Shown piece by piece: positions 1-64,000 of a DNA stretch of 64,000 bases. The stretch spans positions 2,981,001-3,045,000 of the forward strand of contig OX419755.1 of the NCBI GenBank assembly GCA_948567375.1, given 5' to 3'. The position numbers and the translations under genes were made by a program. How positions within the stretch are numbered: the stretch's first letter is position 1; each line of letters begins with the position of its first letter. Below the pieces are notes generated by a model, which did not search any database, was not told where the DNA came from, and saw only the letters and a program-made list of their open reading frames with translations. The stretch is from Lunularia cruciata. Lineage: Eukaryota; Streptophyta; Marchantiopsida; Lunulariales; Lunulariaceae.

Positions 1-540
1 AAATTCCTATTGATAGAAAGGATGTGCAAAAGACCGCTTTTTGTACAAAGAATGGGCATTTTGAGTGGAGAGTTCTACCTTTTGGACTCATTAATGCTCC
101 AGCAGTCTTCATGGATCAGATGCATTGGGTGTTGGATGGACTATTGATCGGTCCACGGTGGTGTTCTTGGATGATATCTTAATCTATAGCAAGATAGAGG
201 TAGAACACGTGAATCATATGTGGGAAGTCCTAAGACGACTACAACAATGGAAATTTTACTGCAAGAAGTCAAAGTGTGCCTTTTTAAAAGGAGGTTACCT
301 TCTTGGGGCATAAGATCTCATCAGAGGGGATCAAGATGGAAGAAGAGAAGATCAAGGCCATTACTGATTGGCCTACCCCCAAGGGTGCTACAGAAGTAGG
401 GGCATTCAATGGATTGGCTAGCTGTTATTGATGGTTCATCCACTATTATGCTCATGTGGCTGCACCATTGACGGACCTCTTGGGAAAGAACTCAATCTTC
501 TAGTAGACCACCAAGCATGAAGAAGCATTCCAAAAGTTAA
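1..540 (+). pseudogene. A1 reverse transcriptase, C-terminal half (decayed)
   Basis: Bases 1-150 read as the RT palm with the LPFGLINAPAVF block. After a frameshift near 150 the catalytic strand appears as VVFLDDILIYSK, with FLDD at the YxDD position usual for Ty3/Gypsy. The thumb and connection follow (KKSKCAF, then the ITDWPTP region near 358-380). It would copy element RNA into cDNA in cytoplasmic particles. The frameshift inside the palm and stops near 430 and 500 make it inactive. The N-terminal half is outside the window. Confidence 0.88.
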
Positions 541-1102
541 AGCATATGGTGTCTTCAAGACCCATTCTTCAACCATATGATCCTCAACTACCTTGTGTGG
601 TTGATTTTGATGCTTTTAACTTTGCAATTAGAGCTTTGTTGCAACAAGAATTCCCAGATGGACTACATCCTATTGCCTTTATGTCTCACCAACTAAATAT
701 AGCTAAAAGAAATTACTCTGCTTGAGATTGAGAACAACTTGCAATGGTATATGCCACCAAGGTATGAAGACATTATCTCTTGGGGAAACAAGTGATCATG
801 CAAATTGATCACAAGCCATTGTTGCAGACCCTACACTTGGAGCACATGAAGAGTCAACATCATCGATAGGAAGAGAAACTCCAATTGTTTGACATCAAAG
901 TTGAGTACAAACCAAGTTGGTTCCACTTTGTCCCTGATGCTCTATCACAACGACCTGATTTGAAGGCTCTTCCTCTCATCACGGTGGCAATTACGATGGT
1001 GTCAATTGACCCCAAGGTCCATAACGAGTTTTGCTCAGCTCTACAACAAGATCCCTTCTTCCAAATGGTACATGGTTGTCTAACAGCATGCGACAAGGAG
1101 TA
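541..1102 (+). pseudogene. A1 RNase H domain (decayed)
   Basis: The segment carries typical Gypsy RNase H blocks: a DFDAFNFAIRALLQQE-like first strand, QIDHKPLL near 800-825, and the closing FVPDALSQRP block near 930-960. The last part is open at 885-1103. The domain removes RNA from the RNA/DNA hybrid during reverse transcription. In-frame stops occur near 725-730, 760 and 868, and the stop at 1101-1103 separates it from integrase, which was originally in the same polyprotein. Confidence 0.85.
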
Positions 1103-1189
1103 AAACACCTTCTCCTTCAAGGAAGGCCTTCTATTCCATACGACCAAATCTATGTTCTAGCCAAAGGTGATCTTTGACTTATGCGCCTT

Positions 1190-2017
1190 CAAGAAGCCCA
1201 TGATTTACCAATAGCTGGTCACATGGGAGTGGACAAGACCTTGGGCACCTGCCAATACCAATGATGGTGGCCCAACATGACACAAGATGTTTAGGACTTT
1301 GTATGATTGTGTGAGAGTTATCAATGTAACAAGGCCAGTAACCAAAAGCTGAGTGGACTCCTTCAGCCACTTCCCATTCCAAATACTCATTGGGAACATG
1401 TGAGCTTAGATCTCATCACCTCCTTACGCAAGACACAACAAGGTCACACAACAATTGTGTTGTATGTGGATAAGCTTAGTAAGCAAATCCATTTGACACC
1501 AATGGTTGATACTATGGATGCTCCAACCTTGGTGCAACTCTACTTTGATAATGTCTTCAAACATCATGGGATGCCACGTGTACTCATCTCCGATCGTGAT
1601 CCTTGCTTCACCGGAAAGTTTTGGCAAGCACTCTTCCAACTACTTGGCACCAAGCTTGCTTTGTCCACAGCCTATCATCCTCAAACTGATGGACAAACTG
1701 AATGTGAAAATTGCACCTTGGAAGATATGCTTTGTGCCTTTGTTAACATTCACCATACCAATTGGGATCAATGTCTTGCAGCTGCGGAGTTTGCACACAA
1801 TAATTCTAAACAGGCAAGCACCGGATTCTCTCCTTTCTTTCTCAATTTTGGCCAAGATCCACTTGTCCCAGATTCTCTTCTTGCTCCTCCTCCGTCTCAA
1901 GTCCCCCATACTTCAACCTTCTTGACCACCATCTCCGAATCTCTCCAACAAGTCAAATCTCACCTCCTTGTTACTCAGAATTGTCAAAAAACAATATGCG
2001 GACCATCATTGTTGTGA
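1190..2017 (+). pseudogene. A1 integrase: HHCC zinc domain and DDE core
   Basis: An HHCC zinc-binding region (HDLPIAGHMG, then CESYQC) precedes a retroviral-type integrase core. The three acidic residues are visible: D in SLDLITS, D in ISDRDPCFTGKFW and E in HPQTDGQTECEN. The open stretch 1307-2017 covers the core and is the best preserved part of A1. Integrase inserts the cDNA into host chromatin. Stops near 1290-1305 cut the zinc domain, and a frameshift near 1970-2010 separates the core from the C-terminal domain. Confidence 0.92.
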
Positions 2018-2465
2018 TCTCACCTTTGAAGTTGGTGATAAAGTTATGTTATCCTCTAGTAATCTAACCCTCCCTCTTGATACCCAAGTTCATAAACTTT
2101 CCCATAATTGGATAGGACCTTTTGATGTTACCCAAATTGTCTCTCCTGTTGCTTATCGACTTGCATTGCCTTATCATATGTGCATCTATCATGTCTTTCA
2201 TGTTTCCAAGTTGAAACCCTTTGTTCCTAACCCCTCTTCTTTCTCCTCTTGAGTCCAACCTCCTCCTCTCCTTATCCCTATCATCAGGAGTATGCAGTTC
2301 ATTGTATCCTTGCACATCGCCACATCCAATGAGGACGTTGCCACCATACGGAGTACAAGGTACTTTGGAAAGGGTACCCTCTTCATGATGCCATATGGGA
2401 ACCTCTTTCTCACCTCCAAAATGCACAAATGGCCATCCAGGAGTTTGAAGCTTCAATGGCAATGA
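1968..2465 (+). pseudogene. A1 integrase C-terminus and chromodomain
   Basis: 1968-2252 reads as the SH3-like integrase tail: a GDKVMLSSSNL strand, WIGPFDV, and the HVFHVSKLKPF block that normally ends Gypsy integrase. In another frame from about 2288, a chromodomain is visible: a hydrophobic start, then EYKVLWKGYPLHDAIWEP and a final helix (QMAIQEFEASM). The aromatic cage is partly kept (Y, W, W). In chromoviruses this domain targets insertion to heterochromatin. A stop at about 2324 (CAATGA context) interrupts it. Confidence 0.85.
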
Positions 2466-2480
2466 GGACGTCACCAACTA

Positions 2481-2494
2481 GCGGTGGGGGAATA
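2481..2494 (+). other. Polypurine tract of A1
   Basis: The run GCGGTGGGGGAATA lies directly before the TG start of the 3' LTR, the expected place for the plus-strand primer. The A2 copy has the equivalent tract on the minus strand at 48163-48176. Confidence 0.7.
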
Positions 2495-2581
2495 TGTAAC
2501 AATATGGAGTTTAGCGACATAGTTAGTAAGGCTAACAAAGTAGAGAATAAGCCAAATTAGCCTAAAATATTCCAAAAGCAT

Positions 2582-2779
2582 CTAAGAAGCTTCTTAGGAA
2601 GCTTCTTGACTAGTTAACTTGCACTCCAAGTAGGTAGCTTCTAGAAGCTTCTAACTAGTTTAGCTTGCACACCAAGTAGGCGGCTTCTAGAAGGAAGCTT
2701 CTTGAGAAGCTTCCTAGTTAAATTGGCTTGCACTCTAAGAAAGCGGCTCAAGGAAGCTTCTTGAGAAGCTTCTCAAGGG
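2582..2779 (+). promoter_or_regulatory. Heat-shock-element-like GAA/TTC array in the A1 LTR
   Basis: This U3 stretch contains repeated GAAGCTTC and TTCTAGAAGCTTC blocks. TTC-nn-GAA-nn-TTC, the consensus heat-shock element bound by HSF trimers, occurs perfectly near 2638-2652, and further GAAnnTTC pairs lie at about 2586-2612, 2682-2718 and 2748-2772. It ends about 15-20 bp before the TATA box. The same array recurs in the other two family LTRs. Binding by heat-shock factors is inference; the blocks could also be palindromes kept for another reason. Confidence 0.6.
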
Positions 2780-2793
2780 CCTTGTATGCTACC

Positions 2794-2801
2794 TATAAAT
2801 A
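2794..2801 (+). promoter_or_regulatory. TATA box of the A1 LTR
   Basis: TATAAATA lies at the end of U3 just after the GAA/TTC array. The other family LTRs have TATTTATA at about 15803 and TATTTAAA at about 47843 (reading leftward on the minus strand) in the same relative place. Confidence 0.65.
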
Positions 2802-2905
2802 CCAAAGCCAAATTTCATGCTAGTCATTTGGAGTTTTTCCTCATTCAAGTGTCCCAATGTGAGTTTTTATTGTCCTATTTCTCTCCTTGGATTTGGTCTT
2901 TTACA

Positions 2906-3481
2906 TCCATACACTAAACCTTCCTGAAACTCCTTTTTGAGTAAGATAGACTCTTCCTTACCCATTGCTCTTTCAAGTAGACCATCTACTCCTTGGTGAA
3001 AAAGAATATCCTCCACCATTGTGTACGGTCTAGATCTCGGTGGAAGGGCCTTCCTCTTTCTAGCATGCATCCCTTTTGGATAGTTACCTCTTCTCACAAA
3101 ATCCACTATCTCCTTGTACTCTATTGGAATCTCTTGAGTGATTGAGATTGTCATGAGCTTCTCATCCGAGAAGGACTCATCCATTGGCTCATTTCCATCA
3201 TGATCATAGGCCCAAGATAACAAATCTACATTTGCATATTTCTTCCTTGGCCTATCTTCTTCAATGGTGTGGTCATACTCAAACAAGAGTATCATCCACC
3301 TTGCTAGTCTCTCTTCCACATTAGACTTGTTAAAGATGTACTTCAAAGCCTTGTGATCTATGAAAATGGATGATCATGCCTATCTTGGTCTAATTGACTA
3401 AAATTGCATCTTATAGCTACATTAGAAGCATGAGTGTAGAGGATGAAAGGCTTACTCAATCAAGTTTAGCAAGAATTAGAG
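2906..3481 (-). pseudogene. C1 RNase H to integrase linker (decayed)
   Basis: An open stretch down to about 2867 contains the end of RNase H (FNKSNVEERLARWMILLFEY, then the D-L-L-S block) and the linker that leads into the HHCC zinc domain (RPYTMVEDILFHQGVDGLL). It stops at the border with A1. The first part of RNase H between 3347 and 3481 is scrambled by stops. This domain would degrade element RNA after copying. Confidence 0.82.
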
Positions 3482-4530
3482 CTACAACAAGGGATTGGAA
3501 GCCTCCTTGTCCTCTAAAATCACCATGTATTCTACATCCTTCTTCATGGTTAGTGCATAAGCCTTGTTGGAAAATGAGAATATGAACCTCCTATAGTACC
3601 CAACTATCTCCAAGAATTGGTATAACTTTGTCAAGCTTGAAAGGAATGGAAGGTTTGAGATTTTCCTCACCTTCTTGGGATCAATTGCTATTCCATCCTT
3701 GGAGATGATGTGCCCCAAAAGTAGACCTTCTTCACATCCAAAAATGCACTCCTCTAGGTTGAGTGATGCATTTGCCTCATCCAAGGGTTGCAAGTCCTTG
3801 ATTAGATGCTCAAAGTGCTCCTCCTTACTCCCATAGACACAAAAGTCATCAATGAAGTCTCAAAAATTTCCCAATGAAAGGTTCAAATACCTTGTTCATG
3901 AAATGTTGGAATGTGGCTGGAGCATTGCAAAGCTCAAAAGGCATGACCTTGAAAGCGTAAGTTTCCCAAGGTGTGGTGAATGTGGTGAGTTGTTGATGCT
4001 TTGGTGTAATCTTGATTTGGTTATACCCACTATAACCATCTCCAAAACTATACCTCTCATGACCTACAACCTCATCTAAGATCTCATCAATGAATGGAAA
4101 AGGGTAATAGTCCTTCTTAGTAACAACATTGAGCTTCTTGTAATCTACATATACCCAAAGCTTGGCATTCTTTATCTTCATAATCACAATGGGGGACACC
4201 CATTCTATCATTTTTCCACCTCAAAGATAAATGCAGCCTCCTTGAGCTTATCAATCTCCTCCTTCACTACCAAAAGACATTGGTGTGTTAATGTGACATT
4301 GCTTTTGGCGAACTGGTCTTGCATGTGACTCCACCTCAATATTGTGCTCCTCCAAGGTGACTTCTTTTAGATCCTTGTAATTGAAAGCAAATGCATGGAT
4401 GAACTTGCGGAAAATCTCCTCAAATCTCACCTTCTCCTCCTTGGTAACATTTGGACCATACTTGAGAGTAGATAACCTCATTTCTATCTCCACAAGTGTC
4501 AATGGTGATTGATCTAGATCCTTCAAAACC
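3482..4530 (-). pseudogene. C1 reverse transcriptase (decayed)
   Basis: Three open pieces give most of RT: 4526-4251 (pre-RT linker, LKEVTLEEHNIEVES), 4211-3849 (fingers and palm: EWVSPIV, VYVDYKKLN, YSFGDGYSGYNQI, VMPFELCNAPATFQ) and 3793-3482 (thumb: LLLGHIISKDGIAIDPKKV, VGYYRRFI). The YxDD strand falls at the frameshift near 3845 and is not readable as an intact motif. E replaces G in the MPFGL block. The protein is not functional as it stands. Confidence 0.88.
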
Positions 4531-4903
4531 TATGGCTTAGGTGCAAAATCCATAGCACACAAGGGATACAAATCTGAATCAGATTCAGATTTATCTTCCT
4601 TCATGGAAGTCTCCTCCTCTATGCTTGTGTCCACACCTGAAGCTCCCTCTTCTAAATTTGATCCCTAATAATCAGAAGATGGTGTATCTGAATGTAAAGT
4701 GTTGGTGGTGTTAGTGATTGGAACTATGACTTTATGGTTTGATGGCCCAATCCTCAAGTACCCTTTGTGCCATCAATCAGTTGTGCATGTTTATCTCAAC
4801 CATGACCTCCCAAGAAGCAAATCATAGCTTGAATCCTTCAAGACTTGGAAAGTCATGAGATTTTGAACTTCTATAACTGAAACTACCACCTTATCTATCA
4901 CCC
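4531..4903 (-). pseudogene. C1 protease to RT linker
   Basis: A stop-broken segment between protease and RT. Short readable pieces on the minus strand resemble the second half of a retropepsin (around 4750-4850, a GLPFVC-like region is not clear). I assign it to the polyprotein by position only. Confidence 0.45.
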
Positions 4904-5176
4904 CTATTGGTGAAACTTGTTGCTTTTTTTAGTGCTCACCACAAATGTTGAAGGTCTAGAGGTTATCATACCCAACTTCTTCATCAACATTTCTGACATG
5001 GCATTCACTATTGATCCTCCATCAACCAATGCATCCTTGATGTTGTGACCATTCACTCTCACATTAATCTTGGAGGCATATTTACAAGCCTCCCATGGTG
5101 CTAGTTTTGCATCCATTAACACCATTAATACTGGAGCTTTTTCCTTCTTTTTCCTCTTGCTCTTTGTAGAACTCAA
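4904..5176 (-). pseudogene. C1 aspartic protease
   Basis: The 90-codon open stretch contains ALVDGGSIVNAMSEMLMKKL, the retropepsin active-site strand in the DGGS form typical of Tat/Athila-like elements, preceded by a basic linker (KSKRKKKEK). The enzyme would act as a dimer and cut the gag-pol polyprotein. It is followed leftward by RT and preceded by gag. The active-site Asp is kept, but the flanking frames are broken. Confidence 0.82.
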
Positions 5177-5188
5177 ACCACCTCTAAG

Positions 5189-6523
5189 CTACTTTCTCAA
5201 GGTAGGGTTAAAATTGATGAATTGGTCTACTATGATGTTAGTCTTGTGACTACCAACATCCTCCAACACATTGTAGTTCCATTGTTGGTTGGAGATCAAG
5301 AAGTCCTCTATCCCCAACTTCCTTCTTGGAGTCTTTTTTGTTGATGGTGTTGAGGTGCAAGTGCTCCTAGTAGACATAGGAGTATCTTTGCTAGTAGTAA
5401 ATCCTTGAGAAGAGTGCACATCCTTTGCAAAATGAGATCTCTTCTTCTCTTGTGCCAAAGCTCCAAATTAAGACCCTTGGAGTTTGAGCATTTTCCCTTC
5501 TCATACTTGCTCTCAACCATATCTATAGATCCTATCCCCTTACCTTTGTTTGGATTAGGAGCCCCTTGGGTTTCACTACCTCTCTCTTTCCGTCTATTGG
5601 CTCCCTCATAATCCCTTCTTCCATGGTAAGTGGAATTTTGGCAATTCCTTTGGATATGGCTTCTTCCACCAAAACCAAAACAATTTCTATCATTTAAATT
5701 GTTGGCTGGTTGGCCTACTCTATATGGATATTTTCTATAACTCCTATGCCCTCTCTCTTTATTCTGATCCACCTCTCTCTTCTCCCATAGTTGCATCATA
5801 TTGATCTTGAGATCTGCAAGTTGTTCTGTGATGGTTTGAAGTTGATTTTTGGTGGAGGTGCAAGAATTGGAGCAACTACTACTTGTGGTGCAAACCTTGC
5901 CACCAAAGTATCAGAAGTTCCACCATACTTGTAACCTTGAGGAGGATGCAAAACCTCTTTCACCACCAAATCACTCTCATTCTTTTCCAAACTCTCCTCC
6001 ATACAAATTGCAATCTTGATAGCTTCAACCTTGCAAGAAGGTTTTGCACCTTAATTTTAATCTATGATCTCAATCCTCATAAAAAAAATTTGGTGAGCAT
6101 GGTCCCTATGCCATTCATAGTAGTCTCCATATCATCTCCACCCTTCCTCAACACTATGCAAAATCTGGATTTTAACTTCTCCGCTCTTTCTACATAGACT
6201 CTCACTTTCTCTCCAACTCCTTGTTTGAGGAAGGTAACCTCACTCATCAATCTCTCATAATGCTCATCTGGAAAAAAGGTTCTCAATGAGTGTTGAAGTC
6301 AAACATTCCTAAGACTTTTCTTGCCCATCTCTCTTCTCTCTTTTGGTAATCTGACTCATACTCAATCTGACTCAAATGTTGCATCCTCAAAGAAATCTGG
6401 TAATAATGAGGCCCACTCGTTCTTCCTCCTCTCATTGTTTCCTATGTAATATCTCTTGAAGTCTCTCACAAAGACCTCCACATATTCTCCATCCTTGCTA
6501 AAGAAAACCGGAAGTTTTCCCAT
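5189..6523 (-). pseudogene. C1 gag with one zinc knuckle (decayed)
   Basis: The start is best placed at 6523, where MGKLPVFFSKDGEYVEVFV opens a gag-like region, continued by 6286-6077 and 5799-5308. A knuckle lies at 5682-5641 with perfect CX2CX4HX4C spacing, but the second Cys is Phe (CFGFGGRSHIQRNC). The region after it is Ser/Thr/Lys-rich (5458-5189). Gag packages the element RNA. Frameshifts near 6300, 6070 and 5800 break it. Confidence 0.8.
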
Positions 6524-8035
6524 CTTAGCCCCTCATTATTTTTCTTTTCTCTCACTCTATAACTAATAGAGTATGTATATGATTAACACCATTTGAGAGT
6601 AATCCACCCTAGGGAACACAAAAGGTTCAAGTTTCTCTAAGATTTCTATAGCAACATCTAATCCTAAAGTACATATTAGTCAAACCCTCATGGATAGTTT
6701 ATCCATAAGTTGAAAGTTTATCTCCATCATTAATCTTGAGAACTAGCTGATGAAGGTGATAGTATTTTTGTAGCTGTACTAAGACTCTCTCCAAGATCCT
6801 TCACCAAAGTCTCCAAAAGTACTTTTACTCTACTACATTCATGTCTTTTTGGAAGTCCTCCCACTCCATAAACCTCACACAACTCCTTGGTCTTAGATCT
6901 TCTCCTTCCCAATCTTGGTGAAAAAGGTCCAACATGCAAACCCAAGTCAAGTAAGACTCTCCTTTCCATCAAGCTCTTGCTCTTAAAGGTCAATGGACAT
7001 GAACTTGCTTTATTTCCCTTCTCTCTACATAAAAATCATTTAGACATACTCTTTCATCCAAGTGGTGTAGGTTTTTGGATCCTCTCAACACTCTCTTCAA
7101 ATTCTATTCTAAACTCTCTTTTCCTCAAATCCACATATAGAATCACCTCAAACCCTTGGGGAACCTTTCATAACCTTAATTTCCACTCTTGGTGATCCTC
7201 CATGTTCCCAAGATGAGTCTAAACATTCAAACATACTATTTGTTGCTCTCACACTCCTTGTGCATGAGATCTCAACTCTGCAAAATTGACCCTTCCTCAC
7301 AATGTCACTCAAATCTCTCAACTGGTATGTCACAGTCCTTTGAAATTTTACACACTTGATCAAAATTTCAGTGCTTTCTTCTCTACAAAAATTTCAGATC
7401 TTTTCATTGAGCCATTTGGCCTAGGCACCTTTCTATTCAGCACATATATTTCAGATTTAGTTTGAAAACCACCCCCTCACTTTTAAAACTCATAACTCTC
7501 TACACAAGAATGATCTCTCTCTAAATTCTGTGGAAAAAGGTAGTATACAATGCAATCAATTTTTTTGAAATGTTTCAAAACAATCCATTGAAAAATGAAG
7601 AAATGGAAGACACTACAAAATTTCTAAAGAGTAGTTTACCCTATCAAATTCCAAAAATTCTAGCTTAGTGTGCATAGTAGCTCCCACAATAATTTTAAGT
7701 GTGTTAACTGAAGGAAAACCCAAGCTCTCATGTGTAGAAATTTCAAGTCTAGAGCTTAAACTTGAGATTTTGCCCAAAATCACCGTAATCTCCAAAATCT
7801 GCAATCTACCTCACACAACCTCTCCAAATCCTCTCATGTGTATAGAATCACCTCAAAGACATCAGACTGAACTACAGGGTATACACATTGATCTTGGTTC
7901 TCTAACATAATTTAAGCCCTCTACTCTCCTAATGTTCTCTCCAAGTGAGCTCTCATGGCCTCTTTTTGCCTAATGTAGAATTGAACGCGGAACAATATCT
8001 TACTTTTAGAGAGGTCTCGATAACGGGATCAAAAA
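6524..8035 (-). other. C1 leader between LTR and gag
   Basis: About 1.5 kb without convincing coding on either strand; the open frames here are short and have no recognisable domain. It lies between the 5' LTR and gag and probably holds the primer site and packaging signals. I could not identify a clear tRNA primer site at its right end. Confidence 0.5.
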
Positions 8036-8719
8036 TGTGAGCTGGCCTATCTCTCACTCGAGATGAATCTTTGATGGCTATTATGGTAATACACCATGGA
8101 CTAAGAAGGCAAAGAACCCCAACTCCATCATACTCCTCTAAGGCTAACACTCCAAGACTCAACACATTGCTCACTAGAGAACTCGTTGAGATAGAGATAG
8201 TTGCAAATGAAAGGATGATGAGTACTTCATCCCCCCTTGTTTATATACTTTTGAAATAGTAACATACTAAAGTTACTATTTATCATATTGACTCAAGTTA
8301 CTAGGCTAAAAGTCAAGTAAAGTCAAAAAGTATAAAGGAATATCCATCCACATGGGCATATTCCACTAAACATGTGATCTTATCTTGACCCAAGCACTAA
8401 GTCAAGGATTCCTTCACATAGGCTATCCTTGGACTATAGAAGAATCCAAAACAAAAAGACTTGCAAGCCCAGGAGTTCTCAACTCTTTCTTAAAAGCCAA
8501 ACACCTAGGAATAATACAAAGTTAACACACTAGAATCCAAAATAGTAGTACTCATCTTTTCCACTTCCTCTAAAGTAAAATCTACTCTATCTTTGCTATG
8601 ACTAACTTTAGCTAATCATGACTAATGTAGAATTATCTTTTATTTCTATATAAATAATATCTCTCAAGTTCTTGTAATACCAAGCTAAATATCACACACA
8701 TGCACAAATGGGTGTTACA
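8036..8719 (-). repeat. 5' LTR of C1 (684 bp)
   Basis: It runs TGTGAGC...GTGTTACA on the + strand. The copy at 30651-31334 has exactly the same length and aligns from end to end, which fixes the boundaries. Only about the last 110 bp occur at 47497-47608. On the minus strand it begins TGTAACACCC. The right neighbour from 8720 is element D pol, so C lies within D. Confidence 0.85.
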
Positions 8720-8779
8720 AACCACATCTATTGGTAAGACAAATAGATGTTTCATGGATTTAATAGTTGAAGTCTAGAG

Positions 8780-9760
8780 TGCCCAACTCAATAGACAAAT
8801 TCTTGACAAATTGAAAGATGTGGTCAATGAGTTCCAAGATGTCTTTTTGGATGAATTACCCATAGGTTTACCACCAAAAAGGAGAATAGATCATAAAATT
8901 GAGATACATCTTAGGAAGACACCTCCTTGTAAGCCTCCATATTAACTATCAACTTATGAGTTGGAGGAGTGTAAGGCTCAAATCAAAGATATGTTGCAGA
9001 AGGGGTTTATCCAACCTAATGTATCACCATATGGGGCTCTTGTATTGTTTGTGAAAAAGAAGGTTGGAACAATATGCATGTGCATTGACTACCAGGGACT
9101 AAATCAACATGCATGTGAAGAATATGCATGTGAAGAAAAAAATATACATTACCTTGCATGGATGACTTTTTTATCAACTCAATGGGGCAAGGCACTTCAC
9201 CAAACTTGATTTGTGGAGCAATTACAACCAAATCAAGATTGCAGAAGAAGACATACACAAAATAGTCTTTCAAACAAGGTATGGTCACTTTGAGTACTTT
9301 GTGATGCCATTTGGCCTCACCAATGCTCCAGCCACTTTCATGAGTTTGATGAATGATATATTTTGTCCGTACTTGGATAAATTTGTTATCATTTTTCTTG
9401 ATGACATCTTAGTCTACAATAGGATACTGACAGAGCACAAGCAACATCTATGAGAAGTCCTCCAGATTTTACAACAGAATCAATTGTATGCCAAAATCTC
9501 AAAGTGCAACTTTGGCAAATTTGAAGTATACTACTTAGGGCATAAAGTAAGTGCAAATAGTATCTAAGGCTTAATAGATAAAGTAGAAGTCATTAAAAAA
9601 TGGAGTGCTCTAGAAGATCAGACTCAACTCAAGAGTTTCTTGGAATTGACGGGGCTTTATCGTCAATTTGTCAAGGACTTCTCTAAGATTGCACAATCTC
9701 TAACAACTCTATTGGGTATGAAGAAGAAATAGATATGGAGAACTACACAAGAATTGGCCT
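8780..9760 (+). pseudogene. D reverse transcriptase (decayed)
   Basis: The order is a pre-RT segment (FQDVFLDELPIGLPPKR), the fingers (8961-9209: LEECKAQIKDML, VSPYGALVLFVKKK, CIDYQGLN), the palm (9211-9453: [27 protein letters not shown], then [10 protein letters not shown] at the catalytic strand) and a thumb with [13 protein letters not shown] blocks near 9540. A stop at about 9451 and a TAA near 9566 interrupt it. A small repeated stretch (HACEEYACEEK near 9105-9140) looks like a local duplication. Confidence 0.88.
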
Positions 9761-9769
9761 TTTAGGAGT

Positions 9770-10200
9770 TGAAAGATGTATTACTACATGCACTAATCTT
9801 GAAATGGTATGATCTAAAACATCCAATCAAGATGGCACATATGCATCAAGTGTAGCAATAGGAGCAATCTTACAACAAGAATGGCAGGATGGATGGCATC
9901 CAATTATGTATTTCTCTTGTAAGTTGCTACCAAAAAAATTCAACTATCATACCCCCAAACAAGAAGAGTTGGCCATTATCCTTGCAACCAAGTACCAGAA
10001 GCACTATCTAGGTGAGAAGGTACTTTTGGTAGAGACAAACCATAAACCTCTAGTCTACCTCAAGACACAAAAAGATCTTTCTCGTTGAAAAATTTGATAG
10101 GCAAAGTGGAGACAACAATTCAACATGAAAATCAGATATGTGGAGGGCAAGAAGCAACTTGCAGATGTATTCATTCATTTGAATAATGATGGCAGACAAT
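9770..10200 (+). pseudogene. D RNase H (decayed)
   Basis: 9906-10088 is open and shows the core helix and strand blocks: KFNYHTPKQEELAII, KHYLGEKVLLVETNHKPLV. The end (YVEGKKQLADVF, corresponding to the usual DALS block) follows near 10135-10170. It joins integrase after a short linker. Confidence 0.82.
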
Positions 10201-10329
10201 TTGGTAGTGGAAATCAAGATAAACCCTAAATTTTGGTCCAAGATTCTTCCTGCAAGAAAAATTGATCCGTAGATTATAGGCGCTCAATCATCCAAAGGCA
10301 TCACCAGCATCCAAGGACTCACCTTCATG

Positions 10330-10700
10330 GCAAGTTGTGGATCCCAGATGATAAAAATTGAGAACCACCATCCTAGCGAAATGTCATGATTTTGCCATTG
10401 CAGGTCATGTTGGAATGGACAAGACCTTGGATGCAGTCAAATGCCATTACTATTGGCCCAAGTTGAGCAACAATGTGATGGAATATGTTTAGAGTTGCCT
10501 ACTTTGTCAACAAAATAAAGCTTCTAATCAAGCTCTCATGTGACTCCTCCAACCTCTTCCCACTCCTACACAATGTTGGGAACAGGTAAGCATGGATCTG
10601 GTTTTTGAATTGCCCAAGACCACCTCTAGGTTTGATTCCATCATAGTCTTTGTCAACCAACTCAAAAAAATGATTCATGTATGTTGTTGTACTTTTCTTT
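10330..10700 (+). pseudogene. D integrase, 5' part (zinc domain, first Asp)
   Basis: The HHCC domain reads across frames near 10385-10510 (CHDFAIAGHVGMDKTL, then CLLCQQNKA). The core begins near 10585 with SMDLVFELPKT, which holds the first catalytic Asp, and continues to about 10690 (FVNQLKKMIHV). After that the integrase sequence is lost until 12871. Confidence 0.8.
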
Positions 10701-12870
10701 TCTCTCTCTAGGAGCACACAAGGTGCCTAGCTATGGAGATTGTAGATCAAAGGCTATAGGTAAACTTATAACTACTCATCTGAACATGCGTGTTACCAAA
10801 CCATTGGAACCCTCCACTCTCGTAACAAGTATTCTTGCTATCGGGTATGGTAGTGACAGGCAACCTAACCTATCATCACAACACGCACTCCTTAAAGGGA
10901 AAAACCTAAGCGCAAAGCTCACACACCAATCCAAACCAACTGGGCATACAAACAAGCATGCAAGCACAAAGAGGATCCAATCACAAGAATACAATAACAA
11001 CTCTTTGTGTTTTTTGTCAGAAAAGAGCTTCAGAGCCTTCTTGCTTTGTCATCAAGCTAATTTCAACTTGTACTCCAAGTCTCCTCCGATTTGTACTTCA
11101 GATTTCAACAATTTCCTACTCCATGTCGGGATTTCTTATGTCTTTTTGATGGGGAAAACTCTGTGTAGCTTATATGAACATAACTTTTTTTTATAGCTTG
11201 GATTCAAGTGTTTATAGAATTCAATGGAAATCTTTTATGATAAGCTTTCCAATGATATAAATAGGCCTCAATCAGATCACTACAACTCCCCTAACAAGCT
11301 CTAAAATGTGGCATGGTTTTTTGCAACTTTTACCCTAATTTTGAAATCCATGTTTTAGGGTTTGCTCTTGGTTCTTGAAAAATTCTCCCCATATTTCCAA
11401 TTCAAAAGTATACTTGATCCTCAAAAACACTTTGGAAACTTGAAACCCTCAATCATAGTTACAATATAGGAGAATTGACATCCAATCAAGATGAAAGATA
11501 AAATTGCTCTATCGAGCTTATGAGAGTATTTGTAGCATAATGTTTTGCATCAGATCTCACTCTCCATAGACCTAGAGCCAACCAAAATTTTTACAATAAT
11601 TGGTTATGTCCTTTTCTAATCTCCCACAAATGTCTATATTCTAATCCAACCCCAGTCTCTAGATGTAGATCAATTCCTGAATTGGGCTAACTTGTGAGCT
11701 TTGCAGACCCAAGTATACTTGATCCAAGACCCTGAATTCTATATTTGGAGATTCAGATGAAACCTTTGCACAAAGGTGCAAAACCTAACCAACAACATGA
11801 CTGGAAATTGTCATAAGGTAGTTCAAACCAAAACTTGGGGAGTGACCAAAACTCCAAACCTGATCATTAGTTCTCCTCCATCACCTTACATCTCAAAAGC
11901 TTCAAGTTCAATCAATCAGATATGATTTGAGATTGATCCAAAATGGAATTTCTTGTGCTCAAAGCTATAAAAACTCTGTTTGCTCTCCAACCCTACTGAC
12001 AGAGCACAAGAATGTTTCAAGAAGCTCTCCCAATTGCCTACTTTGTGCTCTTGGGTATGAATTCCACCCCCCTTGACTCAATTGATGATATCCCTCTCAA
12101 AATCTGCTCAAATCAACTGATTTTAGTCTTCAGATTGTAGCTTGTCAGCTCCTCTATCCAATCGTGATCTTTACTCCTCAAATTCCCTCCCAAACTCCCT
12201 TGATGGTCAAAAAACTCTAGACTCCTTGTCTTGGGACCTAATCTCTTGGAAATTTATCTTGTAGTTTCTTCACTTTTTGACAAATGGACCACACAACTCC
12301 ACCTTGAAGCTTATGAGCAAAAATTTAAGCATTCCCCAACTATAGAAGCACTTAGATTGTCAAGTCCCATACATGTTTATAAGTAAGCACCGGAAGGACA
12401 ATAAGATCCGAGTTTCCCATCATTGACTCATGAACACCGCCCCAAAATGTGCCACCATCTAGTCTTGTAAGCCGTCTTGGTGTAAAATCTAAATCCTGAT
12501 AAGAAAAGGATTTGGGAGTGGTAGATCAGGAGCATGGGACATCTCATGCTCAAACCCTCCTCCAATGTTCTAACACTTGTGCTCTACTACAACTCTCACT
12601 CCTAACGTCGTCTTCCTCCTCCTCAAGACTCCTTGACTTCACACTCCCGTCTCTCCACTCTCCATCACCAATATACACTAGAGCCCTCAAACATGATAAG
12701 ATTGTAACCCATGAGGCCAATCACATACATGTCTATAAATTCCTCACATGGTAACATCTCATCTGCCAGCTCTATCATACAACCTGCTCCACTTACGGGC
12801 TGCGTAAACCACAACACAACAACATCCTACCACCAAGGATTTGACTGCCCTGCAACTAGCTCAATTGTAC
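10701..12870. other. Unassigned insertion inside D integrase
   Basis: The integrase core is interrupted here: the first Asp is upstream, the second Asp and the Glu are downstream. No open frame in this 2.2 kb has a recognisable domain. I saw no convincing LTR pair, TIR or target-site duplication at its edges. The middle is AT-rich and looks like transposon LTR or leader sequence, and the last 400 bp are CT-rich. It could be a solo LTR or a non-autonomous element. Confidence 0.5.
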
Positions 12871-13560
12871 TTAGATGTAGTCTTTCCATCATGGCTTGCC
12901 TCAAGGACTTATCCCGAGTGCTCATCACTAATAGAAGCACTCAATTTACTAGTTTATTTTGGAGAACATTCTTTGGGTTCTTCAAAACCAAATTGGCTAT
13001 GTTTATAGCTTACCATCCATAGACCAATGGACAAACAAAGAGGGAAAATTGAATTATTAAGGACATGCTTTGGGGCTTTACTTTGGATGAGCAAGAGAGT
13101 TGGGACACCTTACTCCCATTGGTGGAATTTGCTTACAAAATTCAGTGAATGCCTCCACACAAGTCACACCATTCTTCCTCATATATGGAGAGCATCCTTT
13201 CACACTTTCAAGCTTGATAAAGTTCCATTCAAAGGCTATCAAGGTTGATGTTGTCAATGCTTTTGTTTCTAGAATCCAATAAGGGGTGGAGCATGCCAAG
13301 CACAAGTTGCAGATCACCCAAAATTGGCAAATACAATATTGCAAATGCACACCGCCAACACATGGAGTTCAATGTGGGAGATCAAGTCTAGCTATCAAGT
13401 ACCAACCTCAAGTTTGTTGGTCCTCATAAGCTCAGACCTCATTTTATTGGACCTTTCTCCATCCTTCATAGCATCAACGCCATGGTCTATCAGCTCAAGC
13501 TACCGCCACATATGAAGATCCACCCGGTGTTTCATGTTTCCTTATTACACTAATATGCTT
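12871..13560 (+). pseudogene. D integrase, 3' part (second Asp, Glu, C-terminus)
   Basis: 12871-13022 gives LSRVLITNRSTQFTSLFW, the block of the second catalytic residue, with N where the Asp of SDRD is usual. The Glu block (TNGQTKREN) follows a stop near 13021. The C-terminal SH3-like part is readable at about 13360-13550 ([38 protein letters not shown]). Frameshifts and stops are many. Confidence 0.82.
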
Positions 13561-13599
13561 CTTTGCCACCCCACTTCTCCTCCATCCAAGAAAGTCAAC

Positions 13600-13802
13600 C
13601 TTGCCCAACCTTGGTTGATGAGGCGGAGGAGTATGAGGTTGAACACATTCTCTAGAAATGCATCTATGGTACTCATTATCCGCATGTGAAATATCTGGTC
13701 AATTAGAAAGAGTGTCCACTATACAAGGCAACATGGGAGCCAACAACCAACTTGACCAATGCACCAATATTAGTTCAATCTTTTGAGCAACAACTTTGCA
13801 AT
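13600..13802 (+). pseudogene. D chromodomain
   Basis: After the integrase tail the frame reads VDEAEEYEVEHIL, a stop, then YLVN-x-KECPLYKATWEP and a closing helix (NAPILVQSFEQQ). This matches the chromodomain fold order (first strand, W-K-G-Y-like turn, E-x-T-W-E-P). The K-W-K-G turn is mutated to N-x-K-E. A stop follows near 13819. Confidence 0.75.
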
Positions 13803-13830
13803 GAGGACGTTGCATCTTAAAAGGGCAGAG

Positions 13831-15604
13831 GTCCATAATACAAGCAGCTAGAGATAATATCTAGAGGTGAAAATTAGCTTGGTAACATCTAGAAGGATGT
13901 TATGTGCAATAGACTAGGTAGATCAGAAAAAGGTGTCACCAAAAGAGTACTTCTACAAATAGGGTAGAAGCCAAAAATAACCTAAAAACTTAAGAGCAAA
14001 TTTTGGAGGCCTAAATGGATGAGTAAAGACCTCAAAAATGGAAAAGGTTCTCCCACTCAAAGGAAAAAGGCTTGACTTCTTCCTCTTATGATTTTTCTTG
14101 TCAAGAGCTTTCCAACAATACCTCACCATGCAATTTTGAGCTCCATACAAGAAGATTGGCTAAAGGTTCCCTTTGGTCAACTAGATAGGACAAGGATTGA
14201 CATGTCACACATCTAGACAACTAATCCAAGGATGGAGTTCACTAACAGGTCACCAATCCATGTATCTTATCCAAGGGTGGAGCTTCCTTTGAGGGGATCT
14301 TCTTTGCTATATAACAAAGAGAAGGTACTCCTTTAAGACATCAAAGGATTAAGGGTGAAACTTGTATCTCTCTTGCAGAGTTCTCTTGTCCTTGAAGTAT
14401 TACAATGGTACATGAATAAGAAAGATAGAATAAAAGGAGTCTAATCACAAGAAATCCAAACAATAACACTACAAATCCTAAATATCTAACTAGATTGACA
14501 TTGCAACAATTTGGTGTTTTAACTTGATGGGAACATTTTTTAATTATATCTTAGTACTGTCATCAAGGATGTGATCAATTTATTCTCTTAGCTAGATTAG
14601 AATTATATAGATATAGATGTCACTTGAACTATGATAACAATTAGGAGCAAACTAGTTAGTTGAAGTGTCTATTTGGCTTACCATTTAGATGATAAGTGTA
14701 ACCACATCTATAGCAATTATTACACTACCTCTAAACTGGCTTTTCACATGATAAGGATACCAAAAAATAAAAATAAAAAACTAATTATAATTATTATATG
14801 AAAAATACAGTAAATTCAATCAAGATATCTTGTACTCATTTTTCCTTTGCTCCTTGATATTCTTAGGAGTATATGAATAAATTTTATTCACAGAATAAGA
14901 ATATATATTCTCCAAAATCTTATATATTTATAGAATTTTTATAAGATTTTTCTCCAAAAACTTAAAAGGATATTCTTACTATTCTACAAATAATTATTAT
15001 GAAAAAAGACAAAATTTGAATTATTTTTATATTATTAATTTAAATTATTCTTTATTTCTATGATTTCTTATCCACTAATTATTTGTATGAGACTTCTTAT
15101 ATTATAGCTACTTCATATGCATTAAATAGAAGAGAGTAACATCAAATTGGCCAAGATCTTTAGTTTCCATTTAATTGGTTTCTATTTAAATGATTGTAAG
15201 GACACAATGTCATTCAAATTTGTAATATCACAATAAGAATCTTATCAATCCCATGAGGATACAAATTGGATTTGACTAAAGATTAGGTAAACTTGTCATA
15301 AAGCTAGCAATCAATTGTTTTGTATTTAACCTTTCATGCAAAGTCATTCACTAAAGAGTGTAGTATCATCCCTATTGGCATACTACAAGAATGCAAATGA
15401 TTACCAATCACTTTCATTGTAACTATAGTCTAGAGGACTCCTAAAGGTGATTGGTCATTTGTGACAAAGATCATTTTGCCTTAGAATTTCCTTATCATCC
15501 AATTACCCCAACCAAATTCCTGCCTACAATCAACATGACCATTCTATGATCTATCATTGTACCACCATTGCAAACATTGGGTTGCACAAGATAGATAGAT
15601 CTTG
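13831..15604. other. AT-rich tail after D; no gene seen
   Basis: The first 500-700 bp probably contain the D 3' LTR (it follows the polypurine-like AAAAGGGCAGAGG at 13818-13830), but I have no second copy to fix its end. From about 14500 to 15480 the sequence is very AT-rich, with no open frame above 60 codons that looks real. Confidence 0.45.
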
Positions 15605-16685
15605 TGACAACCCGGCAAGTATCACTTTGGAGCAAATCAAAATGTAAAAATTCATTCCCATAGAGATACAAGTCACAAATGGTCAAATATAAAGTAAAAT
15701 TGTAAAAGTCCAAGACCGAGGAGAGAAATAGGAGAATGGAAGCTCACATTGGAACACTTGAATGAGTGAAAACTCCCAATGCCTAGCATGAGCTTTGGCT
15801 CGTGTATTTATAAGGAGCATACAAGGCCTTTGAGAAGCTTTCTTGGAGTGCAAGCCAAGTTAACTAGGAAGCTTGTCAAGAAGCTTCCTTCTAGAAGCTA
15901 CCTACTTGGGGTGTAAGCTAAGCTGGCCAAGAAGCTTCTTAGATAGTTCTGGAATATTTTAGGCTAATTTGTCTTATTTGCTACTTTTTTAGCCCTACTA
16001 ACTTCATTGTTAAACTCCATATTGTTACAAAAAGTCACCAATAAATTCTTCTTGATCATGTCTTTAATCTCTTGAATAGAAATCACACTTAGAAGAGAGT
16101 AGCAAGCATTGAATCACAATCTCGTCACAAATAAACAACACCCATGATCACAATTCTTCAAATCTTTCCAAATCAATTTTGATTGTGGAATAAGTTCTTC
16201 ATGAAAAAGGCTACTTCACCACAACATGACTTCATCTTGGAATTGTGTTCCATCCGTCCACTAAAGATACAACTTCCTCAATCCAAGTTGCTTTGCATCA
16301 ATCCAACACTATGATCACACATACAAATACTACCAACACTACAATTCCTCACAGATTCATCAAGACATTACCTTGATTGCTATCTACTCAAGATCAAACA
16401 TACAAAATGAACATCAAAGTTGTAGAAACTAACATCTACACACTCAAACTTGCATTTCAAACTTCTCCAAACACTCACAAATACATACACAAGATTGATA
16501 CTCAAAATTAAGCTAAAGCAACAAGCACTAAGTTATAGCACCTTGCTTCACTCAACTTTAAAATTATAGTACTAAATAACAACTCACGGCAAATGCTTCC
16601 TTTAAATAGACAAAAAAATATGATAGTTGCCTAACTATATATCGTTTCAATTGCTAATTTACCAACCTGTAGATCCAAAATGACA
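15605..16685 (-). repeat. 3' LTR of B1, carrying a nested LTR
   Basis: On the + strand it begins TGACAACCCGGCAAGTATCAC and ends GATCCAAAATGACA. The same ends occur at 21619-22414 and, inverted, at 29535-30316. Without the nested 329-bp LTR the length is about 750 bp, against about 796 and 780 bp for the other two. A TATTTAAA-type TATA motif lies about 80 bp inside the right end (minus strand). Confidence 0.8.
15701..16029 (-). repeat. Solo family A LTR nested in the B1 3' LTR
   Basis: It runs TGTAAAAGTCC...CATATTGTTACA, the reverse of the A LTR. Both flanks continue as B LTR sequence. The intact site is present in this window at about 21705-21720, where AGTAAAAGTCACC is uninterrupted. AAAA is found on both sides of the insertion, consistent with a 4-5 bp target-site duplication. 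No internal A sequence remains, so it is a solo LTR, probably left by recombination. Confidence 0.88.
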
Positions 16686-17645
16686 TTCCACCTCTTCATA
16701 TTTGCCTCTTCAAATCTCAAATCTGTTACTAATTGGATCTGATGTCTACCCTGACTTTAGCTTCTACACCCAAATTACCTTCAATTGCTTCCTCTACTTT
16801 AGGTTCCACTACACCTTCTTTTATTGTCACATCTTCAGTCTGAACTGAAATTGAAGTCATCACTATACTATCTACCTTCTACTTCTCTATATCTAACTTC
16901 TTTGGTGACTTCAGGTAACTCACTTGATGATACTTGCACTCCTACCTTTGCTACTTCACATTTAAGTTCTTCCTTCACATTACTCCAAAGTTTATTTAAA
17001 TTTGATCTAATTGAGTCTAATCTAAGACTCACATTGTCTCCTACTTCTAACATGTTCCTATCAACCCCCTCTCTCAAAAAATCAATAGATTATTCAATTT
17101 AATGTCCTTTTCCTTTCTCTTCCTATCTCCTATACCAACAACTTTAACTCATGCGGTTTGGCTTCCTCCAACTTCACTTCTGCTTTTTGTACTCAACATT
17201 GCCTTTTTGTACTCAACATTGCCTTTTTGTACTCAACTGCTTTTTGTACTCAACATTGCCTTTTTGTACTCAACATTGCCAAGCCCGATCCTTCTCCTTT
17301 GCAACTTTTCTTAGGCTCTCCAACTCTTGCTCTATCACTACTACAATGGCTTTCAAGTGTATCACTTCAATGTGCACTTCACCAACTTTTCTCTTCATCT
17401 TCTTGAATGGTGCCTTCTGATTCTTCAATTCTTTGGCTTCATAGTTGAGCTCTCTTCCATGCTTCTCAAAGTTCTCTTGCAAGTCCTTGAGAGTCTTCTT
17501 TTGAAGTATTGCATCCACCCAAAGTTCTTGGCTTCTTCTTCTCTTCAATTTAACTTCTTTTTCAATTCCCAAGCTTCTTTATTGAGATATGTCATCACCT
17601 GCAACTCATTTGTCACCTCCAGATGATCTTTCTATATCTTCTCCT
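16686..17645 (-). pseudogene. B1 additional ORF (aORF), C-terminal coiled coil
   Basis: Open pieces 17572-17270 and 17077-16868 encode a charged helical protein (KDLQENFEKHGRELNYEAKE, IEQELESLRKVAKEKD; later DRNMLEVGDNVSLRLDSI). The same blocks, in the same order and just before the LTR, occur in B3 (28560-29530, +) and partly in B2. Function is unknown; heptad-like spacing predicts a coiled coil. In B1 its N-terminal two thirds are deleted and it is joined to RT. Confidence 0.7.
17176..17281 (+). repeat. 20-bp minisatellite inside the B1 aORF
   Basis: The unit CTTTTTGTACTCAACATTGC is repeated about five times, one copy being shortened. The homologous place in B2 (about 22873-22890) has a single unit, so the expansion is specific to B1. 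Confidence 0.85.
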
Positions 17646-18330
17646 TCTTCTTTTGAAAATCTTTAAAAATTGCATGCACTATCCACTAGAAAGTAGCGGG
17701 AGCATCATGCAACCCAAAAGGCATTGATTGTATGTGAATGTACTCCAATCTGTAGTGAATGTGGTCTTGTCCTTGTCTTCTTCTTGGATGGATACTTGAT
17801 TATAGCTTGAAAATCCATCAACAAAACTATAGCAAGGATGATTGGCTACTTGATTTAAAATAGTATATGTGAAGGGCAAAGGATGATGATCCTTTCTTGT
17901 CACTGCATTCAATTTGTGGAGATCTTGGCACACTCAAATCTTCCTAGTCTTCTTCTTTAGAACAATGATAATGGGAGAAACCCATTCACTACTCAAGACT
18001 GGAAAAATTATTCTGGCCACCAGTACTTGTCAATTTTATCTTTTACCAAGAGTGAGTATTTTGGGTTTAGGCTATATTGTCTTTGCCAAACCAGAATTGC
18101 ACCTTCAACAAGATCAATCCAGTGTTCCCCAAATTTTTTGGGAATTCCCAACATTGATCAATAGACTAAGAAAATACATCATGGTACTCAATAAACAAGG
18201 CAATGTATCCAGCTAACTTGTCCAAAGTAACTATCTTTGATATTTTCAAAATGTTGCCTTTGGACAAGACTACACCTTGACAATCATTGAGGTTGATAAC
18301 TCCTTCAACATGACTAACTTGGCTTAACTT
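17646..18330 (-). pseudogene. B1 reverse transcriptase, N-terminal half
   Basis: 17933-17679 is open and shows the RT fingers and palm: CQDLHKLNAVTRKDHHPLPF, YSFVDGFSSYNQVSI, KTTFTTDWSTFTY. Upstream (about 18000-17940) EWVSPIIIVLKKK is readable. After the block equivalent to MPFGL...APATF at about 17720-17690 the frame passes into the aORF coiled coil near 17645. The YxDD strand is absent. It belongs to the same broad branch as element C. Confidence 0.85.
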
Positions 18331-19030
18331 GAGTCAGATAGAGTTTAGACCCCCTCCCTCCAAATTTCTTTCACTCAAGGTGATGTCATATGGGTCTTTG
18401 TCTTTGACATCTATCTCATCACATTCCAAGTAATTGTCTTGGACTTCTTCATCCAAGTCTTTGGAAGACAAAGACTATGAATCTCTGAATTCATGTTCAC
18501 CTTCTGACAAAGTTGTTTCCTTGAGGTGTGGAACCTTTGTCCAACTCATTATCACCAGCTTTTGTTCCTTAGACAAGATGTCCTTGAACCTCAACTTTTG
18601 TTGGTGCTAATCCACAACAACTTGAGCATTGTATAACCAAGGTCTTCCAATGAATAGTGGATAACCAATTAGTTCAATTTCCAACCAATCTCAACACTAT
18701 ATAGTTCAATTTGAAGTGCACTCCACCAATGATCACAATGATATTAGACAACATGCCCAAATTTCATCTTGTGGTCTGATCTACAAACTTCAAAATTTGA
18801 GGTGTTGGCTCAAACGTGTGATAACCCCCAATCAATTTGTGGTATCTTCTATCATGACATTCACACCAAAAATTGAGTCAATGGGTATCAATGTTGTCAT
18901 GCAACCAATGATCTCCTTATCTACTTTAGGAGATCCCAAATCTTCTTGCTCAATACAATAGAAGGCTGACAATTCTTTCTTGGTCATCACCCTTACTTTC
19001 TTGAGGGCCAAACTCAACTACTTCTTATAT
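18331..19030 (-). pseudogene. B1 aspartic protease region (decayed)
   Basis: 19017-18832 is open and contains IPIDSIFGVNVMIED, which corresponds to the retropepsin D-S-G strand of plant Gypsy elements with the Gly mutated. Downstream, GYPLFIGRPWLYNAQVVVDQ near 18670-18600 matches the second protease half (the G-R-P-W-L block). The enzyme would process gag-pol. Stops separate the two halves. Confidence 0.75.
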
Positions 19031-19689
19031 AGGTTATTGTCCTCTCAAAATTAATTTAAGGTAACATTGGCTTGGATAGATGAAAAATCTGCCACAATAT
19101 CATATTGTGGTACTCCTCCAAGTTTCACTTTCTTTGAGTTTGTCTTTGGGTTCAAAGTCTCTCCCTGCTCTGACCTTACTTTAGGTTGCTTTACGTTGGT
19201 GATCAAAGTATCAGTGGTCTAGACTTGAGGTACTTCAGATTTACCCACCTCAGCTTGGATTAGATCCTCTACTTTGGATCTGATGTAAGCTGCAAAAACA
19301 AGAGGTTTTGTCTTTGGGTCCTCCTCCAAACTCATATCTTGAGTTCTTTCTCCACCTCTTGAATTTCCTTATGTAAAGCTTTTGCTTTAGCTTTCACCAA
19401 AATTGTCTCTTCTTTCATAGATACGATTGACTTTGGCCAAAGTCTCTTTGCCTTTCTAGAAAACAAAGAAGTAGTGCTTACTTCTTTGAAATCACGCTTC
19501 TTCTTTCATGAGTGTGTTTCAACTTGCAACACTTCAAGATCTGGCTATTCCCCTTCTATAGCCAGACTTCCTTCTTGAGGTCTCTCCTCCTCAAGAGTTA
19601 ATCAATTCACAACAGCATCTCCTTTTGACTTTAGCGTAGCTCACTTAGCCGGAGTCTATACATACTTTATTGGAGGCTTTGGGTCAGAT
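19031..19689 (-). pseudogene. B1 gag-pol linker
   Basis: A charged, helical, stop-broken region between the zinc knuckles and the protease, with a readable piece near 19450-19350 (SMKEETILVKAKAKALHKEI). It has no domain that I recognise and belongs to the polyprotein by position. Confidence 0.5.
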
Positions 19690-20960
19690 GGTTGAGAACA
19701 CTAGTTGCCAATATGCCCCCAACCTTTACAGTTCCCACAAAGGAGAACATACCTGATTTGACACCTTGGTTGAGGACAATTTGGAGACCAATAGCCTATA
19801 GAGCCACAATTGTAACAAGCACCCAATGCAACATTATGAGGCTATTCTGGCTGCCCATTGTCATTCTTTGCTAGGGAGCATTATTGTTATACTCCCTTGG
19901 TCTATAGCTTGGAGCTTGGTATGATGTGCTCACATGAGGTTTTATCTCTTGTGTTTGGTACACCACACCACCTCTTCTTCTTCATTTTGGTCCCAACTTG
20001 GAACCCAATCAATTTGCTGCATTGGAATTGGAGTTTTTGTCAAGCACTCCATGTTGGCATGAACCAACTTGCCACATGAAATGCACTATAGATCGGTCTT
20101 TCAAATGAAGGGGGATTTCTTTGGTCCTTAGCTCCAATCATTTGGATTTTAAAATCCACAAACTCTTTAATAAGAGTCTCTAGCTTAGTGTCCATTTTAT
20201 TTATAGTGTTTGTTGCAAGGGTCAATGCTTTCTTTCCTCCTTGCCTTTGGGTTCTTCTTGGCTTTACATCTTCTTTGGATTTGGAAGAAGAACTAGACAA
20301 CATGAAGGATTCTTCCAAAGAAAGGGAGGTGATGCAAGAAGCTCTTCATCTAGGCTTCTTGCCTTTCTTCTCCCGATTTCTTTTATTACCAAACAAATGA
20401 GAGTGGGTTGCCTCATATTGAGAGACGTGCTTGAGTACTTTGTCTAAGGCAGCTATATTCCTCTCCTTGGCAAAAGTATGAATCTCTAGTGACAATCCAC
20501 CAAGGAACAAAGTAATTGCTTGAGCATCATAGTAACCCATCACACCGGATTGCTTTGGCACTTGGTTCAGCAGAGCCATGAACCGGTCAAAGTAGTCTCT
20601 CAATTGCTCATTTTTGCCTTGGTCCAAATCATTGAGTGCCACAAAGACACTCATATCATAGTCAACCTCCTAGAATTGTTCCAAGAAGTTGTTTTTCAAG
20701 TCTGTCCAGTTGGCTGGTTTGAACTCCTTTTGGGTTACATGGGTGTACCATCTCCTTGTTTTCTTTTGGAGCAGACTTGGGAAAATGCATAGCCAATTGG
20801 CAGAGTCATGTTCCTTGTTGGCAAAGGAAATTACTTCCAACTCCTTGACAAATTCATTAGGATCTTCATCACATTTTTGTCCCCTTGTACTTCTGATATG
20901 CGTGTATAGTAATAGGTAATGAAGTCATGTTGTGAGTCTGATGAATAGGCTATGGTGGTG
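19690..20960 (-). pseudogene. B1 gag with zinc knuckles
   Basis: The capsid-like part is readable from about 20920 (RRWYTHVTQKEFKPANWTDL) into the open stretch 20654-20346 (LNDLDQGKNEQLRDYFDRF, ITLFLGGL), the retrotransposon gag pattern. After a basic region (20318-20040) come knuckles at about 19830-19775 (CYNCGSIGYWSPNC, His replaced by Tyr) and about 19740-19697 (CGNCKGWGH, then a stop before the last Cys). Gag would coat and package element RNA. The H-to-Y and W-to-stop changes fit C-to-T/G-to-A transitions. Confidence 0.82.
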
Positions 20961-21592
20961 CCAAACTGGTTTGGCCCAAGGTATTGGTTGGTGATTGTGC
21001 ATCACTTTCAGCCCAAGGGTTCCAAGGTACCAAATTCAACAATGAGTCTTCTTGGACATGTTCTTCTTATGAGGGTATGTCAACTTCAACCCAAGGTGCA
21101 GGAAGAGATTCAATATCTTTAAATTGCTTGTTAATATCCCTTTGAGCTAGTCAAGAAATCATGTGTAAGATGTATTGACACTCTTCTTCCATCAAAACTT
21201 GTGTTGTCTTCTCACAAATGAATTCTCTTAAATAGCCAGCTCCCTTGACAACTTTGGAGGAAGTCGGTTCATTGTGTCATAACAAATATATCTACTTGCT
21301 TGAGTCTTTTTGTTTCTTAGAATGAGGGGATGTAAAGTAGCCTTGCCACTTGATTTCACATTTCTTTTATTTGAGGTCTTTCAAGGCTTCTTGAGCTTTG
21401 TGAAGAAGTTGTAGATCCAATGCCTCCTCAAATTCTTCTAGTGAATTGAATCTTTGCTGCTCTTCTTCTTCATGATGCAAAGTTTGTCTACAAGCCCTCT
21501 CTTTTTGTTGTTCTCTCGATGCAAAACATTTGTATTGGTTGGATAATCAACTTAGGATTTGGCTTTGTATTCTTCCACTCTCAAGATTTGTA
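20961..21592 (-). other. B1 gag N-terminus and leader
   Basis: Acidic and helical fragments on the minus strand (about 21500-21380) suggest the start of gag, but no clean start can be chosen. The right end holds the PBS-like site. Confidence 0.45.
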
Positions 21593-21609
21593 TCCTTGGC
21601 AGCGGGCCA
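21593..21609 (-). other. Primer-binding-site-like sequence of B1
   Basis: On the minus strand TGGCCCGCTGCCAAGGA lies about 10 bases after the LTR end. It resembles the TGGCGCCGTTGCCGGGGA site used by many plant Gypsy elements (complement of a tRNA 3' end, tRNA-Asp type). The match is imperfect, so this is a reasonable rather than firm call. Confidence 0.5.
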
Positions 21610-21618
21610 AAAACCATA

Positions 21619-22178
21619 TGACAACCTAACAAGTATCACTTTGGAGGTAATTAGTAAGTAATAGCTCACTCTCATAGAGATACAAGTCACAAATGGTCAA
21701 ATACTAAGTAAAAGTCACCAATCAATTCTTCTTGATCACATCTTTAATCTCTTGAGTAGAAACAACACTTAGAAGAGAGTAAAAAGCACTAAATTATAGT
21801 CTTATCACAATTAAACAACACCCATAATCACAATTATTCAAATCTTTCCAAATCAATCTTGATTGTGATGATTTAGTTCTTCCTAAAGAAGGCTACTTCA
21901 CCATGAAACTACTTCACCTTGAAATTGCATTTCACTCCTCCATTAAAGGCACAACTTCTTCTATCTAAGTTTCTTTGCATCAATCCAACACTGTGATCAC
22001 CATTACAAAATATTACTAGCACTACAATTCCTCATAGATTTTTCAAGGCACTGCCTCAATTGCTATCTACTCAGGATCAAACACATAGAATGAACACCAA
22101 AGTTGTAGAATCCAACATCTAAGACACTCAGACTTGCACTTCAAACTTCTTCAAACTTCTCCACACACACAAACTTCT

Positions 22179-22215
<37 letters not shown>

Positions 22216-22414
22216 CACACAAGATTGATACTTGGAATTAAACTAAAACTACGAGCACTAAGTTACAACACTTTGCTTTACTCATCTTCAAAGTTATAGT
22301 ACTAAATAACAACTCACTACAATGCTTCCTTTAAATAGATAGAGAATTACAATAGTTACCTAACTATATACCATTTCAATTGCTACTTTACCAAATTGCA
22401 GATCCAAAATGACA
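21619..22414 (-). repeat. LTR shared by B1 (5') and B2 (3')
   Basis: It has the same ends as the LTR at 15605-16685. Left of it (downstream on the minus strand) come the PBS and gag of B1; right of it comes the C-terminal coiled coil of the B2 aORF. It contains the uninterrupted target site of the nested A LTR (21705-21720) and a CA microsatellite. Confidence 0.8.
22182..22213 (+). repeat. CA microsatellite in the B LTR
   Basis: An uninterrupted run of about 15 AC units follows two copies of AAACTTCTCCACACACAC. The B1 LTR has only CAAACACTCACAAATACATAC at this place. Confidence 0.9.
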
Positions 22415-24715
22415 TTTCCTCTCTTCTTATCTACCCCTTTAGATATCAAATCTATTACTTATCCGATCCAATGTCTACGTCCACTTTGGCTTCTACACCC
22501 AAATTACCTTCAATTGCTTCCTCTACTTTGGGTTCCACCACAACTTCTTCTATTGTCAAATCTTTAGTTTGAACTAAAATTGAAGCCATCATTATACTAT
22601 CTGTCTTCTACTTCTCTATTCTAACTTCTTTGGTGAATTCATGTAACTCACCTAAAGATACTTGCACTCCTACCTCTGCTACTTCACATTTAAGTTCTTT
22701 CTTCACATTACTCCAAATTTTATCTAAATCTGGTCTAACTAAATCTAATCCAAGACTCTCACTGTCTCCTACGTCTAACATCTTCATATCTACACTACAT
22801 GTCCTTTGCCTTCCTCTTCCTCATCTCCTACACCAACAACTTTAACTTGTTTGGCTTCTTCCAACTTCACTTTTGCTTTTGTACTCAACATCACATTCAT
22901 CCTCCCAATAATCTCTCCTACCAATTCTGATGTATACCCACAAGTTCTCTCCACCTTCAAATCTTCACAATACATCTTCAATTTGTCTTTGTACTTGATG
23001 ACCAACATCTTCTTCTCCTTTGCGTATTGAGCAATCTGGCCTTCTGTACTTCTTACCAAACCTTGCAATCTTTCTTCCTCTTGATTTCAACCTATTATTA
23101 ACTCACGTTGTGAGACCTAATCCGTCTCCTCTACAACTTTTCTCAACTCTCTAATTCTTGCTCCATCAATGCTACAATGGCTTTTGAGTGTATTACTTCA
23201 ATGCGCATTTCATCAACTTTGCTCTTCATCTTCTTGAATGTTGCCTTTTGATTCTTCTATTCTTTGGCTTGATAGTAGAGCTCTCTCCCATGCTTCTTAA
23301 AGTTCTCTTGCAAGTTCTTGAGAGTCTTGTTCCAAAGTATTGCATCCACTCTGAAGTTCTTTGGCTTCTTCTTCTCTTTGGGTTAACTTCTTCAATTCCC
23401 AAGCTTCTTTGTTGAGAACTCGCATCATCACCTATTATTGATGCATCACTTCCAGATGAGATTTTTTTTATCTTCTCCTTCTTCTCCTTTAGCTTCAAGA
23501 AAAAAGGACAAATGATCATCAAAAAATAATCTACCCCAATGAACTCTTTCACCCTATCCTCATAATCTTCATACTCAGCTTTGATAGCAAATCCTCTTGC
23601 AGTGCCTTTCCCTGAAGTAATAATCTTCTCACCTTCAAAGTCATTTCTTCCCAGCTTTCTTCTTCTTCCTTTACTCAAATTGGACCTGCAATTGTAGTCA
23701 ACAGTCCTCTCCTTGACCTTACTCCCTTCTAGACCACCACCTTTGGTTCTTCTTCTCTCTCTTCTTCCATTACTACCACAAGTAATTCCAAACAGAGGAC
23801 ATCTCCTCCTTCCATATGATGAATTGCCGCATGAAACTCCTCATCCTCTTCCACAGCCACTTCTCCATTGATTGCTGAACTTTGGGCTCACCTTCACTTC
23901 CCCCCCTTGACTCCCTACTCTACAAAGTGAGTTCATCTTCTTCTTTTGAGTCTTCTCCCTTGGACTCAATCTCACCTACAAATTCTCCTCTTGAAGACAA
24001 GTCCATCACCTATCTTTAGGATGGAGAATCTAGCTCCTTTTTCCTCAAGGTCAATCTTCTTGTCTTCTGTGGTTGAATAGGTGACACCACCTCTTTGGGT
24101 CTATTTTTCTTTTTTGTCTTTGGATTGGTTAGTGCTACGATCTTCTTTTGTCTTTTATTGGCAAAATGTTCATTGCTTGCTTGAATTTGCATGATATAAT
24201 GTCACTTGTTTGCATCCACCTCTTGATGCAGATCAGGGTGAAAATGTAAAACCATTCTCTATGTCTCTTCAATTGTTAGGAATTTTAACCCCAAATAAAA
24301 TTTTGTTGCAAATGCTACAAAGTATGGGAGCGGCATATCCATCTTCCAATTGACAATCATTTGCCTTGTCCGTTAGTGAAATCACTTTTGCTCAATTCAC
24401 CTTTTCTCTTACAAAAAATTGATGAAATAACACTACATGATTCATCATCATGTACATGGTTCACTTGGGTTTGAACATTGCCATCAGTGCTCTAAAAATA
24501 CTTTGCCTTATTGGGTCCCAATAGGTATCCACCTTGTAACCATTGTTGGTATATGGAGCATTGAAGGAATTTCTTACTTTTGTGGTTTCTTCCAAAGCCT
24601 CAATTTTCCTATAGAAGGTGACTCTGGCTACATCCCCCACTTCCTTTCCCAAGACTAACCTCCAATCCAACTCTATCCATCAAGCCATATTCCCTCTCTT
24701 CTCCACTACTCCAGA
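22415..24715 (-). pseudogene. B2 additional ORF (aORF), decayed
   Basis: From right to left on the minus strand: 24670-24461 (MDWRLVLGKEVGDVARV, NGYKVDTYWDPIRQSIF, ALMAM), a degraded middle, 23678-23226 (GKGTARGFAIKAEYEDYEDR, KLKEKKEKIKKISSGSDA) and 23068-22790 (EIIGRMNVMLSTKAKVKLEE), ending at the LTR at 22414. The first block matches B3 (27159-27476) and B4 (46800-47048) closely. No known domain is recognised. The unit lacks gag-pol and abuts inverted B3 material at about 24715. Confidence 0.7.
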
Positions 24716-26260
24716 GGAAGAAGGTGGCCAACCATGAAAAGGATGGGGCAACATCTATAGTCAAGGAGAAGAAGAAACTCAAGGTGAGAATTTGGTCTTC
24801 CCCAAATAATGAAGAGAAAGCTGAGATCACCTTGCCCAAAAAAGAATAAGGCCTTTGAAGGGACCTAAAGTGCTACCAAAAAGCCCGGAGTTTCTAACCA
24901 CTCCTTCCAAGAGACAACCTGCTCAATATGGAGAGGTAGAAGTCATCAATATTGAGGATGACTCTCCCATAATTGCAAAGGGCATCACATGACTCCTTTG
25001 AGTCTGTTCAAAATCTATGGGGAAGTGAGAACCTCACTCATGCCTTGCGCCATGACTATTTTTCAAGGCCTATAGGAAGAATGGTCTACGAGATCCCGTC
25101 TTGTGCCAATTACACAAAGGTTGCACAAGGAGGAACCCACAAAATGAGACACACTAGGGTCATCGGCCTAGATCATTGACAGCCTGATGGAAGGTCTGGT
25201 AAGTGGTGAGTGTTTCAAAGAGTGGGTAGAATGCCTAGACCAAGCATGAAGCTATGATTAGTTTCCATACTGACAGAATTGAAGTGCGGGTAGACGGCCC
25301 AAGAGAGGGTTGTGGAGTTATAGGATGAACAAGAATAATTCTTACATGAAAGATCCCATAAGTTCCATGAAGCCAAACTCATATGGATTCAAAAGGTAGT
25401 AGATGGAAGCTACCAAGAGTACAATTTCATTAGTAGAGGTACAAAATCTAACTCCAACATTTGCAGGGTGAGAAGGCCATGATGGATGACCAATTAGCCC
25501 ATACTCAGTTGCAAAACAAGAATAATGAAGCAAAACTCCAATTGATATGGGACCAAGCAAGCAACAACAAAGAGAAAGCCAAGCTGGCTCAAGAGAAATT
25601 GCTGGAATTATCCACAACTTTTGAGAAGTCTTGAAAGGAGATTGATGAGCTGAAAACCTTTCAAGCAAAACTCTCCATTCTCAAGGTAGACAAGAGTAAC
25701 TAGAAGCAGGCATGGGAAAGTTGTTAAGGGGAGTTGGTCTCCCTATGACTTACCATAAACAAGCTGAACAAAGAAATAGCTAGTGGGAAAAAAGATCTCC
25801 TCCATTATAAGGAAGAGCCATGAAGAGCAAGCAAAAGTATATGCTCAACAAACTTCCCAAAATGAACTTACTATTCAAAACCGGAGGTTAGACCAATATG
25901 TGAGCCAATTGCTTTGCATTGTTGCCCATAACAAGATAGAAGTGCTCTTGGTGGACAAGGATTTTGGAGCCAAAGTAGAGGGTGACATCAAGGATGTTGA
26001 CCCCAAAGAGCCTACCTTAGGAGGAGCACCCAAAGACAACTTTGATGATCAGGTTGGGTCACTAGGCAAGGAGAGTTCCATAGGAGATGGATCACCTACT
26101 TCTGGCTTGTGTTGAGCTACTTCCTCTCTTGGGAAAGGAAACTACTCTTGCTCTTCTCCAAAGAAAAAGATGGGAAGTAGCTCTCCTAAGAGGGGAAACA
26201 CAAGAAGTAGTCTTGTATACAAGGGAGCTATGGAGCTAACATCCATGTGGAGGAAGGAAC
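24716..26260 (+). pseudogene. Coiled-coil coding remnant (unrecognised)
   Basis: Frames alternate between a basic and acidic stretch (VEVINIEDDSPIIAKGI near 24945-24990), an open piece 24973-25179 (ENLTHALRHDYFSRPIGRMV), a helical region 25470-25760 rich in Q, K and E (LQNKNNEAKLQLIWDQASN) and 25783-26115, which ends with DKDFGAKVEGDIKDVDP and a Gly/Ser-rich tail. It resembles the style of the B aORF coiled coil but I could not align it, so it may be a different retroelement ORF. Confidence 0.45.
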
Positions 26261-29200
26261 CATGAGAATGTTAGATACATCAATCAAAGAAAGATTGGTG
26301 ATCAATGAGTACCCTAAAACCCTAAAAAATCAATCTAGTTGGAGATGAGATTAAGTGACACCATATAAAGGATGCCACCATGTTGGATTTGCTAGAGGAA
26401 GGGATGAGCCAACTCAGCCTTTTGTGGTAGCCCCAATTTTTTTTTGGTGAGTTTAAAGAAGAAGTGTATTGTTGAAGCCAAATACAGATGAGAAAAGAAG
26501 AATAGTGTGTTTGGATCCAACCCAAGGAGGACAACTTCATGTTAGAGGATGAAGGACCTAGATTGGAATTGAAGGGTAAACCTAAATTAAGGATAGTTTG
26601 CATCAGAATGATCAACCCAATCTCAAGATACCTTAACAACTTTTACTCGGGCCAAACCAATCAAGAAGGTAGAATCATAAAAAATAGCTATTTCAAGAGT
26701 AGGATAAATTTGAGAGTGACAAGAACAAGTCATGTAAAAGGCATGAGTTGCAATTGATGTTAGACAAAAGAATGACCAAGAATCAAAGAAGTATAAAATT
26801 GAGACTATGTCAAGTGAATTCCAGAATGGTGACTCATTATCTTGTTCCTCTAAAGAGTTATCCCAAAGGAGTTAGACTTACGAGCCAAGTAGTGGGATTA
26901 ATTTTTGAGAGATCGCAAAGTAGAGAGCACATGATGCCAAAAAAGGGTTGCAGATAGGTTTCATCACTTGCAATGTGGAATTCTATAATTCAAAGATTAG
27001 ATATGGTAGTGGGGATCAAAGTCTTGAATCAACTTTGTATCACATTTCTGGCATGGAATTGGAATTTGAGTTTTCTAGGGTTCATGGCAGAAATTGTTAC
27101 CAATAATTGTATAGATGGTCCTAAGGGGGAAGGGAAGAGAGGAAATCCAAGTTGATGGATGGAGTTGGATTGGAGATTTGTGTCAGGGAGGGAAGTAGGA
27201 GATGCAATCTTAGTCCCTCAATCTGAGTCAATCTATAAGAAGTGTGATTCTGTGGAGGAGATTGACAAGTTAAAGAATAACCTTAGTGCTCCTTGCACCA
27301 AGAATGGGTACAAGGTAGACACTTACAAAGACCCAATGAGGCAAAGTATCATTGTAGCTCTGATGGCTATGCTAAAGTCAGAGCAAACCACCTATGTGGC
27401 AAAGCAACAGGCGGTTTTCTTTCATCAAATGTTTGTAGGAGAAAATCTGAATTGGATGAAGTGTTTTAATCAGTAGACAAAGCATACCACTCCATTACTT
27501 CATACCATTCACGGTGCATCTATATTTGGGATTGAACCTGCTCAACTTGGAGGAGAAGAAGATGATGATGTCACATTTCCACCCAAATCTTTGTCAAGAT
27601 GCTGATGCAAACAAAAGGCATGACATGGTTGTGATTAAAGAAGGAGATGATCAATTTGTCAAGATTGGGCAAGAAAGGATGATGGAAATTTCCATCCTTA
27701 GTTAAAGAAGAGAACTTGGAGGAGAAGAAGATGATGATGTCACATTTCCACCCAAATCTTTGTCAAGATGCTGATGCAAACAAAAGGCATGACATGGTTG
27801 TGATTAAAGAAGGAGATGATCAATTTGTCAAGATTGGGCAAGAAAGGATGATGGAAATTTCCATCCTTAGTTAAAGAAGATTTGGAGACTAAATCCAAGG
27901 CACAAGATGATGGTATTGCACTTGTCATCAAAATTGGAAGGAGAGATAGAGTCCAAGTGTGTGGATTTTGAAGAAGAAGAAGAGCTCACTCTAAAGAGCA
28001 AGGAGTCAAGTATTGACAGTGAAGGAGAACCCAAAGTCTAGCAATTAGCCAAAGAAGGGATTGAGGAGGATCGGGAGTTCCATGTGGAGATTGAGTGCAT
28101 GGAAGGAGGAGATATGTAATACCTAGAGTTAATAAGGTGGATATTCTAGAGGAACAAGAGGAAAAGCCAATGTTGGTATTTCAAAGAGGGGCAAGATCAA
28201 GATGAAGTCTATAGCTTACAAGTCAAGACCAAGCCAAGCCAAGGAAAATGAAGAAAGCCTGGAGGAAATCAACTTGAAGGTAAGGAGATCAAGACTCTGG
28301 GGAAAGGCACTTGTAGAAGAATTGCCTATTGAAGACAAAGAGGGCAAAGAAGAGTGTAAAGGAGTGACCTATTTGTCAAAGATCATATGTCCTTTATTGT
28401 TATAGTTGTAGAAGAAGAAGGAGATGTAGAGAGATCATCTAAAGGTGAGGAATGAGTTGCAAGTGGTGAAACATTTCAGCAATGAAGTCCCATAGTTGAG
28501 GGAATGGTTAACCCAAGGAGAGGAAGAAGCCAAAGTACTTTGAGTTGATTTTATTCTTGGAAGAAGAGTTTAGAAAACCTGCATGTGAATTTTGATAAGC
28601 ACAGAAGGGATCTGGTATGCCAAGAAGAAGAATTGAAGGAGAAAAAGGTGGCATTCAAGAGACTGGAGGTGGAGTTCAATGATTCTTAACACAAAGTTCA
28701 ACACTCCAAGGCCATAATATTGGCAAGTGAGCAAGAGTTGGAGAAGTTGAGATTGGTTGTAGTAGAGAAAGATCAGGCCTGGCAACAAGAACTGGCTAAG
28801 ATTGTGAAGAAGAAAGATTGCAAGACTTGATCAAAAGTGCAAAAGCTCAACTTTTTCACCATGTTGAAGAGAAGAATGTGTTGAAGGCAAATCATGTGGA
28901 GGAATTGTAGGTGCTTTGGAAGAAATTAGAAGGAAAGATGAGTTGGGAGAAGTTATGTCAAAGAAGACATTGAGGTCAGTGCAAGTAATTGTTAGTAAGT
29001 TGAAGGAAATGTTTAGCACTAAGGGCAAAGTAATGATGGAGAAGTCATGACTGCACGAGTTGAAGTTTCTTGTGCAAGAAACTTGGAAGAGAAGAGTGAA
29101 GGATGTAGATATGAATAATTTGTCGATTTGCCTTAGAGACAATAGACAGAAAGATAATTGAAATAGGAGATAATGTTTGTCTTAGATTACATTTAGTTAG

Positions 29201-29534
29201 TACAAACTAAGATTAAGTTTAGAATATTTTGAAGGAAAGTGAAGAAAACCGATGCAAAGTAGTTGAAGTAGGAGAGCAAGTGATTTACTTGAGTCAATTG
29301 AAGAGTTAGGATAGGAAATGAGACTGTAGCTAGTAGGATTGTGAAATCAGTTTCAGTTCAAACCAAAAACATGACAGAAATAAAAGAAGATGTAGAAGTT
29401 GTAGATAAAATGAAAGTGCAAGAGGTGCTTGTAGATACATCAGGTGTAGAGGCTGAAGAAGAAGTAGAAAGTGGATTGGATTAGGAAGTAATAATTTTGA
29501 AATCTAAAGTGGTAGATTTGAAGTGGAAGGATGA
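26261..29534 (+). pseudogene. B3 additional ORF (aORF), most complete copy
   Basis: About 3.2 kb of decayed coding precedes the B3 3' LTR. Blocks in order: 26539-26757 (RIVCIRMINPISRYLNNFYS, TNQEGRI), 26973-27155 (WNWNLSFLGFMAEIV), 27159-27476 (MELDWRFVSGREVGDA, NGYKVDTYKDPMRQS, ALMAML, AVFFHQMF), an acidic middle, 28202-28405, and a coiled coil (28570-29150: EQELEKLRLVVVEKDQAW). Blocks recur in B1, B2 and B4. It is placed where some plant retroelements carry an env-like or accessory ORF. No membrane segment or known domain is evident to me. Confidence 0.68.
27544..27881 (+). repeat. Tandem duplication, 2 x 169 bp
   Basis: The 169-bp unit beginning AACTTGGAGGAGAAGAAG is repeated directly at 27713 with no difference that I can see. 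169 is not a multiple of three, so the duplication shifts the reading frame. The identity contrasts with the decay around it and points to a recent event or an assembly artefact. Confidence 0.88.
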
Positions 29535-30316
29535 TGATTTTGATCTAAAGATGTGTAAGTAGTTTTTAAATTGGTTTGGGTAGTTTAGATAATTTCTAAG
29601 TGCTCTGCCTATTTAAAGAAATCATTTGTAATGTTGTATATTCAGTTTTGAAGTTGAGTAAAGTAAAGCGTTGATTCTCAATGCTCATTGTTTAGCTTGA
29701 TTTTGAGTTTCAATCCTACGTGTCTATTTGTGAGTGTTGGGAGAAGTCCAAATTGAAATTGGAGTGTTTTAGATATTGGATTCTACAACTTTGATTCTAT
29801 TCTATGCATTTGATCTTGAGAGGAGTGCAATCAAGGAATGCCTTGAAAAATTTGTGAAGAATTGTATTGTTGGTAGTATTTTATCATGTATTACAATGTA
29901 TTATTGTATTTTTTGTAGTATTTTATCATTCATGATTACAATGCTAGGTGGATGCAAAGCAATTTTGATCAAGGAAGTTGTACCTTCAGTAGAGGGGTGA
30001 AATATAATTTTGAGGCAAAGTCACTTCATGGTGAAGTAGCCTCTTTCAAAGTAATTGAATCATCATAATCAATATCAGCTTGGAAAGGATTTGAAGAATT
30101 GTGATTTATGGGTGATGTTAATTTGTGACAAGATTGCAATTGAGTTCTTATTAATCTCTCTTGGGTGTGGTTTCTACCCAAGAGGCTAAAGAAGTAACCA
30201 AGAAGAGCTGCTCTGTTACCTTTACTTTGTATTTGACCATTTTTTACTTGTATCTTTATGGGAACTAACAATTACTCAATGATTACTAGAAAAGTGATAC
30301 TTGCTAGGTTGTCACA
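29535..30316 (+). repeat. 3' LTR of B3
   Basis: It begins TGATTTTGATC after a purine-rich stretch and ends CTAGGTTGTCACA, the reverse complement of the LTRs at 15605 and 21619. TATTTAAA at about 29612 is the likely TATA box. No PBS-like sequence follows it, so it is the 3' end of an element rather than a shared LTR. Confidence 0.78.
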
Positions 30317-30650
30317 CCCTTACAAGGCCTGTAGAAAGTCCAATGGCACTATGGGATCTATCATGAGATCCAAGGGAAGAAAAGCCACCACTAAGCCATG
30401 TCTATCAACACCAAAAGAGGAAGGGGAGTTACCCATTAAGAACTCTAAAATCCTAAGATGGATCGACTATCTTGCCCTTAAAAGCCATGAAATTGGTGAA
30501 GTTGTTGGGTGGAAAGTACTATTACTTTAAAGTAAGAGTTCCCATACTTCATGACTATCTTCCAAGCTTTGGAACCTAGAGATTACATAAAGAAAGTGGT
30601 CATCACCCACACATGCTGAGCATCAAGGCGTTAGAAAGCTATGCATAGCA
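30317..30650 (+). pseudogene. Unrecognised coding remnant G, left part
   Basis: The frame open to 30530 carries a basic region (MRSKGRKATTKPCLSTPKEE) and a helical piece (ILRWIDYLALKSHEIGEVVG). It is cut by the solo C LTR at 30651 and may continue at 31335. No domain is recognised. Confidence 0.4.
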
Positions 30651-31334
30651 TGTGAGCCAACTTGTCTCTCACTCAAGATGAACCTCTGATGGCTATTAAG
30701 GTAGTGCACCATGGACTAAGAAGGCAAAGAACTCCAACTCCATCATACTCCTCTAAGGCTAACACTCCAAGACTCAACACATTGCTCACTAGAGAACTCA
30801 ATGAGAGAGAGATAGTTCCAAATGAAAGGATGATGAGTAATTCCTCATCCCTTGTTTATATACTTGTGAAATAATTATGCACTAAAGTTACTATTTACTA
30901 GAGTAACTCAAGTTACTAGGCTAAAAGTCAAATAAATTCAAAAATCTAAAGAAATATCCGTCCACATGCGCATATTCTACTAAGCATTTGATCTTATCTT
31001 GACCCAACCACTAAGTCAAGGATTCCTTCACATCGGCTATCCTTGGACTATAGAAGAATCCAAAACCAAAAGGCTTGCGGGCCCAAGAGTTCTCAACTCT
31101 TTCCTCAAAGCCAAACACCTAGGAATAATACCAAGTCAACACACTAGAATCCAAGATAGTTCTGCTCATCTTTTCCACTTCCTCTAAAGTAAGGTCCCCT
31201 CTATCTTAGCTATGACTAACTTTAGCTAATCATGACTAATGTAGAACCATCCCTTATCTCTATATATCTCTCAAGTACTTGTAATACCAAGCTAAATATC
31301 ACAATACTACACACATGCACAAATGTGTGTTACA
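30651..31334 (-). repeat. Solo LTR of family C (684 bp)
   Basis: It aligns over its full length with the C1 LTR at 8036-8719, and both are 684 bp. No C internal sequence flanks it on either side. A clear 5-bp duplication was not found (flanks TAGCA and GGCAA). Confidence 0.82.
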
Positions 31335-33350
31335 GGCAAATGATAGCTGTATGAGCATTTGCAATAGAATTTATCCCAAACCACCAAAAAAAGTGCCACT
31401 AGATCCTCATGACTTCCAAGAGTGGCTACACTTGATCATTCCTCCTTACCATGGGTCAAGCTATAACCCTATAGTAGTTATTGGCCTCTTTCTCTTCATG
31501 ACAATCCGGCCTGTGAGAGTCATTAATATAAATTAAGTGGAAGTGGTAGTAGCGGAAGCATTTTATATGGTAGATAACAAACAATTGGCATAGTATCCTT
31601 TCTTTCCTTGACCCAATCTTACCCAAGATATGCAAAAGGAAATATTCACAGCCTTCAGCCAACTACAATAGGAGGCACTAGTCTTCATCTTGGTGGAGTA
31701 GATCTGCAAGTTTGATCTAGCATTACTGATAACAAAGAGCCACGATCACCTGTCATATCTCCCTTCAAGCAACTATGAGGATGGAATAATTTGCCTTGCT
31801 ATGGGCATTTTGTGTGCAATTCTAGGAACTCTAGAGAACTAAATGTGTGCTAGTTGAGACTATCTTATGGGGGGACATCCATTTGGCCAACCCTCACGAG
31901 TTGACATATGTAGTAGTGCATCTACCCTACTTCACCTTGAGGTACTAGATAGACTATCTCAAGGTAGTTAATCAAGGCTTAGCTCTGAAGCCACATGTAT
32001 GGCCAATGGAGGGGAATACATCAAAGTGGCTTGGGTAACAAATGTTGAAATTGCATGTATCCACAAGGATACTTGATTATAGAGCTTACACAATGCTACT
32101 ATTAGTAGCAATCTCAAGTCCCAAAATGTGCACATTAATATAGTAGTGCAAGAGTTGAGATCTTTGTTTGACCAACTGGGAGAGAAGACTCACACCAACT
32201 TTGCTCACTCATTGGACACATCCCTCAAAGCATTGGAGAAGTGAGTCTTGACTTCTTGTGGTTGGGACTTCAAATATTCTCTAACTTATGAGGCCTTGAG
32301 CACTTGCATGGTCAAATGTTATTACAAGGTGCAAAATGGAGACCTCAACAAGGAGGAATATGATTCAAGTCGATCAGACTACTCGGGAGTTGTCCCATAC
32401 ATCCCAAAATCAAGCAAGCTCATAGTCAAAGGACTTCCCATATCCTACCACCTACAATATAAAATCAGGGTAAGGAGTCTTGTACTTCCTGCTGTAGCAC
32501 AAGAGGATTTCCACTATGTTCTTAGACATGACTAAATTACTCATGTCTTTGTCAAGTTCCAGGATCATGTTGGATTAATGATCCCGATGGATATTTGTTG
32601 TGTTGGTTGTCTTTGGGGTATAAAGGTCCCACCTTACTCATTGCCACCTATGCCAACATGGAGACAATGGGCTTACCCACCCTATTAGATCCCTTCCTAG
32701 AGGATTAAGAGAAGCATTTCAAGAACAATTGAACATGGAAATCCCTTGCTCAGGAGGAATTCAACATTTCTCTTATGGGAAGAAGCCACACTTTTTTGGC
32801 TAGATGTAAGGCATCATCCTAGAGGAGTGCAAGAAACTATGGATTTGTTGGAGGGATGTTAGGATCAATGGTATACCTCCAAAGATCCCATATTTTTTGT
32901 GTTGTGGTATACTGCAAGGTTTTAGCCCAAGTATCTCATCCGCTAGGATAGAACGATATGAATGAGGGAACTGCCTTCAACCCCTTTCAGCAAGAGATCA
33001 AGAATACTAATTTTATGTATTTTGGTCTAGCAAGCTGGGGTTGTCAACTTGGAAGGATCTTGGAGATAGCCCATATGGATGGCTTTATTGATGTATGAGA
33101 CTCCATCTTTTGGGACTACTAGGAGAGAGATTGCACAAGAACCTTCTATGACATGAGGGAATTGCTCCTGCTAACAAAGGGAAGAGGAAAAAGTAGCAGC
33201 TTGCCCAAGGTGCAAGGTCTTAAGAGAGGGCTATGTTGTGGAGCTAAAGATGGGAATCCATTTGTGGGAAGCCTTAGGCAGGAAACCATTTGCGGAAAGT
33301 CCCCAATTAAAAGGGTAATTAAGAACCAAGTATTGTCAGGTTAGATTAGG
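31335..33350 (+). pseudogene. Unrecognised coding remnant G, right part
   Basis: Readable pieces are 31315-31536 (PPKKVPLDPHDFQEWLHLII), 32248-32535 (SDYSGVVPYIPKSSKLIVKG, AVAQEDFHYVLRHD), about 32930-33130 (FMYFGLASWGCQLGRILEIA) and 33153-33344 (basic tail). Together they suggest one long + strand protein of perhaps 650 residues broken by stops. I do not recognise the family; the repeat-rich setting suggests a retroelement gag or accessory ORF. Confidence 0.45.
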
Positions 33351-34048
33351 ACCGTATGGGAAAACATCTAATGGCAGGGATAGAAGTAGCATGAAGGGTG
33401 GCAGCAGCCTCTTGTAAGCATTGAGATTAGGGCCTAAGTAAAATTTTAGGGTTAACCTACATGCTTAAGAAAAAGAGAGAGGAGTGCATGGTTTTTCTTT
33501 GTACTGAAGGTCCATGAGGTTGCCCTCTCCCTATGGGCATAGAGTACTAAGGGACTATTAGGTTGACTAGTAGATGTCAAACATACACCATAATGGGAGT
33601 GGTAGTAAAGAAGACTCGAGCTATTGAAAGGCAACAAAAGGAGAATTCTATGTGATTGCTGCATTTTTTTGGGTGATAGAATGTATGGCAATTTTGGAGT
33701 TAGTATAATTTTGTTCATGAGTAGTACTCCTCATCCCTTGTTGTAGTGTGGTCCCAATTAACTAGGAAGACAATAACTTTTTCCCTTATCAACTGGCTAT
33801 TCAAAGGATGAGTGAGATAATGTAGAGAATCAAGACTCATGGGAGTGATAGACCCTTGAACCATCTCCGAGGTAAGTTGTCTGCTGGGATTTCTTGTTCC
33901 CTAATGGGGAAACACCCGACTATGGGAGTTCAGACTACCACCCCGCCCCGAGCCACATTGAAGGTCGGCCATACACGGGGCTGTGTAACTCACCTTCCTT
34001 GCATCATGTAGTCCACTCTCTCTTTACAATACTTTGATAACCTGATTT
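33351..34048. other. No gene seen
   Basis: No convincing coding on either strand. A GC-richer patch at about 33870-34000 (CACCCGACTATGGGAGTTC, then CCCCGCCCCGAGCC) differs in base use from its surroundings and could be part of an LTR, but I found no second copy. Confidence 0.4.
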
Positions 34049-34880
34049 TCACTTTTGTTTCTTGGAGACCAAGGTCTTTGCCTTTGTCATGGGTACCTTC
34101 TTACTAATCATGATGGTGTTATATGATTCTTTGACAGGTAAAAATTTCTTGGCATGAGCATACTCCCTATCCGCCTTGTGATATTTTGTTATTTCCTTGG
34201 CGAAATCTAGATGTCCATTGAAGTAAGCCAGGTGGTGGAAGTGGCTCAAGAATTTCTCCTTCTCTTCGTTTTTCAGAAAGCTCATTCTCATGTAGAAGTG
34301 TACAACGAAGTGCACTATGATCATGGCTGCCCCTTGTTCCATGTCTTCCAAAAGTTTGTTTACTCGATTGCAAAACATCCAACTCATAGGTTTCCTTTTG
34401 TGTAGTATGTGGAAGAAAACGGATTGGTTCACATATGAGGTTTGATTTGTTTGATTGCTCTCACGGGGTGGGGTTGCCTTTGTATAGATCCGCTTACCCG
34501 TTCATTCCTCAGCCTTTGCTCTTGCACTTATGTTTGCAACAAATCTTGGACAGAGTTTCAAGCGATTCTTGTACAAGAAGAATGGAAAATTGCAAAAGTG
34601 AAAAGTAACTCTCATGGGGTAGGGTCACCTTTTTATAGATCTGCTTGCCCAATCATTCCCCAGCCTTGGTGATGGTTGCCAAAGGGTCACGTTCAAACAG
34701 AGTATACTTGAATCCGTTGTGTGAAATGGTCACAAATGGTTCTGTTGTGGCATGCCAAAAGTCACAAGTCATGGACTTTTGAACTGGCAAAAAAATCCAA
34801 TGGAACATTATTTTAACTGAATCTAGTCGCAGCTCATTCATAGGAATTCCATGAACCTCTAACATCATCGGGAGCAATCA
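34049..34880 (-). pseudogene. Unrecognised minus-strand coding remnant
   Basis: Two open pieces, 34877-34653 (NELRLDSVKIMFHWIFLPVQ, FKYTLFERDPL) and 34432-34049 (NRVNKLLEDMEQGAAMIIV, HFHHLAYFNGHLDFAKEIT), may be parts of one protein. A repeated stretch (ATAGATC[CT]GCTTGCCC-like, 34485 and 34640) lies between them. No known domain; likely from a mobile element. Confidence 0.4.
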
Positions 34881-37652
34881 TGGCCCCAGTCGAGAGGTTC
34901 ATTCAGCAAGCATTAGGATACAATACTATGCTGATGTGTTCCAATCCTGGTAAGAGAATTAGGGTGTTTGTTTCAGAAACAGGAATTAGATGAAGGTTTG
35001 TTGAGCCATATTTTGATTTCTTGAAGGACTGAACACAAACTAATCATTTTGTCCTACTCAGTGATATCCTGCTTAATATACTGTCTAGAACACTATTAAA
35101 CTACAAATAACGAGAAAAAACTGGAACAAAAAGAAAAAGTGTGTTGTGACAATGATTGCAGAAAGGTGAATTCTTGCATAGGTTTTCTCCAACATGTCTA
35201 ATATTAAAACGGTGGACAATTGAAACAACCCTAAAGTAAATATTGATATTTGCATGATATAATAACTCTACATGAATGTCCAATATGTTTATATGATATC
35301 GATACGTATACATTAGAAACACGAAGTTTTATAATCCTACGAGCACTTGAAGATCCTAACGAGAGCATGAGAGGATATAGGTATTGCTCACTAAAAAAAA
35401 CAAAGATAAATTTGACAAGAAATTCTTCGTTTATTTTCCCTCATTTCGTAATACTTTTATCTACTCCCTGCAAAAGCTCACCCAGTTGACCACCTTAAAA
35501 TAAGACTCGGCCAAAATATGAATCCTCGCTTCACGGTGACAGACAGGATAAGACAAGAAGTTAAGCACTTTCCTCTCTAGTTTCTTGCTAAAAGATTGAC
35601 AATTTTCATTGAACGAAACAACAAAAATTCATTTAATGAACAGAATGTTCTCTACTTCTATGTAGACCAATTTGATACATGAACCTTCCCTGTTTGCTGC
35701 TGACAAACATCACGAGTCAATTCATAAATTATCGACGAGTATATGTAAAACTGCACTTTAGTGTTAAATCTCAAAGTCGGTGAACCTAAACTCTAACTAC
35801 TCGTTGCACCGAACAAGACAACTGACCTCACATTTAGGAAGGGATGGTTATTTTGATGACATAATATACATTGAGCTTGCAAAGTAGTGACTGAGAATGC
35901 AACGTACTCCACTTTAATGAGGTAATTATATAGTAAAATAATCCCACTAGTTGACATTATTCGGGTGGTCAATGGTTTGCATGCAGAAATGCAATACTTT
36001 ACATAATATCAGGTGCAATAATATATCACTCATCGGGATCCATGCTCTCGGGAGCTAACAAATTCGTGCGCTTTGGGTTCTTTGTGTTTCCCTTGTGTAG
36101 GTCGATTTCCCATCCTCTATGTTATCATACGCACGTCATCTGCCGATACTGTGAACCTGATCGTAAGGCAAAAGGGGGCTAGGAGATTTGGGGGAGATTT
36201 GGGCGACATCATTCTTCAGCACGTTGCCTTATAAGTGCACGATTCCTTCGTGACAAAGAATCAAGTCGTCTAAAAAGATTCATATACTGTGCAGCGAAAA
36301 CAACACAGAATAGGGGACATCTTTTTAACACTAGATCGAATATTGTATATACCATGCGTGGGTGACAAGGAAGTCGTGTTCTTCGCCATTAGACTGTGGA
36401 AGGAGCTGCTATAATTTATAGGAAAAAAATGTACTGCATTATCATAGAGACAAGATAGTCGTATTGTACATCATTCGAGTGGCAAGGAGCTCTACAAAGT
36501 ACTGTAATATGACAGAGACGTTGAAAAGTCATTGACAGTCCTACATTGATGGGGCCACCCACACCTCAGCATATCTGATGATGGTGTTAGTGTGAAATCA
36601 GTTGACAGTTAGTGAAATTCGGTGGTTACCTTATAATAGACATTGGTGAGATGTAGTTGGCTATCGTTTCACCAAAGTCAAACGAATTGAAGAAAAACTT
36701 GAATCTTGCCCGTAACACTTCTCTTGAATATTTACAACGAATAACTGTGACTCGCTTTGCCCGTTGAAACTCAGCATCCGATATGTAAATTATATTGAGA
36801 CAAGAAGCTTTGAGAAATTTAAAGATTCTTCCCGGTTGCCAAGTAGAAAAGTAATACTGTAGGTTGAATGCCTGCACGCAAAATACATGCACCATGAAGG
36901 AACGAAAATCGAATTACTCGTTTTCAATCCTACGCGGTCGCCTTCTCTTTCTTTCTTTCAATCCTACACCGGAGAAGCAGTGTAGGGTATATATATAAAG
37001 AGAACAACTATCTGCTGAAGGGCATATCTAATCCTTATCTTGAGTGAAGAGGCCCATTCAAATATACCGAACACTTTAGTTATTATTAGCCGATGAGAAA
37101 ATGACATGCATCGCTAGACTTGGTTGCAACATAGAATCATGTGCTTCATAAATCATATTGGTACCTGGACCCCGAGCAGGATAAGGCGTGCCCACTTGGC
37201 TCTTGTCTTCTTCGGCATCGTTACCTTCTCCTTCGTCTCTATATAAAGAAATACGATGTTCAGAAAATGGTCATCCGCTGTCAGCCAGTCTTCCAATCAA
37301 ATGGTACCTTGCGTGTTGTGTAAGCTTGTGACTCACCAGCTGTATGACGTTGATTTGGTCCAACTTAGTGAACAGGCAGCAATAGTTGACATTCGTAGTC
37401 TCGAAGGTGATGGTTATCTTTTATCCTGTGAATCCTTTAGGTGAGCGTTGGACATGGACTTATAGACTTTTGGTTGAGAAAAGAGGAGCATGTCTGAACA
37501 GAAGAGAGCCCTGATCCCTCACCTCGCCAGCCAGCTAGCCTCGTCACCTCGCCACACGCACAAAAATACATGAGAGTGCGTTATATTGCAACCAAGACTA
37601 TAGATGCATGTCATTTCCTCATTGACTAATAATAATTAAAGTGCTCGGTTTA
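34881..37652. other. Intergenic, left flank of the ABCG island; no gene seen
   Basis: Low-repeat DNA with short frames of no recognisable family. Base use is more even than in the retroelements. A 62-codon frame at 37256-37444 is the only one with mixed composition, and I do not consider it supported. Confidence 0.45.
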
Positions 37653-37830
37653 TTTGCAGAAGCATATGAAAATCGACTCAATTATTGGATACTTTGCTTT
37701 TGGTACGAGGAGTTCCCTATAGCCAGCTAGATTTGGGAGATTTGACTTCAATGTGCTATAGGGAACTCCTCTTACCAAAAGCAAAAGTATTCAAGAATAG
37801 AATCGATTTTCATAACCTTCCCTCTGCAAA
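37653..37830 (+). other. Foldback hairpin, 178 bp (MITE or small-RNA hairpin)
   Basis: The two halves are inverted repeats of about 70 bp around a loop of about 30 bp. The inner stem pairs GCTTTTGGTACGAGGAG with its complement with one mismatch over about 27 bp; the outer stem (TTTGCAGA, ATGAAAATCGA) also pairs. The near-perfect inner stem is what a young MIRNA or siRNA hairpin, or a MITE, would show. No target-site duplication is clear. Confidence 0.7.
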
Positions 37831-38299
37831 AGAATTATACAAAGGAATAAATGAACATTAGCGGTCGCTTGAACCAAGATGTCCACGATGAAAGAATTAT
37901 AAAATTCATTTTCTCATAGATGGGAGTTCAAAATCCTCAAACCAGTTGTCGGAAGTTGAAACTCTGATGATGATTGGACAAGTGAAGATGACTTTGGATT
38001 CTTATGAATCTAAATTTATAAACTCAAGTTTTTTATGTTCCAAACATAAACATAAAGGCAAAATTTAAGGCAAACACTAACTGTATTCCAACCAATTACA
38101 TCAAGGATACATCAATATTCATCACAAAAGTCATCTTACTCGAACCGGTTTCACTTGTCACTGAGGTTATCTATTGTTGCAACTGTATCTTAGACATTAC
38201 CGATGAGTTTCATGTACTCCTTTTGTGATTTAAGATTGAATCTACCGGAATTATAAAGAATTCGAAACTAAATTGTTCAACCAGTCTTCAGCCTAGTAA

Positions 38300-38301
<2 letters not shown>

Positions 38302-38344
<43 letters not shown>
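38302..38344 (+). repeat. AT microsatellite
   Basis: An uninterrupted run of about 21 TA units, 880 bp upstream of the ABCG start codon. Confidence 0.95.
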
Positions 38345-38348
<4 letters not shown>

Positions 38349-38911
38349 AGGACTCGGGCTAAAAGGAGAACCTCCTAGCGGCATGATAGCTAAACCATCG
38401 TGGAAGTCCTTAGCTTAAAACTTCTGTATTAGCATGCTTCTTCTTACAGTTCCGAGGCAAGCTAATCCTAATGCAGGAGGGTTTGTACAAGATAACTCAA
38501 TAAAAGTTGTACAGGAAAGACGCACGAGTATATGGACAACCTGTGTCACATCTAAACCTTACAAAATTAAGAGAGTAATTGGTACACTAATATTACATCG
38601 TGGGAGTTTAGGCGCACTACGTCTCCAACTAGTTCAACCTTGTAGCCGACATCCCACCAAGATTGGAGGAGTACAGAGATCTCAAGTAGTACGCTTCTTA
38701 GCATGCAAGAATCGCATAATACAACGCATGAGAAACGTATAAACAAACACCCGCAAAGTGGAGTGGAGCTGGGTCCCTCCTTACTTTTTTCTTCTTTTTT
38801 CTCGCGATATGGACTAAAGAAGTTGAAGCATAAAATGGACTCTGGATCATCTCCCTCCACTGAAATCCCTCCTTAAGCTGCTCGTGAATCTATCCAGCTA
38901 CGTAGGGAGCC

Positions 38912-38919
38912 TTTAAATA
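38912..38919 (+). promoter_or_regulatory. Possible TATA box of the ABCG gene
   Basis: TTTAAATA lies about 310 bp upstream of the start codon at 39224, which would give a 5' UTR of roughly 280 bp. It is a weak call based on sequence and distance only. Confidence 0.3.
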
Positions 38920-39223
38920 CTGAATCTCGACGGATGTTACGGGCTCCCTAAGACTGTGGGCTGTGCTAGTTGACTTGACAACATTGTGAGATGCCACAAA
39001 ATAATGAGCGAACAAGCCGAGGAGAAGTGCCTTTAGTTCCACATTGAGCCCATAGGACCGATTTCTGCTGAAGTCTATGGAGACCATGTGAAAAACAATA
39101 TCGACATTCGAATCTGAAATCGAAGTAGAGTTGGTTTCTGGGGATCCTGTCTGCTAGAACTCCAGTTTTTGACATTTCCATAGAGCATCTGAAATCTAGC
39201 TGGGAACTGGATCATTTGAAGCC

Positions 39224-42203
39224 ATGGAGAATAGTGGAGTACTAGGGCGGAGTAGCTCCAGGAAGCACAGTCGGTCTTCGTCTCAAGTAGACCCCGAGAC
39301 GGAGGTTGAAGGTTCCAGCTTGCACCATGCGGATCCATATTCTTTAAGCAGGAATTCCATGAGTAAGCGTAGCAGTGCGAATTTCAATCCGTCACCGATG
39401 GATCTCATTGCTGCTGGCTGGGACTTGTCAGAAATTCCTACGTACAATTTACACATCAAGAATTTATCTTACAAGGTTGGTGCTATTCTCATTTGATGAA
39501 GTAAAATACCTTTGGAAAACTTCGATGCTTCAATTTTGACGCTCCTGCTTGTCAGTCTAATTATTCTGAGTACAACAACCGTGGACAACTTCAGGAGTTA
39601 CTAGCTGATTGAATTCATTTCGTCTTTAATAGGTGACAGTCAAGAGCAAGGAGGAAGGACCGCATCAAAAGACACTTCTCAATGGCGTTTCGGTAGAAGC
39701 TTTCGCTGGACAGCTTTTGGCAATCGTTGGCCCATCGGGTTCTGGCAAGACCACCTTCTTGGATGCTTTAGCTGGACGCATAGCCCGGGAGAGCTTGGGT
39801 GGTGAAATCTATGTCAATGGGGAGCCTATCGATGATTCCTTTAGGCGCATTTCCGGTTATGTCATGCAAGACGATGCGTTGTTTCCCATGCTCACTGTAC
39901 GAGAGACATTGCTAGTCAGTGCACGACTCAGGCTTCCGGCAGCGATGCCTATGAAAGAAAAAAAAAACCGAGTGGAGAATATGATCGATCAACTTGGTCT
40001 GAGAGGTTGCGCAGAGACACGTGTGGGCAATGAGAAGGTAAGCTTACAAGTCAAGCCAACAGCAAATTATCGTACTTGGAATTCCATCGTGGTTGGAAAT
40101 ACTCTTTCAATTTCATCAACATCTCCTGATCACCTGCAGCAATCAGTTGGAGACGACTAGACATGGTGTATATTGTTGTACATGTTGAATTAAATTGAGC
40201 TGGGTTTTGCGTGGCTTGATGTTTGACTACAGGTCAGAGGAGTATCGGGCGGAGAGAGGCGTCGTGTGTCAATCGGGGCCGATCTTATCCACGATCCTGC
40301 TGTTCTCTTCTTAGACGAGCCAACCTCAGGCCTGGACAGTACATCTGCTCTCAATGTGATGCAAGTCTTGTCAAATATGGCGAAGTCCGGAGGGCGGACT
40401 GTGGTTCTTACTATTCATCAGCCGAGTTTTAGAATTTTGGAGACCATCGATCGGGTCGTCGTGCTTGGGAAGGGGAATCTCCTTTACGAAGGCCCTCTTA
40501 GCCAATTAAAGCGCTACTTCGGTCCTTTAGGCAAGTCCATGCCAGAAGATGTAAGCCTCTCACTTTCTCCTACATGTTTAGCAATCTTGAGTAGAGCACT
40601 CTGCTGACATTTGCGTTATCGATGTGTTTGGTGCTAATGATGTTGGTTCCAATCGCAGGTAAATGTGTTGGAATTCGCTCTTGACGTTATTGAAGACTGT
40701 CAGAAGTCACCAGAGGGCCTGCAACCACTGATTACTCTTCAGGTATGACTTACTTGTTGAGGGAATCCAATACAGTAAATTATCTGCAAGAAGCTAAGCC
40801 AATTCACTGCTTTCTTATGGATGAATGTGAGGATACCGAAATTTACACGAACATTCCTCATTGTTCTTTAGGATGAAGATAATCCTCGATACATGAAACC
40901 TAATATACTTAGGAAGCGTAGAACCGTTGTTTACGAGACACCTTCTGTGCAGGCTGAGACTCAAAAGCAGGAAGTTGAGAAAGGAGATAAACGGAAGAAG
41001 GCGGACGGGAAAGCCTTTACTGACTCGAACTCATATCCAGAGTATGCGACGTCTTTTCTAGCACAATGCCTTATTCTGTCCGGACGTAATTTTCGGAACA
41101 TTCTTCGGACGCCTGAGCTTTTCGTCTCACGTGTGATGGCAATGGTACGCCCAGAACTGTACGACCTTGTCTCCGACTCCAGTTTCTGTCTCCAACTAAA
41201 TGGAATGTCTGTCAATGTAATAGGATCTTAGATATATAGAGCACGAAGGACCCCGTGTATTTGCCTCTGAACTGGGTCTGAGCTCAAAACATTTGGCTAT
41301 TTGTCACAGGCAATGGTGGCGGTGACCATGGGAACCTTATTTCTGAATTGCGGGGTGAGTGAAAAGGGCCAGAGACAAAGAACTTCGTTCATCTCATTCA
41401 CACTGGCTCTTTTGATTTTCTGGTCCATGGAAGCCATGGCCGCCTTCATTGAAGAACGTCAAATATTCGTTCGAGAAACGTCTCGTGGGGCGTATCGTAT
41501 AGGAGCGTTTGTCGTGGCAAAGGATGTTGTCATGCTTCCTGTGCTGCTATTCCTCGCAACCATCTTTTCAGCTATTTCGTACTTCCTCGTGGGTTTAGTA
41601 CCGGAAGCTGGGCCATTCTTCTTCTTCACCTTCGTCTGCTTCTTGGTTCTCTGCACAGCTTATGCTTATGTGTCTTTCGTTAGCAGTTTAGTGCCAAATT
41701 TCGCCGTCGGCAATTCAATCTGCAGCACCACGATCTCATATATGTTTCTGTTCTCAGGATTTTTCATCCAAAGGTACGATCCAGTTGCAACGCTTCATAC
41801 TTGAAGTTTTGATACATACTTGCAGTTTATTTGTCTTGAAAAGCCCCAGGTTGTGAATTCACTTCTCAGGGACTGGAGGTTGCTTCATTATTGAATACTA
41901 ACCTCTAGTCTACAATTTATGTGTTCTTCCAGGACGGCTATTCCTAAGTACTGGATTTGGCTCCACTACATCTCCTTATTCAAGTACCCATATGAGCTGC
42001 TGCTGAACAATGAGTTTGGTTCAAAGTACTTCGAGGGCAGGATTTGGTATAACGACGTGGACTCGAACACAATTCTCTCGAATCTGTCAGCGGGGAAAGT
42101 GCACCCGTGGGTGAACATTCTTGCCATGCTTGGACTTTTCTTTGGCTACAGAATCTTCTTCTGGATTTCACTATCTTACTTCACCAAGAGCGTACGAAAA
42201 TAG
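39224..42203 (+). CDS. ABCG (WBC) half-size ABC transporter, 7 exons, 688 aa
   Basis: Exons: 39224-39475, 39633-40037, 40233-40550, 40659-40742, 40872-41144, 41310-41773, 41933-42203. All introns are GT-AG and the joined frame is open. The start is in a strong context (GAAGCCATGG). Order: nucleotide-binding domain, then membrane domain, the reverse order typical of ABCG. Walker A GPSGSGKT (about 117-124), signature VSGGERRR (223-230), Walker B VLFLDEP with D and E at 247-248, and H-loop His at 281 are intact. Hydrophobic helices follow in exons 5-7. The sequence is closest in feel to the plant clade of ABCG1/2/6/16/20, plasma-membrane exporters of suberin, cutin or pollen-wall lipids that act as dimers. 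The substrate here is inference. It is the only intact gene in the window. Confidence 0.96.
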
Positions 42204-42950
42204 GTCGAAAATATCTCCAGAGCCATCTAGAGTTGGCTAAGGAAAGAAGATTGGCTGTGTATTGAGCCACAGCAGATTATGCGAGTTGCACGGCAGCAAC
42301 GTATTTTTGTTGACAGCGATAACTTTGTGTGTGCCGCCACCGCCACCTTCGATGAGAGCTTGCACCTGAGATAAAGAGCCTATTTGAGGTTTTTTAAAAC
42401 CTGATTTGTAGGTATAGAGTGCTCGCCAAGGATGTTGAGACCATGGCTGTCGTTGCGTTTTAGTCCATTGATGGGTTTAGACCACCGGTAATTTACATGA
42501 AACCTTGGAACACGAGCTGTTTTAGCACGGCTTAGCAATAGCACTTAGGGTCAGAATAGGTAGATATAAGGCTGGAAGGAACAAAAAGGAAATTATTATT
42601 TTGCCGACATCTCACATCGTTGTGGATATTGTACAATAAATTGGTAAGCGAAATGCTTTGCAAGCGCATCCAGAAGCTGTGTACGAGGTCGTCCAGTCAC
42701 AGAAAAACTTGGACGTGGAACATCATGGACGTGGCAATGCCGATGCTCCGGGGCAAACACGTCTGTGCCAAAGCGATCAATACTCGGTTCGCGAGGTCCG
42801 ACGGTATCCATCGGCGCGATGCTACTCATGCTTCCGGCACCGTCAAATTGCCATTCACATTCAAACCATTCAAACTTTCAAATTGCACCTCGTCCATGGG
42901 ACTGTGTACGCCATCATCAACACTCAGGAAATTGGGCTTGTCTGAAATGT
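42204..42950. other. 3' flank of the ABCG gene; no gene seen
   Basis: It likely contains the 3' UTR (an AATAAA lies at about 42636). Frames at 42620-43097 overlap on both strands and have no recognisable domain; composition is mixed and GC-richer, so a degraded host exon cannot be excluded. Confidence 0.4.
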
Positions 42951-42961
42951 GCGTCCCGGTG

Positions 42962-43022
42962 GAGGATAAGAGGATTTCCATCCTTGTCATGCTTCCTTGT
43001 CATGGAAATCGTCTTATCCTCA
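42962..43022 (+). other. Short hairpin, 61 bp
   Basis: GAGGATAAGAGGATTTCCAT pairs with ATGGAAATCGTCTTATCCTC (one mismatch in 20) across a 20-base loop. It could be a transcription terminator-like fold, a small-RNA precursor or chance. Confidence 0.55.
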
Positions 43023-43160
43023 GAAGAATGGAAACTTGCTAGTGTAGGTTTCAAGGACAAAGCTCCATCCTCTAAAAGTGGTAACCATTTCAGGTAAAAA
43101 AGTCAAATTATCTGCTATTCATTTTATTAAAGGAAAAAGCGACCGCGAGTGAAAACACCA

Positions 43161-43749
43161 AGGATGGGAAGACCCATCAATCATTCCAAGGAAAAGATAT
43201 AGGGGTATAATGGGGCTAAGCCCCAATAGTATTGGCAAGAGAGGAATCTACCGTTTTCTTTATTAAAGCGTTATATCAATTCACCTTTTCAACTCACATT
43301 GACAATTGAGTTCACAACTGAAAATTGTGACGTTTGCAAAATATAAAAAGTCATTTTATAAATTCTTGGCTCTTTGGAATGGTATCGCAAAAGTTTAAGT
43401 CAAATGTGCCAAGCCTCTTGCTTACAAATGAAGCCGAATTATGTTCTATCTTAGGTTATCATAATTCAACGGTAGTTATCACATGTTTTCAGAGCCCATT
43501 TTGATGATCGAGGTAATTTAGTTTGTGAAAGACGCTCCGGCTGTCTGTCGACTACAGCGAGTGAGTAATGACGCAATATGAATTTGTATTTTACGATTTA
43601 CGATTTTATGAATAAGACTTGTATAGCTCATAGCTCAGATATGTCAGTTGTCGTAGGGCAGATTTCTCTTACCCATATTATTGGGGCTTAGCACTATTTT
43701 ACCTGTATACCTTTTCTTTGTAAGGTGTGTGATGGGTCTTCCCATCCTT
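43161..43749. mobile_element. MITE-like element with about 85-bp TIRs (589 bp)
   Basis: It starts AAGGATGGGAAGACCCATCA and ends with the complement. The inverted repeat continues inward through GGGGCTAAGCCCCAAT to about 43250 and 43665, with small gaps. It has no coding capacity. A target-site duplication is not clear, so the superfamily is open. Confidence 0.7.
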
Positions 43750-44733
43750 CTAAAAATATATATGTATTTTGTCCACTATGATTTTGTAGTGTGAGCTCTT
43801 GTCATCTTGACGTAGTAAAGACCCGATCATTATCGATTTGTTTCTCGTTTATGTACGTTCCCGGTTTTACGGCTTTGTTTGCCGAAAACTGGATCCGCCC
43901 ACGGAAGCAAACGGAGAAATGGATGTGCGATGCAGCGAAACGAAAATTTCCACCATGGGAATCGAGGTACGTTTACAGGTTATGGGCGAATGACATATGT
44001 AAGGCGTTGCTGCAAAGACCCTACTAATGATAGCCATCGGTTTGTCTTAGCTTCACTCTTCTCATCTGCAAGTTGCAATGCAACGCTTCAGGCGATCTGG
44101 AAACAATCTTGAGTTGCTAGTTTGTGCAGAGACATTCGCTTATGAAAGAGACGAAGAGAGAGTCCCTACACACCACTTACGGTAGTACATCTATATCTGT
44201 TTAAAATACAGCGTTTCAAATTGGGTTTTTCACAACCCGCAATGATTTCGTAATTTCTTTTATGGGTATCCATATATATTCTTTTTGTACAGATAAGATA
44301 ACATTTGTCTTCCATATTTTGTCTTTGGCTGGATGATGAAATTGTTTGATTTTGTGAGTATGGGAATTGGGGAGTTTTATGTCTCCAAGGAGTGTTTATG
44401 AGTTCCAAGTTGGCTCCAAGGAGATGTTTATGAATTCCACATTTAGTGTGTACTGAAGTTGGTTGAGGTCATTGGTGTATGATTATTGTAGGGATGTCGG
44501 AGTCATTTCATGACATGACATATATAAAGAAGTTATCATTGTTGAACAACATGAATTGAAGAGGACATAAAAACTCTTTTGAACACCATCAATATCTAAT
44601 AGGAAATTTGGGTTATGTTCCCATGAGTCATTTGTTACCTTCCTTCAAGTAGCCACGTACAAAGGAAAATATGGATTTCAATAAATGTATAGCTAGAGCC
44701 CGAGTACTCAATGAGCATTGCATAGGAGTGTTC
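43750..44733. other. Intergenic; no gene seen
   Basis: Short overlapping frames only (about 43790-44110 on +, 44408-44166 on -), none with a recognisable domain. Confidence 0.4.
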
Positions 44734-44810
44734 ACATTTGTCTGCAGGTTGAAAAAAACATTTTCAACCTTTTCAATTGAAATATTTTTTTCAACCTTCA
44801 GACAAATGTT
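44734..44810 (+). other. Foldback hairpin, 77 bp
   Basis: ACATTTGTCTGCAGGTTGAA pairs with TTCAACCTTCAGACAAATGT with one mismatch, extended by an A/T-rich inner stem and a short loop around TTTTCAATTGAAA. The shape suits a small-RNA precursor or a tiny MITE. Confidence 0.65.
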
Positions 44811-44989
44811 TTAGGCATCATTTAGTATAGACAATATAAATAGTTGATCTACTTTGTTAGTCACTTTTACAATTGTAAACCCCTTGATATTTTGAACTGA
44901 TCTTTTACCAACCTCACTGTACAAACAAAGAATATTATGATTTGAATAATAGAAAAGGTTACTTATTATGGACATCAATAGTTGTGGAT

Positions 44990-45999
44990 TTAGACCACCT
45001 CTCAAATTGCATTGCACACTTGAGGAGAGGTATGAGCAACTAGAAGAAAAGAAAAGGCAGTGGTGGTGGATAGGTGCACCTTTTTTTGAAATTGCATTTC
45101 AAATTGGATATAGAGTTGAAGTTGGATTACAGTAGTTGATGTTGATACAAAGTTTTTACCTCACTTTAGTCACATGAGTTGGAGATGCCACTTGAATGTG
45201 ACTATTGTGAGGATGTGACTAAATTTAAAAGAAGGATTAGAATTGCTAAAAATGATGCAAATATCACATTGCAATCAACAATTGGGTTTCTAGAACATGC
45301 ATAGTTATGTTTTTTGCTGTTTTGATAAGCTAAGAAGGCAGTCCATCATGCACTCCAAGTGGTGTTTTTGCAAGTTTTCTCATTGCAATCATGGGCAAGA
45401 CATGTGCTTGTTCCACTATCCATATGAAATTGAAAATCATCAAATATTCTCACAGAAACAAGATAACTTCATAAGAGAAGATGTCCAAAATATTTCAAAT
45501 CTCTCGTATAATAGTGTCCAAGATCCTAAAAAGGAGCACCATTAGAATTTTTGCAGGCCAAGATTCTTGCCCATTCAGCTCATTAAAAAAGGTGATCCAC
45601 TACAACAAATTGAAGATTATCAACAATATGGTCATCAAGTGGGACAATATGTACTAACCCTAAATGTAATGGGAGATATCAATATCATCTTCTCAAAGAG
45701 AAAGTGATGTCATTTCATGACCAAACATTGCAAAAATTTGAAAACAAGTTGCATGAAGATGTTGCTGATGCCTTAAAGTCATTCTCAATGTTGAATGGGT
45801 GGCTATAGAAGTATCTCTATCACTTGCAATGTTTGGAAATTGGAGAACATGGTTCCATTAATGTCCAAGATGTTGGAATGGGTCTTGAGGATATCTATAA
45901 AATGTTGGAAGAAGTCAAGCTATCTAAGATCATCAATTTGGATGAGATGGGATTGTAAAATTTGTGATCATAAGTTATGATCAATCAAAATGGGTGCAA
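44990..45999 (+). pseudogene. Unrecognised decayed coding region
   Basis: Pieces at about 45030-45080, 45297-45545 (SKWCFCKFSHCNHGQDMCLF, Cys/His-rich) and 45700-45960 (LHEDVADALKSFSMLNGWL) may be parts of one + strand gene broken by stops. The Cys/His cluster could be a zinc-binding site. No family is recognised. It runs into the B4 fragment at about 46000. Confidence 0.4.
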
Positions 46000-47496
46000 C
46001 ATAAAGCATAGCAAGTAGTAGATAATGGTCACCTTGGTTGCATTGGCAATTGTGGTACCCACATTTTTTTGTTTTTGATAGTTTGTAAGATAGAAAGTGT
46101 ATTTTTAAGTAAAAAAGGATGATAGATGAGGAAAATTGTTGTGTTTGGATTTGAAGTAGGAGATCCATTCCGACCTAAGGATGTTGACTTTGGCTCAGAG
46201 GAGTTGAAGACTCAGATTGGACTTGGGAGGATGAAAGACCTAAAGTAAGAACACTTTGCATCAGACTGAAGAACCTAATCTGAGGATCCTTAACAACCTT
46301 GACATGGGCCATACCAACCAAGAAGGTACACTCAAAAATGGTTACTTTTTGTGGGGGTAAATTTGAAAGTGACAAGAGGAGTGCATGCACAAGTGGTGAT
46401 TCTTGACTGAGGTTCAACTGAAGAATGATTAGGAATCAAAAGACTATAAAATCAAGACTTTGTTGAGGAGAATCTGCAATGTTGAAAGACTATCCTATGC
46501 CTTTGAGTAGTTTTCCTGATCATGTTAGAATCACAAGACAAGTCGTAGAATTTCTGTGTGTGAAGCCAGGTGAGGAGAAAAGCTTGATGCCATTGAAGGG
46601 AGGAAGATAGATTTAGGCCATCTCGGTCCAAAATCTTGTAATTAGACAAGTTGACATGGTAGTCAGATTCAAAGCCTTGAACCAACTTTGGATCACCTTT
46701 TTGACATGGAATTGGAAGCTCAGTTTTCTAGGGTTCATGACAAAAATTGTAGCGAGCAATTGTGAAGATGGTCCAAATGATGAGGGAAAGAGAGGAAACC
46801 CGAGTTGTTGGACTGAAGTGGATTGGAGATTAGATTTAGGACAGAATGCACGAGAGCCCACGAGGATTACCTTTGATCGGAAGTGTGATCCTATGAAAGA
46901 AATAGATGAACTAAAGGACTCCTCTAGTGAACCTTGGAAGAAGAATGGATATAAGATGGATACCTACATATACCTAATGAGGCAAAGTACTGTCAGGGCA
47001 GTGATGGCAATGATGAAATTGGATCAAGCTACATATATAACAAAGTAGCAAGCTGTCCTTTTCCATCTCATGTTTGCAAGAGAGTGTACATTTGGTGAGA
47101 TTTTTTCACCTTACGACAAGGCAGATGATAGTAAAGTGGTGGATGGATTGGCCTCCCTACTACTTTGTACCTTTTGCAGCCCATTACTATTGAGGATTAA
47201 ATTTACTTAGCCCTAAGAAGAGAAGACAGATTGTATCCCATTTTCATCCAAACTTGAATCAAGATGTGGATGAGGAGAGAGGTTATACATGGTAGAGGTC
47301 AAGGAGAGTGACCAACACGTTGCAAGAACTGTACAAGAGAAGACCTTGTCAGTTTTGGTACCTTGACCAAAGAAGAGACGCCAACTTGAAGACACAACTT
47401 CTCCAACAAAGAAGAGAATAACTCAGAGAGTGAACCCAAGTTCAGCTATAGCAATAGTTGACCTATGATTAAGGACAGAGGAAGAGGAAGAAGAAT
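46000..47496 (+). pseudogene. B4 additional ORF (aORF) fragment
   Basis: It matches B3 in order: TNQEGTLKNGYF near 46310-46350, DHVRITRQVVEFL near 46525-46560, WNWKLSFLGFMTKIV and DWRLDLGQ in the open stretch 46656-47048, then KKNGYKMDTYIYLMRQS and AVMAMM. The coiled-coil end and LTR are missing; a family C LTR fragment begins at 47497. The fourth copy confirms that the ORF is a regular part of family B. Confidence 0.68.
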
Positions 47497-47608
47497 AGTC
47501 ATGACTAATGTAGAACTATATTTTATCTCAAATAAATAATATCTCTCAAGTACTTGAATACCAAGCTAAATATCACAATACCACACACATGCACAAATGG
47601 GTGTTACA
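47497..47608 (-). repeat. Family C LTR fragment (last 112 bp)
   Basis: From AGTCATGACTAATGTAG to GGGTGTTACA it matches the right ends of the LTRs at 8719 and 31334. Confidence 0.85.
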
Positions 47609-47734
47609 TTTACCCTCGGACTAAGTTTTCACTTTGTTGTCAAAGTGAAGGTCTCTCTACATTTTATGAAGCATCTTCAACTTATCATGGTTAATCCTAT
47701 CAAAGTTTTTTCCTCCCAACTCCTTGAGATCATA

Positions 47735-48162
47735 TGTAAAAGACCAAAACTGAGGAGAGAAATAGGAGAATGGAAACTCACATTGGGACACTTTTGAATG
47801 TGAGAAAACTCCAAATGCCTAGCACAAGCTTTGGCTTTGGTATTTAAAGGTAGCATACAAGGCCCTTGGGAAGCTTCTCAAGAAGCTTCCTCAAGCCGCT
47901 TTCTTAGACTGCAAGCCTAGTTAACTAGGAAGCTTTTCAAGAAGCTTCCTTCTAGAAGTCGCCTACTTGGCGTGCAAGCTAAGCTAGTTGGAAGCTTCTA
48001 GAAGCTTCCTTCTAGAAACTACTTACTTGAGGTGCAAGCTAAGCTAGCCATGAAGCTTCCCAAGAAGCTTCCTAGATACTTCTAGAATATTCTAGGCTAA
48101 TTTGTCTTATGTGCTACTTTGTAAGCCCAACTAACTTTGTTGCTAAACTCCATATTGTTACA
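47735..48162 (-). repeat. 3' LTR of A2 (428 bp)
   Basis: On the minus strand it starts TGTAACAATATGG (48162) and ends TTTTGGTCTTTTACA (47735). It holds the same GAAGCTTC/TTCTAGAAGCTTC array (about 47868-48075) and the TATTTAAA box near 47843. Confidence 0.9.
47868..48075 (-). promoter_or_regulatory. Heat-shock-element-like array in the A2 LTR
   Basis: GGAAGCTTCTAGAAGCTTCC occurs at about 47991-48010 and gives GAA-nn-TTC-nn-GAA-nn-TTC, four perfectly spaced units. More GAAGCTTC pairs lie on both sides. It is the counterpart of the A1 array at 2582-2779. Confidence 0.62.
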
Positions 48163-48179
48163 TATTCTCCTGCCGCTAG

Positions 48180-48620
48180 TTGGTGACGTCCTTGTCGCCA
48201 GTGAAGCTTTGAATTCCTAGATGGCCGTCTACGGATTCTGGAGGTGAGAAAGAGGTTCCCATGTGGCATCATGAAGAGGATACCCTTTCCAAAGGACCTT
48301 GTACTCCGTATGTTGGCAACGGCCTCATTGAATATGGCAATGCGCAAGGATACGATCAACTTTGTACTCCTCATGATCATTGATAGGGACAGGAACAGGG
48401 GAGGTTGGACTCGAGAGGAAAAGGAAGAGGGGTTAGGAACAAAAGGTTTCAACTTGGAAACATGAAAGATAGGATGGATACAAATGTGACAAGGCAAGGC
48501 AAGTTGATAAGCAATAAGAGAGACAATTTGGATGATATCAAAGGGTCCTATCCAATGAGGTGCAAGTTTACAAACTTGGGTATCAAGTGGGAGAGGGAGG
48601 TTACTAGAGGATAGCATGAG
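48180..48620 (-). pseudogene. A2 integrase tail and chromodomain
   Basis: The integrase tail is open from 48617 (MLSSSNLPLPLDTQ, HWIGPFDIIQ, HPIFHVSKLKPF). The chromodomain is in another frame at about 48400-48190: TEYKVLWKGYPLHDATWEP with the conserved W-K-G-Y turn and T-W-E-P. Stops break the start and the final helix. Confidence 0.82.
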
Positions 48621-49279
48621 TTTATCACCGACTTCAAAGGTGAGATCACAATGATGCTAGTCCGCATATTGTTTTGGAAATTTTAAGCAACAAGGAGGTG
48701 AGACTTGGCTTGTTGGAGAGATTGGGATATAGTGGTCAAGAATGTGGAAGTATGAGGAACCTGAGATGGAAGGAGAGCAAGAAGAGAATCTAGAATAAGC
48801 GGATCTTGGCCAAAATTGAGAAAGAAAGGAGAAAATCCGGTGCTTGCCTGTTTGGAATTATCGTAGGCAAATTCTATAGCTGCAAGGCATTCATCCCAAT
48901 TGGTATAGTGGACATTGACAAATGCATGCAACATATCCTCCAATGTATGATTTTCACATTTGGTTTGTCCATTAGTTTGAGGATGATAGGCCGTGGACAA
49001 AGCAAGCTTGGTGCCGAGTATTTGGAAGAATGTTTGCCAAAACTTCCCTGTAAATCAAGGATCACGGTTGAAGATGAGTACACGTGGCATCCTATGATGC
49101 TTGAAGACATTGTCGAAGTAGATTTGCACTAAGTTGGAGCATCCACGGTATCATAGGTTGGTGCCAAGTAGATTTGCTTACTAAGCTTATCCACAAACAC
49201 CACGATTGTGGTGTGTCCTTTTTTTGTCTTTGGCAAGGATGTGATGAGATCCAAGCTCACATGTTCCTAGCAAGCGGTG
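48621..49279 (-). pseudogene. A2 integrase core, 3' part
   Basis: 49000-48683 is open and contains the Glu block (HPQTNGQTKCEN). The second Asp block lies upstream near 49060-49090 and the first near 49250. Element E is inserted just before the first Asp block, so core and zinc domain are now 6.4 kb apart. Confidence 0.87.
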
Positions 49280-49553
49280 TCGTCGGGAAAATAGCCCACG
49301 TGTACTCTTGAGGCTTTTGGTGTGATAGATTTTCTTTTCTCTTTTAGTTGTTGTAAGGAACATGGATTATGTCAATATGTCTCGGGTGTGGTTTTATGCT
49401 ACCTTGCCACGGGAGATATTTCCTATATTATTGTGAAGCCGGGAAAAGTTATGGTATTATTAGTTCAAGGAGTCTTTTAATCTGGCTTGAGCCAAGAAAT
49501 GATGTTAGGTTACACTAGCTCAGGTTGTTTTACGTTATTGGAGTAGAAAGGGT
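49280..49553 (+). repeat. Left TIR of element E
   Basis: About 274 bp, roughly 90 percent identical by eye to the complement of 55402-55679, with only single-base gaps. Confidence 0.88.
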
Positions 49554-49840
49554 TCTGGACAGGGAAAAATATAGGAGATAATTCTTGAGAAAAGGGAGCT
49601 ATCGGAAATGGACCAGAAAAAGAGTTTTGGGCAGAGGGAGAAGAATATCTGGCTGTGTAGGGGCTTTGAGAGTATGGACAGGAAGGAAAGGGAATCTAAA
49701 GGGTTTTGGGGGAAGAGAGTTGACTGTAGGAAGGGTTTTTTGAGGAAGAGGGCCTGAAGAGACACGGAAGAAAAAAAGGAGAATTCTCGGAGAGATAGGC
49801 TTGGCCAGGAAGGAGAGAGATTTCTTTTGATAGGGCTGAA

Positions 49841-51050
49841 GGACCAGGAGAGGAATTTTTGAAATGTGAGGGGAGTCTTGCAGGGCTTAAGGATTTTGGA
49901 TGTGCCTTAGGCTGTGCTTGGACCAGGAGAGGAATTTTCAAAATGTGAGAGGAGTCGTGCAGGGCTGAAGGATTTTGGAGATGCCTTAGGGCTGTGTTTT
50001 GGACCAGGAGAGGAATTTTTGAAATGTGAGGGGAGTCTTGCAGGGCTGAAGGCTTTTGGAGATGCCTTGGGGCTATGCTTGGACCAGGAGAGGAATTTTC
50101 AAAATGTGAGGGGAGTCTTGCAGGGCTGAAGGATTTTGGAGATGCCTTAGGGCTGTGTTTTGGACCAAGAGAGGAATTTTTGAACTGTTAGGGGAGTCTT
50201 GCAAGGCTGAAGGATTTTGGAGATGCCTTAGGGCTGTGTTTTGGACCACAGGAGGAATTTTCGAAATGTGAGTGGAGTCTTGCAGGGCTGAAGGCTTTTG
50301 GAGATGCCTTAGGGCTGTGCTTGGACCAGGAGAGGAATTTTCGAAATGTGAGGGGAGTCTTGCAAGGCTGAAGGCTTTTGGAGATGCCTTAGGGCTGTGC
50401 TTGGACCAGGAGAGGAATTTTTGAAATGTGAGGGGAGTCTTGTAGGGCTGAAGGATTTTGGAGATGCCTTAGGGCTGTGTTTTGGACCAGGAGAGGAATT
50501 TTCGAAATGTGAGGGGAGTCTTGCAAGGCTGAAGGCTTTTGGAGATGCCTTGGGGCTATGCTTGGACCAGGAGAGGAATTTTTGAAATGTGAGGGGAGTC
50601 TTGCAGGGCTGAAGGATTTTTGAGATGCCTTAGGGCTGTGTTTTGGACCAGGAGAGGAATTTTCGAAATGTGAGGGGAGTCTTGTAGGGCTGAAGGATTT
50701 TGGAGATGCCTTAGGGCTGTGTTTTGGACCAGGGGAGGAATTTTCGAAATGTGAGGGGAGTCTTGCAGGGCTGAAGGATTTTGGAGATGCCTTGGGGCTG
50801 TGCTTGGACCAGGAGAGGAATTTTTGAAATGTGAGGGGAGTCTTGCAGGGCTGAAGGCTTTTGGAGATGCCTTAGGGCTGTGCTTGGACCAGGAGAGGAA
50901 TTTTTGAAATGTGAGGGGAGTCTTGCAGGGCTAAAGGCTTTTGGAGATGCCTTGGGGCTATGCTTGGACCAGGGTGAATTTTTGAAGTTGCAAGAGAGTC
51001 TTAGGGCTGAAAGATTTTTGAAATGCTGTAGGATGTGCTTGGACCAGGGG
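49841..51050 (+). repeat. 81-bp tandem array in the left arm of E
   Basis: About 15 units, each beginning GGACCAGGAGAGGAATTTT and spaced 79-81 bp, then degenerate units to about 51050. 81 is a multiple of three, so long frames cross it on both strands; these are not evidence of coding. Confidence 0.92.
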
Positions 51051-52140
51051 AAGGATTTTTGAGATGCCTGAGGTCTGAGATAGGACAAGTGGGGTGAATT
51101 TTCAAAGTTTGCAGGAGAGTGTTGAGGGCTGAAAGATTTTTGAAATGCTGTAGGCAGTGCTTGAAAGTGCAGGGGAGAAAAAGGGCTTTCTCTCAAAGGA
51201 ATGAACAATGTGCAGGAGAGGAAGTGCTTGGACAGAAGAGAAATTTTTGCAAGTCTGAAGGGGTTGGGCAGAAGTTGAAGAGAACAAAATTTTGCAAGGA
51301 AGCAAGAGGACAGGAGATTCAGACAGTAGAGAATTTTTGCAGGTTTGAAGGGGATTTGCTGCATAAGTTGCCAAAGGATATCTCCCGAAGTCAGGAAGAA
51401 GAGGAGGAGAATTTTGAAGTGGATCAGCTCATCTGGAGCAAGGGCAAGAAGGTATTTAAAGTTGGTTGGCCTGTCTGAATGGATTGAATCTGATCTGCAA
51501 AACAAGGCATAGGAGAATGAAGAGGTTCGGAGGGTGAGTTGCCTTGTCTGCTGTCGGACAGAGTATATGTGAAGTGCCGGCTGAGTTGATGAGCAGTTGC
51601 AACCTTAGAGAAGGCATTGCCTTGACTAGAACTATTTGACTTATCCAACCTTGTGAACTTTGTTGTTGAAATTCTTGTGAATAATGAGTCTTGGAAGCGG
51701 ATTTGTGTTATGAATTGTGACTAGAGTTGAGGAAAACTCCATTCTAGGAGCTCTCAGTCCGGTCTAGGTGAATAGCATAATTAAATGATCTGGGTGCCCG
51801 GGTTTATGTTTTGTTAGATCACTCAGTTGTCATTTATTTTATTTATTTTATTTTATCAAAGGGCCACCTGACCTAGGTCTATGAACTGCCAGATCCCGAA
51901 CCATAGCTTGAACCTGACGTGAAAATAGAATATGAGACCAGGCAGAGGTAGAAACCATAACACCTGACTCGCATGACAAGATTAGTTTTGCAAAAGTCAA
52001 GGATAAAACAAAACCTTCAAGGGGAGCCAACCTCAAGGAAACTGAAACAACAAGTTCATATAGAGACAAATTCCAGACAATCCAGGAGTAGGGAAGGAAT
52101 GTCAGTCTACGAGAAAATCCAACAGAAAGACAGTAAGGAA

Positions 52141-52261
52141 AACTAAGCACAAGCAGCCATGTGCTTGGCGCACTCTCAAGACCGAATGTTTCCCATGACA
52201 GCGGTGTCATGGGGTTTTGTCCTCGAGAGTGCACCGGGCACCTGGCTGCTAGTGCTTAGTT
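52141..52261. repeat. Central hairpin of element E
   Basis: AACTAAGCAC at 52141 pairs with GTGCTTAGTT at 52252-52261, and the stem continues inward (AGCAGCCA, CACTCTC) to CATGACAGCGGTGTCATG at the centre. It marks the tip of the whole foldback. Confidence 0.82.
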
Positions 52262-53679
52262 GCGATTGGTGTCAATGACTTGAGTCTTCTTGAGGTTTGT
52301 CATTCTCTTCCTTTCTCAGTATGGATGGCAGCTCTTCCTAATAGGTCAGGTTGTTCTAATTGTCCCCAGGGTAGGTTTCTCCCAAGGTTTGTATGTTGGA
52401 TATTGTAGCCTAAAGTTGATCTATAGCATTCAATTGTGTTTGACTATGTTTGGCCTTGTAGCTCTACTCCTATATAGTATCGCTTCCAGTTCTCTTTTAT
52501 GTTCAGGTTGGTGGGTTTGGCTCTTGGCTCAGACAGATTCCTAAAATGGCTCTGGTGAGACTTTATGAAATAACCGCAAGCAACTAATGGTGGTCAAACC
52601 CGACTGTATTGATCACTAAACTGTGCAATCATATAGATTGGACCACGAGCTCCTAAATGCAGCCCTTCCCTTGACAACATCCATAATTCAGAGTACATTT
52701 ATCCATTCATGAATCATCCTCTTCAACCAGTCATACAGTTGTTAGTCAAACAAGACAAACAATTCTTCCCTATGGAGTGTCCATTCCTACTTTATCACCT
52801 GGGCAACCGAGACATTCCAGCTGAGCATCCAAACTCACCCAATCACATGCAAACAATCTTCTCAACTCTTTCTCTTTTATCAAACTGTCACTCACCGCTC
52901 AGCATTTGAAGCCTTTCCTTCTCTTCTCTCTGCCTGTCACTTCAGCATCAGACCTCCAAATCTCCTTTGAAAAAATGCCCTCTCTATCTTCTGCCCAGCA
53001 TCAGCCATTCCCCAACCTTTGAGAACTGCTATGTTGTCTCCAGCTCTCTTGGTCCTCACTATAAAGCTCAAAAATTCCTCTCTGTCTGTCTCTCGTAGTT
53101 CACTCTCAAATCTTCACAACTAAATTCTGAAACTCCTCTTTCCTGTCTCTCTTGGTACACTCTCAAACCTTCACAAAAAACTCGAGAGTTTCTCCTGGGT
53201 GTCTCCTGATCAGTCACAACTCTTCCTTCGAAGCACAGTCCTTGTCCTGTACAATCCTATCCTCTCAAAGTTCATCTCATTCTCTCCTGACTAAACTTGT
53301 GAAACCCAAACTCCTTTCCCTCTGTCCTAGTGCAAAATCTCTCAAAATTTCCTTCACTTCTCACTTCTCTGTCCAGCTCCTGTACAGCCAGGTCTCTTCC
53401 TTCAAAATTTCTCCTTTTCAGCCCTTCTCTTAATGTCCTTCCTTTCAATTTCCTCTGCTCATACTCTCTGGCTTCTGTACAGCCAGGTCTATTGTCCAAC
53501 TCAAAATTTCACTCCTCCCCTCCTTCATTCATGCGGGAAACTTATTTGCCTTCTCTCCGGCTCAGACCTCCTGTCCAACTCGAAAATTCACTCCTCCTGT
53601 CCAAGCTTGCACTCCTTCATTCCTCTCCTTTTCTTGTCCAAACCCCTCTAGAGTTTCTTCTCTCTCTCTTCAGGCCTTT

Positions 53680-54460
53680 ACATTCCTGTGAAAATTTGCC
53701 TTCCTGTTGTCCTCACAAAACCCCTCACATACATGCAAAAATTGTCTTCCTGCACCCTCACCAAACCACTTCACATTCCTGCAAAATTTTCTTCTTGCAG
53801 CCCTCACAAAAACCCCTTCACAGTCCTGCAAAAATTGCCTTCCTACACCCTCACCAAACCACTTCACATTCCTGCAAAATTTGTCTTCCTGCAGCCCTCA
53901 CAAAACCCTTCACAGTCTTGCAAAAATTGTCTTCCTGCAGCCTCACCAAACCCTTCACAGTCCTGCAAAAATTGTCTTCCTGCAGCCTCACCAAACCACT
54001 TCACATTGCTGCAAAAATTGTCTTCCTGCAGCCATCACAAACCCCTTCACAGCCCTGCAAAAATTGTCTTCCTGCAGCCTCACCAAACCACTTCACATTG
54101 CTGCAAAAATTGTCTTCTTACAGCCCTCACAAACCCCTTCACATTCCTGCAAAAATTTGCCTTCTTGTTGTCCTCACAAAACCCCTCACATTCATGCAAA
54201 AATTGTCTTCCTGCACCCTCACCAAACCACTTCACATTCCTGCAAAATTTTTCTTCTTGCAGCCCTCACAAAAACCCCTTCACAGTCCTGCAAAAATTGC
54301 CTTCCTACACCCTCACCAAACCACTTCACATTCCTGCAAAAATTGTCTCCCTGTAGCCCTCACAAACCCACTTCACATTCCAACAAAAATTATCTTCCTG
54401 CAGCCTTCACAAACCCCTTCACAGTCCTGCAAAAATTCCCCTTCTTGCAGTCCTCACAAT
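53680..54460 (-). repeat. Tandem array in the right arm of E (about 45-58 bp units)
   Basis: About 14-16 units with the core TTCCTGCAAAAATTGTCTTC and CCTCACCAAACCACTTCACA. The complement resembles parts of the left-arm unit (GGAATTTTTG...AATGTGAGGGG), so both arrays may derive from one ancestral arm sequence and expanded separately. Confidence 0.85.
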
Positions 54461-54615
54461 CCCTCTCTCCTTCTAAATCTTCCAGTCATCACCTTCTTCC
54501 CCTCTCTCCTCTTTTCCCTGCAAAAATTCCCTTTCTTGCATTCCAGGCCCAACCCTATGTTTCTCCAAAGCTCATCCCTTCTCCTCACTCTTCCTGTCCC
54601 GTTCACTTCCTCTCT

Positions 54616-54638
54616 CCCCCCCCCCCCCCCCCCCCCCC
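54616..54638 (+). repeat. C homopolymer (23 bases)
   Basis: An uninterrupted run of 23 C in the pyrimidine-rich right arm of E; its length is likely to be unstable or misread. Confidence 0.95.
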
Positions 54639-55401
54639 ATTTCCTTTTGTTCAGGCCCTAAGTTCTTGATTCTGGTCTTTCCGATACCACAAACCTTCTC
54701 CTATCAAAACAATTTTCTTGTCTTCCCTGTCCTATCGAGAAACTTTTCCAGCAAGTCCTTTCTTCTTCTCCTCAATTCCCTCTCCTGGTTTTTACTTCTT
54801 CCTTTGGGAAATTTTCCTGTCCAAACCCTGTTCCTTTGATAATCTCTCCCTTCACCAAAACCCACTCCCCTGCAATTGGTTCTCCAGTTCATGCACACCT
54901 TCTCATTCAAAAATCTCCTCTCCTCTCAACTAGCCCCTTCACTTTGAAATTGCCCTCTTCTTCTTCCTGTCCCAGTCCTCAAGAGCTCACTATCCTTCAA
55001 CCCTCATCTCTCTCCTCCCCAACTCTTGTCAAATCCTTTGATGACTCCCTTTTTCTCTCAACTCTTCCTGATTTCTCTCTCCTTCTTCTCTGGTCAGGCC
55101 AAAACTCCCCTCGACTTCTTTCCCTGCCAAAAAAACCTCAATAGTGCTCTCCTCCTTTGCCAAACCCTTTTCTTGGTCCGTTTCAGACAGAAGCCCTTTT
55201 TTCAAGAATTGTCTCCTATAGCTTCCTTTGTCCATAACCCTTTCCAGTCGAAAATTTCTCTGCTTCCGAGCTGAGTTCATTCACTGTCCTCTAACCTTTT
55301 CATGTTGGTATTCCCCAAACCTTTCATTGTCAAAACTCCTCTAAAGCCTCCCAAAGTATTTCCAACTCAAAAGACTCTTTTTTGCTCCTCCACTAAGGAA
55401 A

Positions 55402-55679
55402 ACACTCTTTCACTCCAATAACGTAAAATAAACTTGAGCTAGTGTAACCCAACATCATTTCTTGGCTCAAGCCAGATTAAAAGACTCCTTGAGCTAATAA
55501 TACCATAACTTTTTCCGGGCTTCACAATAATATAGGAAATATCTCCCGCAGCAAGGTAGCATAAAACCACACCCGAGACATATTGACATAAATCCATGTT
55601 CCTTACAACAACTTAAAGAGAAAAAGAAAATTTATCACACCAAAAGCCTCAAGGGTACACTGGGCTATTTTCTCGACGA
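55402..55679 (-). repeat. Right TIR of element E
   Basis: Complement of the left TIR. It contains the same landmarks (TTACGTTATTGGAGT, AATCTGGCTTGAGCCAAGAA, TCGGGTGTGGTTTTATGCTA). Confidence 0.88.
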
Positions 55680-56600
55680 AAGTGGATGGAACGGCGAGTG
55701 GTTGAAGGAGTCCACTCGGCTTCTAATTGCTGGCCTTGTTACGTTGGCAACTCTCACACAATTGGACAAATTCTCAAACATCTCATGTCATGTTGGGCTA
55801 CCACCATTGACGTTCAAGGGTATTCAAGGTCTTGTCCACACCCATGTGACCAGCAATGGGTAAATCATGGGCTTCTTGAAGGCACACAAGTCAAAGATCA
55901 CCTTTAGCTAGAACATAGATCCGATCCTCATGAAATAAAAGGCCCTCCTTGATGGAGAAGGTGTTGCACTCTTTATTGCATGCCATAAGGCGACCTGTAC
56001 CAGAATGGATCTTGGTGTAAAGCTGATTGAAACTTGTTTTGGACCTTGGGGTAGACTGACACTATTGAAATTGTTGTTGTGATGAGAGGAAGAGACTTCA
56101 AATTGAATCAAGGATGACATGGAACCGACCTGGTTTGTACTCAAGTTTGATGTCATACAGTTGGAGTTGTTCCTCACATCAATGATGTTGACTCTTCATG
56201 TGTTCCAAGTGTAAGGTCTGCAACAATGGTTTGTGATCAGTTTGCATGATCACTTGTTTCCCCAAGAGGTAATGCCTCCATACCTTGGTGGCATATACCA
56301 TTGCAAGTTGTTCTTGATCTCAAGTAGAGTAGTTTCATTTAGCCGTATTGAGTTGGTGAGACACAAAGGCAATGGGATGGAATCCATCTAGGAATTCGTG
56401 TTGCAGCACAACTCCAATTAGAAACTGCACTCCAAAGTTAGAAGCATCAAAATCAACCACACAGGGTAGTTGAGGATCATATGGTTGAAGAATGGGTCTT
56501 GAAGATACCATATGCTTTAAATTCTAGAATGCTTCTTCCATCTTGGTGGTCCACTGGAAGCTCAAGTTCTTTCCCAAGAGATCAGTCAATGGTGCAGCCA
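55680..56600 (-). pseudogene. A2 RNase H and integrase zinc domain (decayed)
   Basis: The HHCC zinc domain is readable near 55900-55740 (GHMGVDKTL, NCVRVANVTRPAI-like frames). RNase H lies at about 56560-55960, with QTDHKPLLQTLHLEHMKS near 56250-56200 and the closing part in 56177-55908. Stops and frameshifts are frequent. It aligns with A1 541-1420. Confidence 0.8.
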
Positions 56601-57342
56601 CATGAGCATAATAATGGATGAATCATTGGTAAAAATTGGCCAATCCATTGAATGCCCATACTTATATAGCATCCTTTGGAGTAGGCCAATCAGTAATGGC
56701 CTTGATTTTCTCTTCTTCCATCTTGATCCCCTCTGATGAGATCTTATGACCAAAGAAAGTAACCTCCTTCTGCCAAAAGGCACACTTTGAATTCTTGCAA
56801 TAACATTTCCATTGTCGTAGGTGTCTTAGGACTTCTTGCACATGATTCACGTGTTTTGCCTCTGTCTTACTATAAATTAAGATATCATCCAAGAACACCA
56901 CCAAGGACCAATCCAATAGTCCATCCAACACCCGATGCATCTGATCCATGAAGATAGCTAGAGCATTAGTGAGTCCAAAAGGTAGAACTCTCTACTCAAA
57001 ATGCTCATACCTTGTACAAAAGGTAGTCTTTTGCACATCTTCTCTATCAATAGGAATTTGCCAATAGCCGCTGCAAAGATCCAACTTAGAAAAGTAGCAT
57101 GCTCCACTTAGTTGATCAAGCAAGTCATCGATCCAAGCCAAGAGTATACATTCTTCATGGTTTGCTTATTGAGCCCACGATAATCAATACAAAAACAAAG
57201 TCCTCCATCCTTCTTTGGAACAAATAGTACCGGTGCTCCCCAAGGAGAGGTACTATGTTGTATGAAGTCCTTCTCCAACAACTCTGTAAGTGTTGTTTGC
57301 AACTCCTCCAACTCCTTTGGTGAGAGCCAATAGATTGGTCTA
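56601..57342 (-). pseudogene. A2 reverse transcriptase
   Basis: 57311-57108 encodes the fingers ([40 protein letters not shown]). 56949-56662 encodes the catalytic strand and thumb (VVFLDDILIYSKTE, VTFFGHKISSEGIKMEEEKI). A frameshift separates them near 57100-56955. The left border of F at 57343 cuts the upstream part, just before the [15 protein letters not shown] segment. Confidence 0.9.
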
Positions 57343-58004
57343 TGTCGTGCGTATATACATTGCTACACAACATACATCACTGTCAACATCATACACTATA
57401 GAAGCACAACTCACACATAAGTTCTACATAGACTCTAAAGTGCCACAATAATCAGATTGCTTAACACTCTCAACTCAACTCAACTCAGATCAATACTTGA
57501 TCTGTCACTCTATAAACTGCCAACAACTAGGCACTGATTACAGTCAAGCCACACCCACTCAAGCATAGAGAATCTAGGTGATGCTCGGCGGTCTCTGTCC
57601 ACCATAGCCAAGAACTCAAAGGCTCAACATCAAAGAAGTGAGCTCTCTGGAGCTCACTTCAAAACTATACCCCTTAGACTCGAGCTAGCTCTGAAACCCT
57701 AATGGTCCCGCTGACGGCACACTCGACGGTGAAAACGGTGCAAAGTGATGGTGGGTACCACCGTGAAGTCAGTACCCCGAACACAAAATCTAACCGTTGG
57801 AAAGTAGTCGTTGAGAAACTGCTGAAATAACTCTAACTACTATCACTGGAACTCTAGTGTCAGAGCATCTAGATGCGGCACTACAAATGGCATGATAGCT
57901 ATTGTGCGTATATACATCGCTACACAACATACATTGCTGTCAACATCATACACTATAGAAGCACAACTCACACATAAGTCATACATAGACTCTAAAGTGC
58001 CACA
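57343..58004 (-). repeat. F LTR region with about 103-bp direct repeats at both ends
   Basis: 57343-57447 and 57903-58004 are near-identical (TGTCGTGCGTATATAC / TGTGCGTATATAC ... AAAGTGCCACA), each TG...CA. The 455 bp between have no coding. The right copy follows the F polypurine tract, the left copy abuts A2. Either the F LTR is 662 bp with duplicated ends, or the F LTR is about 103 bp and a collapsed unit (LTR-remnant-LTR) is present. Confidence 0.7.
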
Positions 58005-58018
58005 ATTGCCCCCTAGCT
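58005..58018 (-). other. Polypurine tract of F
   Basis: On the minus strand AGCTAGGGGGCAAT directly precedes the TGTGGCAC start of the LTR. Confidence 0.6.
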
Positions 58019-58178
58019 GGCGGTTAGGTCCCTCTAACTCCAGATAGCCATCTACTCTAAGTATATGGTATACCCTCTAATGGGCAAAGATCAGGAGGCC
58101 GGGTGCTATGGAGCCCCATCGTTAGTCGCCTGTCTGCAATCTATACCATATAAAGAATGAACTAGCTATAGGTCATGT

Positions 58179-58400
58179 ACATCTAGGATATAACTACTGT
58201 CCTTGAGGAACCATCGTGAGGCAAGGAGTCATACATACCATATGCCATCCTCTTGAACAACTATCACACACTAACATAGTAGCAGCTCCACCAGAAGAGC
58301 CACATAACATACACCTCAAGCCTACACGTACAAGTGCCAAGCTTGGGTCCATAGTACCATCAATGTTTGGAAGGTGGCATGGCGCACAATTGCGCACATG
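58179..58400 (-). pseudogene. F PHD-type zinc finger at the end of integrase
   Basis: The open piece 58397-58194 reads NCAPCHLPNID, then CMLCGSSGGAATMLVCDSC, RGWHMVC and PQGQ, and continues past a stop as LYPRC. That is C-x2-C, C-x2-C, H-x2-C and a final pair of which one Cys is Tyr, with the usual Trp before it replaced by TAG. This is the C4HC3 PHD finger layout. PHD fingers commonly read histone H3 tail marks. It sits where chromoviruses carry a chromodomain. Both defects are single G-to-A type changes. Confidence 0.78.
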
Positions 58401-58870
58401 ATCCTTCTAAACAACACCATCATGTCCTTCTAACACAAGGACTCCAGATGGCAAAACCTCGCACACTCTTAAGATAGTGCGGCCTATAGAAACATCAAGT
58501 GTTGTCGGTGTTGTCTGTTGTAGATATACATAGTCGCTTGGATCAATTGACGGATCAAGGGTCTATAACCTCCTCCTCAAATGGTAGCATAGCATAAAGT
58601 ATCTCTATGTTGAGCAATCGCCAAGTTCTCAAAGGCCATCGGCATCACCCTCCGAAAGATCTCTGCCCACTGAGAACATGCGCTCATCCATACATCGAGG
58701 TCATTCAAGTCCAAAACTACAGTAGCATATCGACGAATGGCTGCAAGTAAATCTGGATCTTGTCCATAGAGTAGAAAGTATGGAAAGAAGGATGCTAAGG
58801 AGGCTTGCCGGCTGAACCGATAGCCCATGGCCAACCAAGGTAATTGAGATCCCAATCTCCCAAGTGGCCT
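58401..58870 (-). pseudogene. F integrase C-terminal domain (decayed)
   Basis: 58855-58577 includes the last core helices (SFFPYFLLYGQDPDL). Then in another frame DYVYLQQTTPTTLDV, GRTILRVCEVLPSGVLVLEG, the SH3-like barrel region, leads in frame to the PHD finger except for one TAG near 58405. Confidence 0.78.
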
Positions 58871-59490
58871 CTCTACAAACCATACTTTTGCAATCCTCTC
58901 TTCACTGTCTGAACCACTCTCTCTGCTAAGCCATCTGCCTCAGGGTGATCTCGGGATGTAGTACAATGATCAATCAAAGCCTTGTCACACAAGACTTAGA
59001 ACTCCCCCAAGAACTCTGTACCCTGATCAGTCAAAACCTCAATTGGTGCACCAAAATGACTAAGAACTTGATCTAGGAACGAGTAAGCTATCCCTTCACT
59101 AGACTTGTCAAGAAGTGCCACCAACTCAATCCACTTGGAGAAGTGCTCCACCATCACCAAAACATACCGATGATGTCTCATAGTCAGTGGTAAAGGTCCA
59201 ACAAAGTCAAAACTCTAATGGTAACCCAATCCCATGATAGGTAGTGGGTGTAACTATGGCGTAGGAGCATTGAATGATGCTCTAACTTGGTCACAAACCA
59301 CACATCTGGCAACAAACTGTTGTACCTCGGTCTGCATATCGTGCCACCAATAATGACTCTGGAGTAAGCTATATGTATGTTTTACTCCAAAATGTCCTAG
59401 CTCCTCATGAGCATGACGGACCAATTGTGGTCTCTGTGATGGAAGTGGTACTACTCGCACTCTACCATCCTCCCATACATGCAAAAGGTG
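58871..59490 (-). pseudogene. F integrase zinc domain and DDE core
   Basis: 59484-59254 holds the HHCC domain (HAHEELGHFGVKHTYSLL, CVVCDQ). The core has D in SFDFVGPLPL (about 59207), D in LTDQGTEFLGEF (59030-58996) and E in HPEADGLAERVVQ (about 58945-58905). 59181-58996 is open. Three or four TAG/TGA stops interrupt it. It would insert F cDNA; target choice might be guided by the PHD finger. Confidence 0.87.
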
Positions 59491-59613
59491 TCAACCTTCC
59501 AATCTGAACCATCTGGCTTGCTGAAGAACACGGTCTCTCTCCTTGGTCCCAACTGTGCCACCCACAACACCAGTGCAAAGATAGTCCATCACTAAGACAT
59601 CATCATGAATGTT

Positions 59614-60642
59614 TCACTGAACTGTACCAATATCTTCACTCTCTGGATCTGTGACCTCAATAACTCCTCTTGTATGCGCTGAGAGAGATACCACCAAAGC
59701 CTCTACAAATATACATAGAAAGGCCGATGCATGCCAACCTGGCACCATCTCCTCATCTGTCTTACCATGCCAACGTGCTCCGGTCTGATCCTGCTGGCTG
59801 GGACATGGGTTTCTACTCAACCCATCTGCATCACGGTTCACCACTCTAGGTCTATGAACAACCGTGAAATCATACTCTTGTAAAATTAGAGCCCATCGTG
59901 CAAGCTTCCTTGAAAGCTTGTCGGACTCCATCAACCACTTTAGCGGCTGATGATCAGTGATGAGAGTGAAGGGGTTACCAAATAGGTAACATCGGAAATG
60001 TGCTACTGCCCAAACTACTGCCAAGCACTCTCCCTCATATGAACTATACTTTGCCTCCGCTGAATTGTTGGAGCAACTAGCATAGGCCACCACAAACTCC
60101 TTCTCCTCATCATCATGTTGGGTGAGCACTGCTCCAAGCCCCAACATACTCCAATCAGTGTGAACCTGAAATGGTACTCCCCTGATCGGTCTCCTCAAAA
60201 TAGGAGCAGATGTCAACCTCTCCTTGAGCTCTACAAAAGCTCTCTCCTGCTCATCTCCCCAACACCACTCCTGTGTAAGCTTGGTCAGCTTCGTCAAGGC
60301 CTTGGCAATGGCACTAAATCCTCTAACATAGCGGCAATAGAAGTTTGCCAACCCAAGGAATGCTCGCACTCTGCTCACATCCGTAGGCCGAGGAATACGT
60401 GCAATAGCTTCCACCTTGGTTTGCTGAACACCAAGTCCTCCAGGGTAGATAGTGTGACCCAAATGCTCAACCTGCTTGTGGAAGAACCTACACTTCCCAG
60501 GATGTAATTTGAGTCCATGAGATCCCAACCTCTCAAACACCTCCAACAACTGTCTCTCATGCTCCTCCATAGTAGTGCTATAAACCAAAATGTCATCAAT
60601 ATAGCACCGAGCAAAATCCAATCCAGCTAGGATCCTATCCAT
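59614..60642 (-). pseudogene. F reverse transcriptase C-terminal half and RNase H (open, 343 codons)
   Basis: One uninterrupted frame with the catalytic strand ARCYIDDILVYSTTMEEHER (YIDD at about residues 14-17), the thumb (VEHLGHTIYPGGLGVQQTKV, GLANFYCRYVRGFS) and a full RNase H: FQVHTDWSMLGLGAVLTQ, KYSSYEGECLAVVWAV, LITDHQPLKWL and the RDADGLSR end. The RNase H acidic residues (D, E, D, D) are present. Upstream it is separated from the rest of RT by a single TAG at about 60649, in a place where CAG (Gln) is usual. Confidence 0.93.
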
Positions 60643-60648
60643 GACCCT

Positions 60649-61353
60649 CTAGAACTCAGCAGGAGCGTTCTTTAACCCAAATGATAAGAACCTCCACTTA
60701 TATAACACATCCTTGCCGTGAGGATCAATAGCCCAAAATGTTGTCTTGGACTTATCCTCCTCCCTGATCGGCAACTGATGATATCCCGCTCGAAGATCCC
60801 AAGTACTGAAGACCTTTGCATGCCCAATCGCATACCGACCAGCCCTGGTCTGTCGGTTGATAGAATGGTAATCTCCACACATCCGCCTATTTGTATAGTT
60901 GCCATGCATATCCTTCTTGGCTGGCATCATTGTCGCTGATGCATACTCTCCATGTGAAATCTCCACCAAACCAGCCTCAAAAAGGTCACTACTCCGGCTC
61001 TGAATTAATGTCCTCTCCATATCACTATATCGATAAGGACGTCGGAAAACTGGTGTGTCGCTAGTCAGCTCAATCCGTATACTAGGTCCCTTCATAGCAC
61101 CCAAATCCTTCATATTGAAGGCAAAACAACTCGTGTGACTCCTCAAGAACCTCCAAACCCTCCATCTTTCCTCTCTTGTAAGCTTGGGTCCAAGATCTGG
61201 CTCCCAAGTATCCTTTGTAACTGTAGTAGGAGTGGAAGACGTACTGACTGACTGTTGCACTAGGCCCTTGGGAGCAATAGTGTCATGCTCCCGACCACTA
61301 GAGGTCCCAACCTCTGTGTGAAAAACTCCCTCCACTCTGGCTGCAAGCTCCAC
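60649..61353 (-). pseudogene. F reverse transcriptase N-terminal half
   Basis: An open stretch with a pre-RT linker (LTREERWRVWRFLRSHTSCF, AFNMKDLGAMKGPSIRIEL), the fingers (DLFEAGLVEISHGEYASATM, MCGDYHSINRQT) and the palm (FSTWDLRAGYHQLPIREEDK, KWRFLSFGLKNAPAEF). F replaces the usual P in the MPFGL-type block. Apart from one stop it is continuous with the downstream YIDD half, so F RT is nearly whole. Confidence 0.92.
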
Positions 61354-61506
61354 ACGTCCTCTAGCTACATCCCATGTGGACCAAGGGTGTAATCCAAGTA
61401 GCCCACGCTCACCTGGATGGACTCCAAGTAGACCACTCTCCCTAGTAGCTACTGGATGTGTCCCAAGAATAACATGTCCACTCGGTCCATCGCCCCCAAC
61501 ATGTGC
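61354..61506 (-). other. Linker between DNMT and RT of F
   Basis: About 50 codons, Gly/His/Pro-rich with repeated LLGVHPG/LLGLHP units; no domain. It may contain the boundary at which the methyltransferase was joined to pol. Confidence 0.5.
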
Positions 61507-62690
61507 CTAAATCGTCTCAATAGGCAGAGGGCTCACAAGTGTCCGAGTGGTGATGCCTATCAAGCACATCCTACGCTGCTTTGCCAAGCCAAGGCTCACA
61601 ATCCAGGTCAAACAGTTCAGGTCCATAGCTTGACCTAACACCTGATGCCTGGATGCCTCTGACATTGCTGGAACAGCAATAATACCGGTGGAAAAACCCA
61701 TCGCCCGCTCTCTCTCATCAGCGTTGGGCTCCACCAACTACTGTAACTGTGAGTCCCAAACTAGTCCAGGTCCTCCCTCTCAAAAAGCATGAGAGCTTGT
61801 GAAACTTATGAGTGTGGGAAGTGCGACTCTAGGCTGTCCAACTAGGTTCACCACTGCCATAGGTGACCTATCAGCCACTAGCACTATTTGAGACTACCAC
61901 CCAACATTCAAGTATCATCAACAAGAATGTGGTCTAGCCGCTGAATCCCATCATAAGCACGCTGTAGAACCTCTCTAGGTAAGAGGTTCATCCACCAAAG
62001 ACAAAGAGAATGAGCCCGTGATCCCACTCTAGCTGCATCTAATAATACAGCAGGTCCCATCCAAGAATGGACCTGATGTGTACTCACCACCACTCTAGTG
62101 CAGAATCACCCATCAAAAGAACATTCTCCAAAAGGTAAGCTAGAGAAACAAACTGATGATCATGCAAATGTCGTAGTATTTGTAACATCTCCCAAAACAC
62201 ACCAGAATGAGGATCCTGAAGACCCAATCCTCTACCAGCACGTGTATGTCCCTGACATGGCCATCCAAAAATCACCAAGTGAATAGGCCCATGTCTCTCT
62301 AGGTCATGCATCCCTAGTAAGGAAATGTCTCCTGGTAGGGCCTTTTGGTAACCTCTGACTGCTGACATCAGTAATAAACCCTGATACCAATAGGCCAAGT
62401 GTGCCACATGATATAGAGAGACTTGCCTAATAGTCTCATCTCTCTCTACATACAAGTACCTCTGTACTTGTATACCTGCCTGTAACACCGCAGCTAGTCC
62501 GGTGCTGATCCTACCAAACAGCTCCAATAGACATATCCCCTCTACTGGATACTGCCAAGCAATGAGTGTGGTATCCAGAGGTGTCAAAGCAATCCCCTCT
62601 GGAGGCTCATCCTCACACTCATCTCCTAATGGTACAAAGGCTCCACTCCAAGCCTGCTGCACCAACTGATTTGCATGCTGCTGCAATGCC
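61507..62690 (-). pseudogene. C5 cytosine DNA methyltransferase domain in element F
   Basis: 62686-62084 has motif I (ICLLELFGRISTGLAAVLQA), motif II (YLYVERDE), motif IV (LVIFGWPCQGHTRAGRGLGL; catalytic Cys at about 62257-62255, intact) with DPHSGVFWEML after it, and motif VI (LLENV, about 62134-62120). After a frameshift near 62090, 62093-61908 has the motif VIII region (LLDAARVGSRAHSLCLWWMN, two Arg lost). 61737-61507 has motifs IX/X (NADERERAMGFSTGI, SEASRHQVLGQAMDLNCLTW). Order and blocks fit a DNMT3-like enzyme that transfers methyl groups from S-adenosylmethionine to cytosine. It lies between protease and RT. Stops at about 61895-61740 and the frameshift inactivate this copy. Confidence 0.9.
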
Positions 62691-63108
62691 TCCTCTTAAC
62701 TCCACAATGGAACATCCAAGGTGGATGGAACAATCCCACTTGTACTCCAAAGCCGAGTGATCTCCGTTGGTACTGGAGTATCCTCTGCATGGGCGTTCCC
62801 CTCCACAAGTTTAGGGTCAAGTCACCAAGCCAAGTAACTGCACCACTGAAAGCTAAAAGTGATGTTGCCATGGTCCCGGACTGTAGTGAGCCAAGACTGC
62901 CACTACTGAAGCGTACTGGTAGGCAACATACCCATCCCTCACCAGACTGCCAACCAGGTCTATAAGAGGCTATCTCCTCCTAATAGTCAATGCTGAAACC
63001 CATGGGATATAACACTGCTCCCCCAACTAGCACATCATATGACTCAACTATCATCGCTATAGCCTGAGCTCTCACCACCAAGCTATCATTCAGATGACCA
63101 GGCTGAAC
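62691..63108 (-). pseudogene. F protease C-terminal region and linker to DNMT
   Basis: Reads VVRAQAIAMIVESYDVLVGG, then AVLYPMGFSIDY, a TAG where TGG is likely, and EEIASYRPGWQSGEG, a conserved-looking retropepsin second half. 62871-62691 continues with MATSLLAFSGAVTWLGDL into the methyltransferase. A few stops. Confidence 0.65.
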
Positions 63109-63540
63109 CTAGACAACAAGCTCTCCACGTGTGATGTACTGTATCGAACAACCACCTAGAGATGTCTGGATCTGAAATGGACACCTCTCCACATCGGTCT
63201 TCCGTAACTCCAAGCCGACCACTGCCGCCTTCTCCAACATAAGGGGCTGCGCACCAGAGTCTAACAAGACTCTTTGTGGTGTATAGACCTTCCTTGAAGG
63301 TCCCACCAAACGGAAAATCCCCCTCTGGTTATCCAATGGGACAATACCAGGTGTGAACCGTGCTCTTTCAAAGGCCGGTCTAGTTGGCAACTCCTCCAGT
63401 CGAGCCACTGCTGCTTGCCATAAACCACTGGTTGTTGAACGGATCCCATGCTCCTCAACCAAGTCAGCTCCACTACCAACCACCTCTGCTCTAGTAGTAG
63501 GAATTGCACCATCCCTACTCTCACACAACGTGGCAGCCAA
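63109..63540 (-). pseudogene. F aspartic protease, active-site half
   Basis: The open stretch contains RVLLDSGAQPLMLEKAAVVG, the D-S-G-A active-site strand of retropepsins, with a preceding hydrophobic strand (GIVPLDNQRGIFRLVG). The frame is shared with the gag end at 63918-63541, separated by one TAG at 63541-63543. Confidence 0.82.
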
Positions 63541-63918
63541 CTAGAATACTGGGGTTGGGTCAACTCCCAATGTAAACATATCACTGGCCAAAAACAAAGG
63601 ACGCCGCATAATCAGGTGAGCCGCCTCCAACATCATGCTAGACTCAGTCTGTGTAGTAGCAAGGGGCTGACTAGCAGGTAGTCCATCATGAACTCCATTA
63701 CCACCTACCACACTTGCACTGGGACGTCTAGGAACCATGGATGTTGTTTGCAATGCCTCAGATAGCATGAAAGACTGCGGAAGTCTAACTTGTCTCCCAA
63801 CCTCTCCTCTTTGTGGGTCCAACTCCACTGATGCTCCTCTAGGCTCTAGAGCACGTACTGCACTCCTAGTCATTGCTGCAGATGCATCCACCTGTGCTAC
63901 TCCGCACATGAAGTCCAA
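63541..63918 (-). pseudogene. F gag C-terminal or gag-protease linker
   Basis: An open frame, Ala/Ser/Arg-rich (RSAVRALEPRGASVELDPQR, LMLEAAHLIMRRPL), without a zinc knuckle in the window. By position it is the end of gag or the gag-protease linker. It continues past the right edge. Confidence 0.55.
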
Positions 63919-64000
63919 AGCATCTCTATCACAAGCATATGAGGTGGAAGCCTCAGCACCCGAATCTGATCTCCTCTAAGCAATAGCCATACTAGCCAAT

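What the first reader, a model, noticed from the sequence alone, without database searches (positions are those of the whole stretch)
61507..62690. A retrotransposon that carries its own cytosine DNA methyltransferase
Motifs I, II, IV (PCQ with catalytic Cys), VI (ENV), VIII and IX/X of a C5 methyltransferase are visible in order, in the pol orientation, between the protease and RT of element F. C5 methyltransferases inside retrotransposons have been described for dinoflagellates and charophyte algae. A DNMT3-like one in a land-plant Ty3/Gypsy element would extend this to land plants. A self-methylating element could hide or time its own silencing, or mark new insertion sites.
Basis: partly seen in the sequence, partly recalled or inferred. 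Interest (0 to 1): 0.93.

Follow-up and report, generated by a model that had tools for sequence, protein, structure and literature searches.

The report
Liverwort retrotransposon carrying a DNA methyltransferase
A high-copy jumping element in what looks like a liverwort genome carries its own gene for an enzyme that puts methyl marks on DNA, and relatives sit in other bryophytes and in green algae, so a trait reported for a charophyte alga and dinoflagellates also occurs in land plants.

Summary
Confirmed and extended. The window holds a decayed but complete 9.8-kb copy (57343 to beyond 64000, minus strand, 4-bp target duplication) of a Ty3/gypsy-like element with a DNMT3-class C5-methyltransferase domain between protease and RT (about 61540-62545). 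It is no nested host fragment: 20 of 20 copies picked by RT carry it in place, and the genome has 2231 and 1171 matches to two element junctions. Better copies encode gag-protease-DNMT, a UAG-CARYYA stop (18 of 18 copies), then RT-RNaseH-integrase-PHD finger. Of 150 related proteins with near-complete domains, 147 keep the catalytic Cys (3 gaps) and 150 the ENV Glu. Relatives occur in Marchantia, one Sphagnum record and four green-algal genera. The 36 retro-DNMTs placed on a tree form one clade apart from host DNMT3s. The host is a liverwort, probably Lunularia (inferred). Precedent: KnitGypsy-Dnmt3 of a charophyte, with the same A-body-B-A-B repeats. New here: land plants, chlorophyte breadth, the domain before a possibly leaky stop, and target duplications despite DIRS-like repeats. 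Enzyme activity and self-methylation are inferred.

The parts
57343..64000 (-). Complete but decayed copy of the element; it runs on beyond the window to G000:C1:3048174 (9.83 kb in all)
   Evidence: BLAST against other copies; 5' end read in L043
62950..63270 (-). Aspartic protease region (LLDSGAQPLML, read by eye), end of the gag-PR part; limits approximate
   Evidence: sequence, tblastn register to ORF1 of L010; relative P0014 has a weak Asp_protease_2 match, 22.7 against a cut-off of 24.3 bits
61540..62545 (-). DNMT3-class C5-methyltransferase domain, motifs I-X in better copies, broken here by frame changes and stops
61255..61257 (-). Site of the ORF1/ORF2 stop: UAG followed by CARYYA in 18 of 18 fetched element loci; reads CAA in this copy
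59817..60957 (-). Reverse transcriptase and RNase H (limits approximate)
   Evidence: Pfam RVT_1, RT_RNaseH; register
58690..59457 (-). Integrase (H2C2 zinc finger and rve core; limits approximate)
   Evidence: register to ORF2 of L013; Pfam on better copies
58176..58310 (-). PHD finger at the very C-terminus of ORF2 (limits approximate)
   Evidence: register; Pfam PF00628 E 7.4e-10 and 2.2e-10 on better copies
57904..58006 (-). Repeat B1
57449..57897 (-). Repeat A2 (A1 lies outside the window in L043; A1/A2 92.4% identical)
57343..57449 (-). Repeat B2, 3' end of the element (ends CGACA)
57339..57342 (-). 4-bp target site duplication TAGA (the other copy is just upstream of A1 in L043)

Best explanation
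A high-copy family of Ty3/gypsy-like retrotransposons in a liverwort encodes a full-length DNMT3-class cytosine-5 methyltransferase domain as part of the Gag-protease polyprotein. A UAG stop in a context known to be leaky (context recalled) comes after it, before RT-RNaseH-integrase-PHD. Shown: the anatomy, the conservation of the catalytic motifs, many similar copies, 4-bp target duplications, and one clade of such enzymes in the same kind of retroelement in bryophytes and green algae or their unnamed relatives. Inferred: because the enzyme lies before the stop it should be made at Gag levels and be enclosed in the particle, where it would put methyl marks (CG most likely) on the element's own cDNA or circular DNA before the PHD-bearing integrase inserts it. 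The new copy would then arrive already marked, which blends it with methylated chromatin and limits damage to the host.
For: Domain identity and motifs. Constant place in the element: 20 of 20 RT-chosen copies. The DNMT keeps 75% identity with Marchantia P0002 while gag keeps 68% and protease 56%, and 50-53% with seven ENA proteins while gag keeps 23-31%. Catalytic Cys in 147 of 150 related domains (3 gaps), Glu of ENV in 150 of 150. Stop with CARYYA context in 18 of 18 loci. TSD in 13 of 15 copies plus the window copy. A1/A2 divergence 0-8% in 15 copies. Differences between A1 and A2 are mostly transitions (139 of 160), most per site at CG (56 on 36 sites), then CHG (44 on 52), then CHH (39 on 135), as expected for methylated DNA. 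A retroelement DNMT of the DIRS type was shown by others to methylate CG in yeast (PMC5890265, section 10 read).
Against: No activity was measured. In that same paper the nearest published counterpart, KnitGypsy-Dnmt3, gave no methylation in yeast (the authors call this inconclusive). Within this genome, shared variants in the DNMT have a nonsynonymous/synonymous ratio of 0.43, weaker constraint than gag (0.11) or RT (0.20), though stronger than integrase (0.51) and the linker (0.71). 11 of 23 copies have a stop in the DNMT. The CG-biased decay does not say which enzyme made the marks. Many relatives have Glu in place of the Pro of PCQ (82 of 150). Readthrough of the stop was not tested.
Confidence: 0.5

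Rival explanations
1. The domain is a chance nested host fragment or a one-off capture in a dead copy.
For: The window copy is broken.
Against: 20 of 20 RT-chosen copies have it; many copies; relatives in other species, and those put on a tree form a clade apart from host DNMT3s.
Confidence: 0.01
2. The enzyme is active but its main target is not the element's own cDNA: it methylates host DNA or competing elements, or serves as a late self-silencing switch that protects the host from too many copies.
For: Gag-level expression could release free enzyme; the published discussion allows effects on the host methylome (PMC5890265, passages).
Against: Embedding in the polyprotein between protease and stop favours packaging (inference); in the copies read here the domain is part of ORF1, not an ORF of its own.
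Confidence: 0.25
3. The domain has lost methylation of DNA and is kept as a nucleic-acid-binding or structural part, or methylates RNA.
For: Weaker constraint within the family than gag or RT; no activity seen for the charophyte counterpart.
Against: Catalytic residues kept over large divergence; the profile is far closer to DNMT3 than to the RNA enzyme DNMT2 (2.5e-17 against 1.3e-5 at best).
Confidence: 0.2

Closest known systems
KnitGypsy-Dnmt3 of Klebsormidium nitens (de Mendoza et al. 2018, PMC5890265; outline with abstract, sections 9 and 10, and passages seen)
   Same: Gypsy-type domains, a DNMT3-class domain in the polyprotein, repeats in the DIRS-like A-body-B-A-B order, copies under purifying selection
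   Different: Charophyte alga, DNMT described inside the Pol ORF. Here a liverwort, the DNMT lies in the gag-protease ORF before a stop, 4-bp target duplications are shown, and a PHD finger ends the integrase (words PHD and gag do not occur in the paper's main text). No row listed bears a K. nitens name, but most rows carry no name and the last two lists are capped at 120 of 794 and of 224, so common descent is untested
SymbioDIRS-Dnmt3 and SymbioLINE-Dnmt of dinoflagellates (same paper)
   Same: Retroelement with a C5-methyltransferase; A-B-A-B repeats in the DIRS type
   Different: Tyrosine recombinase or LINE machinery, not an rve integrase
RT-RNaseH-DNMT-integrase-PHD polyproteins of green algae (Haematococcus lacustris, Chlamydomonas eustigma, Chromochloris (from the label Chrzof1), Cymbomonas tetramitiformis) and unnamed contigs, found here
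   Same: Homologous RT, integrase, PHD and DNMT; unnamed members share the retro-DNMT clade, and Haematococcus, Chlamydomonas and Cymbomonas members are in the RT tree
   Different: DNMT between RNase H and integrase; many have a further tail domain that the liverwort element lacks
Host plant DNMT3 (MpDNMT3a/b; L001 here, and L004 by eye)
   Same: DNMT3-class catalytic domain with PCQ
   Different: Host genes split into exons, in a separate clade with support 100

Membership tests
DNMT3-class C5-methyltransferase | Ordered motifs I, II, IV (PC), VI (ENV), VIII (RxR), IX, X without the DRM rearrangement | tested here: met
   closest solved structures DNMT3A/B, then DRM2, then HhaI. Motif II keeps D or E in 149 of 150 rows; Pro of motif IV is Glu in 82 of 150
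DNMT3-class C5-methyltransferase | Groups with DNMT3 rather than with other C5 enzymes in a tree | tested here: inconclusive
   One retro clade (36 rows, support 100) on a long stem beside plant and one animal DNMT3 (31 rows, support 83); root weak (15). CMT, MET1 and DRM were not in the tree
DNMT3-class C5-methyltransferase | Catalytic activity on DNA | not testable with these tools
   needs an assay
Ty3/gypsy (Metaviridae) retrotransposon | Gag, aspartic protease, RT-RNaseH before rve integrase | tested here: met
   ORF2 by Pfam; gag only weak (0.07) and protease by eye
Ty3/gypsy (Metaviridae) retrotransposon | Integrase-type target duplication of fixed length | tested here: met
   4 bp in 13 of 15 copies and in the window copy
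Ty3/gypsy (Metaviridae) retrotransposon | Two identical terminal LTRs | tested here: not met
   A1-body-B1-GC-A2-B2 instead; so it is called Ty3/gypsy-like with split repeats
DIRS-type retrotransposon | Tyrosine recombinase, no target duplication | tested here: not met
   rve integrase found in ORF2; 4-bp duplication
KnitGypsy-Dnmt3-like elements | Gypsy domains plus DNMT3 domain plus A-B-A-B repeats | tested here: met
   against the Fig. 4 legend of PMC5890265
KnitGypsy-Dnmt3-like elements | Common descent with the K. nitens elements | not tested
   no sequence named as K. nitens was obtained

The most novel reading that the evidence does not exclude
DNA methylation is a built-in step of the life cycle of one ancient green-lineage retroelement clade. 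A DNMT captured once before the RT lineage split is kept in two positions and made at Gag level in bryophytes. It is joined in algae by a second methyltransferase-like domain and paired with a histone-reading PHD integrase. The element copies itself as an ordinary LTR element but inserts from a circular form cut at an internal CA-GC-TG site, and it has crossed between mosses and liverworts.
Probability: 0.25. Interest if true: 0.85.

Novelty: new variant of a known kind. Interest (0 to 1): 0.63.

Why it matters
[quoted passage not shown] This finding shows them in liverworts, here in high copy, and in one moss record. Marchantia is a genetic model with related annotated ORFs, so whether retroelements methylate themselves becomes directly testable. 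The spread over green algae and bryophytes argues that the capture was old, and the A-B-A-B repeats with target duplications raise the question of how these elements replicate and insert.

Tried and rejected
Nested host fragment: rejected. Random opening of a two-repeat circle at either B-GC-A site: predicts the order A-B-GC-A-body-B in about half of the insertions. Of the 41 exact B-GC-A matches listed in the first 40.6 Mb of C1, 26 have the canonical order (PBS-like junction 8.5-9.2 kb upstream), 0 the alternative, and 15 neither within the set distances (one of the 15 has the junction 7.9 kb upstream). The model is rejected as stated; why only one site is used is unexplained. Tf1-like self-priming (a 13-mer after A1 is the exact reverse complement of one inside A, with a TATA-like word about 30 bases before it): the 13-mer is present in 15 of 18 loci and its partner in 17 of 18. 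Suggestive only; the names Tf1, CARYYA, PBS and PPT are recalled, not from a call.

Further domain in algal relatives: 62 of 124 PHD-bearing proteins match the tail of P0025. Pfam gives only D12 at 0.012 for one of two tails and solved structures nothing below E 0.5, so the methyltransferase-like reading rests on motifs read by eye. Structure prediction was never run. A genome-wide count of the stop context did not complete.

Full report
WHAT IS IN THE WINDOW. The minus-strand frame 62084-62695 encodes motifs I to VI of a C5-methyltransferase: phmmer against PDB sequences gives DNMT3A at 8.8e-5, and Pfam PF00145 is just over its cut-off. RT and RNase H follow in the same orientation, then integrase and PHD finger by comparison with better copies. 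The copy spans 57343 to beyond the window end. Its 5' end lies at G000:C1:3048174 and it is flanked by the 4-bp duplication TAGA. It is old: A1/A2 identity is 92.4%, with stops and frame changes.

HOST. The genome (566 Mb, 74 contigs) has host DNMT3 exons at L001 and, by eye, at L004. The L001 gene groups with MpDNMT3b, a Marchantia paleacea protein and two Riccia proteins (99), within liverwort DNMT3s. A published Lunularia cruciata assembly is 580 Mb with bursts of Ty3/gypsy elements (PMC9985172, passages). I infer a complex-thalloid liverwort, probably Lunularia; the name is not proven.

THE FAMILY. A Pfam search of the genome gave 123 matches, the number scored of 2161 candidates; many lie inside long open frames, up to 1428 residues. 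A few of the 123 are host genes. Eighteen element loci of 9.9 kb were fetched, mostly for their long frames around the DNMT, so they are biased to good copies (the other two regions of that call are host genes). ORF1 (up to 1428 residues) holds gag with two zinc-knuckle-like motifs and an aspartic protease (both read by eye), and the DNMT. ORF2 (1037 residues where open) holds RT, RNase H, H2C2, rve and a C-terminal PHD finger. To remove the selection by DNMT, 20 further copies were taken from the RT search (89 scored of 53979 candidates): the 20 rows after L013, that is, the best-scoring RTs, hence close relatives of L013. All 20 have the DNMT at the expected distance, at 91-99% identity; WPCQ was recognised in 19 and ENV in 19, and 6 of 20 have a stop inside the piece. 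Copy number: 2231 matches to the A1/downstream junction and 1171 to the B-GC-A junction, with up to 1 mismatch and 0 in the controls; these count junctions, not complete elements.

STOP BETWEEN ORF1 AND ORF2. In 18 of 18 fetched loci a UAG stands at the same place, followed by CAG and a codon that fits CARYYA, the leaky context of tobacco mosaic virus (recalled). Where ORF2 is open to its start, it continues in the same register after the stop. The window copy has CAA instead. This places the DNMT on the Gag side of the stop. Whether readthrough happens is not tested, and the count over the whole genome did not complete.

REPEATS AND INSERTION. In 15 of 18 loci all four repeat pieces were seen (A1 only partly in L010 and where the locus begins inside it), in the order A1(449)-body-B1(107)-GC-A2-B2; L016, L017 and L026 show only part. 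The two bases between B1 and A2 read GC in most and GT or AC in some. Thirteen of 15 copies, and the window copy, have perfect 4-bp target duplications outside A1 and B2; L012 and L021 do not. The same repeat order is stated for KnitGypsy-Dnmt3 and for SymbioDIRS elements, but those DIRS elements use a tyrosine recombinase. A guanine-rich tract precedes B1 in the three copies looked at, and a 13-mer after A1 is the reverse complement of one inside A. My reading (inferred): reverse transcription makes ordinary ends with LTR' = B-GC-A, and insertion starts from a joined-end form opened at the CA-GC-TG site next to A1. The lack of the alternative order (0, against 26 canonical, of 41) shows this model is incomplete.

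RELATIVES. One search returned 52 proteins among 8000 scored: Marchantia polymorpha ORFs, one Sphagnum fallax record, and unnamed contigs. Identity to this element by domain: Marchantia P0002 has gag 68, protease 56, DNMT 75; seven ENA proteins have gag 23-31, protease 34-40, DNMT 50-53. One search (query P0025, which itself contains a DNMT, so biased towards it) returned 224, 120 listed, including Haematococcus lacustris, Chlamydomonas eustigma, Chromochloris (label Chrzof1) and Cymbomonas tetramitiformis. Of the 109 proteins new in that list, 105 carry the DNMT by a profile built here and 4 do not; one of the 4 (P0283) has no RT match either. The precomputed Pfam column shows PF00145 for only some of them.

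TREES. DNMT tree (80 rows chosen by hand: 35 of the 52 proteins plus one own copy, 29 of the listed proteins plus the own host gene, 14 others; quick search): 36 retro rows form one clade (support 100) and 30 plant host DNMT3 rows another (100). The deepest fork is weak (15), and several long branches are flagged. The named chlorophyte proteins were not in this tree. RT tree (34 rows chosen by hand, root at the midpoint): the 7 elements with the DNMT before RT form one side of a branch (100/98). The 3 rows without DNMT cluster within the others (99/99), which fits a loss. P0047 is placed differently in the two trees. One ancient capture with one or more later changes of position is the simplest reading, not a proof; no DNMT-free gypsy outgroup was used.

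FUNCTIONAL SIGNS. Across 150 retro rows (of 157 proteins with a DNMT match, those with a near-complete domain): catalytic Cys 147 (3 gaps), ENV Glu 150, motif VIII Arg 146 and 149. Against expectation, Pro of PCQ is Glu in 82. Within the genome pN/pS is 0.41 for DNMT, 0.24 gag, 0.41 protease, 0.28 RT, 0.55 integrase, 0.41 PHD, 0.68 linker, and 12 of 23 copies have no stop in the DNMT. For shared variants only, window copy left out: DNMT 0.43, gag 0.11, protease 0.37, RT 0.20, integrase 0.51, linker 0.71; PHD has too few (3) to use. So constraint is modest at this depth, and the deep conservation is the stronger argument. Repeat decay is 139 transitions of 160 differences, most per site at CG, which fits methylated DNA but not a particular enzyme.

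LITERATURE. Eight paper searches listed no paper whose title or abstract start reports DNMT-carrying retroelements in bryophytes; most listed papers were not opened. The library lacks most subscription journals, and supplements were not read. PMC6338049 says such elements are absent from land plants, such as tracheophytes, and names green algae among carriers of DAM or DCM elements (passages), so chlorophyte cases may be partly known. PMC12344493 says some DNMT3 members are embedded in LTR Copia and DIRS elements, as reported in streptophytes and dinoflagellates (passages).

VERDICT. This is a land-plant variant of a known kind of element. Self-methylation of the cDNA is the most likely role but is inferred.

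Noticed in passing
protein P0024 (Sphagnum fallax BDL97_09G086500): Over 952 columns shared by three ORF1s this moss protein is 65.9% identical to Marchantia P0002 and 59.3% to this liverwort, while this liverwort and Marchantia share 61.1%. Host DNMT3 of this genome is 47-50% identical to Sphagnum DNMT3s and 52-61% to MpDNMT3a/b. Suggests horizontal transfer between bryophytes, or old co-existing subfamilies; one record only.
   Followed up: partly
proteins P0025, P0029, P0183, P0187, P0217, P0047 (tails after the PHD finger): Conserved 200-300 residue tail with DPWAGTGT and TSPWF-like motifs (by eye), perhaps an amino-methyltransferase; 62 of 124 PHD-bearing proteins match P0025's tail. Databases do not settle it.
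   Followed up: partly
motif IV of related retro-DNMTs: Pro of the PCQ motif is Glu in 82 of 150 retro rows while Cys is kept.
   Followed up: no
window 39633-41804: Open frames of an ABC transporter gene with ABC_tran and ABC2_membrane domains.
   Followed up: partly
window 49841-51066 and 53676-54459: Two tandem arrays (units of about 80 and 46 bases) that give long open frames in several phases; the frames need not be genes.
   Followed up: no
window 1-4457, 9166-10687, 56128-57341: Fragments of other gypsy-like elements, 27-37% identical to this ORF2 (Pfam for two of them). The one at 56128-57341 lies directly beside the DNMT element. ORF1 of this element matched nowhere else in the window.
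   Followed up: no
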